DNA of 64,000 bases from Halobacillus kuroshimensis DSM 18393. GTDB taxonomy: Bacteria > Bacillota > Bacilli > Bacillales > Halobacillaceae. This document shows, one piece after another, positions 1 to 64,000 of the stretch. The DNA is taken from contig NZ_AUDY01000011.1 of the NCBI RefSeq assembly GCF_000425705.1, positions 186,001 through 250,000 on the forward strand. Direction: 5' to 3'. Numbering within the stretch: position 1 is the stretch's first letter; each line of letters begins with the position of its first letter. A program made the position numbers and the translations under genes. The notes under the pieces were generated by a model. It searched no databases and had not been told where the DNA came from. It was given only the letters and a program-made list of their open reading frames with translations.

Positions 1-1
1 C

Positions 2-520
2 TCAAGTTACGGTTACGACCATAAACATAAAGACCACTGTGGAAAATCCAAAAAAGTGAAGCATTATAAAAACTGCGTGGAAGATGTACTGGAGGCCATT
101 GTTTATGCTCAGGACAGAGTGGAAGATGACAGCTGTCACACGTCATGCCAGCAATCCATTGATTCTCTGCTCGGGGATCATAAAGTAAAGAAGAACACCG
201 TTCCGGTCATTCTTTACTGTGGCTGTGATCCCTTCAAGGGAACAGGCGTGACAACGTATTCGTGCCATGCGAAAAAAGAAACCTTCAAGTGTGTCCACAC
301 GTACCTTTTCAAAGTGAAGGATGTCCATGATGGGTGTGCGGTCCTTGAACTGCTAGTATTTAAGTCGGATTGGAAGGATGACTCGAAACAGAAGCACTCC
401 GCATGCAGCCAGATTGATGGAAAAGCCGTTCGTGACCTGGCAGGTACGGGCATCTGCATCACCGTAGATTTATCCTGCTTCTGTGCGGTTACCTGTCTCC
501 CGGCTGTCCGACTCCATTAA
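2..520 (+). CDS. CotY/CotZ-family spore coat protein (5' end outside window)
   Basis: The open frame runs in from the left edge, so the true start lies outside; the first internal start would be the GTG at 56, but the frame upstream of it also reads as protein (Ser/Tyr/His/Lys-rich with a Cys). The product is very Cys-rich, with pairs such as YCGCD, a CFC near the C-terminus, and a VEDVLEAIVYAQDRVED helix near the N-terminus, typical of CotY/CotZ. Family knowledge: these proteins form the disulfide-linked outer coat/crust (or exosporium basal layer) of Bacillus spores. It is followed by a terminator and lies near other spore-surface genes. Family call is good; the exact paralogue (CotY or CotZ) cannot be decided. 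Confidence 0.8.
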   Translation, partial: SSYGYDHKHKDHCGKSKKVKHYKNCVEDVLEAIVYAQDRVEDDSCHTSCQQSIDSLLGDHKVKKNTVPVILYCGCDPFKGTGVTTYSCHAKKETFKCVHTYLFKVKDVHDGCAVLELLVFKSDWKDDSKQKHSACSQIDGKAVRDLAGTGICITVDLSCFCAVTCLPAVRLH

Positions 521-565
521 GCTGAAAAAAATTCAAACAAAGTGTCGCTTTGAATCGACTCCATC

Positions 566-592
566 AAAAAAGCCGGCCGCAGCCGGCTTTTC
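566..592. terminator. Bidirectional intrinsic terminator
   Basis: A GC-rich inverted repeat (AAAAGCCGGC / GCCGGCTTTT) has A-rich and T-rich flanks on both sides, so it can end the coat gene on the + strand and the ParR-like gene on the - strand. Confidence 0.8.
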
Positions 593-596
593 TGAT

Positions 597-968
597 TCAG
601 CCTCCGAAAGCTTCCAACATGTCTTCGATTTCTTTTTGATCAATGAAAGCAGAAGCAGCCAGGGGCGGGACGCTATTCCTGCTTGAAGGGCCGGATGAAA
701 AGGCGCCTCTGGTGAGCATTTCTTTGATGGTGCGGAGTTCGTCGAGTACAGGGTCTCCTCCAGAGGTGCCTCCTGCTGCCGGTGCGGATAAGTACTGGTG
801 CAGGGCAGAAAGAAGGAAGTGCTGGAGCGTATTATTTTCCGCGTGGTAGGCCAGTTCTTTTATCACATCCGCTTCGACGGTCTGCGCGTGTCCGGTCCTG
901 ACGTCTATATATTTCTCAGGAATGGTGACAACGGTTTCGTTGAAGTAATCACGGTAGGTGTGTGACAT
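597..968 (-). CDS. Small ParR-like partner of the adjacent ParM-type actin (hypothetical)
   Basis: A 123-residue protein encoded 18 bp downstream of the actin-like gene on the same strand. I do not recognise a named family. What can be seen: an N-terminal ordered half (about residues 10-60, predicted helical, possibly DNA binding), a Gly/Ser/Pro-rich linker around 60-105, and a short acidic C-terminal helix (DQKEIEDMLEAFGG). Known ParR proteins of type II segregation systems have the same plan: DNA-binding N-terminus, then a C-terminal helix that docks on the ParM filament end. The partner role is inference from layout and architecture. An alternative is an unrelated coat-associated hypothetical. 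Confidence 0.55.
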   Translation of the reverse strand: MSHTYRDYFNETVVTIPEKYIDVRTGHAQTVEADVIKELAYHAENNTLQHFLLSALHQYLSAPAAGGTSGGDPVLDELRTIKEMLTRGAFSSGPSSRNSVPPLAASAFIDQKEIEDMLEAFGG

Positions 969-986
969 CGTTTCACCTTCTCACCC

Positions 987-2159
987 TTATGACCTGTCAG
1001 CGGTCTGTTTTTTACTGAAGAGCTGCATTTTAGCAAGAATCATCAACCCTCGTACGTTCAATTTGGCCATTTCCTCAGGGAATGTCAATTCAATCGGGCG
1101 TCCTTTTTCACTCCAGGACACAGCAGCTTCACGAATCTGACGCTCGGCAATCTGGGCTGCGCCTCCGACGGCGATATAGCGGGCTGCCCCCTTGATTTCG
1201 TGTGAACTTGAACGGACGCGGTCGAAGTGCTCCAAATATTTTCCAGCCATCAATCGCAGCTGCGGGAGAATGTAGCGGCTGATATCCTTTTTTACGCCTG
1301 CAAAAGGTTCTACATACCATTCCGACTGGCCGCGTGCCAGTTTTTCTTCCAGTTCCGATCTGGAGTTGAAGCTGTACAGCTCATTCTGGCTTACTTTTTG
1401 TATGATGGTATCGAGAAAAGGGTTGATGCCGAACGGCTCACCTTCCACAGAAGCCACCGGTTTATTGTGTTTGATACCGACAAAGTCGACGGAATCTCCT
1501 CCGAGGTCTCCAATGATGACTCCACGCTCCGATTCTTTCACCAGCGATTCATCAGAGACGGCGAGCGTTTCGGGATCGCGGGTGAGGGCCAGATAGGCGA
1601 GGGCGCCTTCTGCCCCGACGATCACATCCTCAATATGGAGAGTTACCACTGCTTCTTTCGGTTCCCGGATCCCGGGCACTTTATGGAAAATGATTGTATG
1701 CGTACCGGTGAGCCGGTTTTTCAACGTATCCTTCCGGCGCTTGTACTGGGTGGTCGGCAGGGAAACCGCCAGTTGATCGATCGTGTACTCGACATCCTTT
1801 TCTGAACCACTGCCGAGCAGGGCGTGGTAAGCAGCAGCGGCAAAAAGAAGAATATACGTCCGTTCTTCATCAACCTTTTGATTGTTAAAGGAAGTCAGGC
1901 TGACATTTCTCTGTTTGACCGCTGACTTGCCGATGTAGTAAATGTTCCGTCGGTCCTGGATGGCCGGGCTTTTGATTTCCACAATCATGTTTTCTTCATA
2001 ATCCACATCTTCCTCGTCATATGGCATTTCATAAAACTCTTCATCAAACAAAGCGACGGCGTTCGGGATTTGATAATCCATGAAACCACCGTCATCTGAT
2101 GCGAGAATCTTATACCAGCTGTTCCCGATATCTACAGAGAAAATATGCTCGTTTTTCAT
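987..2159 (-). CDS. ParM/StbA (Alp)-type actin-like ATPase
   Basis: A 390-residue protein of the actin/Hsp70 ATPase fold. Visible motifs are the phosphate-1 loop SVDIGNSWYK at about residues 8-17, the phosphate-2 loop GDLGGDSVDF at about 215-225, and the adenosine motif IAVGGAAQIAE around 340. The length fits ParM/Alp proteins (320-400). Family members polymerise into dynamic filaments that push DNA or act as cytomotive scaffolds; most known examples are on plasmids. Here it lies between spore coat genes with a small downstream partner, in an apparent two-gene operon. A start ATG at 2159 follows an AGGAGG ribosome site. The fold assignment is firm; the cellular role is open. Confidence 0.8.
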   Translation of the reverse strand: MKNEHIFSVDIGNSWYKILASDDGGFMDYQIPNAVALFDEEFYEMPYDEEDVDYEENMIVEIKSPAIQDRRNIYYIGKSAVKQRNVSLTSFNNQKVDEERTYILLFAAAAYHALLGSGSEKDVEYTIDQLAVSLPTTQYKRRKDTLKNRLTGTHTIIFHKVPGIREPKEAVVTLHIEDVIVGAEGALAYLALTRDPETLAVSDESLVKESERGVIIGDLGGDSVDFVGIKHNKPVASVEGEPFGINPFLDTIIQKVSQNELYSFNSRSELEEKLARGQSEWYVEPFAGVKKDISRYILPQLRLMAGKYLEHFDRVRSSSHEIKGAARYIAVGGAAQIAERQIREAAVSWSEKGRPIELTFPEEMAKLNVRGLMILAKMQLFSKKQTADRS

Positions 2160-2268
2160 TTTCTACCTCCTGACGTTAAAGCATATGCGCAGCTTTCCAG
2201 GCTGTGCCAGTACTCCCACCGGGGGCCTCTGATAGATTTGGGCGGACCATTTCTATAAATCTTTTACA

Positions 2269-2289
2269 GGAACTTGTCTTAAAAGTTCC
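2269..2289. repeat. Inverted repeat upstream of the actin-like operon
   Basis: Perfect 7-bp arms GGAACTT and AAGTTCC are separated by GTCTTAA. It lies in the divergent spacer about 110 bp upstream of the actin-like start. It could be an operator or part of a centromere-like site for the ParR-like protein; no iterated repeats typical of parC are seen, so this is only a candidate. Confidence 0.35.
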
Positions 2290-2310
2290 ACGTTTATACT
2301 AATACAAGTG

Positions 2311-2342
2311 ACCATGCCTTCGAAATCATAGAGCATAGACTA
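2311..2342 (+). promoter_or_regulatory. Possible mother-cell (SigK-type) promoter
   Basis: CATAGACTA at 2334-2342 matches the SigK -10 pattern CATAnnnTA exactly. The only AC element nearby (2311-2313) is about 4 bp further upstream than usual, so the -35 match is weak. The downstream gene is a spore-surface protein, which suits the assignment. Confidence 0.35.
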
Positions 2343-2373
2343 CAGTGAGGTTACTATAAAGGAGGAAAACATC

Positions 2374-3138
2374 ATGAGAAAAAATGACCGTCACTGTGTC
2401 AACCTGAATGAATCAGCTTCTATTGAACAGTGTACAAATTCAAGTGCGGATACTCCGATCACTCCAAGCGGAGAGCGTATCGTCCGGATTCCGGTTGAAC
2501 TGGGAGCCTATAATGTTACGACTAACCTCGTCGCTAACATTTCCTTCCCACACCCGGTACTTGAAATCAAAGATATCAAAAAGCGTGTCATCATTACCCA
2601 GTGCCGTCTGCTTACGCGTACGTCCACAGGCGACGACGATGACCAGTTTTCTGCAGGTCCGTTCCCATTGTTCTTGAAAGGGTATGTCCGTAAAAACATT
2701 CAATACGCGACACCTTGTCATGATTCTGAGGGTGAGTGTGTATCATCTGAAATCAAGTCCCTCACTGTGAAAGTACCATTTGAGTGCATGACTACCATCG
2801 AATTGGATTCACCAGCTCAACTGCCTCTTCGTAATCGTAGAGACGAGTACGACTTTTTCAGAGCCCAGGACCTTGGCAAAGGATATCCGGAAAAAGACCA
2901 GTATCTGTCCAGCGATCTTTCCCAGTTCCATCAGGAAAGCTTCCAGGCATACAACCAGCTGCCATTCTGTGAGCTAGTTTCCAGTCAGATTCTTGAGTGG
3001 GACGAAGCAACAGACCGCCGCTCTTTTGGCGACAGCCCGGTTGATGAAGGATACTTCCGTCATATCGTTGAAAAAATGCAGGTGCGATTCACTATTAAAG
3101 TGCTTCAAAACCAACAGGTGCGCGTAGACGCTCTGTAA
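2374..3138 (+). CDS. CsxC-family/SPOCS-domain (DUF3794-like) spore-surface protein, copy 1
   Basis: A 254-residue protein with the typical beta-rich core: a VPVEL-like strand (residues 36-45), SFPHPVLEIKDIKKRV (about 60-75), TQCRLL, then FLKGYVRKNIQYATP (about 100-114) and VPFECMTTIEL. This is the pattern of the CsxC/SPOCS (DUF3794-like) spore coat and exosporium proteins. The C-terminal third contains a PEKDQ-SSD-SQFHQES block, shared with copy 2. ATG 2374 is preceded by AAAGGAGG. It is followed by its own terminator. Precise function is unknown; a structural spore coat/exosporium role is inferred from family and context. Confidence 0.72.
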   Translation: MRKNDRHCVNLNESASIEQCTNSSADTPITPSGERIVRIPVELGAYNVTTNLVANISFPHPVLEIKDIKKRVIITQCRLLTRTSTGDDDDQFSAGPFPLFLKGYVRKNIQYATPCHDSEGECVSSEIKSLTVKVPFECMTTIELDSPAQLPLRNRRDEYDFFRAQDLGKGYPEKDQYLSSDLSQFHQESFQAYNQLPFCELVSSQILEWDEATDRRSFGDSPVDEGYFRHIVEKMQVRFTIKVLQNQQVRVDAL

Positions 3139-3148
3139 TCGAAGAGGG

Positions 3149-3179
3149 TGGCAGTCCATCAGGGCTGTCATCTTTTTTT
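3149..3179 (+). terminator. Intrinsic terminator after SPOCS copy 1
   Basis: TGGCAGTCC pairs with GGGCTGTCA (with G-T wobbles) around an ATCA loop, followed by a run of seven T. Confidence 0.8.
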
Positions 3180-3219
3180 GCTGTTCCACCATTGTCTTGA
3201 AATCAGGATAAGAGCCCAG

Positions 3220-3246
3220 ACACAGAAAAGGCAGCTACATACGATG
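3220..3246 (+). promoter_or_regulatory. Candidate SigK/SigE-type promoter for SPOCS copy 2
   Basis: An AC at 3220-3221, a 16-bp spacer and CATACGATG at 3238-3246 fit mother-cell sigma promoters (SigK AC-16-CATAnnnTA; the -10 also resembles SigE CATACAAT). It lies 30 bp before the ATG of a spore-surface gene. Confidence 0.5.
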
Positions 3247-3275
3247 TGGGTATATTTTGATTAGGGGGCAGACAA

Positions 3276-4001
3276 ATGACAGGTGTGTTTAACGAAGAGG
3301 ACGGCTTGGAGCTTCACTGTGAAAGAAAACCGCATGTAAGTATCGGCAAGATTGTAACGAAGGTTCCTGTCGTACTCGCAGAACTGAAGCTTCAGATCCA
3401 TGTCAGTGAAACGATCACTTTTCCAGAGCCGGTGCTTGAGATCAAAGATATTAAGAAACGTGTGCACTTAACCCAATGCCGCCTGCTGCTGCCATCTAAA
3501 AAACTGTTTATTAAAGGATTCGTACGAAAGAATATCCAATATGCCAGCCCGTGCAGTGAAATTGAAATGCCGACAGATAAGAGTGTGGCTTCCGACCTTC
3601 ATTCCTTTACGGTGGATGTCCCTTTCGAACAGGTGACTGAAATTAAGGATTTTCTTTCCATGCCGGTGATGCCGAAGAACAATACGCGGGAAGAATTTGA
3701 TTTTGTCCGATCCAAGTCTTTACCAGAGGGATTTCCGGAAAAAGACCAGCATATCAGCAGTGACATTTCCCAGTATCATCAGGAAAGCAGTCAATTTTAT
3801 AATGAACTGCCTTACTGTGAACTGCTGTCGAGCCGGATCGTGGAGTGGGATGAAGCATTGGACCGCATGCCTCTTCCAGGGAAAGCCCCTTTTCATGAAG
3901 GGTATTTCACAAAGATAGAGGAGAAGATGGTGCTGGATATCTGTGTGAACGTCCTGCAGAAACAGCAGATCCGTGTCGCATCTACAAGCAACGGTGATTG
4001 A
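3276..4001 (+). CDS. CsxC-family/SPOCS-domain spore-surface protein, copy 2
   Basis: A 241-residue paralogue of the gene before it. It shares PEPVLEIKDIKKRVHLTQCRLLLP, LFIKGFVRKNIQYASP, VPFEQVTEI, the EEFDF/PEKDQHISSDISQYHQES block and the C-terminal LCVNVLQ/QQIRV-like ending. It lacks the long Thr-rich N-terminus and the Asp-rich loop of copy 1. Tandem duplication is the obvious origin. ATG 3276 follows AGGGGGC at a short distance. Function is inferred as for copy 1: a building block or morphogenetic factor of the spore surface. Confidence 0.72.
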   Translation: MTGVFNEEDGLELHCERKPHVSIGKIVTKVPVVLAELKLQIHVSETITFPEPVLEIKDIKKRVHLTQCRLLLPSKKLFIKGFVRKNIQYASPCSEIEMPTDKSVASDLHSFTVDVPFEQVTEIKDFLSMPVMPKNNTREEFDFVRSKSLPEGFPEKDQHISSDISQYHQESSQFYNELPYCELLSSRIVEWDEALDRMPLPGKAPFHEGYFTKIEEKMVLDICVNVLQKQQIRVASTSNGD

Positions 4002-4044
4002 TTCATAGGAAAAGAGGGAGGAAAGGAGGCGTCCTTTCATATCT

Positions 4045-5280
4045 ATGAAACGTGATGTCATTACTTTTCAACAGACACACTGGGTCAATCCTAAGAATCG
4101 TGGAAGTTTCCTGGGCGGTCATCTGTCAGGGTGGGGAGAGGAAACAAGGGGCGGCGGCCCGTTGTTTCTCCCTTCCTCTGCCGTTGAAGAGGAGGAAATG
4201 GCCTTGTTTAAACCGGAGGAAGAGGAGAAGGCTGTGGAAAACAATACCCGCATACCAATGAATGAAGGCGAAATAAGAAAACGAAAGTCGTGCCTTGCCG
4301 CTGAATTCTCTTCGATGCTTGATGAATCCAGCGGAGGGTTCTTTGATGATACGACGGAACCAGCAGAGGAGGGAGGTGTGCTCCCTGAAATATTTGCTCT
4401 TCTGGAAGAGTCGGAGGATTCTGCAGAAGCGTCCTTCGTTTCTAAAGCCGATCATGATTACCCCATCCTCGGAGATATTGCTTCTGCCATGGTAGAATCC
4501 TCCAATGAGTTCAAGAGTCATTACTTTTCTCAAAAAGCTATGTCGCAGCCCACAGAATCTTCTGATGCCGGGGAGAAGGCTGTAGAACGGCATCCTGCGG
4601 AAGACCCCCGTTCTGTTTCGTCCATTATAGAGGACGAAAGCTGTGAAGACCCTTTTTCAGGCAGTGGGATCGATGATTTATTTGCATGTGAATCCTCTTC
4701 CAGTTCTTCTTCATCCTCTTCTTCAAGCTGTCCAGTCTGTGATGATGGTTCGTCGGATTCATGGAATGAACAGAGCATAGAAAAAACGGTGAAAGTGCCT
4801 GTCCTTCTGGCTCATGTTCCATTGGAATGGGAGATCCGGGAAAGTATTCCTGTTCCTTGTCATTCCGGTGCCGTTCTGAAGACGGAATGGTCCGTCCATG
4901 ACATTCACATCTCTGCTCCTATGTACCCGTTTCTATTTCTGCGCGGGTGTTTTACTGTATCCGTGGATTATCAGGAACGTGGGGAGTTGAAGCGGATCTG
5001 TAAACGGGTTCCTTTTGAGGAAACGGTGGAAGTGGGCGCGATGATCACTCCTGAACTCCCCACCTATTCGGAAAAGGAATACACAGCAAAAAGCGCGGAA
5101 ATGCATAAGGAAATCTATCAAACGTATCCATCTCCGGTGGAAAAGGAGCTGGAGAACGTTTCCTTCCTGGTCCATCAGGAATGTTATGGAAAAGGAGACC
5201 TTCACGTGCAAGGGGTTTTTCATGGGGGGCTGCTTCTTTACCAGCAGCGGTTCAAACGTTTGGATGTCTGGGAATCATGA
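4045..5280 (+). CDS. Large acidic spore-surface protein with degenerate SPOCS domain (BC_2427-like)
   Basis: A 411-residue protein. Residues 1-245 are acidic, low-complexity and Glu/Ser-rich, ending in an uninterrupted 12-Ser tract (about residues 217-228) next to a CPVC pair. Residues 250-411 look like a divergent SPOCS core: KVPVLLAHVPLEWEIRESI, FLFLRGCFTVSVDY, and RVPFEETVEV. The closest group I recall is the BC_2427-like proteins found beside CsxC proteins. The ATG is 15 bp from AAAGGAGG, a rather long spacing, but no other in-frame start is available. It follows copy 2 by 43 bp, so co-transcription is likely. Confidence 0.65.
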   Translation: MKRDVITFQQTHWVNPKNRGSFLGGHLSGWGEETRGGGPLFLPSSAVEEEEMALFKPEEEEKAVENNTRIPMNEGEIRKRKSCLAAEFSSMLDESSGGFFDDTTEPAEEGGVLPEIFALLEESEDSAEASFVSKADHDYPILGDIASAMVESSNEFKSHYFSQKAMSQPTESSDAGEKAVERHPAEDPRSVSSIIEDESCEDPFSGSGIDDLFACESSSSSSSSSSSSCPVCDDGSSDSWNEQSIEKTVKVPVLLAHVPLEWEIRESIPVPCHSGAVLKTEWSVHDIHISAPMYPFLFLRGCFTVSVDYQERGELKRICKRVPFEETVEVGAMITPELPTYSEKEYTAKSAEMHKEIYQTYPSPVEKELENVSFLVHQECYGKGDLHVQGVFHGGLLLYQQRFKRLDVWES

Positions 5281-5297
5281 ACCGAATAAACAAAAAG

Positions 5298-5329
5298 AAA
5301 GAGGGTTCCGCAGGAAGGAACTCTCTTTT
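5298..5329 (+). terminator. Intrinsic terminator of the SPOCS gene block
   Basis: AAAGAGGGTTCC pairs with GGAACTCTCTTT around a short loop and ends in TTTT. Confidence 0.75.
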
Positions 5330-5697
5330 CAATGGTCACGTTCAAGGTGCTCTCTACAATGATGGAAGGTGGAGGAATGGCTGCCTGTTCATGTTGAACG
5401 GTGGTGGGGAAATGTCCGGGATTCAGGCCGCCGCCCTGGAGGAAAATTCTCTGTGATACCAAGGCATGTTTCATCTTTGAGAGTCCGAGTCAAAAGGGTT
5501 GTCTATGAGACAGGTTTCTTTCGACTCCCTACTACTATATGTTCTCCAGGGACGGTTGGCATGGTCAGATGCCGGCAGACTATAAAATTAGGTTAGCAGC
5601 CATCAAGGGAAAGTAGATTTCTATACTGATATAGAACGTTCTTTTCCATAGGCCTGTACATATACTAGAAAACAATGGATGGAAGGGGGCGGAGCTG
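5330..5697. other. Intergenic stretch with one palindrome, no supported gene
   Basis: About 370 bp without a convincing gene. The only structure seen is the palindrome TTCTATA-CTGA-TATAGAA at 5619-5636, about 60 bp before the metal transporter, a candidate operator. Its sequence does not match the Zur or MntR consensus that I know. Confidence 0.4.
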
Positions 5698-6429
5698 TTG
5701 GAGGGGACGCTGATGATTATGATCCTGTCAGCCATGGCTACGGGTGCGGGAGCCCTCCCGGTCCTGCTGATCCGCCGGGTATCCCACCGGAAAATGGACA
5801 GCATTCTCGCCTATACCGCTGGTGTGATGATGGCAGCATCTACCTATGGCCTTATCCCGGCCTCTTTGAAGCTGACTAATGTAACGGTGCTTTGTATTGG
5901 TGTACTCGGAGGCGCGCTGATTTTGAACCTGCTCGAGTATCTTCTTCCCCATGTAGATATGGATCATACGAGGAAATCACCCGTGCTGCCGCACCAATCG
6001 CTGATGCTTGTCGCGGCGATGACCCTCCATAACATTCCGGAAGGGTTGTCGGTCGGTGCCAGCCTGGCCAGTCAAGTCGAGCATCTCGGAATGGTCGTCG
6101 CTTTTTCCATGGGTCTTCAGAACGCACCGGAAGGGTTCCTTGTCGCTTTGTTCCTTCTCCATCAAAACGTTTCAAGACGGACAGCCCTTTTTATGGCGGT
6201 GCTGACAGGTGGGATCGAATGCGTCTCCAGTTTTATTGGGTTTTACGTGGTTCATATCTCTCTGTTCCTCGTTCCTTACGGGCTCGCCTTTGCTGCTGGT
6301 GCGATGTTGTTCATCGTTTATAAGGAGTTGATTCCGGAAACCCATGGTCATGGCTATGAGCGTCTGGCTACGTTCTCTTTCCTACTTGGGCTGCTCAGCA
6401 TGATCGGAATTGTGGAATGGTTCCGCTGA
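5698..6429 (+). CDS. ZIP-family divalent metal transporter (ZupT-like)
   Basis: A 243-residue integral membrane protein with about eight transmembrane segments. The ZIP signature is clear: HNIPEG at residues 111-116 in one helix and QNAPEG at 141-146 in the next, the pair that forms the binuclear metal site; a short His/Asp loop (HVDMDH) precedes them. Known members import zinc, iron or manganese; the substrate cannot be told here. Start chosen at TTG 5698, 8 bp after GGAAGGGGG; an internal ATG at 5713 is an alternative. It stands alone between two terminators. Confidence 0.85.
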   Translation: MEGTLMIMILSAMATGAGALPVLLIRRVSHRKMDSILAYTAGVMMAASTYGLIPASLKLTNVTVLCIGVLGGALILNLLEYLLPHVDMDHTRKSPVLPHQSLMLVAAMTLHNIPEGLSVGASLASQVEHLGMVVAFSMGLQNAPEGFLVALFLLHQNVSRRTALFMAVLTGGIECVSSFIGFYVVHISLFLVPYGLAFAAGAMLFIVYKELIPETHGHGYERLATFSFLLGLLSMIGIVEWFR

Positions 6430-6430
6430 A

Positions 6431-6459
6431 TCCTGCCGGATGATCCGGCGGGATTTTTT
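6431..6459 (+). terminator. Intrinsic terminator
   Basis: TCCTGCCGGA / TCCGGCGGGA hairpin with TGA loop followed by six T, directly after the ZIP transporter stop. Confidence 0.9.
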
Positions 6460-6593
6460 GTTCTCCCAACCCTTTCTTGTAAACGTATCAGCAAAGAAAG
6501 GCAAGGGGGAATGATTCGTTGGAAATATTTTATTGGAAAAATATCGTTATAGGTGGTTTTTCATCGGGTATGCAGAAATTGGGAGGAGATAGC

Positions 6594-8171
6594 ATGAATA
6601 AAAAAATGATTGATTACAAAATATTCATTCCATCACTTTTACTGATGGCTGCCATCAGTATCCCTTTTGCCTTGTATGAATCACAGTCGTTGGAACTTAT
6701 GAATACAGTCTTTGATTCGATTGTGTCATCATTCAGCTGGGGATACTTATGGTATGGCATTTTACTGGTCGCCGCAGGTCTTTACTTGGCATTTTCCAAA
6801 TACGGAAAAGTGGTTCTTGGGGATCCGAAGGAGAAGCCGAGGTTCACCCTTTTTGAGTACGCGTCCATTCTGGTCGCGATGGGTGTAGGATCGACGATCA
6901 TGCGGACGGGGATGCTCCAGTGGACGTCTGTCGCCAACGACCCGCCGGCCGGTGTAGAGGCTGGTTCTGCGGAAGCCCTGCTGTGGGGGAACGCCTACAG
7001 TATGTTTTTATGGGGCTTTCAAGTATTCGCTATTTTTGTCATGATAGCACCGGCGATGGGATACATACTTCACGTAAAAAAACGCCCGTTGATGAGAATT
7101 TCAGAGGCCTGCCGGATTTTGTTCGGAGATAAGTTCACAGACGGCATCGGAGGCCGGCTGCTGGATGTGTTGTTTTTAATCAGTATTCTTTCCGGAGCAG
7201 CTGTTACGCTTGGTCTGGGAGCGCCGATCATTACGCAGAACCTTTCTCATCTGCTCGGTATCCAGGTGGATTTCACGCTGACGATCATCGTTACCATCGT
7301 CTGGGTCTTTTTATTTTCCCTTAGTGCTTATCTCGGCATCGAAAAAGGAATCAAACGGTTAAGTACATGGAACATGTATATTGCCGGTTTTTTAGCCCTG
7401 TTTATTCTCGTCGGAGGTCCAGGTGTTTTCATCCTGAACTACTTCACGGATAGTGTATCGATGCTCTTGACCAACTACCTGGATTTTTCCTTGAACACTG
7501 AATCGGTCTATCAGGGGGAAACTTCGCATATTCAAAGCAACACGATTTTCTGGTTCGCCTACAGCGCCACCTGGGCCATGCTTCACAGTGTGTTTGCAGC
7601 AAAGATTTCACAGGGTCGGACGATTAAGGAGATGATTCTCACTTATCTGCTCGCTCCAACGCTGCTTTCCTGGCTGGCGACAGGGGTCCTTGGCGGGCTT
7701 GGTGTCCACCGCTATCTGACTGGAAATCTTGATATTTTGAACTTCGTTGAAGAAGAAGCGCGTATGGCTGCGATACCGGAAATTTTAAATACGCTTCCTT
7801 TCGGAGAAATCGCCATTGTCATCTTCATGATTGTCGCCTTGATTTTCCTGACGACGACCCTCGATTCCACGACTTATACGATTGCCGCCTATACAAGTAC
7901 GCGGGATATGAGCCGTTTTGAGCCGCCAAAGATGCTTCGTATTATCATTGCGGCTGTGATTACTGCTTTTGCTTTGATTCTAATGAGGATCGGCGGTCTG
8001 GCGCCATTGAATGTCGTATCAGGCCTTATGGGTCTGCCGATCATCGTCATTCAATTCATTCTGATTTACGCAGCGAAGAAAATGATCGACGCCGATCAAG
8101 CCTGGCTGACCAACGTCCGTCAGAAAGATAGGCCTTCAAAAGCTTATGAAGCGAAGCGTAAAGTGGAATAG
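6594..8171 (+). CDS. Divergent BCCT-family (betaine/carnitine/choline) transporter
   Basis: A 525-residue membrane protein with about twelve helices. It has BCCT landmarks such as the helix ending FAAKISQGRTIKEMI (usual form FIARISRGRTIRE) and a GVGSTIM stretch in the place of the Gly-rich TM3 motif. The normally Trp-rich substrate-box helix reads FWFAYSATWAMLHS, so most of the aromatic cage is missing. The frame is open from 6519, but ATG 6594 has GGGAGGAG at the right distance and starts just before the first helix. Known BCCTs import osmoprotectants; with the altered box the substrate could differ. It stands alone ahead of a VOC gene. Confidence 0.75.
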   Translation: MNKKMIDYKIFIPSLLLMAAISIPFALYESQSLELMNTVFDSIVSSFSWGYLWYGILLVAAGLYLAFSKYGKVVLGDPKEKPRFTLFEYASILVAMGVGSTIMRTGMLQWTSVANDPPAGVEAGSAEALLWGNAYSMFLWGFQVFAIFVMIAPAMGYILHVKKRPLMRISEACRILFGDKFTDGIGGRLLDVLFLISILSGAAVTLGLGAPIITQNLSHLLGIQVDFTLTIIVTIVWVFLFSLSAYLGIEKGIKRLSTWNMYIAGFLALFILVGGPGVFILNYFTDSVSMLLTNYLDFSLNTESVYQGETSHIQSNTIFWFAYSATWAMLHSVFAAKISQGRTIKEMILTYLLAPTLLSWLATGVLGGLGVHRYLTGNLDILNFVEEEARMAAIPEILNTLPFGEIAIVIFMIVALIFLTTTLDSTTYTIAAYTSTRDMSRFEPPKMLRIIIAAVITAFALILMRIGGLAPLNVVSGLMGLPIIVIQFILIYAAKKMIDADQAWLTNVRQKDRPSKAYEAKRKVE

Positions 8172-8185
8172 TCTGGTAGATTGGA

Positions 8186-8205
8186 TTACACTGATATCAG
8201 AGTAA
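8186..8205. repeat. Near-perfect 20-bp palindrome upstream of VOC gene
   Basis: TTACACTGATATCAGAGTAA pairs at 9 of 10 positions per arm and sits between the BCCT stop and the VOC ribosome site. Candidate operator; regulator not recognised. Confidence 0.45.
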
Positions 8206-8226
8206 CTTTTGAAAGGGGACCTGTAC

Positions 8227-8598
8227 ATGTATGAATCACTGCACCACGTATCTATCATTGTATCGGATATAGAACAAGCCAAACATTTTTATGGCGGGGT
8301 GCTCGGATTTGAAGAAAGCCCGGACCGTCCTGATTTCGACTTTCCCGGAGCCTGGTATCAGGTAGGCGCAACGCAGATTCACTTGATTGCTTATGCAGAA
8401 GGAAAAACGCTTCGCGGTACAACCGAGATTGATTCCAGGGATGGACATTTTGCGGTCAGAGTCCGTGATGTTGAGGCGTTTATCGAAAGAATGGAAAAGC
8501 ACGGAGTGGAGATGCTGAACAAGCCTGTCAATAAAACGGAATGGCATCAGGTGTACATCGCCGATCCCGATGGAAACATTATTGAATTTAATAGATAA
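8227..8598 (+). CDS. VOC-superfamily (glyoxalase/bleomycin resistance/dioxygenase) protein
   Basis: A 123-residue single-unit VOC protein made of two beta-alpha-beta-beta-beta modules: MYESLHHVSIIVSDIEQAKHFYG at the N-terminus and GHFAVRVRDVEAF...YIADPDGNIIEFNR at the C-terminus. Candidate metal ligands are His7, the His of TQIHLI and the final Glu. Many family members act as glyoxalases, fosfomycin- or antibiotic-binding proteins or ring-cleaving enzymes; the substrate cannot be assigned. ATG 8227 was chosen over the TTG at 8209 because AAAGGGGA lies 7 bp before it. Confidence 0.8.
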   Translation: MYESLHHVSIIVSDIEQAKHFYGGVLGFEESPDRPDFDFPGAWYQVGATQIHLIAYAEGKTLRGTTEIDSRDGHFAVRVRDVEAFIERMEKHGVEMLNKPVNKTEWHQVYIADPDGNIIEFNR

Positions 8599-8605
8599 AG
8601 CTGGA

Positions 8606-8637
8606 GACGGTCGATATCATTCGATCGTCTTTTTTTT
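8606..8637 (+). terminator. Intrinsic terminator
   Basis: GACGGTCGA pairs with TCGATCGTC around TATCAT, then a run of nine T. Confidence 0.85.
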
Positions 8638-8703
8638 GTTTTTTTCTTCCTTTTTTTGAAACGATGGCACGGCTGGGTTGTCAGCGCTTACTTAACATTA
8701 ATA

Positions 8704-8720
8704 TGTTAGTTTTTCTGACA
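8704..8720 (+). promoter_or_regulatory. TnrA/GlnR box upstream of urea-use operon
   Basis: TGTTAGTTTTTCTGACA is a perfect match to the TGTNA-N7-TNACA nitrogen box of Bacillus. Its centre lies about 50 bp upstream of the expected transcription start, the position where TnrA activates. It overlaps a second small inverted repeat, TAACAT-TAAT-ATGTTA (8693-8708). Confidence 0.8.
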
Positions 8721-8727
8721 TAGGGTG

Positions 8728-8757
8728 TTGATTGTATGTTAGTATTTGTTGTATTAT
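8728..8757 (+). promoter_or_regulatory. SigA-type promoter of urea-use operon
   Basis: TTGATT (8728-8733), an 18-bp spacer and TATTAT (8752-8757) lie just downstream of the TnrA/GlnR box and 30 bp before the first gene. Confidence 0.6.
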
Positions 8758-8787
8758 TCTGCATATTAAGAATATTGGAGGAAAATT

Positions 8788-10344
8788 ATGCTTCCCACTT
8801 ACGCTGGTTATTTGTTGTTGCTTGTGTTTGGATTGTTTTTCACTGTCGTTACGGTTGTGATGCAGCGCAGAAAAAAACAGAAAATGACCGCTGAACAGTT
8901 TAGTACCGCTGGCAGAAGCATTGGTGTCGGTCTGGCAAGTGCGTCCATCATTGCTGCCTGGACGTGGGCGGCTACGTTAATGATGTCCTCGGCTACAGGA
9001 TTTCAGTACGGCATCAGCGGACCGTATTGGTATGCTGCTGGTGCCTGTATCCAAGTGCTTCTTTTTGCGATAGTAGCCATCAACTTGAAAAAGCGTGCCC
9101 CCAAAGCCCATACGTTTCTTGAATTCATTGCTCAGCGCTTTGATAAGAAGAACCACCGTTTAATTATGGGTTTTGCGTTGATGACCAACATTCTTGTGAC
9201 AGCGATGGTAGTCCTTGGTGGAGCCATTGCCTTGAACTCGCTGACAGGCATGAATATTTATGCCGCCGCCTTCCTCATTCCTCTCACATTCACGATTTAC
9301 ACCATGATTGGTGGATTGAAAGCTTCCTTCATCGCTGATTATTTCAACACTGTTATGATTTTTGCCATCCTGGCTGTCTTCGCTGCCGCCATCTATGTGA
9401 AGTTCGGTATTGATCCGATTTATGAAGGATTGCAGAGCATGCCTTCTTCCGCCTCGATGCTGACGATGGCTTCCATACCGGGTCTTTTGTTCGGAATGGT
9501 TAATATTATCGGTAATTTTGGAGCGGTCTTTGTAGATCAGGCGTACTGGCAGCGAGCAATTGCGAGTAAGGATAGTGCCGCTTCCAAAGCTTACATATAC
9601 GGAGGGCTTGCCTGGTTTTCCATTCCATTTGCGATTGCGACTTTTCTTGGTGTCAGTGCGGCCGGCCTTGGGGTGGCGGTATCGACACCGGATGCAGCGG
9701 CTCCGGAAATGGCGGCCTACCTTCTGGGTGGTATCGGTTCGATTTTATTTTTAGCCATGCTGTTTATGGCGGTTATGTCTACAGGAGCCGCCGAGCTGAC
9801 AGCTATTACGAATATCATTGTCACGGATATTTACCGGACGTCAATCCGTCCGGGTGCTTCGAGTGACCAGTTATTAGCGATGTCCAGAAAGGTTACCCTT
9901 GGATTCGGATTGATGATGGGCGTCCTTTCGATTCTGTTGTTTAAGGTTGGTATCAGTCTAAGCTTTGTATATATGGCAATGGGGATTTTCGTCAGCGGTG
10001 CTGTCATCCCGGTTACCCTCGGTCTGCTTTGGAAAAAGGCGACCAATGCCGGGACTTTTTACGGCGCGTCCTCCGGGCTTGTGCTTGGTGTTACAGCATG
10101 GCTGGTTTCCGCCTCCACTATCTATGGTGAAATCACCGTGCAGTCGCTTGGGGAACTGGAGCCGATGTTCTTCGGTAATATCACAGTTTTCTTAGTGAGT
10201 GGAGCCATATCCATTGGTCATGCTCTTTATGCGAATCAATCGTTTGATTTTGACTCATTGAAAGATAAGTTCCACAGCTTCGATGAAGAAGCAGATCCCA
10301 TAGAGGAGGATTCTTATGAGCGAAAACGAGCGTCAGCTGAGTAA
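8788..10344 (+). CDS. Sodium:solute symporter, DUR3-like urea transporter
   Basis: A 518-residue SSS-family carrier with about thirteen helices. The stretch IIAAWTWAATLMMSSATGFQ followed by YGISGPYWYAAG is typical of DUR3-type urea/sodium symporters, as is ADYFNTVMIF. It is the first gene of an operon continuing into ureABCEFGD, under a nitrogen-type promoter, which supports urea as the substrate (inference). ATG 8788 follows TTGGAGG. The last 29 bp overlap the next small gene. Expected role: uptake of external urea to feed urease under nitrogen limitation. Confidence 0.82.
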   Translation: MLPTYAGYLLLLVFGLFFTVVTVVMQRRKKQKMTAEQFSTAGRSIGVGLASASIIAAWTWAATLMMSSATGFQYGISGPYWYAAGACIQVLLFAIVAINLKKRAPKAHTFLEFIAQRFDKKNHRLIMGFALMTNILVTAMVVLGGAIALNSLTGMNIYAAAFLIPLTFTIYTMIGGLKASFIADYFNTVMIFAILAVFAAAIYVKFGIDPIYEGLQSMPSSASMLTMASIPGLLFGMVNIIGNFGAVFVDQAYWQRAIASKDSAASKAYIYGGLAWFSIPFAIATFLGVSAAGLGVAVSTPDAAAPEMAAYLLGGIGSILFLAMLFMAVMSTGAAELTAITNIIVTDIYRTSIRPGASSDQLLAMSRKVTLGFGLMMGVLSILLFKVGISLSFVYMAMGIFVSGAVIPVTLGLLWKKATNAGTFYGASSGLVLGVTAWLVSASTIYGEITVQSLGELEPMFFGNITVFLVSGAISIGHALYANQSFDFDSLKDKFHSFDEEADPIEEDSYERKRASAE

Positions 10345-10555
10345 AGATGCCGTTATTTGTACAAGATGGGCTTTATCCTTAACGGCCGTGTTCATCATTA
10401 TTTTTCCAGGCATTATGTTTTTAACGGGTTATCAGTACAGCCTTGATTTTTTTAAAGGATGGACGTACTTGTCCTTTGGATGGCTGATCATCGCAGGACT
10501 GATGATTACGCTGAGGCCTGTCATTGAACTTGTCAGGGACCGGAAAGCTGGGTAG
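10316..10555 (+). CDS. Small two-helix membrane protein, probable transporter accessory
   Basis: A 79-residue protein with two hydrophobic helices (about residues 18-38 and 49-68) and charged ends. It overlaps the urea symporter by 29 bp, with a GAGGAGGA ribosome site inside that gene, so translation is probably coupled. Small membrane subunits paired with SSS carriers are known in some bacteria. I do not recognise a named family. A symporter-subunit role is inferred from the overlap only. Confidence 0.65.
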   Translation: MSENERQLSKDAVICTRWALSLTAVFIIIFPGIMFLTGYQYSLDFFKGWTYLSFGWLIIAGLMITLRPVIELVRDRKAG

Positions 10556-10579
10556 GACAAAGAGATTGGGGAGGAAACT

Positions 10580-10882
10580 ATGAAACTGACGTCGCGGGAA
10601 AGAGAGAAGTTGATGATCGTGCTTGCTGCTGATCTGGCACGAAGAAGACAGGAGCGCGGTTTGAAGCTGAATTACCCTGAAGCGGTATCGATTATTACTT
10701 ATGAAGTGGTGGAAGGTGCGAGAGATGGAAGGACGGTGGCGGATTTGATGCAGTATGGTGCCGCTGTATTGACCCGGGAGGATGTGATGGAAGGGGTTCC
10801 TGAAATGATTCCCGATATCCAGGTGGAAGCAACGTTTCCCGACGGGGTCAAGCTGGTCACCGTTCACGAGCCGATTCGATGA
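10580..10882 (+). CDS. ureA: Urease subunit gamma
   Basis: A 100-residue protein of the normal length and sequence for Ure[44 protein letters not shown] and [18 protein letters not shown]. With UreB and UreC it forms the (alpha-beta-gamma)3 urease trimer in the cytoplasm, which hydrolyses urea to ammonia and carbamate. It starts at ATG 10580 after GGGGAGG, and ends 12 bp before ureB. Confidence 0.96.
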
Positions 10883-10894
10883 GGAGGAGATGAA

Positions 10895-11212
10895 GTGAAA
10901 CCAGGTGAGTTTATCCTGAGGTCGGAAACGATCCGCTGTAATGAAGGGAAGGAAGTAGTGGAAGTCACCGTATTAAATAGAGGCGACCGGCCGGTCCAGA
11001 TCGGCTCCCACTTTCACTTTTTTGAAGTGAACCCGTTTCTGCAATTTGATCGTGAAGAAGCCAGGGGGCGTCATTTGAATATTCCGGCCGGGACAGCTGT
11101 CCGGTTTGAGCCGGGAGATGAAAAAACAGTTCCTCTCGTTGCTTTTTCCGGGGAGAGAAAAGTGTATGGATTGAATCAACTTGTCAATGGGAGGCTGGAT
11201 GATGAGCTTTGA
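10895..11212 (+). CDS. ureB: Urease subunit beta
   Basis: A 105-residue Ure[11 protein letters not shown] at the start, [22 protein letters not shown], and [15 protein letters not shown]-type core (here [20 protein letters not shown]). The start is GTG 10895, preceded by GAGGAGGAG. The end overlaps the ureC start by 11 bp, so these subunits are translationally coupled. A structural subunit of urease without catalytic residues of its own. Confidence 0.95.
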
Positions 11213-12911
11213 GATGCCGCGGCGCCAGTATGCCGATATGTTTGGACCGACAAAAGGGGATGCGGTCCGGCTGGCTGATACGGACCTTTTTATTGAAGTG
11301 GAAAAAGACTATACGAGGTATGGAGATGAAGTGAAATTCGGAGGAGGCAAGGTCATCCGTGACGGGATGGGCCAGCACCCTCTTGCATTAAGGAATGAAG
11401 CAGTTGACCTTGTCATTACCAATGCGGTCATACTGGATCACTCCGGAATTATCAAAGCTGATATCGGGATCAAGGATGGGTGGATTCAAACGATTGGAAA
11501 AGCAGGAAACCCACTGTTGATGGATGGCGTGGATATCGTGATCGGGGCCTCTACAGAGGTCATTGCCGCTGAAGGAATGATTGTAACGGCAGGTGGGATT
11601 GATGCCCATGTTCATTTCATTTCCCCTCAGCAGATTGAAACGGCTTTATCTTCCGGTGTAACAACCATGATTGGAGGGGGGACCGGCCCGGCCACGGGTA
11701 CAAAGGCAACCACGTGCACCCCTGGGTCGTGGAATATTGAGAGGATGCTGGAGGCAGCAGAAGAGTTTCCGATGAATCTCGGATTCTTAGGAAAAGGAAA
11801 TACCACAAGTGCAGAAGCCATTCAGGAGCAGGTTGAAGCTGGAGCCGTAGGGCTGAAGCTTCACGAAGACTGGGGAACGACAGCGGCGACGATTGATACA
11901 TGCCTGCAGGTCGCTGATCAATTTGACGTTCAAGTGGCCATTCATACAGATACGCTGAACGAAGGTGGATTCGTAGAACATACGCTCGAAGCTATCGGGG
12001 GACGGGTCATTCATACCTATCATACAGAGGGGGCCGGCGGTGGTCATGCGCCTGACATTATTGAGGCGGCCGGATATTCGAATATTCTTCCATCCTCCAC
12101 GAACCCGACCCGTCCCTACACCGTGAACACGCTGGAAGAGCATCTGGATATGCTGATGGTTTGTCACCATCTGGATCCAAGTGTTCCGGAGGATATCGCT
12201 TTTGCGGACTCGCGGATTCGTAAAGAAACGATTGCCGCTGAGGATATTATGCATGACCTTGGAGTGTTCAGCATGATTTCCTCTGATTCCCAGGCTATGG
12301 GGAGGGTCGGAGAAGTAATTATCAGGACGTGGCAGACGGCCGATAAAATGAAAAAGCAGCGGGGGCCTTTAGAGGGAGACCATGAGCACAGTGACAACTT
12401 CCGGGCGAAGCGCTACGTAGCGAAATATACGATAAACCCGGCGATAACGCATGGCATATCCGACTATGTCGGCTCTGTAGAGGAAGGCAAGTTTGCTGAT
12501 TTAGTGCTCTGGGATCCGGCATTTTTTGGGGTGAAGCCTGAGCTGATTTTAAAGGGCGGCTTGATTGCTCATAGTTTAATGGGCGATCCGAATGCAAGCA
12601 TACCGACACCACAGCCGGTGCTGTACAGGGAGATGTTCGGTTCCCTCGGGAAAGCGAAAGCCTCTACAGCTATGACATTCGTATCTCAATCCGCCTATCA
12701 AAAAGGTGTCCATCGAACACTCGGGTTGGAAAAAATCGTCCGGCCGATTTTAGGAGTCCGGAACTTAACGAAAAAATCGATGATTCATAACGGCGAAACG
12801 CCGTCTATTGAAGTAGACCCGCAGACCTATGTTGTTAAAGTGGATGGAAAAATCATCCACTGCGAACCGGCAGAGACGGTAGCTATGGGACAGCGGTATT
12901 TCTTATTTTGA
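11202..12911 (+). CDS. ureC: Urease subunit alpha (catalytic)
   Basis: A 569-residue UreC of standard length. All active-site residues are present: nickel ligands His136 and His138 (DAHVHFI), the lysine that is carbamylated Lys219 (GLKLHEDWG), His248, His274, the mobile-flap Cys321 (MVCHHLD) and Asp362 (SDSQAMG). The frame is open from a TTG at 11181, but ATG 11202 gives [20 protein letters not shown], the conserved N-terminus, with GGGAGG 7 bp before it. It hydrolyses urea at a di-nickel centre. Confidence 0.97.
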
Positions 12912-12920
12912 GGTGATTGG

Positions 12921-13370
12921 ATGATTATTGAAAAGGTAGCAGGTAATATTTCAGAAACGAATAATCGGGCTCCGCACGTCGAATACGTAAAGCTGGAGAG
13001 TGAACAGCTTCTCAAACGAGTCCAGCGAGTGACGACGGATCACGGCCGTGAAATCGGTATCCGGCTCGGAAAAAACAAAGAGCTTTCGGACGGGGACATC
13101 TTACATATCGATGAGAAGAACATGATTGTCGTAAGCGTTCATAAGGATGATGTGCTTGTCATACGTCCGAAAAACATCCGCGAAATGGGAGACATTGCTC
13201 ATCAGCTCGGCAACCGGCACGTGCCTGCGCAGTTTGAAGGGGAAGAAATGCTTGTTCAGTATGACTACCTCATTGAAGAACTGTTGGAGAATGAAGGCCT
13301 GGACTACTCCAGGGAAGAACGGAAGGTGCCTGAGCCCTTCCGGTATATCGGCCACAGCCATGATGATTAA
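12921..13370 (+). CDS. ureE: Urease accessory protein UreE (nickel metallochaperone)
   Basis: A 149-residue UreE with the N-terminal binding domain and the C-terminal metal domain containing [18 protein letters not shown], whose His is the interface nickel ligand. It ends GHSHDD, a very short His tail compared with the His-rich tails of some homologues. It hands nickel to the UreFGD-urease complex. Start ATG 12921 follows TGAGGTG; the end overlaps ureF. Confidence 0.93.
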
Positions 13371-14046
13371 TTGGATGCCACTGCTGCAGCTCAGCGATTC
13401 TCAATTTCCATCCGGGGCGTTCTCGCATTCGTTTGGGTTTGAAACGTATATTCAGCAGGATGTCATCACAGATGCAGAGAGCTTCAAAGAGGCCCTGACC
13501 GCATTTTTGGACCGGCAGCTGGCATACAATGACGGCCTGGCCTTCTGGCTGGCTTATCAGGAAGTTAAAAATGATGGAGTGGATCTCATCCTCGAACTGG
13601 ATCATCTTCTTTATGCGTCTACACCAGCAAGAGAAACACGGGAGGGGAATCAGCGGGTGGGGAAGCGGCTGGCAAAGTTGTGTCTGGATTTGTACCCTTC
13701 TCATCCATTGGAGCAGTATCATAAGTGGCTGATGGAAAAAGAGGGTTACGGCCACCCGGCCCTAGTGTTCGCTGTCGTTTACGGGGCGATGGAGGTATCC
13801 GGGTCCGCGGCGTTGGAAACATTTTTATTCACCTCATTGAGCTCAATGGTGCAGAACGCTGTGCGAGGGATACCTATCGGACAGACGGATGGGCAGAAAA
13901 TTCTCGTCGCTCTGCAGCCCCATATACAAAAAACAGTCCGGCGTATCAAGGAAGCTTCGATCGAGGATCTGGGAGCGGGAAGTCCGGGGCTGGAAATCGC
14001 CCAGATGATGCACGAGCGCCTGCACGTACGGTTGTTTATGTCTTAA
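13360..14046 (+). CDS. ureF: Urease accessory protein UreF
   Basis: An all-helical protein of about 228 residues beginning [25 protein letters not shown], the diagnostic UreF start, and ending [21 protein letters not shown]. UreF acts with UreG and UreD in GTP-dependent nickel insertion. The ATGs at 13360 and 13363 are equally possible, as no clear ribosome site is visible; both lie inside the end of ureE, so coupled translation is expected. The longer open frame upstream (from 13147) overlaps ureE and is not used. Confidence 0.93.
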
Positions 14047-14067
14047 AAAAAGATTGGGAGGAATGGA

Positions 14068-14685
14068 ATGATGGAACCGATTTGTATTGGAGTGGGAGGC
14101 CCTGTCGGGGCGGGAAAAACGATGCTTGTCGAACGGCTCACACGGGAGCTGAAGGATGAATTGAATATGGCTGTCATCACGAACGATATTTATACAAAAG
14201 AGGATGCGCAGTTTTTACTTAAGAATGGAGTGCTTCCTGGTGACCGCGTCATTGGAGTGGAAACTGGAGGTTGTCCTCATACGGCGATACGTGAGGATGC
14301 TTCGATGAACTTTGCGGCTATTGATGAGCTGAAGGAGCGTCATCATGATCTGGATTTAATTTTCGTCGAGAGCGGAGGGGATAATCTGGCTGCGACGTTC
14401 AGTCCGGAACTGGTGGACTTCTCTATCTATATCATTGACGTGGCTCAAGGGGAGAAGATTCCCAGAAAGAGCGGTCAGGGGATGATTAAATCCGATCTGT
14501 TCGTCATTAATAAAACCGACCTTGCTCCACATGTCGGAGCGGACCTTGATGTGATGAAACAGGATACGATTACAGCGCGTGGACAGAAGCCCTTCGTGTT
14601 TACCAACTTAAAAACGAAAGAGGGTCTTTCGGAGGTCATTGAATGGATTCATGACCATGCCTTTCTTAAAGGGCTGCAGGCATGA
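14068..14685 (+). CDS. ureG: Urease accessory GTPase UreG
   Basis: A 205-residue SIMIBI-class GTPase. The P-loop GPVGAGKT is at residues 11-18, followed by [13 protein letters not shown], the CPH nickel-binding motif ([15 protein letters not shown]), [15 protein letters not shown] and the base-recognition NKTDLAP. It couples GTP hydrolysis to nickel delivery to urease. The ATG at 14068 (or 14071) follows GGGAGGA; its end overlaps ureD by 4 bp (ATGA). Confidence 0.96.
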
Positions 14686-15494
14686 CACACACCGGCGTCC
14701 TTCACCTGAAAGGAGAAAAACGCCGTAACCGGACGATCCTGTCTGGTTTTTATGAGGGGGCTTTCAAATTCACCCGTCCCGTTTACCTGGATGAGGAAAC
14801 GTTGTCCGTTTATATGATTCATATTGGCGGAGGCTATGTGGATGGGGATTCCTATGTGAATGAAGTGACACTGGAAGAAGGAGCGGAATTGAGTGTAACG
14901 AGCCAGGCTGCATCCAAAGTGTACAAAACGATATCAAAGCCGGTGGAGCAGGTGACAAGGATTTATCTCGCTGCCGGCAGTTCCCTCGATTATTGTATGG
15001 ATCCTCTGATCATGTATGAAGGAGCGCGATTCAATCAAGTGACGATCGTGGACATCGATGAAACGTCCTCTTTTTTCTACAACGATATTGTAACACCAGG
15101 GTGGTCCCGTGATGGAGAGCCATTCCGGTATGACTGGTACCGGAACAAATTGAAGGTGACCTCCGGAGGCAGTCTTGTTCTATATGATCACTTGCTGCTT
15201 GATCCTGGAAAAGGAGTGGAAGGGGTACTGGAACTTGAGGGGCATTCACATGTTGGATCGGTGGTTCTTTTTCATCCGGAGGCAGGAGTGGATTTTGTCG
15301 AAAAGCTTTCTGACCACCTTGAACAGCAGTTCCCTGGTGTCCGTTTCGGTCTTTCTTCGATGGATAAGGGAGGCGTCGTTATGCGGATGCTGGGAGATAA
15401 CACCCAACAGCTTGAGTCGGTGACAGCGGTTGTTCACACCTTTTATCGAGAAACGTTATTACAGAAAAAAGAAGTTATCTGGCGGAAGTATTAA
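14682..15494 (+). CDS. ureD: Urease accessory protein UreD
   Basis: A 270-residue Ure[43 protein letters not shown] and [16 protein letters not shown], the core strands of the family. It scaffolds apo-urease together with UreF and UreG, with an internal channel proposed for nickel passage. Coupled to ureG by the ATGA overlap. In several Bacillus descriptions this protein is listed as UreD and the following nickel permease as UreH. Confidence 0.93.
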
Positions 15495-15506
15495 GGAGGA
15501 TCAACA

Positions 15507-16121
15507 ATGGAGGATATGAGTTTGTTAGCCGTTTTAGGACTGGGACTGGCGCTTGGGATTAAGCACGCGCTCGAACCGGATCATGTGATTGCGGTATCTA
15601 CATCAGCGGCAAAAAGCAGAAAGGTGATTCAATCGGCGATGACCGGGATCTATTGGGGAATCGGGCATACCTTGACCATGTTTATATTTGGGATGGCGGT
15701 CATTCTCATGCAGGAGCAGATTCCTGAAACGTGGGCACAGTCGCTCGAAGCTCTTGTTGGAGTGATGTTGATTATAGTAGGAGCAACGACGTTTCTTTCT
15801 TATAAAAAGTCTTCTTTAAAGCAAGAAGGGCGCAGTTATAAGACATCTGTTTTTATGGGGATCGTCCATGGACTGGCGGGAAGTGCCGCCCTTGTACTAT
15901 TAACGCTGAGCTCTGTGGAAAGCGCAGCTGAGGGAGCCGCATTCATTTTTATTTTTGGAGCAGGCACAATTATCGGAATGCTTTTGTTTACGACTGTGAT
16001 TGGTCTTCCTTTTGTACTTACGACTAAAAAGTGGACGATGAATAAAGGATTGACACAGGCTGCTGGAGTTATCAGTGCTGTGTATGGCGTTTATTATTTA
16101 TCAAGCATCTATCTTGGATAA
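15507..16121 (+). CDS. ureH: UreH-type nickel permease (NiCoT/RcnA superfamily)
   Basis: A 204-residue membrane protein with about six helices. The metal signature HALEPDH is in the first helix (residues 20-26), followed by GIYWGIGHTLTMF and GIVHGLAGSAAL. This is the short UreH-type permease described in Bacillus urease clusters. ATG 15507 follows AAGGAGG, 12 bp after ureD, so it is the last gene of the operon. It probably supplies nickel for urease assembly. Confidence 0.88.
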   Translation: MEDMSLLAVLGLGLALGIKHALEPDHVIAVSTSAAKSRKVIQSAMTGIYWGIGHTLTMFIFGMAVILMQEQIPETWAQSLEALVGVMLIIVGATTFLSYKKSSLKQEGRSYKTSVFMGIVHGLAGSAALVLLTLSSVESAAEGAAFIFIFGAGTIIGMLLFTTVIGLPFVLTTKKWTMNKGLTQAAGVISAVYGVYYLSSIYLG

Positions 16122-16437
16122 GGTTGTACATAAGGTTCAAACGTCCATTTCCTTTCTTTACGAAATGGAATGTTCATTTGAGCCGATGAACGTTTGCGAA
16201 GGACCATCGCTGCAAATCTATGAAAACCTGCCAACTATTTTCTGACTGTAACTGAATGAAAAAGTTTGGGGATTCGCTCCCATGAGCCAAGGTGGGCTTT
16301 GAAAAACAGATCATCTCCTTTTTAAAATCATCATTCGGTGAGGCTTTGATGATCTTATTAGTGGTTACGCCTGCGGCAAGCATCCACCGATAAGATGCAG
16401 AAATCACAATAGACGCCGAATACGTTTTCGGCAGTGT
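16122..16437. other. Intergenic stretch after ureH, with inverted repeats and no supported gene
   Basis: About 315 bp. An imperfect hairpin (AACGTCCATTTC / GAAATGGAATGTT, 16140-16174) follows ureH but has no T-run. A second inverted repeat, ATCATCA...TGATGAT, lies at about 16327-16352, then a dispersed-repeat copy (listed separately). The long reverse-strand frame here has no good start or ribosome site. Confidence 0.4.
16361..16396 (+). repeat. Dispersed intergenic repeat, short form (copy B)
   Basis: GTGGTTACGCCTGCGGCAAG followed by CATCCACCGATAAG. It equals the two outer parts of the long copy at 62163-62313 joined together, without the middle section. Confidence 0.7.
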
Positions 16438-16470
16438 AACGCCCGGTATAAGCCGGGCGTTTTTCTTTTT
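16438..16470 (+). terminator. Intrinsic terminator before the PBP gene
   Basis: AACGCCCGG / CCGGGCGTT hairpin with a 6-nt loop and a T-rich tail. It is over 300 bp beyond ureH, so it either ends a long urease transcript or serves an unannotated transcript. Confidence 0.8.
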
Positions 16471-16484
16471 CCCAGGCTTGTCTC

Positions 16485-16493
16485 TGGTATAAT
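16485..16493 (+). promoter_or_regulatory. Extended -10 promoter element for the PBP gene
   Basis: TGGTATAAT is a perfect extended -10 (TGnTATAAT), about 50 bp before the start; no clear -35 is visible. Confidence 0.5.
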
Positions 16494-16541
16494 AGAAATT
16501 AGAAAAATTTGTCTGATTACAGAAAAATAAGGGGAGATTTG

Positions 16542-18521
16542 ATGAAAAAATGGATGATCCTGCTCGTCCTCCTGACCACGGCCGCGCTTTCTGCCTGCAG
16601 CAGTCAGCCGGAGCCGCGGGACACGTTTTCCGCGTACATGGACGCATGGGAAAAGAAAGAGTATGAAACGATGTACAGCTATTTAAGTGAATCTTCGAAA
16701 GAATCCATCACGAAAGAGGATTTTGTCAGCCGGTATGAAGATATTTATGAAGGGATCGGCGCGGAGGAGATATCGATTACATACGATCTTCCCGAAGAGG
16801 AAGAAAGCTATGATCAAGAGGATCCACCTGCCTATGAATATACGGCTTCTGTAGATTCAAGAGCCGGTGCGATTGAATTCAGTCATCAGGCGGGACTTGT
16901 CTATGAGGAAAATGAGGAGGAAGGTCGCTGGGCGGTGGAATGGATGCCGGATCTTATTTTCCCTCAGATGGTGGAAGGCGATACAGTGAGAGTCACCCGG
17001 CTGGATTCCGAACGCGGAGAGATTTTCGACCGCGACGGGCAGGGGCTGGCTGTCAAAGGTCCGGTGAAGGAAGTTGGTATTGTACCAGGGAAGATGGAAG
17101 AGGAAGAAGCCTTGAAGGAAGGACTTGCAGATATTCTCAAGCTTACGGTTGAACAAATCGATCAGAAACTGGAGCAGTCCTGGGTGAAGGATGATGTGTT
17201 CGTGCCGCTTGCGATGATTCCGGAAGATGATGAGGAGAGGCTGACGGCCCTTGAAGATCTGCCAGCTGGCTACATGATCAACGATGGGAAAGAAGCACGT
17301 GTTTATCCTTTAGGGGAAGCGGCCGCGCATTTGACCGGCTATATGGGGAGTATCACGGCTGAAGAGCTGGAAGAGCGCGAAGGAGAAGGCTACAGTACGA
17401 ACGATAACATTGGGAAATCTGGGTTAGAGCTTGTCATGGAGGACCAGCTTCGGGGCGAACCGGGCTGGCGTGTGTATATTGCCGATGAGGAAAATGAAAC
17501 GAAAGAAGTGCTCGCAGAACAAGAAGCGAAGGACGGGGAAGACGTCACGCTGACCATTTCATCGGATGTCCAGACGGAAGTATATGAACAATTGAAAGAC
17601 GAATCCGGAACTGCGGCTGCGATTCATCCTGAGACCGGAAGTGTGGAGGCCCTTGTCAGTACTCCTTCCTACAACCCGACAGCCCTTTCTTTAGGTCTTG
17701 GAGGGGAAGAAGTGACCTTGAACAAGTTTTCAAGAACGTATTCGCCGGGGTCGACGTTTAAACCGATCACTGCAGCAGTTGGATTGGAAACAGGAACGAT
17801 CAACCCGGAAGAGGAGCTGGCGATATCCGGGGAAACGTATGAGGCAGATGCCGGCTATTCTGTTACCCGTGTACCCGGGGCAGCAGCGGACAGTCAGGTG
17901 AATCTCCGCGATGCACTCGTGCGGTCGGATAACATTTACTTCGCCCGCCAGATCGTGGATATCGGCGGAGATTCTTTCCTGGAGGATGCAGCAGGATTTG
18001 GTTTTGGTGAGGATCTGCCGTTTTCCTATCCGATAGAAGCTTCCCAGTTGATGAACGAAGATACATTTGAAAGTGAATCTCTGCTTGCGGCGACCGCCTA
18101 TGGGCAGGGGCAGGTGCAGATGAGCGCTGTCCACCTGGCTGCTGCCTACACGCCGTTCATTACTGATGGGACACTGATCAAACCGCAGCTTCTGCTGAAT
18201 GAGGAAGAACCTCAGGCCTGGAAAGAAGACGTCGTCAGCGCGGAAACGGCTGCTTTGATCCGTGATGATTTGACAGCGGTCGTCCAGAATGAAAACGGGA
18301 CCGCCTATGAGCCGGTTGTGGAAGGAATCTCCCTCGCAGGGAAAACAGGGTCAGCGGAATTAAAGAAATCCCAGGATGAAGAGGGACCTGTGAATGGATG
18401 GTTTGTGGCCTGGGATACCGAGGATCAGGGTCTGCTTGTGGCGATGATGATGGAAGATACAGAAGAAGGCAGTCACGATGTGGTGCCTAAAGTGAAAAAT
18501 GTCTTCGGGAATTTGAAATAG
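16542..18521 (+). CDS. Class B penicillin-binding protein 3-type lipoprotein (PbpC/MecA-like)
   Basis: A 659-residue transpeptidase. It begins with a lipoprotein signal (LTTAALSAC, lipid Cys at 19), then an NTF2-like MecA N-terminal domain (about 25-140), a PBP dimerisation domain, and a transpeptidase domain with Ser404-x-x-Lys (GSTFKP), SDN at 462-464 and KTG at 601-603. It cross-links cell-wall peptides outside the membrane. ATG 16542 follows AGGGGAG; the longer frame from 16509 adds no signal-like sequence. Very acidic composition suits a salt-adapted host. It stands alone, divergent in function from the sortase next to it. Confidence 0.9.
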   Translation: MKKWMILLVLLTTAALSACSSQPEPRDTFSAYMDAWEKKEYETMYSYLSESSKESITKEDFVSRYEDIYEGIGAEEISITYDLPEEEESYDQEDPPAYEYTASVDSRAGAIEFSHQAGLVYEENEEEGRWAVEWMPDLIFPQMVEGDTVRVTRLDSERGEIFDRDGQGLAVKGPVKEVGIVPGKMEEEEALKEGLADILKLTVEQIDQKLEQSWVKDDVFVPLAMIPEDDEERLTALEDLPAGYMINDGKEARVYPLGEAAAHLTGYMGSITAEELEEREGEGYSTNDNIGKSGLELVMEDQLRGEPGWRVYIADEENETKEVLAEQEAKDGEDVTLTISSDVQTEVYEQLKDESGTAAAIHPETGSVEALVSTPSYNPTALSLGLGGEEVTLNKFSRTYSPGSTFKPITAAVGLETGTINPEEELAISGETYEADAGYSVTRVPGAAADSQVNLRDALVRSDNIYFARQIVDIGGDSFLEDAAGFGFGEDLPFSYPIEASQLMNEDTFESESLLAATAYGQGQVQMSAVHLAAAYTPFITDGTLIKPQLLLNEEEPQAWKEDVVSAETAALIRDDLTAVVQNENGTAYEPVVEGISLAGKTGSAELKKSQDEEGPVNGWFVAWDTEDQGLLVAMMMEDTEEGSHDVVPKVKNVFGNLK

Positions 18522-18556
18522 AAAATACACTTCCGGCAGAAATGGTGTGTAGAATC

Positions 18557-18596
18557 CCGTTCCGCTTATCGGTGGCTGCCGCAGGCGTCACCATCG
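18557..18596 (-). repeat. Dispersed intergenic repeat, short form (copy C)
   Basis: Read on the - strand it is GATGGTGACGCCTGCGGCAG then CCACCGATAAGCGGAACG, the same sequence as the outer parts of the long copy at 62 kb. Confidence 0.7.
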
Positions 18597-18630
18597 GACA
18601 CTTTACGCCCCCTGACTTAACGATGGGTTG

Positions 18631-18672
18631 AAAAAAAGGGACGATCTTCTGCTGAACAGAAGATCGTCCCTT
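18631..18672 (-). terminator. Intrinsic terminator for the sortase gene
   Basis: Perfect 13-bp arms GGGACGATCTTCT / AGAAGATCGTCCC with a 7-nt loop; on the - strand it is followed by seven T. Confidence 0.9.
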
Positions 18673-18688
18673 CCTATAACAAGCGGAA

Positions 18689-18719
18689 AACCACGTCTGA
18701 CCGGCAGACGTGGTTTATT
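18689..18719. terminator. Second hairpin, possible + strand terminator
   Basis: AACCACGTCTG / CAGACGTGGTT hairpin followed by TTATTTTG on the + strand. It overlaps the sortase stop codon and may end any read-through from the PBP gene. Confidence 0.6.
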
Positions 18720-19692
18720 TTGTTCCTGTTGGATCGGAAGGCATAGATTCTGTACCTTCTTCATTGACTGTCGTTACATAATAGGAGTAATCGGATGCTT
18801 CGGAATCCGTATAGGATTTCCGTTCATGCTTGGAGATGCTGGCGACCTTTTCGAATGTTTCCCCGTCCTGGCTGCGGTAGACGCGGTATCCTGCCACATA
18901 ATCCTCACGTACGGCATGCCAGGTAATCATCGTCCCCTGGATCTGCACGTTGGAAGGGGGCTGAATATCCTCCTGATTCTGCGTCGGTTCCTTCAGTTTT
19001 GAATACACGACGAGACGGTCCGCGTGACCTCCGATACTGCTGAGAAATTCACCTGTACAGGTGATAAGGTTGAGACGTTTTTCATCGGAAGATCCGAAAA
19101 TCGTTTCAATGGGGGAATCATCCATCGGATAACTTTCGAGTTTTTCGACTACATAGGTCTTTTCTTCCCCGTTTTCATCGGAGACGGTAATCTCGTCTCC
19201 TTTTTCAAGTTGATCCAAATCATAAAAAACAGCAGGACCTGTCCGGCTGTCCACGTGGCCTGCGATAACAGAGTTCCCTGTACTGCCGGGCTCCGTCCCC
19301 GGTTCAAACCATCCGGCTTTCTGCGGGTCCTCCGGTACACCCATCTGTCCATTATCCAGAATCCCGACCGATTCTACAGCGGCTTCTACATCAATGGCAG
19401 GGATGGAGATGGTGGCAGGGGTGATCCCTGTTTCTTCCTGCTTTTGGTTTTTCACAACGTCAGCGGACCGCATATTTCCGTTTTTATTAATCACTGTAAA
19501 TTCGCCGTCCAAAATCTCTTCTTTTTGATCCTCCGGCACATCCGTCTCTTGATAGGACGCCTGTGTAGCATTTTCAATTCGGACAACCTCCGAATCGTCC
19601 TTCCAGAAAGTGAACGCATTGAATTCATAGGCGACCATAACGAGCGCTGTCAGGCCTAGTATTGTGAAGTACATTTTCCAATCGAGCTTCAT
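18715..19692 (-). CDS. Class F sortase with C-terminal fibronectin-III-like domain
   Basis: A 325-residue protein with one N-terminal membrane helix (about 8-27), a spacer, a sortase barrel (about 90-235) and a C-terminal FN3-like module (about 243-325: PPSNVQIQGTMITWHAVREDYVAGYRVYRS). Catalytic residues are His146 (IAGHVDS), Cys212 (LITCTGEF) and Arg226 (HADRLVVY). The core resembles class F/E sortases. Such transpeptidases cut LPxTG-like signals and link proteins to the wall. The likely substrate is encoded immediately upstream on the same strand. The extra FN3-like tail is unusual for a sortase and may hold it at the wall. Confidence 0.85.
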   Translation of the reverse strand: MKLDWKMYFTILGLTALVMVAYEFNAFTFWKDDSEVVRIENATQASYQETDVPEDQKEEILDGEFTVINKNGNMRSADVVKNQKQEETGITPATISIPAIDVEAAVESVGILDNGQMGVPEDPQKAGWFEPGTEPGSTGNSVIAGHVDSRTGPAVFYDLDQLEKGDEITVSDENGEEKTYVVEKLESYPMDDSPIETIFGSSDEKRLNLITCTGEFLSSIGGHADRLVVYSKLKEPTQNQEDIQPPSNVQIQGTMITWHAVREDYVAGYRVYRSQDGETFEKVASISKHERKSYTDSEASDYSYYVTTVNEEGTESMPSDPTGTK

Positions 19693-19721
19693 GGACTGTC
19701 ACCTCTCTATCATAAGGAAGG

Positions 19722-19743
19722 AAGAAGAGCAGAGGCTCTTCTT
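19722..19743 (-). repeat. Hairpin between surface protein and sortase genes
   Basis: Perfect 9-bp arms AAGAAGAGC / GCTCTTCTT around a 4-nt loop, with no T-run after it. It may act as a partial terminator or RNA stabiliser, giving more surface protein than sortase. Confidence 0.5.
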
Positions 19744-19755
19744 CCATGGTAAGCA

Positions 19756-21084
19756 TTACTGCTTGGCTTTGCGGATGGAAATGAAACCGGCAGAAGCTGC
19801 AGCGATAACTCCGAAGGCGATCCACATCCATGTGTTCATTCCTTGATCGCTCGCTCCACCAAAGCCTGTCTTAGGCATTTCTTCCGGCATAACTTCTCCA
19901 CCGAATTGATCCGGCATTTGTGTCACGACAGCACTGCTCAATGTTTCGCCAATTCCGAACATGAAGGCATATCCTTCACGGAAAGAGTCGTAAGTGGCTG
20001 TATAGTCTTCATTCACGTAGTGATCGAAGGTCTGAAGGACATCTTCCTCGTGAGTCCAGACCGCTTCAACAGCATCCTCCTGTGGAAGGTTTCCTTCAGT
20101 AGCTGTACCAAGGAAGGCACCGAAGTCCTCAGAGAAGGCCATCAGGCTTTGTTCAGCCATTTTCCTTGCTTCTTCATCTTCTTCAAGAGCTGCTGTAATC
20201 ACATCAGACTGGGCGTTGATATGATCCTGCTGCCATACTTTTTCAAACTGGGCAGCACCCTCTTCACCATAAATAGATCCGATAGCAGCTTTGAAATCAG
20301 CGGTGTGCTGGTTCTCAGCCCAAGTTACGAAATCGTAGTCTTCCGCCTGGTCAAAGCCTTTCTGCATTTCAAGAACGGCTAAAGCGAAGTGTTCAGAAGC
20401 AAGAGCATTCATGTTGGAACGCAGATCTGCTGCTGGTGTATCCGCTTTTGTTCCATTAAAGGAATCCGGCATCTGCGTTACAATGGCAGAAGAAAGGGCC
20501 TTACTAATGTCGAACATACGGTTGAAACCTTCACGGAAAGCCGTATAGGATTTCTGATACTCTTCGTTTACATAGTGGTCAAAAACGTTCAGAACATCTT
20601 GTTCGTGCGCTTTCAGGACTTCTTTGGCTGTGTCTTTGGAAAGATTTCCTTCGGTTACAGATGCAAGGAACGTACTGAATTCTTCCGTGAATTCTTCAAC
20701 TTCCTCTTCTGCCATCTTACGGGCTTCTGGATCATCATTTTTCGCTGCTTCTACAAATCCATCGGAATAATCGTTATGTCCGCGGAAAATTTCTTCAAAC
20801 TGCGCAGCTGCTTCATCTCCGTAAATAGAAGCGATCGCCGGGGTCATATCCTGTGCGTTCTGATCAAGTTTGTTCCATACTTCATCAGCATCTGGTGCGT
20901 CTTCATACGATTTCATCATAAACGTTGTAGCAAGGACAAAGTGCTCGGACAATAATTGATCAAGCGTCGATCTTAGATCGGCCGCCTCCGTCTGTGCTGA
21001 TTTGTGGTGATCGGCCATGGCGACGGATGGGACAAGGAGCATCAAAGCCATTAATGTGATCAGGATTCTTTTCATTTGTTTCAT
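19756..21084 (-). CDS. Cell-wall-anchored surface protein with duplicated His-containing helical domain
   Basis: A 442-residue exported protein: signal peptide (residues 1-24), two homologous all-helical domains (about 34-205 and 217-385), then a sorting signal MPKTG at 403-407, a hydrophobic helix and a positive tail RKAKQ. The repeats share SEHF, SIYG-E-AAAQFE, a GHN/DHIN site, HE-DVL, FDHYVNE and SSA-VTQMPD. The regularly placed His and acidic residues suggest metal or haem binding in a helical bundle (inference). It lies directly upstream of a class F sortase, which probably anchors it. I do not know an established function. Confidence 0.75.
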   Translation of the reverse strand: MKQMKRILITLMALMLLVPSVAMADHHKSAQTEAADLRSTLDQLLSEHFVLATTFMMKSYEDAPDADEVWNKLDQNAQDMTPAIASIYGDEAAAQFEEIFRGHNDYSDGFVEAAKNDDPEARKMAEEEVEEFTEEFSTFLASVTEGNLSKDTAKEVLKAHEQDVLNVFDHYVNEEYQKSYTAFREGFNRMFDISKALSSAIVTQMPDSFNGTKADTPAADLRSNMNALASEHFALAVLEMQKGFDQAEDYDFVTWAENQHTADFKAAIGSIYGEEGAAQFEKVWQQDHINAQSDVITAALEEDEEARKMAEQSLMAFSEDFGAFLGTATEGNLPQEDAVEAVWTHEEDVLQTFDHYVNEDYTATYDSFREGYAFMFGIGETLSSAVVTQMPDQFGGEVMPEEMPKTGFGGASDQGMNTWMWIAFGVIAAASAGFISIRKAKQ

Positions 21085-21133
21085 GGTACACTCTCCTTCT
21101 TTTTTATTTTCTTACACAGCTAACGAAGCGGTG

Positions 21134-21156
21134 ATGAAATTGGATCACAATTTCAT
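21134..21156. repeat. Palindrome upstream of the surface protein gene
   Basis: ATGAAATTG and CAATTTCAT are 9-bp perfect arms separated by GATCA, about 50 bp upstream of the surface protein start. A likely operator for the surface protein/sortase operon; it does not match the Fur 7-1-7 pattern. Confidence 0.5.
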
Positions 21157-21314
21157 TAAAAAAATAAAAACAGTATGGATGAAGCTCAGTGTAGAGGGAG
21201 TGAGAAATCGAGATTTTCAAGGGAATAGAAATTCCTTTAGAGGATAATGAACGTTGAATATAGGGCTTCGTTATAGTTTTCCGTGGTACATGGCAGGGAG
21301 AGCTTCTGAAGGAA

Positions 21315-21347
21315 TAAAAAAAGCCTGCAGACCATTCATCTGCAAGC
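21315..21347 (-). terminator. Intrinsic terminator after tcyP
   Basis: On the - strand, GCTTGCAGA / TCTGCAGGC forms a hairpin followed by seven T. Confidence 0.7.
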
Positions 21348-21349
21348 AG

Positions 21350-21382
21350 AAGGATCTTCCCCATATGGGGAAGATCCTTTTT
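21350..21382. terminator. Strong perfect palindromic hairpin adjacent to tcyP stop
   Basis: AAGGATCTTCCCC and GGGGAAGATCCTT, joined by ATAT, form a near-uninterrupted hairpin of 13-bp arms. The T-run is on the + strand, while the gene it borders is on the - strand, so it acts as one of two tandem terminators or blocks transcription from the left. Confidence 0.7.
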
Positions 21383-21384
21383 GT

Positions 21385-22779
21385 TTAGACAGCAATATCT
21401 TTTTCAACGGCTTCCTTATCATTGAAGCGTTCGGTATTCAGCTTTTTCAGGACGCGTGAAGTCAAGGTGCCTGATGTCATAGAACCGTTGACATTAAGTG
21501 CCGTCCGGCCCATGTCAATCAGGGGCTCTACGGAAATAAGCAGTCCCGCAAGTGCGACAGGCAGGTTCATGGAAGAAAGAACAATCAAGGCAGCAAAGGT
21601 CGCTCCGCCTCCGACACCTGCAACACCAAAGGAGCTGATGGCGACAATCAGCACAAGCTGCACGAGGAATCCTGGGCTGAGCGGGTCGATTCCGACAGAC
21701 GGGGCAATCATCACGGCCAGCATCGCTGGATAGATGCCGGCACAGCCGTTCTGGCCGATTGTTGCACCAAAGGAAGCTGACATGTTCGCAACCCCTTCAT
21801 CTACGCCAAGGCTGTTTTTCTGGGCTGATATATTCAGTGGAATCGTTCCGGCACTGGATCTGGAAGTGAAGGCAAAGGTGAGAACCGGCAGCACTTTTTT
21901 CAAGTACGTGAACGGGTTCAAACCAAATACACTGATCAGAACCAGATGGATGATGAACATGACAGCAAGGGCGGCATAGGAGGCGAGGACGAATTTACCA
22001 AGCTCCAAAATGCCGGCGATATTGGTCTGGGCGACTGTAGTTGCCATCAAACCGAGAATACCAATAGGTGTCAGACGAAGAACGAGCGTGACGATCCGCA
22101 TGACGACCGCATAAAAAGCATTGACGATGTTGATGAATGTTTCTGCATGCTCCGGCTGTTTGCGGCGTACGCCAAGAACAGCGATACCGATAATCGCAGA
22201 GAAAATGACCACGGCAATGGTGGATGTAGCACGATCCCCTGTCATATCAAGGAAAGGGTTGGCCGGGATGAATTCGAGAATTTTTTCCGGTGTGGACAAG
22301 TCCTGGACTTCTGTGAGCGTTTCTTCCAAGTATATTCCACGGTCCGACTCGGCCTGGCCGGCTTCAATCTCACTGGCATTCAGGTCGAATACGAAGGAGC
22401 TGCCAATACCGACGAGAGCGGCGATGGCTGTTGTGCCGACTAATATTCCGATGATCCAGAGCGAAATCCTTCCGAGTTCCGATGTTTTCTCAAGGTTGAT
22501 GATGGACTGGATGATCGAAACCATGATCAACGGAATGACAATCATCATCAGCAGCCGCACGTAGCCGCGTCCGGCAATGTTATACCAGTCTGTTGTCTGG
22601 GAGGTGACGGCAGAGTCCGCGCCGAATACGGTCTGCAGATAAACCCCAAGCAGCACCCCGAGACCAAGACCGGTGAACACGCGCTTACTGAAGGAGACGT
22701 GTTTCTGCTGCATACGAATTAATACGAATATAAGAGCTGAAATAAGGACAATGTTCAAAAGAACAAGCAATGTTTCCAT
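21385..22779 (-). CDS. tcyP: Sodium-coupled L-cystine symporter TcyP
   Basis: A 464-residue DAACS-family transporter, same length and layout as TcyP of B. subtilis. It has the hairpin region TFAFTSRSSAGTIPLNI, the MSASFGATIGQNGCAG motif and VEPLIDMGRTALNVNGSM near the C-terminus, which form the substrate and sodium sites of the glutamate-transporter fold. It imports L-cystine as a sulfur source. ATG at 22779 follows AAAGGAGG. It stands alone. In B. subtilis the gene is CymR-controlled; a similar site may exist upstream here but is not clear. Confidence 0.9.
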   Translation of the reverse strand: METLLVLLNIVLISALIFVLIRMQQKHVSFSKRVFTGLGLGVLLGVYLQTVFGADSAVTSQTTDWYNIAGRGYVRLLMMIVIPLIMVSIIQSIINLEKTSELGRISLWIIGILVGTTAIAALVGIGSSFVFDLNASEIEAGQAESDRGIYLEETLTEVQDLSTPEKILEFIPANPFLDMTGDRATSTIAVVIFSAIIGIAVLGVRRKQPEHAETFINIVNAFYAVVMRIVTLVLRLTPIGILGLMATTVAQTNIAGILELGKFVLASYAALAVMFIIHLVLISVFGLNPFTYLKKVLPVLTFAFTSRSSAGTIPLNISAQKNSLGVDEGVANMSASFGATIGQNGCAGIYPAMLAVMIAPSVGIDPLSPGFLVQLVLIVAISSFGVAGVGGGATFAALIVLSSMNLPVALAGLLISVEPLIDMGRTALNVNGSMTSGTLTSRVLKKLNTERFNDKEAVEKDIAV

Positions 22780-22838
22780 AAAAAAAGACCTCCTTTAATG
22801 GTTTATCCTATAAAACTGATAAAATTACTAAGGATTAT

Positions 22839-22867
22839 AAAATATCCAATTTTCCACTTAAAGTCAA
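22839..22867 (-). promoter_or_regulatory. Probable SigA promoter of tcyP
   Basis: On the - strand: TTGACT (22867-22862), 17 bp, TATTTT (22844-22839), with TATAAT immediately beyond. The spacer contains AAAATTGGATATTT, which resembles the right half of CymR sites (weak match). Confidence 0.4.
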
Positions 22868-22932
22868 TAGTTTTTCCATAACTTTCTATATCTTATTTTA
22901 TGAGCAGGACAAATGAGCTAAGAACAGCGGAG

Positions 22933-22961
22933 TTGACATTTTTAGATGAAGACGGTATATT
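22933..22961 (+). promoter_or_regulatory. SigA promoter of mhqO-like gene
   Basis: TTGACA (22933-22938), exact 17-bp spacer, TATATT (22956-22961). Confidence 0.8.
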
Positions 22962-22979
22962 TATCTTGAAACTGAGATA
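22962..22979. promoter_or_regulatory. MhqR-type operator
   Basis: TATCTTGAAACTGAGATA is an imperfect palindrome closely matching the MhqR box (tATCTcgaAtTCgAGATa). It starts right after the -10 box and so covers the transcription start, the expected place for repression. Confidence 0.75.
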
Positions 22980-23013
22980 TTTTTAATGGATAAATATAGA
23001 TGGAGGAATGGAC

Positions 23014-23997
23014 ATGAACGAACTGAAAGGGATTCACCATGTCACCGCAATTACGAGCAGTGCGGAAAAAAACTATGAATTCTTCACTTATGTGCTTGGG
23101 ATGCGCCTTGTCAAAAAGACCGTCAACCAGGATGATATTGAAACGTACCACTTGTTCTTTGCAGATGACCGGGGAAACCCCGGCACAGATATGACATTCT
23201 TTGATTTTCCGGGTATTCCGAAAGGGGCTCACGGGACGAATGAAATTTCCACGACGTCGTTCCGTGTTCCAAATGACGAGGCTTTGGACTACTGGGTCAA
23301 ACGCTTTGACCGTCTGGATGTGAAGCACCAGGGGATTAAGGAGCGGTTTGGGAACAAGGTTCTGCCGTTCGTCGACTTCGATGATCAGTCGTATGAATTG
23401 ATTTCGGATGAAAAAGACGAAGGGGTGGCTGACGGTATTCCATGGCAGAACGGACCTGTACCGAACGAGTATGCCATTACTGGATTAGGGCCTTTGTATG
23501 TCCGCGTAGATAAGGCGGATTACTTCAAGGACGTGCTGCAAAAAGTGATGCATTTCCGTCAAACAGCAGAAGAAGGAGCCTTTACGAGATTCGAAGTCGG
23601 GGAAGGTGGTAACGGATCGGCAGTGATTGTCGAATACAACGCTGTCCTTCCAGATGCGCGCCAGGGCTTCGGAACGGTCCACCATGCGGCTTTCCGTGTC
23701 CATGACCGTGAAGCTCTCCAGGAATGGATCGATCATCTCCCAACGTTCGGGTTCCGCACGTCCGGTTTCGTGGACCGCCACTATTTCGGGTCTCTTTATG
23801 CGAAGGTAGCACCGCAGATTTTGTTCGAGTTTGCGACCGACGGGCCCGGTTTTATGGGAGACGAGCCGTATGAAACCCTGGGTGAAATGCTGTCCCTCCC
23901 GCCAAAGCTGTTGCCGAAGCGTGAGGAGATCGAAAACTACGTCCGCCCGATTGATACCGTCAGAAGCACGAAGACGATTGAAAAAGAATATGAATGA
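23014..23997 (+). CDS. Ring-cleaving VOC dioxygenase, MhqO/MhqA/MhqE-like
   Basis: A 327-residue protein with tandem VOC units. Metal-ligand candidates are His in LKGIHHVTAI, His in GTVHHAAFRV and Glu in ILFEFATDGPGF. It resembles the B. subtilis Mhq proteins (YdfO, YkcA, YodE), thiol-dependent or ring-opening enzymes induced by hydroquinones and catechol and repressed by MhqR; an MhqR-type operator is present. ATG 23014 was preferred to ATG 23008 because GGAGG would be only 1 bp from the latter. Substrate range is not determinable. Confidence 0.85.
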   Translation: MNELKGIHHVTAITSSAEKNYEFFTYVLGMRLVKKTVNQDDIETYHLFFADDRGNPGTDMTFFDFPGIPKGAHGTNEISTTSFRVPNDEALDYWVKRFDRLDVKHQGIKERFGNKVLPFVDFDDQSYELISDEKDEGVADGIPWQNGPVPNEYAITGLGPLYVRVDKADYFKDVLQKVMHFRQTAEEGAFTRFEVGEGGNGSAVIVEYNAVLPDARQGFGTVHHAAFRVHDREALQEWIDHLPTFGFRTSGFVDRHYFGSLYAKVAPQILFEFATDGPGFMGDEPYETLGEMLSLPPKLLPKREEIENYVRPIDTVRSTKTIEKEYE

Positions 23998-24003
23998 ATC
24001 ACG

Positions 24004-24037
24004 AACCCCGGATAGATGCTTTCCGGGGTCTTTTTTT
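24004..24037 (+). terminator. Intrinsic terminator
   Basis: ACCCCGGA / TCCGGGGT hairpin with loop followed by seven T. Confidence 0.9.
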
Positions 24038-24103
24038 CAGCATACGAATCGAAGAGGGCACATACGTATGTTTTATTCGCAGGTCTTGCAGGAGGTCAAC
24101 GAA

Positions 24104-25345
24104 ATGAAAAGCGGAAGTCGTAAGTGGCTGTATCTTCCGATTGAAACGAAAGTGAGAGAACTGGATGCCAAGTTACTGCTTGCATTTCATGCCATAAGTC
24201 AGGGATATCATGTCGTGATTGGAGAGCACTGGATGGTCGAGCAGGCAGCAGAAAAGCTGCCACTTGGTATTTTCCTGGCCAAGGGTTATTCGAAAGGGTA
24301 CGGCAGAAGAGTAGTGGAAAACGTAGGGAGATATCATCATAAGATTGTAGAATTGGATGAAGAGGGGTTTTTCATTCCCGATGCTCCGAAATACATCAGC
24401 CGGCGGATGAGGAAGGAGCATATTCGCCGCCTTGCCCATGTGTGCTGCTGGGGGGAGCATCAAAAAAACATCCTGACAAAAGCTTATCCCCATATGGAAA
24501 AGAGCTGTACCATTACCGGAAATCCCAGATTCGACCTGCTGAATGACACCTATAAAGAGCTGTACGCCTCCGATGTAGAAGACATTCAGGCGGATTTCGG
24601 CTCTTATATCCTCATCAATACCCGGTTTACGTTTTATAATCCGATCGGCGGGGTGAGAGAAAACGTCCATCTGCCGGAAATGGAGAAGATAAAAAGGCTC
24701 TGCCATGCTTTTATCCACCTCGCTCAGACGTTGAGCCGGGCCTGTCCCGGAAAAAACATCATCTTCCGTCCCCATCCCGGAGAGAGCCTCGACGTTTATA
24801 AGGAAGCGTTTAAAGGATTCCATAACATCCACATCCACCGGGAGCGCAGTGTGATTCACTGGATTCTCGGGGCAGAGGCTGTCATTCATAACGGCTGTAC
24901 GACCGGAATTGAAGGGGTTGTGCTGAGAAAACCGGTCATTGCCTACCAGCCTGTGATTCACTCCTCCGGTATGATGGACTTTCCCGACAGGCTGAGCATC
25001 CACGCGTTCACAGAGAACGAAGTCGTTAACATCCTGCGGCACGCTGAAAAGCCTGAACTTCCTGATGGGTTCTTTCATTATTATAGTCATCCAGCCCTCC
25101 CATCTGCCTGCACAGCCATTCTGAAAGTGTTGAACAACCAACACGTGTCCCCTGCCCCTGTCCCCTCTTTGAAAAGGCTGCGTTTCGTTAAAGACCGGCG
25201 GGAAAAAATGAAGCGGTTATTTCCATCCTTAACGACAGAAGAAATCGTACGCTTTTACTCCGGTCTGAACAAGATTACCAATAAAAACCTCTCTTATCAT
25301 ATCCACCCTTTAGCAGATCGGTTATATCTGCTTGAGGGCCTGTAA
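24104..25345 (+). CDS. Surface carbohydrate biosynthesis protein, putative GT-B-type glycosyltransferase
   Basis: A 413-residue protein of the group often named surface carbohydrate biosynthesis protein in nonulosonate clusters. The C-terminal half carries the nucleotide-sugar-type pattern seen in capsule and CDP-glycerol transferases: IIFRPHPGES, then AVIHNGCTTGIEGVVLRKPVIAY (about residues 258-280). No signal peptide or membrane helix. ATG 24104 follows GGAGGT by 7 bp; the frame extends further upstream over the terminator of the preceding gene, which argues against earlier starts. Context suggests transfer of a surface sugar. The acceptor is unknown. Confidence 0.7.
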   Translation: MKSGSRKWLYLPIETKVRELDAKLLLAFHAISQGYHVVIGEHWMVEQAAEKLPLGIFLAKGYSKGYGRRVVENVGRYHHKIVELDEEGFFIPDAPKYISRRMRKEHIRRLAHVCCWGEHQKNILTKAYPHMEKSCTITGNPRFDLLNDTYKELYASDVEDIQADFGSYILINTRFTFYNPIGGVRENVHLPEMEKIKRLCHAFIHLAQTLSRACPGKNIIFRPHPGESLDVYKEAFKGFHNIHIHRERSVIHWILGAEAVIHNGCTTGIEGVVLRKPVIAYQPVIHSSGMMDFPDRLSIHAFTENEVVNILRHAEKPELPDGFFHYYSHPALPSACTAILKVLNNQHVSPAPVPSLKRLRFVKDRREKMKRLFPSLTTEEIVRFYSGLNKITNKNLSYHIHPLADRLYLLEGL

Positions 25346-25380
25346 CCAGGGACCGGGACGAGAGCCGGTTCCTGGCTGGG
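25346..25380 (+). terminator. Hairpin, probable weak terminator
   Basis: CCAGGGACCGG / CCGGTTCCTGG, fully paired 11-bp arms, but followed only by CTGGGTTTCT, a poor T-run. Confidence 0.5.
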
Positions 25381-25398
25381 TTTCTATCTATTATTTTC

Positions 25399-25425
25399 AC
25401 CTTTCTATAAAAATAGCATATACAT
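25399..25425 (+). promoter_or_regulatory. Possible mother-cell sigma promoter upstream of pseB-like gene
   Basis: AC (25399-25400), 16 bp, CATATACAT (25417-25425). This resembles SigK/SigE promoters but the -10 is imperfect. If real, it would place the sugar genes in the sporulation mother cell. Confidence 0.3.
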
Positions 25426-25467
25426 AAGCATGATCAGGTAGAAAGATATGAGGGAAGGAGAAAGAGA

Positions 25468-26466
25468 GTGTTTTACAAAGATAAGGGCATTCTGGTAATT
25501 GGTGGGACGGGCACAATTGGAAAGCGGATTGTGACGACCCTTTTGAATGAATCCCCGAAATATATCAAGGTGTTGAGCCGTGATGAATATAAGCAGTATC
25601 AATTGGAAAAAGAACTGAAGTCCGATCCGCGGGTGCAGTTTATTCTAGGAGACATCCGTCATTACGAAACGGTCTATGATGCTATGGAAAACGTAGATTA
25701 TGTGTTTCACCTGGCAGCCATGAAGCATGTGCCTTTCTGTGAAAACAATCCATATGAAGCGGTACTTACCAATATAGCAGGAACGCGCCACGTGGTGCGG
25801 GCAGCGAAGGCCCGAGGTGTCAAAAAGGTTGTGTTCACGAGTACAGATAAAGCGATTTCCCCGACGAATACGTATGGAGCTTCCAAGCTGATTGCTGAAC
25901 GACTCCTTTTATCATCCGGACAAGACAAATCTAAGGAAGGTACGATCTTCGCCAGTGTACGTTTCGGAAATGTCATGGGATCCAGAGGGTCTGTCATTCC
26001 TCTGTTTGTTAAGCAGATGGTAGAGAAGAAGCGGATTACCGTGACGGATGATCGGATGTCACGGTTCATGATGACCATTGAAGAAGCCGCTTCCTTAACG
26101 ATCCGTTCGCTGACCAGAGCGCAGGGGGGAGAAATTTTCGTCCTGAAAATGCCGGTCATTTCCCTGCAGGACCTCATTGAAGTGGTCAGGGAAGAAGTGT
26201 GTCTTGCCTATGGCTTGGACCCACATGAAATCACAGTTCAGGAGATAGGGTTGAGAGTCGGAGAAAAAATGTACGAAGAGCTGATGACCTTTGAAGAATC
26301 GACGACAGCCTGGGAATTCGAAGATATGTACGTCATCCCAGGAGATAAACAGGTCTCCTATCCGGATGCTGTCAGAACTCAAGTGGGGACATACAGCTCA
26401 AGCGATCAGAAACCAGTCTCCAAAGAAGAACTGCGCCGGCTTGTGCAGAAGCAGAATTTAATCTAA
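25468..26466 (+). CDS. pseB: PseB/CapD-like UDP-N-acetylglucosamine 4,6-dehydratase
   Basis: A 332-residue extended short-chain dehydrogenase. GGTGTIG at residues 12-18 binds NADP, T126-D127-K128 and Y136-x-x-x-K140 form the catalytic set typical of the inverting PseB/FlaA1 dehydratases, and FGNVMGSRGSVIPLF is the family substrate loop. It would convert UDP-GlcNAc to the 4-keto-6-deoxy sugar, the first step to pseudaminic acid. The start is GTG 25468, 7 bp after GAAGGAG. It is separated from the pseC-like gene by a glycosyltransferase gene, a terminator and a second dehydratase gene. CapD-type capsule dehydratase is an alternative. Confidence 0.75.
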   Translation: MFYKDKGILVIGGTGTIGKRIVTTLLNESPKYIKVLSRDEYKQYQLEKELKSDPRVQFILGDIRHYETVYDAMENVDYVFHLAAMKHVPFCENNPYEAVLTNIAGTRHVVRAAKARGVKKVVFTSTDKAISPTNTYGASKLIAERLLLSSGQDKSKEGTIFASVRFGNVMGSRGSVIPLFVKQMVEKKRITVTDDRMSRFMMTIEEAASLTIRSLTRAQGGEIFVLKMPVISLQDLIEVVREEVCLAYGLDPHEITVQEIGLRVGEKMYEELMTFEESTTAWEFEDMYVIPGDKQVSYPDAVRTQVGTYSSSDQKPVSKEELRRLVQKQNLI

Positions 26467-26481
26467 GGAAGGAAAGCAGCC

Positions 26482-27966
26482 ATGGATATGATTGAACAAA
26501 AATACTGGTCCGTGTATCTGGACTTTCTGGATGATTTTCAATCCCTCTATTATAAAGAGCACAGCATCCCCTATCTTTGTTACTACAGAGGGTTGATCCA
26601 GGGCAATAAAGGACTGATGGAAATCTACCAGCAGAAGGGGTGGGTTTCTTTTGTTCGTAACCATGTGACGGATGTACGAGTTGTTCAGCAGCGTTTTGAT
26701 GGGTATAAGGCGCGGTTTCAAAAGAATAAAATACGGGGGGAGAAAAAGAAGCTTGTGTTGTATGACGGTTACGGGCTTCTCAGGCTTCCATCTTCCACTT
26801 TATTGAGGCTGAATCGGACCTTTGAAACGCTGTACATCGTCGATCGGGAACACAGCCAGAAGAAAGGGGAGAAAAAGCCGAAGGTCAAGTCGCTGGATGA
26901 AACGGTGTTAGTGAAGAGACCGGCCAGTATGAAAAAAACAGCAGCGAGCGTCCTTCCTCCTCGTTACTTTGACGAATATAAGGTGAATGTCCATAAAGAA
27001 GTGCTGCGTCTTCAAAAAGAAGCGAAAGCGATCCTTGCCCGTAAGAAAGCGGCCGGCCACCCGGTGTACGCGGTTCCTTACTTTGAAAAAACATTGATGA
27101 AGCAGATTGACCAGGTCGTTCATCGAGTAGAACAGATCGGGGCTTTGCTGCAGCGGGAAGGGATAGGATGTGTCATCGTTCCGTATTCGCAGTATATGGA
27201 GTCACGGATCTTTTCCATCTTAGGAGCTGTTCATAATGTTCCTGTAGCTGCCCTGCAGCACGGCATCATTTCCGATGCATTCGGTTATCTTCCATGCGTC
27301 ACCGATTATAAGCTTGTCTTTGGACATTATGAGAAGCATTGGTTCCTGTCCCGCGGGGTTCCGGATAAGAGGATCTTGGTGATGGGACATCCGCGGTTTG
27401 ATGAAGTGTACAAGGCGGTTCAGACCAACGCAGCCAGAATCAAACAGCATATAGGGCTTCCCATTCATAAGAAAAACCTTCTCATTGTTGTACGAAGCAA
27501 CTATCAAATGAAAAAATGGGAGTCGTTTTTGAGATCCCTTACCCTGTCAGATTCAGTCAATCTTATTATTAAGGATTTCCCAGACCACACGCCCCATTAC
27601 TTAACAAAAAAATTCCCTTCCACCTTCCATTCCAAAAACCAGCCGTTAAGTGATTTGATCCAGCTGTCTGATGCGGTCGTCAGTTACCATTCAACCGCCG
27701 GGCTTGAAGGCTTGATGGCCGGAAAACCGGTATTTATCCTGAATAACAACTTTTATGGATACAGCGGATATTTTGATTCATTGGGACGTTTGAAGCAGGA
27801 TGACCCTGTCCGGCTGGCGGGTTTGGTCAATGCTTTTCTTAAAAACGGCGGGGTTTCCGCGCACGATGAGTCCTTGATGCAGTCATTCAAACAACGCACC
27901 TATCCGCTCGGGAACGGGGCGGAAGGTCGGCTTTTATCCTTTATCACAGGGCTTATAAAGAAATGA
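26482..27966 (+). CDS. Putative capsule-type glycosyltransferase
   Basis: A 494-residue soluble protein, 15 bp after the pseB-like gene. The C-terminal half has the GT-B features of capsule/CDP-glycerol-type transferases: PVAALQHGIISDAFGY (about 252-267), LVMGHPRFDEVY, IKDFPDHTPHY, and VVSYHSTAGLEGLMAGKPVFIL (about 396-417). The N-terminal half is basic and not recognised. It shares the fold type, but not clear sequence, with the gene at 24104. ATG 26482 follows AAGGAAGG. It probably transfers the cluster sugar or a core sugar to a surface acceptor. Confidence 0.65.
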   Translation: MDMIEQKYWSVYLDFLDDFQSLYYKEHSIPYLCYYRGLIQGNKGLMEIYQQKGWVSFVRNHVTDVRVVQQRFDGYKARFQKNKIRGEKKKLVLYDGYGLLRLPSSTLLRLNRTFETLYIVDREHSQKKGEKKPKVKSLDETVLVKRPASMKKTAASVLPPRYFDEYKVNVHKEVLRLQKEAKAILARKKAAGHPVYAVPYFEKTLMKQIDQVVHRVEQIGALLQREGIGCVIVPYSQYMESRIFSILGAVHNVPVAALQHGIISDAFGYLPCVTDYKLVFGHYEKHWFLSRGVPDKRILVMGHPRFDEVYKAVQTNAARIKQHIGLPIHKKNLLIVVRSNYQMKKWESFLRSLTLSDSVNLIIKDFPDHTPHYLTKKFPSTFHSKNQPLSDLIQLSDAVVSYHSTAGLEGLMAGKPVFILNNNFYGYSGYFDSLGRLKQDDPVRLAGLVNAFLKNGGVSAHDESLMQSFKQRTYPLGNGAEGRLLSFITGLIKK

Positions 27967-27982
27967 AGTCCTGTGATTTTTT
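27943..27982 (+). terminator. Intrinsic terminator splitting the carbohydrate cluster
   Basis: ATCACAGGGCTT / AAGTCCTGTGAT (one G-T pair) with an 11-nt loop, followed by TTTTTT. It overlaps the stop codon of the glycosyltransferase gene, so the downstream operon needs its own promoter or read-through. Confidence 0.85.
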
Positions 27983-27991
27983 CATACATAG

Positions 27992-28031
27992 CGGCATCTA
28001 GAAATATATGTATATAGGAATGCCGTTTTTT
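27992..28031 (+). terminator. Second terminator-like hairpin just upstream of the pse operon
   Basis: CGGCAT...ATGCCG closes an AT-rich, partly self-complementary loop and is followed by TTTTTT, immediately before the ribosome site of the next gene. It could be a leader attenuator. Confidence 0.5.
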
Positions 28032-28048
28032 AAGGAGGAGGGAGCTTT

Positions 28049-28990
28049 CTGAACGTACTTGTTACAGGTGGAGCAGGGTTTATCGGACGATGGGTCGTGA
28101 AGAAGTTACTGGAAGACCAGCACAATGTCTGGGTGATTGATAATTTGTCGAACGGAGACGTCGGAAATATAGAGGAGTTCCTTTCGCACAAACGTTTCAA
28201 AGCTTTTTATCATGACGATATACGCAAAGAAGATGTGATCGAACAGGTCATGAATGACTCTGTGGATATCTGCTACCATCTAGCGGCAAGTATCAATGTC
28301 CAGGACAGCATTGATGATCCGCAGACAACATTCTATAACGATACGGTTGCGGCCTTTCATTTACTGGAAAGCTGCAGAAAGCACAAGGTAAGATTTGTAT
28401 TCATGAGCACGTGTATGGTGTATGATCAAGCATCCAACCCTCAAGGGATTACCGAAAAGGACCCGGTAAAACCAGCTTCTCCCTATGCCGGTTCGAAAAT
28501 TGCTGCAGAAAACATGGTGTTGTCCTACTTTCATGCCTACCAGATGCCTGTCACGATCGTACGCCCTTTCAACACGTACGGTCCTTTTCAAAAGACAGGA
28601 GGAGAAGGTGGTGTGGTTCCTATTTTCATAAAGAAAAAGCTGAACAAAGATCCTATTGAGATTTATGGAAACGGGGAGCAGACCCGTGATCTTTTATACG
28701 CGGAAGACTGTGCGCGCTTCGTTGTGGAGGCGGGTCTCCATAAAGAGGCCTTTGGGGAAATTTTGAATGCGGGTCTGGGGCGCGATGTGTCGATCAATCA
28801 GCTGGCTGAGCTGATTGCAGACGGCCGGACGTCGATTACCCACATCGAACACATTCACCCACAAAGTGAGATTTCCAAGCTGTTGTGCGATTTTTCCAAA
28901 GCCAAAGAGATCCTCGGCTGGGAGCCTGAAGTAGGTTTAGAGGAGGGAATCCGCCGGACAGAGGAATGGATCAAATCCAACCGTATGTAA
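28049..28990 (+). CDS. NAD-dependent epimerase/4,6-dehydratase (extended SDR), CTG start
   Basis: A 313-residue extended SDR. The dinucleotide motif VTGGAGFIG lies at residues 5-13, and the active-site set is TCMVY (121-125) plus Y146-x-x-x-K150; RPFNTYGP and GEQTRDLLYAEDCA are typical of UDP-sugar dehydratases/epimerases (LegB/RfbB/GalE relatives). No ATG, GTG or TTG exists before the Rossmann strand; CTG 28049 has AAGGAGG about 10 bp upstream and gives a normal N-terminus, so CTG is the likely start. A GTG at 28097 would destroy the cofactor site. First gene of the pse operon; may epimerise or dehydrate a UDP-HexNAc. Confidence 0.78.
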   Translation: MNVLVTGGAGFIGRWVVKKLLEDQHNVWVIDNLSNGDVGNIEEFLSHKRFKAFYHDDIRKEDVIEQVMNDSVDICYHLAASINVQDSIDDPQTTFYNDTVAAFHLLESCRKHKVRFVFMSTCMVYDQASNPQGITEKDPVKPASPYAGSKIAAENMVLSYFHAYQMPVTIVRPFNTYGPFQKTGGEGGVVPIFIKKKLNKDPIEIYGNGEQTRDLLYAEDCARFVVEAGLHKEAFGEILNAGLGRDVSINQLAELIADGRTSITHIEHIHPQSEISKLLCDFSKAKEILGWEPEVGLEEGIRRTEEWIKSNRM

Positions 28991-29003
28991 AGGAGCTGGG
29001 CAG

Positions 29004-30206
29004 GTGGGAGGCAAGCTTGCTGTATTTGGTGGAAAGCCTGTACGTCATTCGTTTCTCCCTTATGGAAGTCAGTGGATATCCAAGGAAGATAAAGAAGCTG
29101 TGGAAAGGGTTTTGAGCAGTCCCTATTTAACGACAGGACCTGCCGTAGCCAGCTTTGAAAGAAAAACAGCCGCTTATACAGGGGCCGCCTATGCGGTTTC
29201 CTTTTCCAGTGGCACGGCAGCGCTGCATGCCGCTTGTTTTACTGCCGGCATCGGGAAAGGGGACGAAGTCATCACCTCCCCTCTCACCTTTGCTGCCAGT
29301 GCCAACTGTGTCTTGTACTGCGGAGGCACGCCGGTTTTTGCTGATGTAGACCCCCGCACATATCTGATTACACCGGAAAGTATCGAAGCCGCTGTTACCG
29401 AGCGGACGAAAGCGGTCATTCCTGTAGATTTCACCGGACAGCCGGCTGATTATGAAGCCATCAGAAAAGTGGCGGACAAATACAATCTGCTTATCATCGA
29501 AGACGCCGCTCATGCGCTGGGGGCTTCCTATCGCGCACAGAAAGTCGGAGCTCTCAGTGATATGACGATGTTCAGCTTTCACCCCGTGAAACCAGTGACC
29601 ACCGGAGAAGGTGGCATCATTACGACGAATGATGAGAACTGGTACAAAACGCTTCTTCAATTCCGTACTCATGGCATTACGAAGCATGCCGCTGATTTTA
29701 TACAAGAACGCGCGCCGTGGGAGTATGAAATGCAGTTTCTCGGATTCAACTATCGGATGACCGATCTGCAGGCAGCTCTTGGGGAAAGCCAGCTGGACCG
29801 GCTGGATACGTTCACCTCAATGAGGGAAGCTTATGCGGATTATTACAACAACGCCTTCAGGACCGTGAAGGGTGTAACGATCCCTTATCAGGAACAGGGC
29901 CGGCGTTCGAGCTGGCACTTGTATATCCTTAAGCTTGATGAGGAGATGATTGACCGTCGGAAAGAGATTTTTGAGGCATTGACAGCGGAGAACATCGGGG
30001 TGAACGTCCATTACATGCCGGTATATGAACAGCCGTACTATCAGAAAAACGGCTTTGATCAGGTCAGCTGCCCAACCGCAGAAAAGCTGTATCAGCAATT
30101 CCTCACCCTCCCGCTTTTTCCCGCGATGGGCCAACAGGATCTGGATGATGTGATCGAAGCTGTCCGGAAGGTTTTGGATTATTACCGGGATGGGGCGGGC
30201 TCATGA
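29004..30206 (+). CDS. pseC: PseC-like UDP-sugar 4-aminotransferase (PLP-dependent)
   Basis: A 400-residue DegT/DnrJ/EryC1/StrS-family aminotransferase. Pyridoxal phosphate binds Lys196 in SFHPVKPVTTGEGG; this HPVKP form is characteristic of PseC, unlike the HATK form of LegC. SSGTAALHAA, EDAAHALGASY and GFNYRMTDLQAALG are the other family blocks. It would add an amino group at C4 of the keto sugar. Start is GTG 29004, 8 bp after AAGGAG. It also resembles SpsC of spore coat polysaccharide clusters. Confidence 0.85.
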   Translation: MGGKLAVFGGKPVRHSFLPYGSQWISKEDKEAVERVLSSPYLTTGPAVASFERKTAAYTGAAYAVSFSSGTAALHAACFTAGIGKGDEVITSPLTFAASANCVLYCGGTPVFADVDPRTYLITPESIEAAVTERTKAVIPVDFTGQPADYEAIRKVADKYNLLIIEDAAHALGASYRAQKVGALSDMTMFSFHPVKPVTTGEGGIITTNDENWYKTLLQFRTHGITKHAADFIQERAPWEYEMQFLGFNYRMTDLQAALGESQLDRLDTFTSMREAYADYYNNAFRTVKGVTIPYQEQGRRSSWHLYILKLDEEMIDRRKEIFEALTAENIGVNVHYMPVYEQPYYQKNGFDQVSCPTAEKLYQQFLTLPLFPAMGQQDLDDVIEAVRKVLDYYRDGAGS

Positions 30207-31264
30207 GAGCAGCCATCCGTGTCGACGCATCGGTCCAGTGGGGGACCGGGCATATGATGCGCTGTCTGACCTTGGCGGAAGATCTTCGTGACCGTGGAGC
30301 CCATGTATTTTTCATATGCCGAAGCTGCCCGGAAAGTCTTGTGCAGGTGGCTGTGAACCAGTCTTTTTCTGTGTATAGGCTTGAGGACAACGGAGAATTT
30401 TCTTATAAAAAGGATGCAGACCAGACGAAGGAGCTGCTTCAATCATGGGGGCTCATCGACTGGCTGATTGTCGACCATTACCAACTGGACGCCAGTTGGG
30501 AGGAAGAGGTGCGGCCGTTGGTGAAAGGACTGATGGTCATTGATGATCTGGCTGACCGCCGGCATGCCTGTGATGTACTGTTGGACCAAAATGTCTGCAG
30601 CAATCTTCATAAACGGTATACTGATTTGATTCCTTCGTCAGCTGTCCGTCTTCTCGGACCGGACTATCTTCTTTTAAGAAAGGAATTTCTTCAGGCAGGT
30701 AAGGGGCGTAGTGGAAACATCAATCATCTTCTGATCAGCTTCGGAGGCAGCGATCCTTCCGGTCAGACGTTGAAAGCGATCGAAGCTGTCCAGCATATGA
30801 CAGATCTGACTGTGACCATCGTTGTCGGTGGAGCGAACGAGAAGGAGGCGGTCATTCGGAAATACGTGTCCCGGTTTCCACACATGACTCTTCACGTGCA
30901 GACCAGTCAAATGGCACGGCTGATGGAAGAGGCTGACCTCGTCATAGGAGCTGGCGGCTCATCCATCTGGGAGTGCTGCTATATGAATCTTCCAGTGATT
31001 GTCATTCAAACAGCTGCCAATCAGGCCGCCACCATCGCTGCTTTGAAAGAGAGAAAAGCCGTTTGCTATGTGGGAAAGGGTATGGATGTGCAGGTGGACC
31101 GGTTGAAAAGGGCTGTTGAAAAGCTTGTCTACAACCCAGCCACCGCCCGGGAAATGGCCGGTCGATTTTCTCAAATCATGGATGGGTACCGCCCAGGACG
31201 TGCGGCAGCTTGTTTAATTAACTGGAATAACTCTCCTGACTTACCGGGGAGGAAGAAGGGATAA
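30203..31264 (+). CDS. pseG: PseG-like UDP-sugar hydrolase (SpsG family)
   Basis: A 353-residue GT-B-fold hydrolase. The N-terminal loop GTGHMMRC contains the catalytic His17, and LISFGGSDPSGQTLKAI and VIGAGGSSIWECCYMNLPVI are typical of PseG/SpsG. It removes UDP from the 2,4-diamino sugar before condensation with phosphoenolpyruvate. It overlaps pseC by 4 bp (ATGA), so translation is coupled. Confidence 0.87.
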   Translation: MRAAIRVDASVQWGTGHMMRCLTLAEDLRDRGAHVFFICRSCPESLVQVAVNQSFSVYRLEDNGEFSYKKDADQTKELLQSWGLIDWLIVDHYQLDASWEEEVRPLVKGLMVIDDLADRRHACDVLLDQNVCSNLHKRYTDLIPSSAVRLLGPDYLLLRKEFLQAGKGRSGNINHLLISFGGSDPSGQTLKAIEAVQHMTDLTVTIVVGGANEKEAVIRKYVSRFPHMTLHVQTSQMARLMEEADLVIGAGGSSIWECCYMNLPVIVIQTAANQAATIAALKERKAVCYVGKGMDVQVDRLKRAVEKLVYNPATAREMAGRFSQIMDGYRPGRAAACLINWNNSPDLPGRKKG

Positions 31265-31273
31265 GGTTCCCCC

Positions 31274-32341
31274 ATGGAATTCAGCATTCAAGGCCGTCGC
31301 ATCGGGAGCGGTCATCCACCATTCATCATTGCGGAGATGTCAGGCAATCATAATCAATCGCTGACGAGAGCCCTTACCATGGTCGACCATGCCGCCGCAT
31401 GCGGGGTGGATGCTTTGAAAATACAAACGTATAAACCGGAGACGATGACGCTCTCCAGCAACCAGCCGGATTTTGTGATTAAGGATGAACAAAGCCAATG
31501 GGATGGAAAAAAGCTTTATGACTTGTATGAGGAAGCGAAAACCCCGTGGGAATGGCATGAGAAGGTGTTCAGCAGATGCCGGGAAGCGGGGATTATTGGT
31601 TTCAGCACCCCTTTTGATGAATCAGCAGTAGATTTCCTGGAAGCGTGTCACGTTCCGTTATATAAGATATCCTCCTTTGAGAATACAGACCTCTCCTTAA
31701 TTGAAAAAGTGGTGAAAACAGGGAAACCGGTCATCATCTCCACCGGAATGGCGTCCTTAAGTGAGGTGGAGGATATGGTGAAAACGGTAAGGGACAGTGG
31801 AGGCAGCCAATTTGTCCTGCTGAAGTGCACAAGCACCTATCCGGCACCTCCCGCTCACTCCAACATCAGCACAATTCCACATATGGCGCAGACATTTTCC
31901 TGCCCTGTGGGCCTCTCCGACCACACGCTCGGCATCGGGGCGGCCGTTGGAAGTGTGGCCCTGGGCGCGTCCGTCATAGAAAAGCATTTCGTGCTGGATC
32001 GGTCTGAAGGAGGCGTAGATGCTTCTTTTTCTCTGGAGCCCTCAGAAATGAAACAGCTGGTACAAGAATCGAAAAACGTGTGGCAGGCAATGGGGAGGAT
32101 CTCTTATGGAGATACTCCGGAAGACGAAAGAGCGAGAAATTACCGAAGGTCTCTTTATATTTCGAAGGATGTAAAGAAAGGGGAGACATTTACAGACGAG
32201 AATATTCGAGCGGTCCGCCCGGGCTACGGCCTGCTCCCGAAATACAAAAGCGTCTTCCTTGGGAAGCGGGCGCCGTTTGCCATCTCCAAAGGCACCCCGC
32301 TGAGCTGGAATATGCTTACGGGAAGGCGGAATGATGTATGA
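31274..32341 (+). CDS. pseI: Pseudaminic acid synthase-like NeuB-family enzyme (PseI/SpsE)
   Basis: A 355-residue protein with a TIM barrel (about 15-275; FIIAEMSGNHNQSLTRAL, GVDALKIQTYKPETMTL, STPFDESAVDFLE, GLSDHTLGIGAA, ASVIEKHFVLDRSEGG VDASFSL blocks) and a C-terminal antifreeze-like SAF domain (about 295-350, RRSLYISKDVKKGETFTDENIRAVRPG region). It condenses a 6-carbon amino sugar with phosphoenolpyruvate to a nonulosonic acid. The SGNHNQ and TYKPETMTL forms point to PseI rather than sialic acid NeuB. It overlaps the next gene by 4 bp. Confidence 0.88.
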   Translation: MEFSIQGRRIGSGHPPFIIAEMSGNHNQSLTRALTMVDHAAACGVDALKIQTYKPETMTLSSNQPDFVIKDEQSQWDGKKLYDLYEEAKTPWEWHEKVFSRCREAGIIGFSTPFDESAVDFLEACHVPLYKISSFENTDLSLIEKVVKTGKPVIISTGMASLSEVEDMVKTVRDSGGSQFVLLKCTSTYPAPPAHSNISTIPHMAQTFSCPVGLSDHTLGIGAAVGSVALGASVIEKHFVLDRSEGGVDASFSLEPSEMKQLVQESKNVWQAMGRISYGDTPEDERARNYRRSLYISKDVKKGETFTDENIRAVRPGYGLLPKYKSVFLGKRAPFAISKGTPLSWNMLTGRRNDV

Positions 32342-33075
32342 ACGTTGTGGCTGTCATCCAAGCGAGAATGGGCTCCACGCGCCTGCCTGGGAAAGTGCTG
32401 AAAATGGCAGCGGGAAAACCTCTCCTGCAGTACCAGATTGAACGTGTCCAACGGGCGTCCTGTATCGATCAGCTTGTCGTGAGTACGACTGTTCAATCTG
32501 GTGATGATGCGATTGAACACTTGTGCAGCCAGCTTGGAACGGCCTGCTTCAGAGGATCGGAAAAGGATGTATTGGAACGCTTTTACTTGACGGCCTCCCA
32601 CTATCAGGCAGACGTTGTGATCCGGCTTACCGGGGACTGTCCTCTGATGGACCCTGCCGTTGTTGATGAGGTTACCGCTCTCTTTCACCATCACTATCCG
32701 AAATATCCGTATGTATCCAATACAAAAATTCGTACGTATCCAAGAGGAATGGACATCGAAGTATTTACATTCGAAGCTCTCTATCATTCTCACTTGATTG
32801 CAGATGACAGCTACACACGTGAGCATGTGACAGCAAAAATGATCCGCGATACCCGCCTGTTCAAACACAATCATCTCTTGTATAAGAGGGATGAAAGCAG
32901 ACACCGATGGACGGTGGACACTATAGAAGATTTCCAGCTGGTTGCAAAGATCCTTGAACATCTCTACCCACAAAATCCCCGTTTTACTTTGGAGGACGCG
33001 CTCGCTTTGTTGGACGCCCACCCCGAATGGACGGAAATCAACCATCATATCCAGCAGAAAAAAGGAGGAGGATGA
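32338..33075 (+). CDS. Cytidylyltransferase (SpsF/PseF-like), CMP-sugar activation
   Basis: A 245-residue nucleotidyltransferase: VVAVIQARMGSTRLPGKVL binds the nucleotide (residues 3-21), RLTGDCPLMDP (about 98-108) and the HRWTVDTIEDF block (about 193-203) are typical of SpsF-type cytidylyltransferases. It would activate the nonulosonic acid as a CMP-sugar. It is coupled to pseI by an ATGA overlap and to the next gene by overlap of the stop. SpsF is known from spore coat polysaccharide synthesis; PseF is the flagellar counterpart. Confidence 0.82.
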   Translation: MNVVAVIQARMGSTRLPGKVLKMAAGKPLLQYQIERVQRASCIDQLVVSTTVQSGDDAIEHLCSQLGTACFRGSEKDVLERFYLTASHYQADVVIRLTGDCPLMDPAVVDEVTALFHHHYPKYPYVSNTKIRTYPRGMDIEVFTFEALYHSHLIADDSYTREHVTAKMIRDTRLFKHNHLLYKRDESRHRWTVDTIEDFQLVAKILEHLYPQNPRFTLEDALALLDAHPEWTEINHHIQQKKGGG

Positions 33076-33611
33076 TGATTGAATTCGAGAGATTGAAAGA
33101 ATCCCATCTCGATCTGGTGTTACAGTGGAGAACCTCCTCATTTGTAACACGGTACATGTATACAGATATACAGCCGGACCGAGGCAGACACCAGGCCTGG
33201 TTCGAATCGGTCTCCCAATCCGACACGGACCTCTACTGGGTGGCTGCGATCGATGCAGTGCCTGTCGGTGTGCTTTCTCTAAGTGACATCCATGCTGTCC
33301 ATAAACGGGCCGTTTTCGGTTATTACATAGGTGAGGAAAAATACCGGATCTATGGTGGAATCCTTCCTCTCTATCTATATAACCACGTTTTCAGCAATCT
33401 TTCTTTGAATAAGCTGACAGCAGAGGTGATGGAGGGGAACGACAAGGTTGTGAAGCTCAATACCTTCCATGGATTTCGTATGGTCGGTACACGTAAAGAT
33501 CATGTGATCAAGCATGGAAAAAGCCATGACGTCCACCTGATGGAGCTTCTGAAATCCGACTGGGAGAAGAAAAGCAGGCTCTTTAAAAAATATACCGCAC
33601 CTTTTTGCTAA
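33075..33611 (+). CDS. GNAT-family acyltransferase, PseH-like
   Basis: A 178-residue GCN5-related acyltransferase: an N-terminal FERLKESHLDLVLQWR, AFGYYIGEE-type core strand (here AVFGYYIGEEKYRIYGG) and NKLTAEVMEGNDKVVKLNTFHGFRMVGTRKDHV, matching PseH-type proteins that N-acylate the 4-amino sugar. ATG 33075 was chosen because AAAGGAGG is 6 bp before it; ATG 33072 is also possible. Since an acyl carrier protein and ligase follow, the donor here may be an acyl-ACP rather than acetyl-CoA (inference). Confidence 0.75.
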   Translation: MIEFERLKESHLDLVLQWRTSSFVTRYMYTDIQPDRGRHQAWFESVSQSDTDLYWVAAIDAVPVGVLSLSDIHAVHKRAVFGYYIGEEKYRIYGGILPLYLYNHVFSNLSLNKLTAEVMEGNDKVVKLNTFHGFRMVGTRKDHVIKHGKSHDVHLMELLKSDWEKKSRLFKKYTAPFC

Positions 33612-33626
33612 GAAGGAGGAGGAGAC

Positions 33627-33863
33627 GTGCAGGATAAATTGATCGTGATTGTTAACGACATGTGTAAAGATAATGGCCTGCCACCCTTGAAGCGCCTGGA
33701 TGCCGACCAGCATCTCAGGGATGATTTGAACATGGACTCCTTGATGCTCGCTGAACTGACGGTCCGGGTGGAGAGTGAATTCGGCGTGGATATCTTTGAG
33801 GATGGCCTTGTTGAAACGATGGGAGACGTCATCAGGAAAATCGAAGGGCATCAGGGTCCATGA
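33627..33863 (+). CDS. Stand-alone acyl carrier protein
   Basis: A 78-residue four-helix carrier protein. The phosphopantetheine site is Ser38 in DDLNMDSLMLAEL, preceded by LRDDL and followed by an acidic recognition helix (VRVESEFGVDIFEDG). It is not the housekeeping AcpP, since it lies inside the sugar operon. Start is GTG 33627 after AAGGAGGAGG; its end overlaps the ligase gene by 4 bp. It would carry an acyl group destined for the sugar. Confidence 0.82.
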   Translation: MQDKLIVIVNDMCKDNGLPPLKRLDADQHLRDDLNMDSLMLAELTVRVESEFGVDIFEDGLVETMGDVIRKIEGHQGP

Positions 33864-35104
33864 AGAATCTTTTCCTTGCTTCCAAAGGACATCAGTATAC
33901 GTACGAGGAGCTCTTTAGGGATGTGGGCAGCAGGAAAATGGCGTGTTCCAGGATTTTTGTGAAAGGGAACCACCCGTATCAGATTTTCGCAGCGATCGTC
34001 CATAGTCTGTGGCTCGATTATCCGGTAGAGCTGTTGGACGGAGATTTTTCTGATGAAGAATTGAAAAGGATGGGGATCCAAGCCTCTGACCTCCAGCCGG
34101 CTTTGTTGGACGGTCTTCCTGAGCATCCCCCGTCTCATGAGGAAGTAACGGCCCGTCTTCATCCAAAAAACTGGACCTTGTCCCTATATACGTCAGGAAC
34201 AACCGGACGTCCGAAAAAAGTCACTCATCGGTATGAATCGTTAACACGGCAGGTGAAAACCGGCAGCCAATGGAAGGACCATGTGTGGGGGTTTGCCTAT
34301 AACCCTACACACATGGCCGGTCTGCAGGTCTTCTTTCAAGCCTTCTGCAATAAAAATCCAATGATCTATGTGTTCAATGAAGAGCAGAAACGGCTGCCTG
34401 ATTTGATTGAGCCATATCAAATCACGCATCTGTCCGCTACCGCTACCTACTATCGCAATATTTTTCCCAGGCTTCAGTCGAAGACCTATCCGTGCGTCAG
34501 GCGGATCACATTTGGCGGCGAAGGCTTTGATGACCGATTGTCGGAGAAGATGAAGCAGGTTTTCCCCCATGCCCAGATCAGGAATGTGTATGCCTCGACA
34601 GAAGCAGGGAGTGTATTTGCTGGAAACGGCCGCACCTTTACCATACCCTCCTCCATAAAAGACTTGGTGAAAATCAATGAAAACCAGGAACTGCTCATCC
34701 ATCAGTCGCTGGTCGGTACAATGGAAAACGCAGAGGTCGGCAGCGAATGGCTGAATACCGGAGATGTTGTACAGAAAGTCGGGGCAGATGAATTCGCTTT
34801 TGTATCCAGAAATTCTGATTTTATTAATGTCGGGGGGTACAGGGTGAATCCGTTGGAAGTCGAAGCTGTGCTGACAGCGGTCCCGGGAGTGGCGGATGCG
34901 TTGGTGAAAGGGAAGAAAAATAGTGTAACAGGAAACCTCCTTACCGCTGATATCGTGAAGGAGGCAGACGCTGAAGAGGATGAAGTGAAGAAAGCGGTCC
35001 GGGAGCACGCCTCACGCACCCTGCAGCCGTGGAAAGTACCGAGGATCCTGGCGTTTGTCGAAGACATTCCGAAAACGCGCACAGGAAAGAAGGTCAGAGA
35101 ATGA
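33860..35104 (+). CDS. Short AMP-forming acyl ligase (ANL superfamily)
   Basis: A 414-residue adenylating enzyme, shorter than the usual 500-550, with a reduced N-terminal domain. Motifs: the P-loop LYTSGTTGRPKK (residues 109-120), FGGEGFDDRL, NVYASTEAGSVF, WLNTGDVV, and a C-terminal catalytic Lys in KTRTGKKVRE. It would activate a carboxylic acid with ATP and load it on the adjacent carrier protein. Coupled by ATGA overlaps to both neighbours. The acid is unknown. Confidence 0.8.
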   Translation: MKNLFLASKGHQYTYEELFRDVGSRKMACSRIFVKGNHPYQIFAAIVHSLWLDYPVELLDGDFSDEELKRMGIQASDLQPALLDGLPEHPPSHEEVTARLHPKNWTLSLYTSGTTGRPKKVTHRYESLTRQVKTGSQWKDHVWGFAYNPTHMAGLQVFFQAFCNKNPMIYVFNEEQKRLPDLIEPYQITHLSATATYYRNIFPRLQSKTYPCVRRITFGGEGFDDRLSEKMKQVFPHAQIRNVYASTEAGSVFAGNGRTFTIPSSIKDLVKINENQELLIHQSLVGTMENAEVGSEWLNTGDVVQKVGADEFAFVSRNSDFINVGGYRVNPLEVEAVLTAVPGVADALVKGKKNSVTGNLLTADIVKEADAEEDEVKKAVREHASRTLQPWKVPRILAFVEDIPKTRTGKKVRE

Positions 35105-35826
35105 AGTGGATCATTGTCACCGGTGAATCCAGAGGAGTGGGAAAGGCTATTGCCAGAGAAATCTTAATGGAAGGAACGTATGGGGTCATCGGCATCAGCC
35201 GATCGAAAGGTGCCGAAGTCGAAGATCTGAAGCAGCTGGGAGGGGAACACTTTGTCCACCTTACCTACGATTTAGAAAACGTGGAAGGGATCAAATCGTT
35301 ATACCTGCAGCAGCTGAAACGGCTCGGGGTCATTCATGGGTTTGTGAACAATTCCGCATGGGCCTATGATGACATTATTTCCAACCTCCGCGTCGATCCG
35401 CTTGAGAAGATGTTCCGAATCAACGTCCTGAGTCCCATGCACCTGACCAAATATGTGATTCGGGATATGCTTTTGAACAAAACGGAAGGATCGATCGTGC
35501 ACATCTCTTCCATCAGTGCCCACACCGGATACAAAGGATTAAGCATGTACGCGTCTACAAAAGGGGCCATCGAAGCGTTCTCGAAAAATACGGCGCGGGA
35601 ATGGGGGGCACGGGGCATCCGTTCCAACTGCGTGATCCCCGGGTTTATGAATACAGCCATGAGTGCTTCCTTAACGGACGAACAGAAGGAGAGAATTTAC
35701 AGAAGAAATGCGATGAAGAAAGAAACCGCGATGGCCAGTGTCGTACGCACCGTTCTTTTTCTTTTATCCGATCAGTCCTCTTCGATCACGGGAACAGGTA
35801 TACATGTAGATAATGGAACGATATAA
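35101..35826 (+). CDS. FabG-like short-chain dehydrogenase/reductase
   Basis: A 241-residue classical SDR: TGESRGVGKA (residues 7-16, normal form TGASRGIG), NNSA, the catalytic SSIS-x-H...YASTK set, and a C-terminal GTGIHVDNG. Such enzymes reduce 3-ketoacyl-ACP or oxidise hydroxyacyl groups. ATG 35101 overlaps the ligase stop by 4 bp; the frame is open further upstream but those starts lie within the ligase. Last gene of the operon. It probably sets the hydroxyl group of the acyl substituent (inference); a sugar-modifying role is possible. Confidence 0.8.
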   Translation: MKWIIVTGESRGVGKAIAREILMEGTYGVIGISRSKGAEVEDLKQLGGEHFVHLTYDLENVEGIKSLYLQQLKRLGVIHGFVNNSAWAYDDIISNLRVDPLEKMFRINVLSPMHLTKYVIRDMLLNKTEGSIVHISSISAHTGYKGLSMYASTKGAIEAFSKNTAREWGARGIRSNCVIPGFMNTAMSASLTDEQKERIYRRNAMKKETAMASVVRTVLFLLSDQSSSITGTGIHVDNGTI

Positions 35827-35859
35827 AAAACCGCAGATCCCCTGGATCTGCGGTTTTTT
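35825..35859 (+). terminator. Intrinsic terminator of the pse/acyl operon
   Basis: AAAAAACCGCAGATCC / GGATCTGCGGTTTTTT hairpin with CCT loop and T-run. Confidence 0.92.
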
Positions 35860-36218
35860 GGCTGGGGCTGCTAAACCCATAAGTAAGCTCCAGCTGAATG
35901 CTGGAGCCTCCGCCACCTATACCTATACAAACGTTCGTCTCTTATGTTCTTTTATATCTCTACTTCAGATGGCTCAAACTAAAGATACCATATAAAGGGG
36001 GATAAGTTAACTAAATTGTCGGAAAAAATCATAGGTCTTTAAGTTCATTTTATTACTTATATAATCTTTTTTAACTTTTGTTGAAAAGGGAGAAGACCCT
36101 TCAATTCCTGATATACCCATCGGCTTCTTTCTTTGTTCCATAGATAGGGATATAGTATAGTGGAAATGAGCGTGATAATTCTGAAAAATAGTGCGTCAGG
36201 GAGGAAGGGGTACATCAA
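35860..36218. other. AT-rich intergenic stretch before moxR
   Basis: About 360 bp. A small hairpin CTCCAGC-TGAAT-GCTGGAG is at 35888-35906. TATAGT near 36150 may be a -10 box of the moxR operon, but no clear -35 is visible. No gene is supported. Confidence 0.4.
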
Positions 36219-37184
36219 ATGTCTCAGCAAACGTTTCTCTATCAGCCGAAAGTAACCGAGGTACTTAACAATATTAGAAAAGTGATGATTGGAAAGGAAG
36301 AAGCAGCGCTTTTGAGCGTTGTGGCCCTTCTGGCAAAGGGGCATGTTCTGCTTGAGGATGTTCCTGGAGTAGGGAAGACGATGCTTGTCAAAACGCTTGC
36401 GAAATCCTTGGATTGTGATTTTAAGAGAATTCAATTTACACCGGATCTGCTGCCTTCAGATGTGACTGGTGTTTCCATTTATAACCCGAAGACATTGGAG
36501 TTCGAGTTCCGTCCAGGCCCCATTCTCGGAAACATCGTTCTGGCCGATGAAATCAACCGGACGTCGCCGAAGACGCAGTCCGCCCTGTTGGAAGGGATGG
36601 AGGAGACGAGCATTACCGTGGATGGGAGTACAGTCCAGCTCGGAGAGCCTTTCTTTGTCATGGCAACCCAGAACCCTATCGAATATGAAGGAACCTACCC
36701 GCTGCCGGAAGCACAGCTGGATCGTTTTCTTTTGAAAATGGAAATGGGCTATCCTACACCGAAGCAGGAGATGGAAATGCTTGCCCGTACGTCAAACAGT
36801 CATCCGATTGAAGAAATCTCAGCTGTGATATCAAGAGAAGAACTGGTGGGGCTTCAAAAGGAAACCGCCCAGGTCTATGTGGACCGCTCCGTCCATCGTT
36901 ATATCGTAGACCTTGTTACAGGAACACGTCACCATGAAGGAGTCTACTTAGGCGTGAGTCCGAGGGGATCGATTTCTTTGATGAAAGCGGCCAAAGCCTA
37001 TGCGTTTGTCCATGATCGCGATTATGTGCTTCCGGACGATGTGCAGTTCATGGCTCCGTATGTGCTCGGCCACCGGATGATTTTAACGTCCGAAGCGAGG
37101 TTTGAAGGGAAGACGTCCGCCTCTATCATTGAGGAGCTTCTCACGGCTACTTCGATTCCGGTGAAAAGGACGACCGGGGAATGA
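36219..37184 (+). CDS. yeaC: MoxR-type AAA+ ATPase
   Basis: A 321-residue AAA+ protein: Walker A DVPGVGKTML (about 47-56), Walker B ADEINR (about 108-113), and the TQNPIEYEGTYPLPEAQLDRFLLK block diagnostic of MoxR (sensor 1 and arginine finger area). MoxR proteins act as chaperone-like ATPases, usually with DUF58 partners. ATG 36219 follows GGGAGGAAGGGG. It corresponds to yeaC of B. subtilis in this conserved order; it overlaps the next gene by 4 bp. Confidence 0.88.
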   Translation: MSQQTFLYQPKVTEVLNNIRKVMIGKEEAALLSVVALLAKGHVLLEDVPGVGKTMLVKTLAKSLDCDFKRIQFTPDLLPSDVTGVSIYNPKTLEFEFRPGPILGNIVLADEINRTSPKTQSALLEGMEETSITVDGSTVQLGEPFFVMATQNPIEYEGTYPLPEAQLDRFLLKMEMGYPTPKQEMEMLARTSNSHPIEEISAVISREELVGLQKETAQVYVDRSVHRYIVDLVTGTRHHEGVYLGVSPRGSISLMKAAKAYAFVHDRDYVLPDDVQFMAPYVLGHRMILTSEARFEGKTSASIIEELLTATSIPVKRTTGE

Positions 37185-38446
37185 AGCAGACGTTCAGCCT
37201 TGCCGGCAAAGGGGCTGTCGTCGTTCTGTTGTTTACGGCCCTGTTCTCGTATGCGATGTTTCAAGGCGGATTTGTCAGCTGGTTTCTTTTTTATGCGTTT
37301 CTCCCGTTCCTTCTTTATATGATCGGTGTTCTCGTATACCCGATCCGGAAATGGGAGGTTGAGCACCAGTTGTCCAGGCGTTATGCCCTTGGCGGGGAAA
37401 CGGTGGAAGTGGAGGTGACGCTGAAGCGGCGGTTCCCATTCCCGGTTTATTACTGTGTAATTGAAGAATATCTTCCGCCATCCTTGAAAAAGGTGGATGA
37501 ACACTTGGAGAAATACAAGGATATGACGAAAACAGAAATGTATCATGAACAGCGGAATATCAAGAAAGTCGTTTTTCCGTGGTTCAGCCGGCGGATTTCG
37601 TACCGCTACGAACTTCAAAAGGTCCCGCGCGGTGCCCATGCCTTCAAGGCAATCCGTGTGAAAACGGGTGACTTCTTCGGATTTGTAAAAAAAGAACAGG
37701 TGTACAAGCATACGAATGAACTTCTCGTGTTCCCATACGTACGCCCGGTAAAAATGAAGGACCGGGTCTACAGCTTTGAGCAGGGAACAAGTCCTTCTTT
37801 TAAACTCAATGAGAAAAATACCAATATCGTCACCGGTGTCCGGGAATACATGCCGGGTGACCGCTTTGCCTGGGTGGATTGGAAAACGACGGCGAAGAAA
37901 AACGAAATGATGACAAAAGAGTTCGAACAGGAAAAAAGTGTGGAGATGCTGATGATCTTAAATACGGGCGCCCATTCGGATATGGACATTTTGAGCTTTG
38001 AAGGAGCGGTCGAATTTTCAGCGTCGCTTGTGAAGGAGTTTCACCAGCAGTCTTCCCCGCTGTCATTCATGACGCTTGGTGAGGACCGCCGGTATTTCCC
38101 TTATCACCAGGATCCGGCCCGCCAGCAGCAGATCCAGGGACATCTGGCCCGGGTAAGGCCGGTGGGGCAGCAGCCGTTTGCCAGTCAGCTTGAGCGCGAA
38201 CGCCCCTCTGTGCCAAGCGGTGTTCTCTTGATGGTTGTCAGCCATGAGCTGGACCGGGATGTCCAGGCAGCGCTTTCGAAATTGGCGAAGAAAAGCAAGC
38301 GGCTCGTCTTTTTTTATGTACGCCCGCATGAACGGATGACCTTTCAGGATCACCAGCTGATCAAGCAGTTGAAAAGCCGTGGTGTGGTGGTCAATCTCTT
38401 ATCCGAAGAGCAGATGACACAAAAGGAATTCGAGGTGAACACGTAA
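37181..38446 (+). CDS. yeaD: DUF58 (VWA-like) membrane protein
   Basis: A 421-residue protein with two N-terminal membrane helices (about 8-50) and a DUF58 core: GVREYMPGDRFAWVDWKTTAKKNEMMTKEFEQEKS (about 212-246) is the diagnostic stretch. It is the usual partner of MoxR ATPases and probably forms a membrane-bound protein complex. Coupled to moxR by ATGA and overlapping the next gene by one base. Corresponds to yeaD of B. subtilis. Confidence 0.85.
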   Translation: MKQTFSLAGKGAVVVLLFTALFSYAMFQGGFVSWFLFYAFLPFLLYMIGVLVYPIRKWEVEHQLSRRYALGGETVEVEVTLKRRFPFPVYYCVIEEYLPPSLKKVDEHLEKYKDMTKTEMYHEQRNIKKVVFPWFSRRISYRYELQKVPRGAHAFKAIRVKTGDFFGFVKKEQVYKHTNELLVFPYVRPVKMKDRVYSFEQGTSPSFKLNEKNTNIVTGVREYMPGDRFAWVDWKTTAKKNEMMTKEFEQEKSVEMLMILNTGAHSDMDILSFEGAVEFSASLVKEFHQQSSPLSFMTLGEDRRYFPYHQDPARQQQIQGHLARVRPVGQQPFASQLERERPSVPSGVLLMVVSHELDRDVQAALSKLAKKSKRLVFFYVRPHERMTFQDHQLIKQLKSRGVVVNLLSEEQMTQKEFEVNT

Positions 38447-40641
38447 TGCAGGATCGTCATTCCACCGTTTACCGGATGATTCTCTACGGCATCGGTTTTC
38501 TTTTGTTCTGTGAATGGCTCCGGCCGCTTGAAATGATTTCCCAGACGGATGACGTCCGGATTTTCTTTATCTTTGCGGCGTTCTGTTTTTTTGTTTCCTT
38601 TTTACAAGTCCCCTGGTATCTATCGATGCCGTTAAAAGGACTGGGTGTGGCATTTATTCTGGACGGACTGTACATCGGGGAACTGATCTTTTCCCCGGGG
38701 TGGTTCGCCGTTCTTACCGAGCAGGTCACCTTTAATATTCAGATGATCAGTGGTCAGGAATGGTGGCAGATGACGCCGCTTTTCCGCAGCCTGCTGTTCC
38801 TGATTTTACTGTGGCTTATGAGCTACCTTCTTTATTACTGGTTCGTAGTTGCGCGCCGCATGTTCTTTTTCGTGCTTCTTACGATTCTTTTCGTTGCCGT
38901 TGTTGATACATTTACGGTTTATGATGGCAGCTGGGCGATTATACGGACCTTCGTGATCGGGATGGCGGCGCTCGGACTGTCGAGCTTTGCGAAAGAAATG
39001 GATAAGGAATCCATTGTATTCAAAGGGCTTCATAAAGCCAAGGTGTGGCTTTTCCCCTTGATTGGAGTCATTTTGTTTTCTTCCGCAGCGGCTTATGCGT
39101 CTCCCAAGTTTGCTCCACAGTGGCCGGATCCGGTTCCATATTTGGAAAGTGCCGCAGGAGGGACAGGGTCCGGAGGGGGGCGGACAATCCAGAAGGTCGG
39201 GTATGGCGAGGATGACAGCCAGCTCGGCGGATCGTTTGTGCAGGATGATACGCCGATCTTCACGGCGACCATTGATGGGGACCGCTACTGGCGGATTGAA
39301 TCGAAGGATACGTATACAGGAAAAGGCTGGACGGATACGCTGGAGCAGCCGGTCATGACGACAGACCCTTTTGATATTCCATTCTCCACGTTCACTGAAG
39401 AAGTGGAAACGGAAACGCAGACAGCGCAGATTGAAATGACAAGGTTCGCTTCGTTTAGAAAACTGGTTTATCCCTACGGTCTTACCTCCGTCGGGAATTT
39501 AGAAGGGGAGTTCAACCTCCGCGTCCACAGTAACACGGGGGAGATGGATACGTACCAGGGGGATGCTCCTGCGAAAATCAGTACAGCTGAATTGACGTAT
39601 GAGTTTCCTTCTTTTGAGTACAGCCAGCTCCGTGAATCCGGGAATAATGATCCACAGGAAATCAGGGATCAATACCTGCAGCTTCCAGAGAATCTGCCGG
39701 AGCGCGTCCGCAATCTGGCTTCCCAGATTGTCGAGGGAGAGGACAACCGGTATGATCAGGCAAAGGCCGTGGAGCGTTACTTTTCAGCCAACGGCTTTGA
39801 ATATTCAACGACGGATGTCCCGGTTCCAGGCGATGACGAAGACTATGTCGATCAATTTTTGTTTGAATCACAGATTGGATACTGTGACAACTACTCGACG
39901 TCCATGGTTGTCCTTCTCCGCTCAGAAGGGATCCCGGCCCGCTGGGTCAAAGGCTTTACAGGCGGTGAGCGGATCGATTCCGTGGAAAATGAAGAAGGAG
40001 ACGGAGTCCAGAACGTGTATGAAGTTACGAGTGGAAATGCGCACTCCTGGGTGGAAGTGTACTTTCCCGACGTAGGCTGGGTTCCTTTTGAACCGACACA
40101 GGGCTTCAGTAACAACGCTGATTTTTACACGGATGTCGATGTGGAGGAGACCGAAGAAGATCCGGCAGCAGGTGCTGCAGATGATACGCAGGATGAAACG
40201 ATGGGGAATCCTCAGCAGGTGGAGGAAGAAGATGAAGCCTCTGGAAATGCGGATGCAGCCTCTTCTTCTGGATCGACGACCTTTACGGCAGTCCTGACAG
40301 GTACCGTTCTTTTGGCCGCTGGGATTCTGCTTTATGTCACCCGCTACCGCTGGATGGCCGCGCTTCTGATCCGCCGCTACCGCCGTAGTGAAGACGAAGA
40401 GACGTATGAAAAGGCCTACCACTTCCTTTTGAAAGTACTGAATCATAAAGGGTTGAAACGGAAGCCTGATCAAACACTCCGTGATTACGCCTTGAAAGTG
40501 GACCAGCATTTTCAATCCAATGAAATGCGGCGGTTGACGAGTAATTATGAGCGTGTGATTTATGGGAATGAATCCCAGAAGACCCAGTGGCAGAAAGTAA
40601 CGGAATTATGGGAAAATTTAATTAAAAAGACATTGTCTTGA
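38446..40641 (+). CDS. yebA: Membrane transglutaminase-like protease (TgpA/YebA)
   Basis: A 731-residue protein: six or so N-terminal helices (about 10-215), an external region, a transglutaminase core with catalytic Cys in QIGYCDNYSTSMVVLLRSEG (about 476-495), His in GNAHSWVEVY (about 529-538) and Asp in FPDVGWVPFEPT, then an acidic linker, a membrane helix (about 610-632) and a DUF4129-type cytoplasmic tail. Part of the MoxR/DUF58/transglutaminase module, proposed to process surface peptides. Corresponds to yebA; guaA follows as in B. subtilis. Confidence 0.85.
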   Translation: MQDRHSTVYRMILYGIGFLLFCEWLRPLEMISQTDDVRIFFIFAAFCFFVSFLQVPWYLSMPLKGLGVAFILDGLYIGELIFSPGWFAVLTEQVTFNIQMISGQEWWQMTPLFRSLLFLILLWLMSYLLYYWFVVARRMFFFVLLTILFVAVVDTFTVYDGSWAIIRTFVIGMAALGLSSFAKEMDKESIVFKGLHKAKVWLFPLIGVILFSSAAAYASPKFAPQWPDPVPYLESAAGGTGSGGGRTIQKVGYGEDDSQLGGSFVQDDTPIFTATIDGDRYWRIESKDTYTGKGWTDTLEQPVMTTDPFDIPFSTFTEEVETETQTAQIEMTRFASFRKLVYPYGLTSVGNLEGEFNLRVHSNTGEMDTYQGDAPAKISTAELTYEFPSFEYSQLRESGNNDPQEIRDQYLQLPENLPERVRNLASQIVEGEDNRYDQAKAVERYFSANGFEYSTTDVPVPGDDEDYVDQFLFESQIGYCDNYSTSMVVLLRSEGIPARWVKGFTGGERIDSVENEEGDGVQNVYEVTSGNAHSWVEVYFPDVGWVPFEPTQGFSNNADFYTDVDVEETEEDPAAGAADDTQDETMGNPQQVEEEDEASGNADAASSSGSTTFTAVLTGTVLLAAGILLYVTRYRWMAALLIRRYRRSEDEETYEKAYHFLLKVLNHKGLKRKPDQTLRDYALKVDQHFQSNEMRRLTSNYERVIYGNESQKTQWQKVTELWENLIKKTLS

Positions 40642-40656
40642 TTCCTTGCAAGACGG

Positions 40657-40684
40657 TTGATAGAATAAGTGAAAATTATCAGAT
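40657..40684 (+). promoter_or_regulatory. Possible guaA promoter
   Basis: TTGATA, 16 bp, TCAGAT just upstream of the riboswitch. Weak -10. Confidence 0.35.
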
Positions 40685-40693
40685 AGAATTCTT

Positions 40694-40764
40694 CCTTCGT
40701 ATATCCTCGGGAATAAGGCCCGAAAGTCTCTACCGGGGCACCGTAAATGCCCTGACTATGAAGG
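40694..40764 (+). ncRNA. Guanine (purine) riboswitch of guaA
   Basis: P1 arms CCTTCGTA / TATGAAGG enclose the purine-aptamer core: ATATCCTCGGGAATAAGGC, GAAAGTCTCTACC and the final CTGACTATG. The base that pairs with the ligand is C (GACTATG), which means guanine rather than adenine. The kissing-loop sequences GGAATAAGG and CCGTAAA are present. Confidence 0.93.
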
Positions 40765-40793
40765 TGGGAGTCACATGACATGTCTTGACATGG

Positions 40794-40848
40794 ATGGATT
40801 TCTGCCTTCGTTGTATGCTGCATACAAGAGGCAGGAGTCCATTTTTTT
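40794..40848 (+). terminator. Riboswitch-controlled terminator of guaA
   Basis: A long stem (ATGGA, CTGCCT, TTGTAT pairing with ATACAA, GGCAG, TCCAT) ends in seven T, about 60 bp before the start codon: an OFF-switch expression platform. Confidence 0.85.
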
Positions 40849-40906
40849 ATGGAACGGGAAGAGAGAAACAGGCAGGACCAATCTTGGTACAGGGAGTGGA
40901 ACGTAT

Positions 40907-42445
40907 ATGGAAAACGTACAAGGGATGATTCTCGTACTCGACTTTGGAAGTCAGTACAACCAGTTGATCACACGAAGAATCCGCGAATTCGGTGTGTACA
41001 GCGAGCTGCATTCACACAAGATGAGCATAGAGAAAATCAAGGAGCTGAATCCGAGCGGCATTATCCTTTCCGGTGGGCCGAACAGCGTATATGGAGAAAA
41101 CAGCTTCCGCTGTGATGAGCAGATTTTTGAACTGGGTATTCCGGTGCTCGGCATCTGTTACGGCATGCAGTTGATGACCCACCATTTTAATGGGAAAGTG
41201 GAACGGGCCAAGGAACGCGAATACGGCAAAGCCGACATTCACATTACAGAGGACCCAGTCTTGTTCCGCAAGACACCAAAAGAACAGGCCGTATGGATGA
41301 GTCACAGTGACAAAGTAATCGAAGCTCCTGAAGGTTTCCGTGTGGATGCGACGAGCCGTTCCTGTCCTGTAGCTGCCATCAGCCACGAGGATGCAAAAAT
41401 GTACGGCGTCCAGTTCCACCCGGAGGTCCGCCATTCAGAATATGGGAATGATCTTCTTCGCAGCTTCGTTTTCGACGTCTGCGATGCGAAGGACGACTGG
41501 ACGATGGAACACGTCGTTGAAATGGAAGTGGAAAAAATCCGTGAGCAGGTAGGTGACCGTAAAGTACTCTGCGCGTTGAGCGGTGGTGTTGACTCTTCTG
41601 TTGTAGCTGCGTTGATCCATAAGGCGATCGGAGATCAGCTGACGTGTATTTTCGTCGACCACGGACTGCTTCGTAAGAACGAAGCCGATGACGTCATGCG
41701 CACGCTTGGCGACGGCTTCAACATGAACATTATTAAAATTGATGCCAAAGAGCGGTTCATGAGCAAACTTGACGGTGTATCCGATCCGGAAAGAAAGCGG
41801 AAGATCATCGGCAATGAGTTCATTTATGTGTTTGATGATGAAGCAGAAAAGCTGAAGGACATTGACTTCCTTGCCCAGGGTACACTGTATACCGACATTA
41901 TTGAAAGTGGAACAGAAACCGCTCAGACGATCAAATCCCACCATAATGTCGGCGGTCTTCCGGAGGATATGGAATTCCAGTTGATCGAACCTTTGAATAC
42001 GCTGTTCAAGGATGAAGTACGTGCGCTGGGCACGGAGCTTGGTGTACCTGAACATATCGTCTGGCGTCAGCCGTTCCCCGGCCCGGGTCTTGCTATCCGG
42101 GTTCTAGGAGAAGTGACAGAGGAAAAACTGGAAATCGTTCGTGAATCTGACTTCGTCCTTCGTGATGAAATTAAAAAGGCCGGGCTGGACCGTGACATCT
42201 GGCAGTATTTCACTGTGCTGCCTGATATCCGATCGGTCGGAGTCATGGGAGATGAGCGCACCTACGACTATACGATCGGGATCCGTGCTGTTACGTCCAT
42301 TGATGGCATGACATCAGACTGGGCCCGCATACCATGGGACGTGCTGGAGAAAATATCGACACGTATCGTGAATGAAGTCGATCATATCAACCGCGTCGTG
42401 TATGACGTGACAAGTAAGCCGCCTGCAACGATTGAATGGGAATAA
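40907..42445 (+). CDS. guaA: GMP synthase (glutamine-hydrolysing)
   Basis: A 512-residue enzyme. The class I glutaminase domain has Cys in GICYGMQLM, and the His-x-Glu in FHPEVRHSE. The ATP-pyrophosphatase domain has SGGVDSSV (P-loop), and the C-terminal dimerisation domain ends KPPATIEWE. It converts XMP to GMP. ATG 40907 follows AGGGAGTGG and matches B. subtilis GuaA in length; the frame upstream to 40775 runs through the riboswitch terminator and is not coding. Regulated by its guanine riboswitch. Confidence 0.96.
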
Positions 42446-42485
42446 TCGAACGTTAAAGGGTTTTTGTTGATTATTGTTCGGAAAT
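42443..42485. promoter_or_regulatory. PurR box pair of pbuG
   Basis: Forward AATAATCGAACGTT (from 42441) and reverse ATTGTTCGGAAAT (42473-42485, perfect to AWWWCCGAACWWT on the other strand). The CGAAC cores are 29 bp apart, as in the purE region (30 bp). A third CGAAC (42504-42508) lies between -35 and -10. Confidence 0.75.
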
Positions 42486-42489
42486 AGTG

Positions 42490-42518
42490 TTGACAGTTCT
42501 TGTCGAACGATGTAAGAT
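42490..42518 (+). promoter_or_regulatory. SigA promoter of pbuG
   Basis: TTGACA, exact 17-bp spacer, TAAGAT, placed 5 bp after the reverse PurR box. Confidence 0.8.
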
Positions 42519-42538
42519 AAAGACAATTCAATAACGCA

Positions 42539-42616
42539 TCACCTTCGTATAATTTTGGGGATAAGGCCCATGAGTTTCTACCAGACCGCCGTAAATTGGT
42601 CTGACTACGCTGGTGA
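42539..42616 (+). ncRNA. Guanine (purine) riboswitch of pbuG
   Basis: Outer stem TCACC...GGTGA, purine aptamer core TTCGTATAATTTTGGGGATA, GGCCCATGAGTTTCTACC, and GACTACG with the ligand-pairing C. Confidence 0.92.
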
Positions 42617-42668
42617 ATGGGCGCCTGCCTGTACGCATTTGCAGACGTCCGTTTATCCTCGTATCTAC

Positions 42669-42706
42669 AGACACTCCTGGATTTTATCCAGGGGTGTCTT
42701 TTTTTG
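42669..42706 (+). terminator. Riboswitch-controlled terminator of pbuG
   Basis: AGACACTCCTGG / CCAGGGGTGTCT hairpin followed by TTTTTTT, 75 bp before the gene. Confidence 0.9.
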
Positions 42707-42781
42707 TGGGAGACGGGTCAACATAAAAATAAAGAGACCCAATAAGAAAGGCGACGGAAGACAAAAGGGGAGGATTTACAA

Positions 42782-44116
42782 ATGAGTAAGTTTTTTAAGT
42801 TTAAGGAAATGGGAACGAGCTATCGGATTGAATTCATGGCGGGTCTGACAACGTTTCTCGCTATGGCCTACATTTTGTTCGTCAACCCGTCCACGCTTGC
42901 ACTGGACGGCATTGAGGCTCTGCCTGAAGGGGTCACTCGTATTGATAAGGGAGCCGTATTCACCGCTACAGCCGTAGCAGCCGCGGTGGGTACATTGATT
43001 ATGGGATTGTTTGCGAAGTATCCGATTGCTCTTGCACCCGGTATGGGACTGAACGCATTCTTTGCGTATACGGTTGTGCTCGGCTTTGGTATTCCATGGG
43101 AAACAGCGCTCGCCGGCGTACTTGCTTCTGGACTTATTTTTATTGTGTTAACGGTAACCGGCCTGCGGACGATGATCATTGATGCCATCCCGGGAAACCT
43201 TAAGCTCGCTGTCGGAGCGGGGATCGGGCTGTTCATCGCGTTTATCGGCTTTCAAAACGCCGGGATCGTACAGAACAGTGACGCGACACTGGTTCAGCTG
43301 GGCGATTTGACCGCCGGACCGACGCTTCTCGCTGTTTTCGGAATCATTGTCAGTGTCATCCTGCTTGCTGTCGGATTGAAGGGCGGCATTTTCTATGGGA
43401 TGGTGCTGACGTCATTGATGGGGATTCTCACGGGCTTGATTGATCCACCGTCTGGTCTTGGCGGCATTGTCAGTCCAGCGCCGAGTGTGGCACCGACGTT
43501 TGGTGCAGCGTTGACACACTTTGGGGATATTTTCACGATCCAGATGCTCGTAGTCATCCTGACGTTCCTTTTCGTCGATTTCTTTGATACGGCCGGTACA
43601 CTTGTCGCTGTAGCCACCCAGGCCGGGTTTATGAAGGATAACAAACTGCCGCGGGCCAACCGTGCGCTGTTCTCCGATTCCGCCGCTACGGTCGTCGGAG
43701 CAGTCGTCGGGACTTCGACGACGACGTCCTACATTGAATCCACCGCGGGTGTCGGAGCAGGTGGACGAACAGGCTTTGCTTCTGTCGTGACGGCAGGATT
43801 TTTCCTGCTTGCCCTGTTCTTCTCTCCGCTTCTCGCTGTTGTAACTGCTGAAGTTACCGCACCTGCTTTGATCATTGTCGGAGTGCTGATGGCGTCCACC
43901 TTGAAGAGCATTGACTGGGATGAGTTTGAAATTGCCGTCCCTGCCTTCTTTACGATTGCAGCTATGCCATTGACGTACAGCATTGCCACTGGGATTGCCA
44001 TCGGCTTTATCTTCTATCCGATTACGATGATCTTAAAAGGACGATCCAAAGAAATTCATCCGATCATGTATTTCCTTTTTGTCATTTTCGTCTTATATTT
44101 CATTTTCCTTGCATAA
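42782..44116 (+). CDS. pbuG: Guanine/hypoxanthine permease
   Basis: A 444-residue AzgA-type NCS2 permease with about twelve to fourteen helices: EFMAGLTTFLAMAYILFVNP at the start, GMGLNAFFAYTVV, and DFFDTAGTLVAVATQAG and TSTTTSYIESTAGVGAGGRTG near the substrate site. It imports guanine and hypoxanthine. ATG 42782 is preceded by AGGGGAGG. Controlled by PurR boxes and a guanine riboswitch (seen upstream). Confidence 0.94.
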   Translation: MSKFFKFKEMGTSYRIEFMAGLTTFLAMAYILFVNPSTLALDGIEALPEGVTRIDKGAVFTATAVAAAVGTLIMGLFAKYPIALAPGMGLNAFFAYTVVLGFGIPWETALAGVLASGLIFIVLTVTGLRTMIIDAIPGNLKLAVGAGIGLFIAFIGFQNAGIVQNSDATLVQLGDLTAGPTLLAVFGIIVSVILLAVGLKGGIFYGMVLTSLMGILTGLIDPPSGLGGIVSPAPSVAPTFGAALTHFGDIFTIQMLVVILTFLFVDFFDTAGTLVAVATQAGFMKDNKLPRANRALFSDSAATVVGAVVGTSTTTSYIESTAGVGAGGRTGFASVVTAGFFLLALFFSPLLAVVTAEVTAPALIIVGVLMASTLKSIDWDEFEIAVPAFFTIAAMPLTYSIATGIAIGFIFYPITMILKGRSKEIHPIMYFLFVIFVLYFIFLA

Positions 44117-44167
44117 GGATGTCTATGAAAAGAGTGCTGCACTCTTGGATGACTTCCCCGTCAAGGT

Positions 44168-44207
44168 ATAAAAAAACCGGCTGCCTTCTGTCAGGCGCCG
44201 GTTTTAT
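44168..44207. terminator. Bidirectional terminator between pbuG and hsp20
   Basis: AAAAACCGGCTGCC / GGCGCCGGTTTT hairpin with A-run and T-run on both sides; it overlaps the hsp20 stop codon. Confidence 0.8.
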
Positions 44208-44629
44208 TCATCCTCCAGGTGGCGGATGGTGATCGGTTTCTGTCTTGATGAATCAGGGATGTAGCGGTGAAGCTGGACGACCAGCAGTCCGTGTCTGTAG
44301 GTGGCTTCTATCTTGTCATGCCGGACGGGGTAGGGGAGGTCGATGGAACGTTCAAATGTACCGTCGGCAATTTCTGCTTTGATCTGATGACCGCCCCGGT
44401 TGTTGATTTCAATTTTTCCTTTCAATGTCAACGTGGCGTGGTCGACGAGAACATCGACATTTTTCGGGTGGTCCATGCCGGGAATGTTGACGAAACAAAG
44501 CAGCTCATTATCGTATTGATAAATGTTGACAGCCGGTATGGCAGGCTTCATCATCCCTTCAAAGCCGCCCCAGAATTCCTGGCCGAAGAAACGGTCGAAG
44601 TTTCCTTTCCAATCCTTGAACTGGTCCAT
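44204..44629 (-). CDS. Small heat-shock protein (Hsp20/alpha-crystallin)
   Basis: A 141-residue Hsp20. The alpha-crystallin domain (about 42-130) contains VNIPGMDHPKNVDVLVDHATLTLKG, the ERSIDLPYPV strand and GLLVVQL; the conserved A-x-x-x-n-G-v-L motif reads ATYRHGLLVV. It binds unfolding proteins without ATP. The second ATG (44629) was chosen as it is 8 bp from GGAGGT; the first (44635) is only 2 bp away. It interrupts the pbuG-yebE order of B. subtilis. Confidence 0.88.
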   Translation of the reverse strand: MDQFKDWKGNFDRFFGQEFWGGFEGMMKPAIPAVNIYQYDNELLCFVNIPGMDHPKNVDVLVDHATLTLKGKIEINNRGGHQIKAEIADGTFERSIDLPYPVRHDKIEATYRHGLLVVQLHRYIPDSSRQKPITIRHLEDE

Positions 44630-44769
44630 CAGCATGCACCTCCAAGATTTGTCTGTAATTGCGGTGAAAAGCGGTTGTGCCCCTTTATTCTCATGGTTTA
44701 TAGTGTATGCAAGAGAAGCGGTCCGGGTGACAGATTTTTACTTTATCCCGGCAAAGGAGGCTGTCTGTA

Positions 44770-45348
44770 TTGTTTGAAAACCCACTTGTACTCATCGCCA
44801 TCATATTAGCGGTGAACATCGTTTATGTATCCTTTTTTACCCTTCGTATGATTTTCACATTAAAAGGACAGCGGTATTTCGCAGCGTTTATCGGAATGTT
44901 TGAAATCGTCACGTACATTTACGGACTGGGCATCGTGCTTGACCGCCTGGACCAGATTGAAAACGTTATTGCCTATGCTGTCGGTTACGGTACAGGGGTG
45001 ATTGTCGGTATGAAGATTGAAGAGAAGCTCGCCCTCGGGTATATTACAGTTAACGTCATCTCCTCGAACCCGGATATCGAATTTACCCGTCAGCTCCGTG
45101 ATAAAGGGTACGGGGTGACGAGCTGGTACGCGTACGGCATGGAGGGAGACCGTCTGGCAATGCAGATTCTGACTCCGCGAAAGTATGAACTCAGTTTATA
45201 TGAAACCATCCGTACGATTGACCCAAAAGCCTTCATTGTTGCGTATGAACCAAAGCAGATTCACGGGGGCTTCTGGGTGAAGTCTGTAAAGAGAGGAAAG
45301 ATCCGCGATGCCCAAAAAGAACAGCAGGAACAGCAAAATGCGTTTTGA
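44770..45348 (+). CDS. yebE: DUF2179/DUF5698 membrane protein (YebE-like)
   Basis: A 192-residue protein with three N-terminal membrane helices (about 5-25, 37-58, 62-85), including the DUF2179-type [20 protein letters not shown], and a C-terminal soluble domain ([23 protein letters not shown]). Start is TTG 44770, 9 bp after AAAGGAGG. Function unknown. Same position as yebE of B. subtilis, ahead of a NETI-motif gene and the pur operon. Confidence 0.83.
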
Positions 45349-45517
45349 AGTGCAGGAAAATGAAACGATCGATGATTGTCTCGACCGCATGAAGAAACAA
45401 GGCTATATGCCTGTCCGCCGCATGGAAGAGCCGGTTTTCCGTGAAGAAATCCGAAACGGGGAAAAAGTCATGGAGCCTGTAGGAAAAACGATCGTATTTC
45501 AAGCGGTTAAACAGTAA
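45308..45517 (+). CDS. yebG: NETI-motif protein (YebG-like)
   Basis: A 69-residue basic protein with the defining [27 protein letters not shown] motif (residues 18-43). It overlaps yebE by 41 bp in another frame, so translation is coupled. Function unknown. Same location as yebG in B. subtilis; its stop lies within the first PurR box of the purine operon. Confidence 0.85.
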
Positions 45518-45560
45518 AACCGAACGATTCGTTAATTATAAAATGTCATTGTTCGACAAT
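45516..45560. promoter_or_regulatory. PurR box pair of the purine operon
   Basis: Forward AAAACCGAACGAT (45516-45528) and reverse ATTGTTCGACAAT (45548-45560). This is the inverted pair of CGAA-containing PurBoxes required by PurR. Confidence 0.88.
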
Positions 45561-45564
45561 GGCG

Positions 45565-45594
45565 TTGACAGCCAAAAGTGATTCTTGATATGAT
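45565..45594 (+). promoter_or_regulatory. SigA promoter of the purine operon
   Basis: TTGACA (45565-45570), 18 bp, TATGAT (45589-45594), starting 5 bp after the second PurR box. Confidence 0.85.
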
Positions 45595-45615
45595 AAATAC
45601 AGAATTGCATAGACG

Positions 45616-45685
45616 ACCTCATATAAGGCGGGGATATGGCCCGCACGTCTCTACCTGGGAACCGTAAAGTCCCGGACTATGAGGG
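45616..45685 (+). ncRNA. Guanine (purine) riboswitch of the purine operon
   Basis: P1 CCTCATAT / TATGAGG, purine aptamer core with GGGGATATGGCCCGCACG, TCTCTACC, GGGAACCGTAAAGTCCC and GACTATG with the ligand-pairing C at 45677. Confidence 0.95.
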
Positions 45686-45726
45686 GAGTTATGTCAGCGG
45701 CGCCCGGCCGGCCTTGGCCGACGTAT

Positions 45727-45774
45727 GCCTGTTCGACTCCTCTCATTGATTGAGCGGTCGGGCAGGCTTTTTTT
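45727..45774 (+). terminator. Riboswitch-controlled terminator of the purine operon
   Basis: GCCTGTTCGACT / GGTCGGGCAGGC (with G-T pairs) followed by seven T, 33 bp before purE. Confidence 0.85.
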
Positions 45775-45806
45775 ATGTTACTTCACAAAGAAACGAGGGA
45801 GAGCGC

Positions 45807-46298
45807 ATGGCTGAAGTTGGGATCATTATGGGAAGTATTTCGGACTGGGATACGATGCAGGAAGCCTGCAGCGTCCTGGATGAACTGGCCGTTGATTACG
45901 AAAAGGAAATCATATCCGCCCACCGGACACCGGAAGATATGTTTGAATACAGTGAAACCGCCCGGCAGAAAGGGCTGAAGGTCATTATTGCCGGCGCAGG
46001 GGGAGCCGCCCATCTGCCTGGAATGGTCGCTTCTAAAACGACGCTCCCTGTCATCGGGGTACCGGTTGAATCAAAATCGCTTCAAGGCATGGATTCACTT
46101 CTTTCCATTGTCCAGATGCCCGGCGGCGTTCCAGTAGCCACCGTCTCGATTGGAAAGGCCGGGGCTAAGAACGCCGGGCTTCTCGCCGCTCAAATGCTCG
46201 GCGCTTTTGATAAAGAAACAGCTGGACGGCTGGAGGAGTACCGCAGCCGGATGAAGGAGAAAGTCGGAAATATGAGGAGGGAGCTCGATGAATATTAA
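45807..46298 (+). CDS. purE: N5-carboxyaminoimidazole ribonucleotide mutase
   Basis: A 163-residue class I Pur[15 protein letters not shown] (residues 5-18), SAHRTPEDM (substrate site), [11 protein letters not shown] and [16 protein letters not shown]. It converts N5-CAIR to CAIR, the sixth step of IMP synthesis, together with PurK. ATG 45807 follows GAGGGAGAG; the frame extending back to 45750 runs into the terminator. First gene of a complete 12-gene operon; overlaps purK. Confidence 0.96.
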
Positions 46299-47415
46299 TG
46301 TCATCCGTCCAGGTCAGACGATCGGAATCCTCGGAGGCGGCCAGCTTGGAAAAATGATGGCGCTCGCTGCCAGGCATATGGGGTACCGGATTGCTGTGCT
46401 TGATCCATCCGAAGACTGCCCATGTGCACCGGTGGCCGACCATCATATTGTAGCTGCCTATGATGACTTTGAAGCAGCAGAGCGGTTGAATACAATCAGC
46501 CAGGTGGTCACCTACGAATTTGAAAATGTGGACGCCGGTGTTTCCCGTTTTTTTGCTGAAGCAGACAAGCTTCCCCAGGGCACGCTTGCCCTCGAGGTGA
46601 CACAGAATCGTGAGAAAGAGAAGGCCTTTGCTGTAGACGCCGGCCTTGCTGTACCGGAATACCGTATCGTCCATACGTCGGAAGAAGCCGGTCAGGCCGT
46701 CGAAGAGATTGGATATCCGGCAGTTATGAAAACGATCAGCGGCGGCTATGACGGCAGAGGTCAGCTGAAACTCGAACAGGAGTCAGATCTTGAGAATCTC
46801 TCTTCTTTTCTGAAAGAAGGCGGCACGTATATCGTGGAACAGTGGATTCCTTTCGATCTTGAAATCTCCCAGGTTTTCACCCGCGGACAGGATGGAAGTA
46901 TCGTTTATTTCCCTCTTGCAGAAAATATCCATAGACAGCAGATTCTCCATGAAACCCGGGTTCCGGCACAGGTGTCGGACGTTGTCCTTGATAAAGCGAA
47001 AGCCGCCGTTGAGGCCCTGGCCGAACGTATCGGCGTTGTCGGGACGTTTGCTGTGGAAATGTTCGTCAGCGGCGATGATATCTATATCAACGAAATGGCG
47101 CCGCGTCCGCATAACTCCGGACACTACACGATTGAAGCGTGCAGTGTCTCGCAATTCGAACAGCATATCCGTGCCATCTGTGGACTGCCGCTGCTGCCGG
47201 TACATACTTTTGGCGCAGCCGTGATGATCAATGTCCTCGGAAAACACCGCGGCATTCTCAATGACCGGATTGAATACTATACAGGCTGCCACCTGCATGA
47301 CTACGGGAAAAAAGAAGCCCGGACCACACGCAAGATGGGGCACCTGACCTTCATCAGTGACACACTCGAAGAGATCGATGAACGCATCGAACAAAATCAG
47401 ATCCATTATTGGTAG
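46288..47415 (+). CDS. purK: N5-carboxyaminoimidazole ribonucleotide synthase
   Basis: A 375-residue ATP-grasp enzyme: [20 protein letters not shown] (Rossmann start), [16 protein letters not shown] (ATP-binding loop), and [25 protein letters not shown] (metal site). It forms N5-CAIR from AIR, ATP and bicarbonate. Overlaps purE by 11 bp with a GAGGAGGGAG ribosome site inside that gene. Confidence 0.96.
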
Positions 47416-47425
47416 GAGGAAGACT

Positions 47426-48718
47426 ATGATTGAACGTTATACACGCCCGGAAATGGGAGCCATCTGGACGGAAGAAAATCGTTATCAGGCCTGGCTTGAA
47501 GTTGAACTGTTGGCTTGTGAGGCATGGAGTGAGCTTGGCATCATTCCCAAGGGAGATGTCGAAAAGCTGCGCGAAAAAGCATCCTTCTCCATCGACCGCA
47601 TACATGAAATCGAACAGGAAACGCGACATGATGTTGTAGCCTTTACGCGTGCCGTTTCCGAAACGGTCGGAGAAGAACGCAAATGGGTCCATTACGGACT
47701 GACCTCTACGGACGTTGTCGACACCGCATTGTCCTATCAACTGAAGCAGGCGAACGAAATCATCCGCCGCGACTTGGTCAACTTCATTGATATTCTTGGT
47801 GAAAAAGCACAGGAACATAAACACACCGTCATGATGGGCCGTACACACGGGGTCCATGCAGAGCCGACGACATTCGGCTTGAAGATGGCGCTTTATTATG
47901 AAGAAATGAAGCGTAACCTTGAGCGTCTCGACCTGGCGATCAAACAGATCGAAGTCGGAAAGCTCTCCGGTGCGGTCGGTACGTATGCCAACATCGATCC
48001 TTTTGTCGAAGAGTACGTCTGTGAAAAGCTTGGACTGGCTGCTGCTCCTGTCTCCACGCAGACATTGCAGCGGGACCGCCACGCCCATTACGTGTCCACC
48101 CTGGCTTTGATTGCTACATCTATGGAAAAAATCGCTGTAGAAATCCGCGGCCTTCAGAAGACGGAAACGCGCGAAGTGGAAGAGTATTTCGCGAAAGGAC
48201 AGAAAGGTTCCTCTGCGATGCCCCACAAACGGAACCCGATCGGTTCGGAAAACATGACAGGGATGGCCCGCGTACTGCGTGGAGAAATGATGACCGCGTT
48301 TGAAAATGTGCCGCTCTGGCATGAACGGGATATCTCCCACTCTTCTGCCGAACGGATCATTCTTCCGGATGCGACCATTGCCCTGAACTATATGCTGAAC
48401 CGTTTTGGCAGGCTCGTGAAAAACTTGACGGTCTTCCCGGAGCGTATGCAGGAGAATATGGAGAAAACCTACGGGTTGATTTTCTCCCAGCGTGTGCTGC
48501 TTACCCTTATTGACGAAGGCATGGTGCGTGAGGAAGCTTACGATCTTGTGCAGCCGAAGGCGATGGAAGCCTGGGAAGAGGGCATTCCGTTCCGTGAGCT
48601 GATCGAAGCGGATGAGAAGATCACGTCGACGCTTTCCTCAGAGCAGCTGGATGCCTGCTTTGACTATAAGCACCATCTCAAACAGGTGGACCGTATTTTC
48701 GATCGTATTGGTTTGTAA
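47426..48718 (+). CDS. purB: Adenylosuccinate lyase
   Basis: A 430-residue fumarase/aspartase-superfamily enzyme with [15 protein letters not shown] and the [16 protein letters not shown] signature loop (catalytic Ser). It removes fumarate from SAICAR and from adenylosuccinate, so it serves both IMP and AMP synthesis. ATG 47426 follows AGGAGGAAG; earlier in-frame starts lie within purK. Confidence 0.97.
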
Positions 48719-48723
48719 TCATC

Positions 48724-48747
48724 AAGGACCTGCGGATGCAGGTCCTT
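48724..48747 (+). repeat. Hairpin between purB and purC
   Basis: AAGGACCTGC / GCAGGTCCTT, perfect 10-bp arms around GGAT and no T-run. The only spacer of note in the purine operon; it may be an RNA processing or stability element. Confidence 0.55.
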
Positions 48748-48782
48748 CCCTAACAATCCTTAACAAGTGAGGTGCTGCTTTT

Positions 48783-49502
48783 ATGAAAGGTTCCCTTTTA
48801 TATGAAGGAAAAGCGAAGCGTGTGTACCATACCGACGATCCTGAACAGTTGATTTTATCCTATAAAGATGATGCGACCGCCTTTAATGGAAAGAAAAAGG
48901 AGTCGTTCCCCGGCAAAGGCCGTCTGAACAACCTGATTACCTCAAAAGTCTTTCAATCCTTACATCAACAACACATCAAGACCCACTTCATTCAAGCTTT
49001 AAACGAAACCGAGCAGCTCGTCTACAAGACAGACATCGTTCCGCTCGAAGTCGTTGTCCGCAATAAAGCCGCAGGCAGCATCACCCGCCGCCTCGGTATC
49101 TCTGAACAGACACTCTTTCAACCACCCATTCTTGAACTCTTTTATAAAAATGATGAACTGAATGATCCGCTGATCAATGATGTCCACGCCTATCATTTGA
49201 CGGGGATTCGTGAACAGGACCTCACCTTGATCAAGGAACAGGCGCTTCTCATTAATGAGCATCTGAGCAGCATTTTTCAGAAAGCTGGTCTTGAGCTGAT
49301 CGATTTTAAACTGGAATTCGGTTTTCTCTCTGATGGCCGTCTCGTCCTCTCTGATGAAATTTCCCCGGATACGTGCAGGCTCTGGGACTTGGAAACAGGC
49401 ACAAAAATGGATAAGGACGTCTTTCGTGAAGGAATTGGCAGTTTGACAGATACGTATGAACGGATTTTACAACGACTGGAGGAGAGCGTATGCGCAAAGT
49501 AA
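48783..49502 (+). CDS. purC: Phosphoribosylaminoimidazole-succinocarboxamide synthase
   Basis: A 239-residue SAICAR synthetase: LLYEGKAKRVY (ATP loop), KDDATAFNGKKK, VVRNKAAGSITRRLGI, ELIDFKLEFGF and LSDEISPDTCRLWD. It joins CAIR and aspartate with ATP. Overlaps purS by 13 bp. Confidence 0.97.
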   Translation: MKGSLLYEGKAKRVYHTDDPEQLILSYKDDATAFNGKKKESFPGKGRLNNLITSKVFQSLHQQHIKTHFIQALNETEQLVYKTDIVPLEVVVRNKAAGSITRRLGISEQTLFQPPILELFYKNDELNDPLINDVHAYHLTGIREQDLTLIKEQALLINEHLSSIFQKAGLELIDFKLEFGFLSDGRLVLSDEISPDTCRLWDLETGTKMDKDVFREGIGSLTDTYERILQRLEESVCAK

Positions 49503-49735
49503 AGATTCACATTACGTTGAAAGAAGGGGTCCTGGACCCGCAGGGCAAGGCCGTTCAGCATTCCTTGAAATCACTGGAGTACAATAACGTTCACGACGTC
49601 CGTGTCGGTAAATATATGGAGGTTCTCGTTGATGATAAGGAAGATTTGGAAGCCGAAATCGACAAGATGTGTGATCAGCTTCTCGCCAATCCGGTCATTG
49701 AGAACTATACGTATACGATAGAGGAGGCTGGCTGA
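49490..49735 (+). CDS. purS: FGAM synthase subunit PurS
   Basis: An 81-residue small subunit: [27 protein letters not shown] and [30 protein letters not shown]. It bridges PurQ and PurL in the three-part FGAM synthase of Gram-positive bacteria and helps channel ammonia. Starts inside the end of purC; ends one base before purQ. Confidence 0.95.
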
Positions 49736-49736
49736 C

Positions 49737-50420
49737 GTGAAATGTGCCGTCGTCGTCTTTCCAGGATCGAACTGTGACCGTGATATGTACCATGCCGTCA
49801 AAGATGAACTTGGTGCAGACGCAGATCTTGTCTGGTATCAGGAAGCGAATCTAGCAGACTATGATGCCGTTCTTCTGCCGGGTGGTTTTTCTTACGGAGA
49901 TTACCTGCGTTCCGGAGCGATGGCAGCGACTTCTCCCATCGTTGAGCAGATCCGTGCTGCCGCAGAGGCCGGGAAACCGGTGCTTGGCGTATGCAACGGG
50001 TTTCAAATTTTATTGGAATCGGGCCTCCTGCCGGGAGCGATGCTGCCGAACAAAAAACTGAAGTTCATGTGTCATACTGAAACGCTGATCGTAGAAAATG
50101 CCGATACACCGTTTACGCAGCAGTATAAAGAGAAGGAAGAAATCCAGATTCCGATTGCCCATGGAGACGGCAATTACTTTTGTGACCAGACAACGCTTGA
50201 GCGCCTTCGTGAGAACAAGCAGGTGGTTTTCACTTATCAGACGAACCCGAACGGATCGGCCGGTGATATTGCTGGTATCGTCAATGAAAGAGGCAATGTC
50301 CTCGGTATGATGCCGCACCCGGAGCGGGCGGTCGATGCCCTGCTCGGCACCGATGACGGCCTTCGGCTTTTTCAATCGATTTTGACCTATTGGAGGGAAC
50401 ACTATGCCATCAACGCTTGA
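49737..50420 (+). CDS. purQ: FGAM synthase subunit PurQ (glutaminase)
   Basis: A 227-residue class I glutamine amidotransferase: nucleophile Cys in [11 protein letters not shown] and the His-Glu pair in [10 protein letters not shown]. It supplies ammonia to PurL. The start is GTG 49737 with GAGGAGG upstream, a single base after the purS stop. Overlaps purL by 17 bp. Confidence 0.96.
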
Positions 50421-52629
50421 GATCAGTCCGGAAACGATTGAACAGAACCGCTTATATGCAGACATGGGTCTGACTGATGAAGAATACACCTCTGTTGTGA
50501 AGATTCTCGGCCGCCGTCCGAACTATACAGAGACCGGTTTGTTTTCAGTCATGTGGTCGGAGCACTGCAGCTACAAAAACTCCAAACCGCTGTTGAAGAA
50601 ATTTCCGACAGAAGGTCCCCATGTCCTTCAGGGCCCCGGGGAAGGAGCCGGAATCATCGATATCGGAGATGACCAGGCCGTGGTTTTCAAAATCGAAAGC
50701 CACAACCACCCGTCTGCTGTTGAACCCTATCAGGGAGCAGCCACAGGGGTCGGTGGTATTCTGCGTGATGTATTTTCCATGGGCGCACGTCCTGTAGCGT
50801 TACTGAACTCTCTCCGGTTTGGATCGCTTGAGCGTCCACGGGTGAAATATTTGTTTGAAGAAGTCGTACGCGGCATCGCCGGATACGGCAACTGTGTCGG
50901 TGTGCCGACAGTGGGCGGGGAAGTCCAGTTTGACGACGCCTACAACGGCAATCCGCTCGTCAATGCGATGTGTGTCGGTTTGATTGATCATAAGGATATC
51001 CAAAAAGGGATTGCAGCCGGTATCGGAAATACGGTCATGTATGTCGGGGCTAAAACCGGCCGGGACGGGATCCACGGAGCGACCTTCGCTTCTGAAGAAT
51101 TATCGGAAGAGTCTGAAGAGAAGCGTCCATCGGTCCAGGTCGGCGATCCATTTATGGAAAAGCTGCTGATTGAAGCCTGTTTGGAGGTCATTCATCATGA
51201 TGCCCTTGTCGGCATTCAGGATATGGGCGCCGCTGGTCTAACCTCCTCCGCCAGTGAGATGGCGAGTAAAGCGGGAACCGGCATGACAATGAATCTTGAT
51301 CACATTCCGCAGCGTGAGGAGAACATGACGGCTTATGAGATGATGCTCTCAGAATCGCAGGAACGGATGCTTTTAGTCGTTGAGAAGGGCCGGGAAGAGG
51401 AAATTGCTGCTGTCTTCCGGAAGTATGATCTTGAAGCCGTTGCGGTCGGTGAGGTGACCGATACGAAACGCTTCCGCCTTGAACATCACGGGGAAGTGGC
51501 TGCGGATGTTCCAGTGGATTCCCTTGCAGAGGATGCCCCGGTCTATCACCAGCCGTCCAAAATACCGGAGTATTATGAAGAGTTTCAACGTATGGAAGAT
51601 TTCAAGCCGGTCGTGACGGATTATACGAAAACACTGCTTGAGCTTCTGCAGCAGCCGACAATTGCGAGTAAAGAGTGGGTGTATGACCAGTACGACTACA
51701 TGGTCCAGACGAACACAGTCGTCTCACCGGGGTCTGATGCCGCGGTGCTTCGTGTTCGTGGTACGAACAAGGCGCTGGCCATGACGACGGATTGTAACTC
51801 CCGCTACATTTATCTCGACCCGGAAGTGGGCGGACAGATTGCCGTGGCAGAAGCGGCGCGTAATATTGTCTGCTCCGGCGGCCGTCCGCTTGGAATTACG
51901 GACGGTCTGAACTACGGATCTCCGGAAAACCCGGAAATTTTCTGGCAGATGGAAAAAAGCGTCGATGGGATGAGTGAAGCCTGTCGTATGCTCGGCACTC
52001 CAGTCATCAGCGGGAACGTCAGTCTTTATAATGAATCGTTTGGCGGACAGGCCATCTATCCGACACCGATTGTCGGTATGGTCGGTTTAATTGAGGATGT
52101 CAGCCATATCACACGCTCCCACGCGAAAGCCGCCGGCGACCTCATTTATGTGATCGGGGAAACGAAACCGGAATTCGGAGGAAGCGAGCTGCAGGGGTTG
52201 TTTGAAGGCCGGCATTTTGGAAAAGCACCAGAATTGGATTTAGAAGTCGAAGCGCTGCGTCAGAACCAGCTGCTGACAGCGATCCGCTCTGGTCTTGTCG
52301 AATCTGCTCATGACCTTTCCGAAGGTGGACTGGCTGTAGCTCTTGCGGAAACGTTATTCGATCAGGAGCTTGGCTGTGATGTCACGATCGAAGGTGATAT
52401 CACGACAGCCCTTTTCGCAGAAACCCAGTCCCGATTCCTTGTGACCATCCATCCGGAAAACAAAGACGCGTTTGAGCAGGCCGCACCTGGAGCGCAGCAG
52501 ATCGGTACAGTGACGGACGATGGCATGTATACAGTGAAGCAGAAAGACGTTGTAATGGAGGAAAAGACATCTGTGCTGAAAACAGCTTGGAAAGGAGCTC
52601 TTTCATGCTTGGTGAAATCAAAGGCTTAA
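50404..52629 (+). CDS. purL: FGAM synthase subunit PurL
   Basis: A 741-residue small-type PurL with two AIRS-like halves: [42 protein letters not shown] (metal and ATP site), [19 protein letters not shown]-type block ([17 protein letters not shown]) and [15 protein letters not shown] in the C-terminal half. It converts FGAR to FGAM with ATP and ammonia from PurQ. Confidence 0.97.
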
Positions 52630-54017
52630 ATGAAGAATGTGGGATTTTTGGTGTCTGGGGTCATCCGGATTCTGCCCAGCTGACGTACTATGGTCTCCAC
52701 GCTCTCCAGCACCGCGGCCAGGAAGGCGCGGGCATTGTAACGACGGATGGCGGGCAGTTGAAGCTTGCCAAGGGCCACGGGCTGATCAATGAAGTATTCT
52801 CTGAAAACCAGCTGGAAGATCTGCAGGGGCATGCGTCCATCGGTCACGTGCGCTATGCGACAGCGGGAGATGGCGGCTATGAAAATATCCAGCCGCTCCT
52901 GTTCCGTTCGCAGACCGGCGGACTTGCCCTTGCCCACAATGGCAACCTTGTGAATGCCCAGGCATTGAAAAACCAGCTGGAAGGACAGGGCAGCATTCTG
53001 CAGACGACGTCGGATACAGAAGTTGTCGCCCACCTGATCAAGCGTGCGCGTCATCTGCCGTTGGAGCAGGCCATTACAGAAGCCCTTTCCATGATCAAGG
53101 GAGCTTATGCCTTTTTGTTAATGACCGAAGACCGGATGTTCGTCGCTAACGATCCACGCGGCCTCCGTCCCCTCAGCCTCGGCCATTTAGGGGGGAGCTG
53201 GGTGGTTTCTTCAGAAACGTGCGCCTTCGATATTGTCGGTGCGACGTATGAAAGGGAAATCGATCCTGGTGAAATGCTCGTCATTTCTGATGACGGCATT
53301 GATTCTATACGATTCTCAGCACCGATCCAGCGGACACTCTGCTCGATGGAATATGTGTATTTTTCCCGGCCTGACAGCAATGTGGATGGAAAGAATGTCC
53401 ATGCCTCCCGCAAACGGATGGGCAAAACACTGGCTGAAGAAGCGCCTGTTGATGCTGATGTCGTAACAGGGGTGCCGGATTCCAGTATTTCAGCCGCCAT
53501 CGGATATGCCGAGGCTTCAGGAATTCCCTATGAGCTCGGGCTCATCAAAAACCGTTACGTCGGCCGGACGTTTATCCAGCCGTCCCAGGAGCTGAGAGAG
53601 CAGGGCGTGAAGATGAAGCTTTCTGCTGTCCGGGGGATCGTTGAAGGGAAAAAGGTTGTCATGGTCGATGATTCGATTGTACGTGGAACAACCAGCCGAC
53701 GGATTGTGAAGATGCTGAAAGAAGCAGGGGCCGCAGAAGTCCACGTCAGAATTGCCTCACCGCCGATCAAGAACCCGTGCTATTACGGAATCGATACATC
53801 CAACAGCGGGGAACTGATCGCCGCAAACCATTCGCTTCAGGAGATGGAAGAACAGATCGGTGCGGACAGCCTCGCCTTTTTATCGACGGAAGGCTTGAAC
53901 GAGAGCATCTATCAGGGAGAGGAATCCTTGAGGCACGGCGGCTGCATGGCCTGCTTTACGGGGAATTATCCGACCGAAATCTATCCGAATACGATGCATC
54001 CATATGAGAAAGCGTAG
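52605..54017 (+). CDS. purF: Amidophosphoribosyltransferase
   Basis: A 470-residue enzyme, first committed step of purine synthesis. It begins [13 protein letters not shown]: an 11-residue propeptide before Cys12, the nucleophile, as in B. subtilis Pur[12 protein letters not shown] and the PRPP loop [15 protein letters not shown] are present; CMACFTG and other Cys near the C-terminus fit the oxygen-sensitive iron-sulfur cluster. ATG 52605 follows AAAGGAG and lies inside purL; the frame start at 52587 has no ribosome site. Confidence 0.96.
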
Positions 54018-54029
54018 GGAGGTATACAG

Positions 54030-55034
54030 ATGAGTCAATCCTATAAACAGGCCGGCGTCGATGTCGAAGCCGGTTATGAAGCGGTGGAGCGGATGAAAAA
54101 GCATGTCAGCCGGACGATGCGCAAGGAAGTCATCGGCGGGCTTGGAGCCTTCGCCGGGTTATTTGATATCAGCGGGATGTCCTACAATCATCCGGTGCTT
54201 GTCACAGGAACGGATGGGGTGGGGACGAAGCTCAAACTCGCCTTTGAACTCGATCGTCATGATACGATAGGGGTGGATGTCGTAGCGATGTGCGTCAATG
54301 ATATTGCGGCGCAGGGAGCGGATCCCCTGCTCTTTCTCGATTATATCGCCTGTGGCAAAAATGACCCCGCCCGTATCGAAAAGATTGTCAAAGGCATTGC
54401 GGACGGCTGTGAACAATCAGGTGCTGCCCTTGTGGGTGGAGAAACGGCGGAAATGCCGGGCATGTACGACGCGGAGGAATACGACCTGGCCGGGTTTGTC
54501 GTTGGTATGGCTGATAAGGACAAGCTGGTTACAGGGGCGTCGGTCCGGGAAGGGGATGTCATCATCGGCCTGCCTTCCTCAGGCATCCACTCCAACGGCT
54601 TTTCGCTTGTAAGAAAACTCGTGAAAGAGCTTGATTTGGAGCAGGTGTATCCGGGGATGGAACAGCCGCTTGGTGAGGTGCTGTTGACTCCGACCGTCAT
54701 TTACGTTGATTCGGTCAAGAAACTTCGTGGAACGGTCGATGTGAAAGGACTGGCCCACATTACCGGCGGCGGCTTTTATGAAAATCTTCCCCGCATGCTT
54801 CCGGAAGGTTTCGGAGCTGCTGTGGAGCAGGGGAGCTGGGACGTACCGCCTGTGTTCCGTTTTTTACAGGAGCAGGGTTCCATCGCGGAAGATGAAATGT
54901 ACGGGGTCTTCAATATGGGCATCGGTATGGCAGCGGTCATCAGCAAAGAGGAAGTGGAACAGGCGTTGGCAGCCTGTCCTGAAGCCAAGGTCATTGGACG
55001 CGTGACTAAGGGGCGGGGGGTGGAGCTGATATGA
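54030..55034 (+). CDS. purM: Phosphoribosylformylglycinamidine cyclo-ligase (AIR synthase)
   Basis: A 334-residue Pur[63 protein letters not shown], and [15 protein letters not shown]. It closes FGAM to AIR using ATP. Follows purF by 12 bp; overlaps purN by 4 bp. Confidence 0.97.
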
Positions 55035-55609
55035 AGCAGCTGGCGATTTTTGCTTCTGGTACCGGCTCCAACTTTGATGCCATCGTGAAAGCCATTGAAG
55101 AAGGAAAGCTTGATGCCCGCGTCGCTCTGCTTGTCTGTGACCGGGTCGGGGCAGCGGTGATTGAAAAAGCGCAGAACCATGAAATCGATACCGTCGTCTA
55201 CACGCCGAAACTGTTTCCAGATAAATCCGCCTACGAAGAAGCGATTCTGCATGATTTGCGCTCAAGGCAGGTGGAATGGATTGTCCTTGCCGGTTATATG
55301 CGCCTGATCGGACCGACGCTGCTGGCCCCTTACGAAGGAAGGATTATGAACATACATCCGTCTCTTCTTCCGGCCTTTCCAGGAAAAGATGCGATCGGAC
55401 AGGCGCTCGACAAACAGGTGAAGGTGACAGGCGTGACGGTTCATTTTGTCGACGACGGAGTGGATACTGGCCCGATCATTGCCCAGGAGCCTGTCCCTAT
55501 CTATGATCATGACAGCAGGGAAGACGTCCAGCGCCGCATCCAGACCGTAGAGCACCGCCTTTATCCAGAAGTCATCCAGTCTTTACTACCCAAGGAGGAA
55601 TACAAATGA
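55031..55609 (+). CDS. purN: Phosphoribosylglycinamide formyltransferase
   Basis: A 192-residue folate-dependent [17 protein letters not shown] at the N-terminus, then the active-site run [12 protein letters not shown] with Asn-His and the downstream [14 protein letters not shown] with Asp. It transfers formyl from 10-formyl-THF to GAR. ATGA overlaps at both ends with purM and purH. Confidence 0.96.
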
Positions 55610-57138
55610 AAAAACGCGCCCTTTTAAGCGTATCCGATAAACAGGGATTAACAGATTTCGCCGCCCGCCTGAATGACCTGGGCTATGAACTCGTCTCCAC
55701 AGGCGGAACGAAGCGGACTATTGAAGAAGCCGGCATTCCGGTGCTGTCCATTTCTGAAGTGACCGACTTCCCGGAAATTATGGATGGCCGTGTCAAAACG
55801 CTGCACCCATCCGTCCATGGCGGACTGCTGGCCAAGCGTTCCAACACAGAGCATATGGAGCAGCTGGATGAACTGAATATCCAGACCATTGATCTTGTGG
55901 CTGTAAACCTGTATCCATTCAAAGAAACAATCGCCAAAGAAGGTGTGACCGAAGCAGAAGCGATTGAAAACGTCGATATCGGCGGTCCGACAATGCTGCG
56001 GGCAGCGGCGAAAAGCTTTGAAGATGTCGCGGTGGTCGTCGATCCATCTGATTACGAAACGGTCGTTGAAGGCCTTAATCAGGGAGAACTTCCCTATGAA
56101 GAACGCCGCCGCCTGGCAGCCAAGGTGTTCCGTCATACCGCAAATTATGACAGCATGATTGCTGGATACTTCTCTGATTTGACGGAAGAGGCTTATCCAG
56201 AGACGTATACCGTTACATATGAAAAAGTCCAGTCCCTCCGTTACGGAGAAAACCCGCATCAGAGTGCTGCTTTTTATAAGAAAGCAGCGGTGGAGGGAAC
56301 GTCCCTTGCAGAAGCGGAGCAGCTGAACGGCAAGGAGCTTTCCTATAATAATATCCAGGATGCCAATGCGGCGCTTGAAGTCGTCCTTGAATTCAATGAG
56401 CCTGCAGCTGTCGCTGTAAAGCACATGAACCCGTGCGGCGTCGGTGTTGGTGAAAATCTGTATGAAGCCTATGCGAAAGCATATGAAGGAGACCCCGTTT
56501 CCATCTTCGGAGGAATCGTCGCGCTGAACAGGGAAGTCGATGGAGAGACAGCCGCCAAGCTGAAGGAGATTTTCCTTGAAATCATCATCGCTCCATCCTT
56601 CAGCCAGGAAGCGCTCGACATTCTTACAAAGAAAAAGAATCTGCGTTTACTCCAGGTGGATATGAAGAATTCCGACCGCCCGTCCCATAAGCTGACGACC
56701 GTGAACGGCGGCCTGCTTGTCCAGGATACGGATGAAGGATCGCTGGATCAGATTGATCTGGAGGTGGCGACCGAACGCGCGCCGTCTCAGCAGGAAATGG
56801 AAGATTTGAAGCTTGGCTGGAAAGTCGTGAAGCACGTCAAATCCAACGCCATCATCGTAGCCAAAGGCGACCGGACGCTTGGCGTCGGGGCCGGTCAGAT
56901 GAACCGGGTAGGTGCTGCCAAGATTGCTCTTGAACAGGCGGGAGAAAAAGCAGAGGGAAGCATTCTTGCGTCCGACGCCTTTTTCCCGATGCCGGATACG
57001 GTGGAAACGGCAGCAGCTGCCGGTGTCACAGCCATCATCCAGCCGGGTGGATCGAAGCGTGACCAGGATTCCATCGATGCCTGCAACAAGCACGGCATCG
57101 CCATGGTCTTTACGAAAATGCGTCACTTTAAGCATTAA
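55606..57138 (+). CDS. purH: Bifunctional AICAR transformylase/IMP cyclohydrolase
   Basis: A 510-residue enzyme. The N-terminal cyclohydrolase domain (1-195) has [33 protein letters not shown] and NIDIGGP-type block ([16 protein letters not shown]); the C-terminal transformylase has [25 protein letters not shown] and [19 protein letters not shown]. It performs the last two steps to IMP. Confidence 0.97.
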
Positions 57139-57159
57139 ATACAGAAAGGATGAAGGACG

Positions 57160-58443
57160 ATGAACGTTTTAGTAATTGGACGCGGCGGCCGGGAGCACAG
57201 TCTGATCCAGAAGCTTGCGGAAAGTGACCGGGTGGAGCGGTTATATGCGGCTCCCGGAAACGCCGGCATGACCGAACAGGCCGAGTGCATCACCATTGAT
57301 GAAGGAAACCAGGAAGCGCTTGTGGCGTTTGCGAAGGAAAAGGATATTCGTCTGACGATTATCGGCCCGGAAGATCCACTTGCCGCCGGTCTGGCTGATG
57401 CGTTCACAAAGGCCGGCCTTCCTGTTTTTGCCCCGAGCGGTCGTGCAGCTCTCATTGAAGGAAGCAAGCATTTTGCCAAGCAGCTTATGAAAAAATACGA
57501 CATCCCGACAGCGGATTATCAAGCGTTCACCGATGCGGATAAAGCGAAAGCCTATATCGCTGAAAAAGGCGCGCCGATCGTCGTCAAGGCGGACGGTCTG
57601 GCCGCCGGCAAAGGGGTCGTTGTAGCAGAATCCGCCAAAGAAGCAGAGCAGGCCGTTGAAGAAATGCTCGGGGCCGGCCGCTTCGGGGAAGCAGGCCGTG
57701 AAGTGGTTATTGAGGAATTCCTGGATGGAGATGAATTTTCCTTAATGGCCTTCGTCCGTGGAGGAAACGTTTACCCTATGGTTCCGGCAAGAGATCATAA
57801 GCGTGCCTTTGAAGGGGACCAAGGACCAAATACCGGTGGAATGGGCGCATATGCTCCCGTTCCGACACTGTCCAGGGAATCCTATGAGACAGCGCTTGAA
57901 ATGATTGTCCGCCCAGCCGCCAATGCGATGGTCGAGGAAGATCGATCCTTTACAGGGATTCTCTATGCCGGATTGATTGAAACGAAGGAAGGTCCGAAGG
58001 TCATTGAATTCAACGCCCGGTTCGGTGACCCGGAAACACAAGTGGTCCTGCCCCTGTTGGAAAACGACCTCGTCCAGGTCCTTCTTGATGTTCTTGACGG
58101 AAAGGATCCGGAACTTACCTGGAAAAAGCAGTTCTGTGCCGGTGTGGTGGTTGCTTCCAAAGGTTATCCGGGGTCCTATGATAAAGGTCGTCTGCTTCCG
58201 GAGCTGAAAACAGACAAGTCCACGTTTTTTGTCCACGCCGGAACCGCACTCGATGAAAAAGGATATGTATCAAACGGCGGGCGGGTTCTGCTTGCGGGCA
58301 GTCTCGGCGGGAATACCGAAGAAGCGCTGGACAAGGCCTACCGCTCTCTTCAAGTATTCGATACGTTTGATGACTTTTTCTACCGCCGGGATATCGGAAG
58401 GTCAACTCTTTTTTCTGCGGGAACGGAGAAACACCGCACCTAA
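57160..58443 (+). CDS. purD: Phosphoribosylamine-glycine ligase (GAR synthase)
   Basis: A 427-residue ATP-grasp enzyme: VLVIGRGGREHSLI at the start, IVVKADGLAAGKGVVVA (ATP loop), RDHKRAFEGDQGPNTGGMGAY and EFNARFGDPETQVVLP (metal site). It makes GAR from phosphoribosylamine and glycine. Last gene of the operon. Its 3' end overlaps, in antisense, a possible small gene. Confidence 0.97.
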   Translation: MNVLVIGRGGREHSLIQKLAESDRVERLYAAPGNAGMTEQAECITIDEGNQEALVAFAKEKDIRLTIIGPEDPLAAGLADAFTKAGLPVFAPSGRAALIEGSKHFAKQLMKKYDIPTADYQAFTDADKAKAYIAEKGAPIVVKADGLAAGKGVVVAESAKEAEQAVEEMLGAGRFGEAGREVVIEEFLDGDEFSLMAFVRGGNVYPMVPARDHKRAFEGDQGPNTGGMGAYAPVPTLSRESYETALEMIVRPAANAMVEEDRSFTGILYAGLIETKEGPKVIEFNARFGDPETQVVLPLLENDLVQVLLDVLDGKDPELTWKKQFCAGVVVASKGYPGSYDKGRLLPELKTDKSTFFVHAGTALDEKGYVSNGGRVLLAGSLGGNTEEALDKAYRSLQVFDTFDDFFYRRDIGRSTLFSAGTEKHRT

Positions 58444-58518
58444 AGCGGCAATCGTCCCGATGATCGTGAGAATGACGAATCCGACATCGGTCACATATTC
58501 TAAAAAGTACACGTTCAT
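58402..58518 (-). CDS. Possible small membrane protein (38 residues) antisense to purD end
   Basis: A short frame reading MNVYFLEYVTDVGF followed by a hydrophobic helix VILTIIGTIAALGAVFL and a basic end RSRRKKS: one clean membrane span with a positive inside tail. AAAGGATGA precedes the ATG. Its last 42 bp lie opposite the end of purD. Too short for common gene finders. I do not recognise a family; the amino-acid pattern looks selected rather than random. Confidence 0.5.
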   Translation of the reverse strand: MNVYFLEYVTDVGFVILTIIGTIAALGAVFLRSRRKKS

Positions 58519-58533
58519 TCATCCTTTATAAGC

Positions 58534-58562
58534 AAGAGCGGGGCATGTCCCCGCTCTTTTTA
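58534..58562 (+). terminator. Terminator of the purine operon
   Basis: AAGAGCGGGG / CCCCGCTCTT hairpin with a 5-nt loop followed by T-rich sequence; A-rich on the other side, so partly bidirectional. Confidence 0.88.
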
Positions 58563-58643
58563 TTATCCTGCTGGTTCCTCTTTCTGTTCGTCCTTCTTCT
58601 TCTTATAACGGCTGAAAAGATAGAGGAGAGGCAGAAACATCAT
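58563..58643 (-). CDS. Possible 26-residue membrane peptide
   Basis: The frame reads MMFLPLLYLFSRYKKKKDEQ then KEEPAG: a short hydrophobic start followed by a charged tail, with AAGGTGGGA upstream. It lies between two reverse-strand small genes. Weak evidence; may be chance. Confidence 0.3.
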   Translation of the reverse strand: MMFLPLLYLFSRYKKKKDEQKEEPAG

Positions 58644-58660
58644 CGATCATTCCCACCTTT

Positions 58661-58915
58661 TCAAGCGTCATCCGGCAGGTTCTGTGCCCAGGGTTCTTCT
58701 TTTCCGTCTGTCTCTATGGCTGCTGATTCATATAAAGCAGTGAGAGGGCAGAAACGTACGATGCCTTCCGCGATCTTCAAGGAAGCCATCATGATCAGCA
58801 GCGGGTGGGAGGAAGATCCTTCCTTGCGCGCTCCGCGGATCGTCAAGTACGTCAGCATGCTGAAGCCTGCTGTGATCCGGATCATGCTGTTGATCAGGCC
58901 GATATTCGGTTTCAT
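58661..58915 (-). CDS. DUF2892/YgaP-type small membrane protein
   Basis: An 84-residue protein starting MKPNIGLINSMIRITAGFSMLTYL, the typical entry of the DUF2892 (YgaP-like transmembrane) family, with two membrane helices (about 8-27 and 36-56) and CPLTALYE, the conserved Cys motif. AGGAGG precedes ATG 58915. It is divergent from yerA. Family members are often fused to or near rhodanese domains; function of the stand-alone form is unknown. Confidence 0.78.
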   Translation of the reverse strand: MKPNIGLINSMIRITAGFSMLTYLTIRGARKEGSSSHPLLIMMASLKIAEGIVRFCPLTALYESAAIETDGKEEPWAQNLPDDA

Positions 58916-58989
58916 AACAGGTTCCTCCTTAGCAGATTGGAATATCCTGTGTTACGATAGAACATAATGAAATCAGGGAGGTACGCTCC

Positions 58990-60735
58990 ATGAACGAAAC
59001 ACGCTTTCGCTGGCGCAACCGTCAGCTGCGGGAACATGCAGCTGTCATGGACGGTAAAGTGGCGCCGACGAAACTGATTACCCATACGACATACTTGAAC
59101 GTGTATTTGAAACAGTGGATGACCGGTCATATCTGGATTTATGAAGACCGTATCATATATACGGGACAGGAGCTTCCTGCCCATACAGAAGGAACGGAAG
59201 TGATTGATGGCAGGGACAGCTGGATCGTCCCGGGTTACATTGAACCGCATGCCCATCCATTCCAGTTATATAATCCCCAGAGCCTTGGAGAATATGCAGC
59301 CGCCACGGGAACGACAACGCTCATTAATGACAACTTGATGTGGCTTTTTTTAACGGACAAAGAGAAAGCGTTTTCTCTGCTTGAAGAATTTATGAACCTG
59401 CCTGCTTCCATGTACTGGTGGGCGCGTTTTGATCCTCAGTCCGTATTAAAGGATGAGGACAGAGAAGCGTTTGATGAGCAGATCGAATCGTGGATTGAGC
59501 ACGACGCTGTCATTCAGGGCGGAGAGCTGACGGCCTGGCCGGATGTTTTGTATAACGGAGACGAGCAGATCCTCCACTGGATGCAGGAAACGAAGCGGGC
59601 CCGAAAGCCGCTTGAAGCCCATCTGCCCGGCGCATCAGAGAAAACACTGGTGAAGATGCGGCTGCTCGGCATGGATTCCGAGCACGAGTCGATGACGGCT
59701 GATGATGTGCTGAATCGTCTCGCTATCGGTTACCAGACAGGACTGCGCTATTCTTCCATCCGTCCCGATCTGCCGGATATTCTACAGGGACTTATGGAAA
59801 AAGGACATCAGCAGTTCGACCACATGATGTACACGACGGACGGGTCGACGCCTGGCTTTTATCGTGAAGGACTGATCAATCAATGTATTCAGATCGCTCT
59901 CGATGCCGGTGTTCCGGAAATTGACGCCTATATGATGGCGACGTACAATTCCGCCCGTCATTTTACGATCGAGAACCGCGTCGGTAGCCTGAACGCCGGA
60001 CGGGTCGCTCATTTGAACTTTTTATCCAGCCCGGATAATCCGACGCCCCATGCTGTTCTTGCGAAAGGCGAATGGGTGAAAAAGGATGGACAGGCTGTAG
60101 AAACCCCATCTCCTGTGAAATGGAAGAAAAACGGAATCGATAAGCTGAACCTGGACTGGGATCTCACTGAACAGGATCTGCAGTTTTCCATGCCGGTCGG
60201 CCTTGAAATGGTCAATGACGTCATCATGAAGCCTTATGCGGTGGATACGGATACAGGTGTGGAACGTCTGCCGGAGGATCATTCCGAAGGATTTCTCATG
60301 CTGATGGACCGTGAAGGTGAATGGAAGGTCAACACGTTGATCAAAGGATTCACAACCTCACTCGGTGCCCTTGTCAGTTCATACAGCAGTACGGGCGATC
60401 TTGTTCTGACCGGGAAGTCAAAAGCGGATATGAGGACGGCATTTGCCCGGATGAAAGAAATCGGCGGCGGCATCGTACTCGTCGACAAAGGGGAGGTCAT
60501 CTTTGAGCTGGCTCTTCCGCTTGGAGGAGTCATGTCCGACAAGCCGATGAATACACTGATGGAAGAAGAAGAATCGTTGAAAAACCATTTAAAAGCTTAT
60601 GGATTCGCCTTTTCCGATCCTGTTTATACGCTTTTATTCCTGTCTTCGACGCATCTTCCATTTATCCGGATCACACCACTTGGAATCATCGATGTGAAAA
60701 AGAAAGAGGTACTCTTTCCTTCAATAATGCGTTAA
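58990..60735 (+). CDS. yerA: Adenine deaminase-like amidohydrolase (YerA)
   Basis: A 581-residue amidohydrolase: metal motif PGYIEPHAHPFQLYN (His-x-His), a Glu in place of the bridging Lys region, EAHLPGASEKTLVKM, and ARHFTIENRVGSLNAGRVAHLNFL near the end of the barrel. It resembles YerA, the paralogue of adenine deaminase AdeC; the usual pattern has changes, so deamination of adenine is likely but not assured. ATG 58990 follows GGGAGG. In B. subtilis the same gene follows purD. Confidence 0.82.
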   Translation: MNETRFRWRNRQLREHAAVMDGKVAPTKLITHTTYLNVYLKQWMTGHIWIYEDRIIYTGQELPAHTEGTEVIDGRDSWIVPGYIEPHAHPFQLYNPQSLGEYAAATGTTTLINDNLMWLFLTDKEKAFSLLEEFMNLPASMYWWARFDPQSVLKDEDREAFDEQIESWIEHDAVIQGGELTAWPDVLYNGDEQILHWMQETKRARKPLEAHLPGASEKTLVKMRLLGMDSEHESMTADDVLNRLAIGYQTGLRYSSIRPDLPDILQGLMEKGHQQFDHMMYTTDGSTPGFYREGLINQCIQIALDAGVPEIDAYMMATYNSARHFTIENRVGSLNAGRVAHLNFLSSPDNPTPHAVLAKGEWVKKDGQAVETPSPVKWKKNGIDKLNLDWDLTEQDLQFSMPVGLEMVNDVIMKPYAVDTDTGVERLPEDHSEGFLMLMDREGEWKVNTLIKGFTTSLGALVSSYSSTGDLVLTGKSKADMRTAFARMKEIGGGIVLVDKGEVIFELALPLGGVMSDKPMNTLMEEEESLKNHLKAYGFAFSDPVYTLLFLSSTHLPFIRITPLGIIDVKKKEVLFPSIMR

Positions 60736-60769
60736 AATATAAGTGGGATGATCTAAAGGACGTGCATCT

Positions 60770-61750
60770 ATGAAAAAGCTGCTGCTCATCGGTCTGCTTA
60801 CCGCCGGTCTTACTGCATGCCAATCAACGGGAGGGACTCCTGGAGAAAAAGCAGCAGAAACTCCTGATCCTGTCCCTGCTGGTGATGTTTTTCCTTTAAC
60901 AGGAGAACCCGGTGCAGGGGATAAATCCGGGCGTGTCCTTGGTGTGATGGTCAACAACCATCCGAAAGCACGGCCGCAGTCCGGTCTCAGTCAGGCAGAT
61001 CTCGTCTATGAAGCCCTTGCCGAAGGACAGATCACCCGTTTTCTCGCTTTGTTCCATAGTGATATTCCTGATACAATCGGGCCGGTACGCAGCGCCCGTC
61101 CCTATTATTTTGAGCTGGCCTATGGATATGACGCTCTTTACGCCTATCACGGAGCTTCCCATTCCATATATCAGCAGCTTGCCGGCACCAGCATGGACGC
61201 TGTCGATGGTGCTGTGTATGACAATAATGGCTGGCTGTTCCGCCGTTCCGGTGACCGTTCTGCGCCGCACAATTCCTACCTTTGGACAGAAGGGCTGGAC
61301 CGTGTGGTCGTTGAAAAAGGGTTAACGGAGGGCGACCCGCCGGAGGCTTTGTATTTTACAGATGAAAGTCCGGACGGTCGTCCTGCTGAAGAGGTGGAAA
61401 TCACCTATGGCAGCAGGACACAAGTCCGATGGCAGTATTCCGATCAGGGGTTTCTTCGTTTCAACGACGGAGAACCGTCTGTGGAGCGTTCGACGATGGA
61501 ACAGATTTCTGCCGATAATGTATGGATTATAGAGGCCCGCCACCAAATCATCGATGAGGCCGGCCGCCGGGAGGTTGATTTGACCTCAGGCGGACGCGGT
61601 TTTCTTTTTCAGAAAGGGACGATGAAAGAAGTGGAGTGGCGGAATACAGATGGACGGCTGCTTCCTTATGAAGGGGAAGAGCAGGTGCCGTTCGTCCCGG
61701 GAAATACATGGATAAACATTATACCTGAATCCGCAGCGGTTCAATTTTGA
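60770..61750 (+). CDS. yerB: DUF3048 lipoprotein (YerB-like)
   Basis: A 326-residue exported lipoprotein: the signal ends LTAGLTAC with lipid Cys at 17, followed by a Pro/Glu-rich linker. The DUF3048 core has GVMVNNHPKARPQSGLSQADLVYEALAEGQITRFLALFHSD and GPVRSARPYYFELA; the C-terminal DUF3048_C part ends PFVPGNTWINIIPE. Function unknown; probable envelope role. Same order as in B. subtilis (yerA-yerB-yerC). Confidence 0.88.
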   Translation: MKKLLLIGLLTAGLTACQSTGGTPGEKAAETPDPVPAGDVFPLTGEPGAGDKSGRVLGVMVNNHPKARPQSGLSQADLVYEALAEGQITRFLALFHSDIPDTIGPVRSARPYYFELAYGYDALYAYHGASHSIYQQLAGTSMDAVDGAVYDNNGWLFRRSGDRSAPHNSYLWTEGLDRVVVEKGLTEGDPPEALYFTDESPDGRPAEEVEITYGSRTQVRWQYSDQGFLRFNDGEPSVERSTMEQISADNVWIIEARHQIIDEAGRREVDLTSGGRGFLFQKGTMKEVEWRNTDGRLLPYEGEEQVPFVPGNTWINIIPESAAVQF

Positions 61751-61762
61751 GGAGGAATCCGA

Positions 61763-62065
61763 ATGCAAATCGATAAATTGCGCGGAAAAACGCTGGATCA
61801 GCTTTTTGAAGCGATTCTTTCACTACAGGACATTGAAGAGTGCTATGAATTTTTTGATGATCTGGCAACGATGAACGAGGTGCAGTCGCTGGCTCAGCGT
61901 CTGGAGGTCGCCCGCATGCTGAGAGACGGGTACACCTATCATAAAATTGAAACGGAAACCGGAGCTTCCACAGCGACGATTTCCCGTGTGAAGCGCTGCT
62001 TGAACTACGGAAACGACGCCTATACCAAAGCGCTCGACCGTGTCCACGAAAAGCGTACAGAATAG
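61763..62065 (+). CDS. yerC: YerC/TrpR-family helix-turn-helix protein
   Basis: A 100-residue TrpR-like protein: LTIMNE-type block (ATMNEVQSLAQRLEVARML), then the helix-turn-helix DGYTYHKIETETGASTATISRVKRCLNYG (about 51-79). YerC is a small DNA-binding protein of unknown target, with the same fold as the tryptophan repressor. ATG 61763 follows GAGGAGG, 13 bp after yerB; ends at a strong terminator. Confidence 0.9.
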   Translation: MQIDKLRGKTLDQLFEAILSLQDIEECYEFFDDLATMNEVQSLAQRLEVARMLRDGYTYHKIETETGASTATISRVKRCLNYGNDAYTKALDRVHEKRTE

Positions 62066-62096
62066 AAAAAAGACTGCCGTACCGGCAGTCTTTTTT
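62066..62096 (+). terminator. Intrinsic terminator after yerC
   Basis: AAAAAAGACTGCCG / CGGCAGTCTTTTTT hairpin; A-run and T-run on both sides. Confidence 0.92.
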
Positions 62097-62162
62097 AGTG
62101 GTTTTTCAACATAGAGGAACGGATTTTTGTTTCATAGAAATGGTCCTTTCTTTGTGCTCATT

Positions 62163-62313
62163 ATGTGGCTGTCACGTGGAGCGTTCGGTGGTGACGCCTG
62201 CGGGAACAGCACGAGCCGAAGATCCAATTGGTCAAGCGATCTTCTTGACCAATTTAGCTGAGGCCGTGCCCGCGGCAAGCATCCACCGATAAGCGGAACG
62301 TGGCCAGTCATAG
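62163..62313 (+). repeat. Dispersed intergenic repeat, long form (copy A)
   Basis: About 150 bp that can fold as one long imperfect stem: CGTTCGGTGG at the left with CCACCGATAAGCGGAACG at the right, GCGGGAACAGCACG with CGTGCCCGC further in, and a perfect inner hairpin AATTGGTCAAG-N7-CTTGACCAATT (62226-62254). Two shorter relatives occur at 16.36 and 18.56 kb, which contain only the outer segments. Confidence 0.75.
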
Positions 62314-62400
62314 GACATTTGAAGAAATCTGTTAAGGCATCTTTTTTTCGTCTTCTAAAAACACTCGACCCGCATAGAATGGGGTGAGGGGGACGGGCCT

Positions 62401-63000
62401 GTGAGAGAGATGGTGAAGAAAGGGATCATGATCGTAGCCGGAAGCTTGATTCTTTCGCTTGGCATCAACTTTTTTCTTATTCCCGACCATGTCCTCGACG
62501 GTGGGATCATCGGCATCGGTATGATCGCCAACTACATATGGGGGATGAAGGTGGGGCTGACGATCATCTGCTTCAGCATCCCGATTTTCACCCTTGCCTG
62601 GTTTTATTTCCGCATGTACTTTTACAACAGCCTGCACGGCCTGTTGGTTTCCTCGTTTTCCATTGATGTGCTTCAGGGACTGCGTGCCTATCATCTGCCA
62701 CTCGACCCTGCTGTCAGCTCCATCATTGGAGGAGCCCTTGTCGGCGGGGGGATTGGCTTGATGCTCCGGCACCATACGAGCACCGGAGGGACAGACCTCC
62801 TTGCTCAGATGATCGCTGACTGGATGAAGGTAAACGTCGGATTCGTTATTCTGGCCATCGATGCGGTCATCATCGGGGCTGGTGGGCTGCTGTTTTCGAT
62901 GGAAACTATGCTTCTTTCCGCCATCACGATTTTGAGTGTCGGTCTTGTTACGATGACGTTCACCTCTTCCCGTCTCCTCCCTGAACATCCTGCATCTTAA
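62401..63000 (+). CDS. YitT-family (DUF161) membrane protein
   Basis: A 199-residue membrane protein with about five to six helices: SLILSLGINFFLIPDHVLDGGIIGIGMIANYI is the typical YitT opening, and GGALVGGGIGLMLRHHTSTGGTDLLAQ the family signature. It is shorter than full YitT proteins, which carry a C-terminal DUF2179 domain, absent here. Start GTG 62401 follows GAGGGGG; ATG 62410 is also possible. Function unknown. Confidence 0.82.
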   Translation: MREMVKKGIMIVAGSLILSLGINFFLIPDHVLDGGIIGIGMIANYIWGMKVGLTIICFSIPIFTLAWFYFRMYFYNSLHGLLVSSFSIDVLQGLRAYHLPLDPAVSSIIGGALVGGGIGLMLRHHTSTGGTDLLAQMIADWMKVNVGFVILAIDAVIIGAGGLLFSMETMLLSAITILSVGLVTMTFTSSRLLPEHPAS

Positions 63001-63008
63001 TATAGTAA

Positions 63009-63039
63009 GGCGGTCGAGAACATTCTCGGCCGCTTTTTT
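63009..63039 (+). terminator. Intrinsic terminator
   Basis: GCGGTCGAGA / TCTCGGCCGC hairpin followed by six T. Confidence 0.88.
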
Positions 63040-63125
63040 GGTTTGGTAAACGGATTTTCACGGTCGTTCTTTCACAGAATATTTACACTCTGAGGGAAAC
63101 CCTCAACCCGGTGCCGAAATTTTGT

Positions 63126-63131
63126 TATAAT
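63126..63131 (+). promoter_or_regulatory. -10 box of the pcrB-pcrA operon
   Basis: TATAAT, 36 bp before pcrB. No good -35 sequence 17 bp upstream is seen. Confidence 0.4.
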
Positions 63132-63166
63132 CGACTAATGGATAACTGTTGTTTTGGAGGCCGGAA

Positions 63167-63877
63167 ATGTACAATATAAGCAAGTGGGATCATGTGTTCA
63201 AACTGGATCCAAATAAAACGATTTCGGAAAAAGACTTGAAGGACATCTGCACATCCGGTACGGACGCGGTCATGATCGGCGGTACCGATGGTGTAACGTT
63301 TGAAAATGTTACCGATCTCCAGGAACGGGTGGAGGCGTACAACGTCACCTGTGTGTTGGAAGTGTCCGATATGGAAGCCGTTGCTCCGGATTTTGACGCT
63401 TATTTCATTCCGATGGTGCTGAACAGCGAAGATAAAAAGTGGATGCTTGATGTGCAGCATCATGCAGTCAAAGAATACAGCGATATGATCAACTGGACGG
63501 ATATGCTGACGGAAGGCTACTGTGTCCTGAACCCCGAAGCGAAAGTTTTTCAAAAAACGTCCTGTTCTCTGCCGGATCAAGCGGACGTGCTGGCATATGC
63601 CCGGATGGCCGAGCATCTTTTCCGCCTCCCGGTTTTTTATATGGAATACAGCGGGACCTATGGTGATCCGACTCTTGTAAAAGAAGTGGCGGATGTGCTG
63701 GAGGAAACGACGCTCGTATACGGCGGCGGTATCCGGACGGTGCAGCAGGCAGTAGAAATGGCAGCCAAGGCAGACGTCGTCGTCATTGGAAATGTCATCT
63801 ATGAAGATATACAAGTGGCGCTTCAAACGGTGGAAGCAGTCAAATCAACAAAGAAGAAGGATGGTGGACGTTCATGA
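63167..63877 (+). CDS. pcrB: Heptaprenylglyceryl phosphate synthase
   Basis: A 236-residue TIM-barrel GGGP-synthase-family enzyme: [12 protein letters not shown] at the start, [24 protein letters not shown] and [16 protein letters not shown], the phosphate-binding end. It links heptaprenyl diphosphate to glycerol-1-phosphate, giving an archaeal-type ether lipid precursor in Bacillaceae. ATG 63167 follows GGAGG; the longer frame from 63149 has no better start. Overlaps pcrA by 4 bp. Confidence 0.94.
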
Positions 63878-64000
63878 CTCAGGCGTTGAATGCTTTGATT
63901 CAAGGTTTGAATACAGAACAACGCAATGCGGTAATCCATACAGAAGGCCCGCTGCTCATTATGGCAGGTGCCGGAAGTGGTAAGACAAGGGTGCTGACCC
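63874..64000 (+). CDS. pcrA: ATP-dependent DNA helicase PcrA (3' end outside window)
   Basis: Only the first 42 residues are present. They include [27 protein letters not shown], i.e. the Q motif and Walker A of UvrD/PcrA superfamily 1 helicases. ATG 63874 overlaps the pcrB stop (ATGA), the same arrangement as B. subtilis. The rest continues beyond the right edge. Confidence 0.93.

Follow-up and report, generated by a model that had tools for sequence, protein, structure and literature searches.

An operon for pseudaminic acid in Halobacillus kuroshimensis carries a putative acyl-priming cassette that may switch its N-acyl group

The window, the 64,000-nucleotide stretch of Halobacillus kuroshimensis DNA analyzed here, contains an operon that, judged by its gene content, is a full Pen/Pal-type pathway to CMP-pseudaminic acid (CMP-Pse) together with an acyl carrier protein (ACP), an ANL ligase and an SDR reductase. 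We think it probable, on the sequence comparisons described below, that this operon has swapped the acetyl-CoA-using PseH for a divergent homologue, PseH', with its own acyl-priming cassette, and that the pathway would yield a hydroxyacyl amino sugar. The same block of genes recurs in distant bacteria, and comparison supports the idea of an acyl switch.

Between 28049 and 35826, nine ORFs are present in the order and on the strand that an earlier, sequence-only reading had given them; all features below lie on the + strand. The first gene (28049..28990), then called an SDR dehydratase, can be refined to Pal, which acts second among the nucleotide-sugar enzymes in the Pen/Pal route (top PDB hit 6bwl 'Pal', E 1.7e-139). 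It starts at a CTG at 28049, with AAGGAGGAGGG just upstream. The PseC aminotransferase (29004..30206; TIGR03588, 485.4 bits, cut-off 423.5), the UDP-sugar hydrolase PseG (30203..31264; TIGR03590, 282.5 bits, cut-off 153.6) and the pseudaminic acid synthase PseI (31274..32341; TIGR03586, 482.9 bits, cut-off 340.3) follow. Next is an SpsF-like cytidylyltransferase of the CTP_transf_3 type (32338..33075; PF02348, 97 bits), a probable CMP-Pse synthetase. It reaches 40 bits against the PseF model TIGR03584 (cut-off 205.7), and its counterparts in related operons are likewise of the SpsF type. PseH' itself (33072..33611) is a GNAT and putative N-acyltransferase that scores 125.1 bits with TIGR03585 (cut-off 93.1).

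The calls of PseC, PseG, PseI and PseH are all above the NCBIfam cut-offs, which bears out the nonulosonic acid core proposed earlier. It is very unlikely that the sugar is a different nonulosonic acid. The sps genes of Bacillus subtilis do make one, legionaminic acid, on spores (as described in an excerpt of PMC7439481), but here Pen and Pal are both present and the cut-offs passed by the four Pse proteins are Pse-specific.

The sequence-only reading had placed these nine genes in one tight transcription unit with ATGA overlaps and one terminator. The genes, their order and the terminator stand, and four-base ATGA overlaps occur at five of the eight junctions (PseC/PseG, PseI/SpsF, SpsF/PseH, ACP/ANL and ANL/SDR). 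The intrinsic terminator (35824..35860) begins at the SDR stop codon and is the single strong one, 3' of the last gene (−25.4 kcal/mol, z −4.99; 0/200 shuffles equally stable). The left end of the unit, however, very likely lies upstream of Pal. Pen, a PseB-like UDP-GlcNAc dehydratase (25468..26466; PF02719, 328.8 bits; TIGR03589 PseB, 293 bits, under the cut-off of 408), and a glycosyltransferase-like gene (26482..27966) precede Pal on the same strand, and eleven genes identical in kind and order to the window operon occur in a congener, G011 (locus L106). The glycosyltransferase-like protein, a candidate Pse transferase, has weak matches (NF046086, BFO_1060 family, 40 bits, cut-off 200; Capsule_synth). 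A gap of 82 bases separates its gene from Pal, and L244, L246, L247, L248 and L250 likewise have a homologue positioned between Pen and Pal. The sequence-only reading had missed these first genes of the operon.

A further neighbor, perhaps also in the unit, encodes a surface-carbohydrate-biosynthesis-like protein (24104..25345) and ends 122 bp before Pen. Its homologue in L106, equated with it by eye, matches TIGR04396 at 336.6 bits (cut-off 125); the longer window ORF of this protein has a sub-threshold Glyphos_transf match only. A sigma-70-type scan of 27000-37000 detected no + strand promoter-like site at the left edge (28049). The sigma-K −10 pattern matched 15 times against 14.0 expected, the level of chance, with no + strand site before the operon. 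The window has no equivalent of the spore coat gene that lies near two relatives (best E 0.22).

In gene content, canonical PseH has been exchanged for PseH' together with the ACP-ANL-SDR trio. Among 13 genomes of the family that have an above-cut-off PseH and lack a ligase match, 11 keep the order PseG-PseH-PseI (nine as separate genes, two fused). Neither the window nor G011 has a PseH between PseG and PseI, the gap there being 9 bases in the window; instead, both carry PseH'-ACP-ANL-SDR at the 3' end of the operon. A MoxR-DUF58-transglutaminase site is common to the window locus and 4/7 of the cassette-free regions fetched.

Phylogeny sets these transferases apart as well. The PseH' proteins of the window and G011 join PseHs from cassette clusters of Azospirillum and alteromonads, four of Azospirillum type and four from TmlQ-type cassettes (100/95), and 10 canonical PseHs lie outside this cassette-linked group. 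The tree omits L137 and L161 and includes 10 controls out of 13, G041 and both fused PseG-PseH proteins having been left aside; the tree program warned of long branches in it. The CoA-phosphate loop [KR]GxG is present in 11/11 control PseHs and in 0/42 cassette-linked ones, the controls being few (10 from the window's family and one alteromonad); at the CoA pyrophosphate loop, the window protein reads YRIYGG. At the position of the Helicobacter pylori PseH general acid, Tyr138, the window has Asn and all 11 controls have His, so this site does not discriminate. Retention of the canonical Phe93 in the TmlQ-type PseHs speaks against an acyl switch. PseH' scores 58-69 bits against three same-site congeners and 96-97 bits against PseHs of two other genera of the family, and the contrast with canonical PseHs is therefore not uniform. 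In another genome, G1325, a PseH is followed by an SDR, with neither ligase nor ACP recognized there.

The trio consists of an ACP of 78 aa with a DSL motif (33627..33863; PF00550, 34.5 bits), a short ANL (AMP-forming) ligase of 414 aa (33860..35104; PF00501, PF13193) and the SDR (35101..35826). In the ligase tree, which has no root of its own, a branch with SH-aLRT 99 separates the cassette and TmlQ-type ligases from 72 other ANLs. The window family adjoins the TmlQ clade and is not within it (TmlQ-type, 100; cassette family plus two further rows, 98). A first ligase tree had dropped 8/21 generic ligases with ORFs of at least 700 aa; the repeat used 72/79 trimmed generics and skipped seven. 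We found no biochemistry on any member of the window ligase family.

An ANL enzyme beside a small carrier protein is also the layout of DltA/DltC, and TIGR01733, a model for amino acid adenylation, ranks fourth among the matches of the window ligase, though its 91 bits fall well short of the cut-off of 317. Activation of an amino acid to give an N-aminoacyl sugar nevertheless seems scarcely credible: DltA models are absent from the best 25 of the 92 ligase matches, the SDR would have no evident role and the nearest relatives of the ligase are acyl-priming enzymes.

The SDR, earlier called FabG-like, is probably not a FabG. Cassette SDRs and TmlS form a set of 31 rows (99/96), with 27 other SDRs outside it, three FabGs among them; L008 is missing from this tree, the cassette SDRs L262 and L279 were taken out of the generic set, and L255, counted as generic, was later seen beside a TmlQ-type ligase. 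Within the best 25 of its 228 library matches, the window SDR stays below every FabG model listed (at best 154.6 of 297.75 bits). The TmlS set does not include the SDRs of the four TmlQ-type Pse operons, which makes SDR kinship an imperfect guide. FabG models are the best library matches of TmlS, as they are of the window SDR.

The relationship of ligase and SDR to TmlQ and TmlS appears to strengthen the earlier guess at a hydroxyacyl group. In mupirocin biosynthesis, the corresponding trio converts malonyl-CoA to 3-hydroxypropionyl-ACP; in thiomarinol biosynthesis, succinyl-CoA becomes 4-hydroxybutyryl-ACP via a CoA/ACP bis-thioester. For the window operon, we predict the catalytic steps, the acyl-ACP donor, the acyl group and its target as follows. 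Using chemistry of the MupQ/TmlQ type, the ANL ligase would load a short acyl group onto the private ACP, and the SDR would reduce the bound group to a hydroxyacyl-ACP. PseH' would then move the hydroxyacyl to the 4-amino group of UDP-4-amino-4,6-dideoxy-L-AltNAc in place of acetate, after which PseG, PseI and the SpsF-like enzyme would produce a CMP-Pse that is N-acetylated at C5 and N-hydroxyacylated at C7. The product we favor is Pse5Ac7(4-hydroxybutyryl), with a calculated residue mass of 360.15, and next to it Pse5Ac7(3-hydroxypropionyl), 346.14; that of Pse5Ac7Ac is 316.13. That PseH' still scores above the PseH cut-off counts against this scheme, and the donor may be an acyl-CoA.

A 4-hydroxybutyryl-type switch would be in keeping with locus L169, where the trio is joined to FdtA, a DegT aminotransferase, an LbH acyltransferase and a sulfotransferase. 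Idiomarina is an alteromonad, and published 4-hydroxybutyryl sugars come from I. abyssalis and from Pseudoalteromonas nigrifaciens. A title cited in PMC7281560 and PMC9695755 describes sulfated Qui3N with N-4-hydroxybutanoyl from Idiomarina abyssalis, and we count this sugar and the L169 gene set toward such a switch, although the genome with L169 may belong to another genus.

A switch to 3-hydroxybutyryl, equal in mass to 4-hydroxybutyryl, strikes us as unlikely. The ligase would then charge the ACP with acetoacetate, or fatty acid synthesis would supply the acyl group, while the SDR would act as a β-ketoacyl reductase, as the FabG models heading its library matches might suggest. Pse5Ac7(R-3-hydroxybutanoyl) is known from Acinetobacter K93 (in the portion of PMC6333632 consulted), and the Azospirillum cassettes, with a KAS III and a hydrolase next to them, are equally compatible with 3-hydroxyacyl chemistry. 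In these Azospirillum loci, PseH is about 8 kb from the cassette (L007) or not found within the 31-kb region (L008). The window operon, however, has no ketosynthase among the ORFs scanned from 25468 to 35826, its cassette adjoining a GNAT instead; moreover, its ligase family adjoins TmlQ and its SDR groups with TmlS, apart from the three FabGs.

Alteromonads commonly carry the block, a point that the sequence-only reading had missed. Across 40 evaluable loci, PseH lies directly 5' of ACP in 36, ACP is present in 40, SDR in 38 and PseI in 35; the two loci without SDR end at contig edges, and the four weakest ligase matches (L175-L178), having neither ACP nor SDR, were excluded from these counts. 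When counted by genome, 19 of 24 alteromonads with an above-cut-off PseH have a window-type cassette beside it and 4/24 a TmlQ-type one.

These counts also bear on whether the trio acts elsewhere, with PseH' still acetylating and the primed acyl group, merely co-transcribed, serving later glycan O-acylation or an unrelated product. PseH' does pass the PseH cut-off, and the trio is also found next to polyketide or polysaccharide genes where Pse genes are absent. We regard this explanation as quite improbable, given the adjacency of PseH in 36/40 alteromonad loci, the exchange of PseH along with the trio and the altered loop in 42/42 cassette-linked PseHs; profile scans recognized no O-acyltransferase in the operon. 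Other acyltransferases or polyketide genes accompany the trio in a minority of loci, and homologous operons in which it always had unrelated partners were not found. Taken with the kinship to TmlQ and TmlS, the exchange, the alteromonad block and the loop change favor the earlier proposal that a private ACP, ligase and reductase may supply the GNAT with an unusual N-acyl group.

Searches across the class and the phylum in which the ligase or the ACP of the window was the sole query returned only the window itself (at least 1/398; 1/299), and an order-level profile search added two further Bacillota loci, for at least 3/249 with the window included. Both 'at least' values are lower bounds, as first-look candidates were scored in part for each genome. 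A contig scan with a six-ligase alignment was swamped by other ANLs (at least 594 pattern matches, 351 relatives). Among the best 80 of these 351, only the Paraglaciecola locus L013 was cassette-like by both neighborhood and score. No relative was confirmed in a scan of viral sequences.

The ACP, reductase and ligase genes of glycan islands have so far been read as lipid genes with an unassigned product. Should these genes instead form priming cassettes for N-acylation, hydroxyacyl groups would be present on many surface sugars of marine bacteria, soil bacteria and spore-formers. Such groups would be predictable from gene order and searchable by exact mass, and they could be used in making CMP-Pse analogues enzymatically. 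The acetyl-type and putative acyl-type PseHs, at the same site in the same genus, form a natural pair for tracing donor choice. More tentatively, PseH' may be an acyl-ACP-dependent nucleotide-sugar N-acyltransferase fed by antibiotic-type priming, in which a dicarboxylyl-CoA is loaded onto ACP and reduced to an ω-hydroxyacyl group. The cassette and PseH might then pass together from one phylum to another as an acyl-swap module, altering the N7 substituent of Pse, and many 'fatty acid' genes of flagellin and spore glycan islands could be such modules.

Among known pathways, the closest in its sugar genes is the Pen/Pal CMP-Pse route of Bacillus thuringiensis, found also in type IV islands of Geobacillus (PMC5109656, in part). 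The window shares its Pen, Pal, PseC, PseG, PseI, PseH-type GNAT and cytidylyltransferase but lacks canonical PseH and adds PseH' and ACP-ANL-SDR. The words 'carrier protein', 'acyl' and 'ligase' do not occur in the main text of the Geobacillus island paper.

Lipid-type genes in Gram-negative flagellin islands, mentioned in the sequence-only reading, are indeed on record. The available parts of PMC7874193 and PMC4875605 place ACP, reductase and AMP-dependent synthetase genes in flagellin glycosylation islands of Aeromonas group II and enterobacteria, whether for Pse or for another flagellin glycan. These are the window's three gene kinds, likened here by description only; they are called fatty-acid genes there, and those parts make no assignment to N-acyl priming. 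Unlike the window operon, the Aeromonas islands additionally hold LuxE/LuxC. The same sources give a Pse derivative of 376.14 Da in Aeromonas AH-3, 60.02 above Pse5Ac7Ac.

Hydroxyacyl amides on Pse are known chemistry. The sections consulted of PMC6333632, PMC9912281 and PMC7281560 place them at N7 in Acinetobacter K93 (R-3-hydroxybutanoyl) and Tannerella (7-N-glyceroyl) and describe N-lactoyl Pse, substituted at N5, in Psychrobacter; they do not tie the acyl supply to an ACP cassette.

The trio itself most resembles the MupQ/MupS/MacpD and TmlQ/TmlS/TacpD cassettes of mupirocin and thiomarinol, in which an ANL ligase, an SDR and a discrete ACP likewise stand side by side. The TmlQ and window ligases are neighbors in the tree, and TmlS and the window SDR belong to one set. 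In contrast to the antibiotic cassettes, the window genes run in the order ACP-ANL-SDR, the ligase and ACP are shorter (78 aa for the ACP, against 111 aa for TacpD), and the trio stands, without a ketosynthase, beside a sugar-pathway GNAT rather than a polyketide synthase.

The nine genes proposed by the sequence-only reading form one same-strand run with five ATGA overlaps and a single strong terminator, as that reading had it. NCBIfam and PDB matches name them Pal, PseC, PseG, PseI, an SpsF-type cytidylyltransferase, a PseH-type GNAT (PseH'), an ACP, an ANL ligase and an SDR. The left edge had been placed at 28049, which is too far in: Pen (PseB-like, starting at 25468) and a glycosyltransferase-like gene (starting at 26482) lie 5' of Pal. 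The operon therefore encodes a full Pen/Pal-type pathway to CMP-pseudaminic acid (CMP-Pse) plus three extra genes, the ACP-ANL-SDR trio or cassette; Pen and the SpsF-type CMP-Pse synthetase fall below the cut-offs of their nearest NCBIfam models. All eleven genes recur in identical order in a congener, G011 (locus L106). Pal itself appears to start at a CTG at 28049, with a strong ribosome-binding site ahead.

Elsewhere in the window, 18715-21084 (-) holds what may be a sortase and its substrate: a gene resembling class F sortases (143 bits against a cut-off of 166) and a neighbor whose match to the GVDTG sorting signal is weak (20.8 of 29 bits). Urease structural and accessory genes, then a nickel-transporter-like gene, lie at 10895-16121 (+), named by eye from ORF starts. 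At 597-2159 (-), a small gene follows one for an actin-like segregation protein that by eye is of the ParM/Alp7 type.

PseH exceeds the cut-off in 15 of 44 genomes of the window's family, two of which (the window and G011) have the cassette. In 11 of the 13 cassette-free genomes, PseH sits between PseG and PseI (nine separate genes, two PseG-PseH fusions); two differ. Complete regions were retrieved for seven of these 13; in four of them (L247, L248, L250 and, with a few intervening ORFs, L246) the operon occupies the window's site beside MoxR-DUF58-transglutaminase genes. In the window, only 9 bases separate PseG and PseI, and PseH' lies with the trio at the operon's opposite end. Against the canonical PseHs of three same-site congeners, PseH' scores 58-69 bits (25-27% identity); the scores are 96-97 bits for those of two other genera in the family and 121-143 bits for those of L239-L242, alteromonad Pse operons whose ligase resembles the thiomarinol ligase TmlQ.

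In a PseH tree, the window and G011 group with L239-L242 and four Azospirillum-type PseHs, two from Azospirillum and two from alteromonads (support 100/95). A second group holds the ten canonical PseHs (95/89), and a third holds 32 PseHs of alteromonad cassettes (100/99). The order of these larger groups is unsure because the tree program flagged long branches, chiefly those of two Epsilonproteobacterial PseHs. Among 177 alteromonad genomes searched, 24 have PseH over the cut-off: 19 carry the cassette beside it, four carry a TmlQ-type cassette, and the last, G1325, has PseH followed by an SDR alone.

In Helicobacter pylori PseH, Gly103 and Lys133 hold the CoA pyrophosphate, the acetyl group lies near Leu91, Leu125 and Glu126, and the thioester carbonyl sits at Ile93 and Tyr138 (PMC4363471). 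The loop motif [KR]GxG is present in 11/11 controls and 0/42 cassette-linked PseHs; it reads RxxGG in the window, G011 and the TmlQ-type operons, and PGSG in all 32 alteromonad cassette PseHs. Position 93 is Phe in 11/11 controls and Cys in 32/32 alteromonad cassette PseHs, and varies in the window's group of ten (Ser in four, Phe in four, Tyr in two, including the window). Position 134, a pantetheine contact, is Ser in 10/11 controls and Val in 10/10 of the window's group. These differences are compatible with a changed donor and acyl group, short of proof. Position 138 does not discriminate, as controls carry His.

Close relatives of the ligase occur in two of 44 family genomes (the window and G011, 81% identical), and a profile search of the order found one in at least three of 249 (the window, G1204 and G1251). 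Alteromonads are much richer: in the family to which Paraglaciecola locus L013 belongs, at least 44 of 325 genomes have the ligase (E <= 1e-30); a class-wide comparison gave at least two of 369 at 1e-35. With a limit of E <= 1e-25, the L013 ligase finds relatives on 14 plasmid records, 12 of them Azospirillum, and none falls between E 2e-42 and that limit.

The alteromonad loci define a conserved block. Four of the 44 hits (L175-L178, from genomes of about 3 Mb) have a ligase akin to the cassette family with no ACP or SDR recognized alongside, and were excluded. In the other 40, the ACP is always present, the SDR is present in 38 (contig ends cut the other two), PseH is immediately 5' of the ACP in 36, and PseI is within the fetched region in 35. 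L013 reads PseB-PseC-PseF-X-PseI-PseG-PseH-ACP-ANL-SDR. The two Azospirillum loci, L007 and L008, have the trio flanked by pseI and a flagellin gene, together with a KAS III, a hydrolase and another ACP-like gene. In L007 the distance to PseH is about 8 kb, and no PseH was found in the fetched region of L008. Two Bacillota from other families have the trio alongside NeuB-like genes: in L103 it adjoins a NeuD/PglD-type protein, and in L104 it lies 5' of a gene that by eye is FliD-like.

Where PseH is missing, another acyltransferase usually adjoins the trio. LbH or NeuD-like proteins do so in L169, L170, L103, L105, L009 and L012. In the Pse operon of L171, a formyltransferase-like gene (7785-8453; 27.0 bits, cut-off 26.1) takes PseH's place 5' of the cassette. 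Sub-threshold GNAT matches also adjoin the trio in L171 and L172, and no acyltransferase could be named next to it in L104.

Which acyl group might the cassette supply? Known hydroxyacyl amides of Pse include 7-N-(R)-3-hydroxybutanoyl in Acinetobacter K93 (PMC6333632), 7-N-glyceroyl in Tannerella (PMC9912281) and 5-N-lactoyl in Psychrobacter (PMC7281560). In Aeromonas, group II islands encode an ACP, a reductase and an AMP-dependent synthetase. Strain AH-3, positive for the group II gene fgi-1, bears a Pse derivative of 376.14 Da (PMC7874193); by arithmetic, this is 60.02 above Pse5Ac7Ac, or C2H4O2, which fits a dihydroxybutyryl-sized acyl group. Some marine gammaproteobacteria place 4-hydroxybutyryl amides on 3-amino-3,6-dideoxy sugars, as in Pseudoalteromonas nigrifaciens (PMC3210612) and in the 2-O-sulfate-3-N-(4-hydroxybutanoyl)-3,6-dideoxy-D-glucose of Idiomarina abyssalis (title cited in PMC7281560 and PMC9695755). 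L169, from a 2.7-Mb alteromonad-family genome, combines an FdtA-[ACP-ANL-SDR]-LbH-aminotransferase cluster with RmlB, RmlC, RmlD and a sulfotransferase, a set that would suit a sulfated sugar like that of I. abyssalis. Because such sugars are known and the trio sits in this fitting cluster, we tentatively favor 4-hydroxybutyryl for the window, at somewhat below even chances; 3-hydroxypropionyl and 3-hydroxybutyryl are the alternatives.

Genes of the BMQ_0737 morphogenetic spore coat family lie near the Pse operons of two relatives (L246:7612-8253 and L249:12205-12885; 192 and 202 bits, cut-off 71), and Bacillus subtilis sps genes place a nonulosonic acid on the spore crust (PMC7439481). On these grounds, a reasonable guess at the target for the window's site would be the spore surface. 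Outside this site, flagella appear likelier: the Azospirillum clusters adjoin annotated flagellin, and L239 and L241 adjoin FliS-like genes (by eye).

The closest characterized trio to the window's is MupQ/MupS/MacpD, which converts malonyl-CoA to the 3-hydroxypropionyl starter of mupirocin (PMC10098928). The thiomarinol plasmid (L010) carries counterparts, whose ORFs we labeled TmlQ, TmlS and TacpD by gene order. TmlQ/TmlS reportedly turn succinyl-CoA into 4-hydroxybutyryl-ACP via a bis-thioester, according to a 2020 paper. A 114-ligase tree sets the cassette family (30 rows, joined by two of L175-L178) and ten TmlQ-type ligases apart from all 72 generic ANLs included, across a branch with SH-aLRT 99. 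The TmlQ-type clade has support of 100, and the cassette family with the two extra rows 98; a bootstrapped tree with 13 generics leaves the picture unchanged. Cassette and TmlQ-type ligases would be sisters, provided the root falls among the generics.

The SDR tree unites cassette SDRs with TmlS in a 31-row set (99/96), with 27 other SDRs, three FabGs among them, outside. Also outside are the SDRs from the four Pse operons with a TmlQ-type cassette, which attach at the next branch out (35 rows, 100/95). The sole apparent intruder, L255 (G1346), adjoins another TmlQ-type ligase; this is a second TmlQ/TmlS-type pair, located away from that genome's Pse operon. In each of L239-L242, which come from four alteromonad genomes, PseH directly adjoins an SDR, a TmlQ-type ligase (35-38% to TmlQ) and an ACP-like protein (in L239 without a Pfam match, named by eye). 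PseH is thus linked to two related types of cassette.

Other plasmids, too, carry genes for a TmlQ-type ligase and an SDR. In Bradyrhizobium (L283) these lie 5' of genes annotated as an ACP and a type I PKS. Burkholderia stagnalis (L282) has the same layout, here with a gene for a hypothetical protein and one of 6.3 kb that is annotated as SDR, and in Rhizobium (L284) a halogenase gene is nearby.

Similar gene sets are described in Aeromonas and enterobacteria (PMC7874193, PMC4875605), the enterobacterial paper proposing a liposugar. A survey of open-access papers on Pse with ACP, ligase, reductase or PseH, among them work on Aeromonas, enterobacteria, Geobacillus, Clostridium, H. pylori PseH and the B. 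subtilis sps genes, yielded no link to N-acyl priming or PseH exchange. As far as we have seen, the parts are of known kinds, and their combination and the PseH swap are new.
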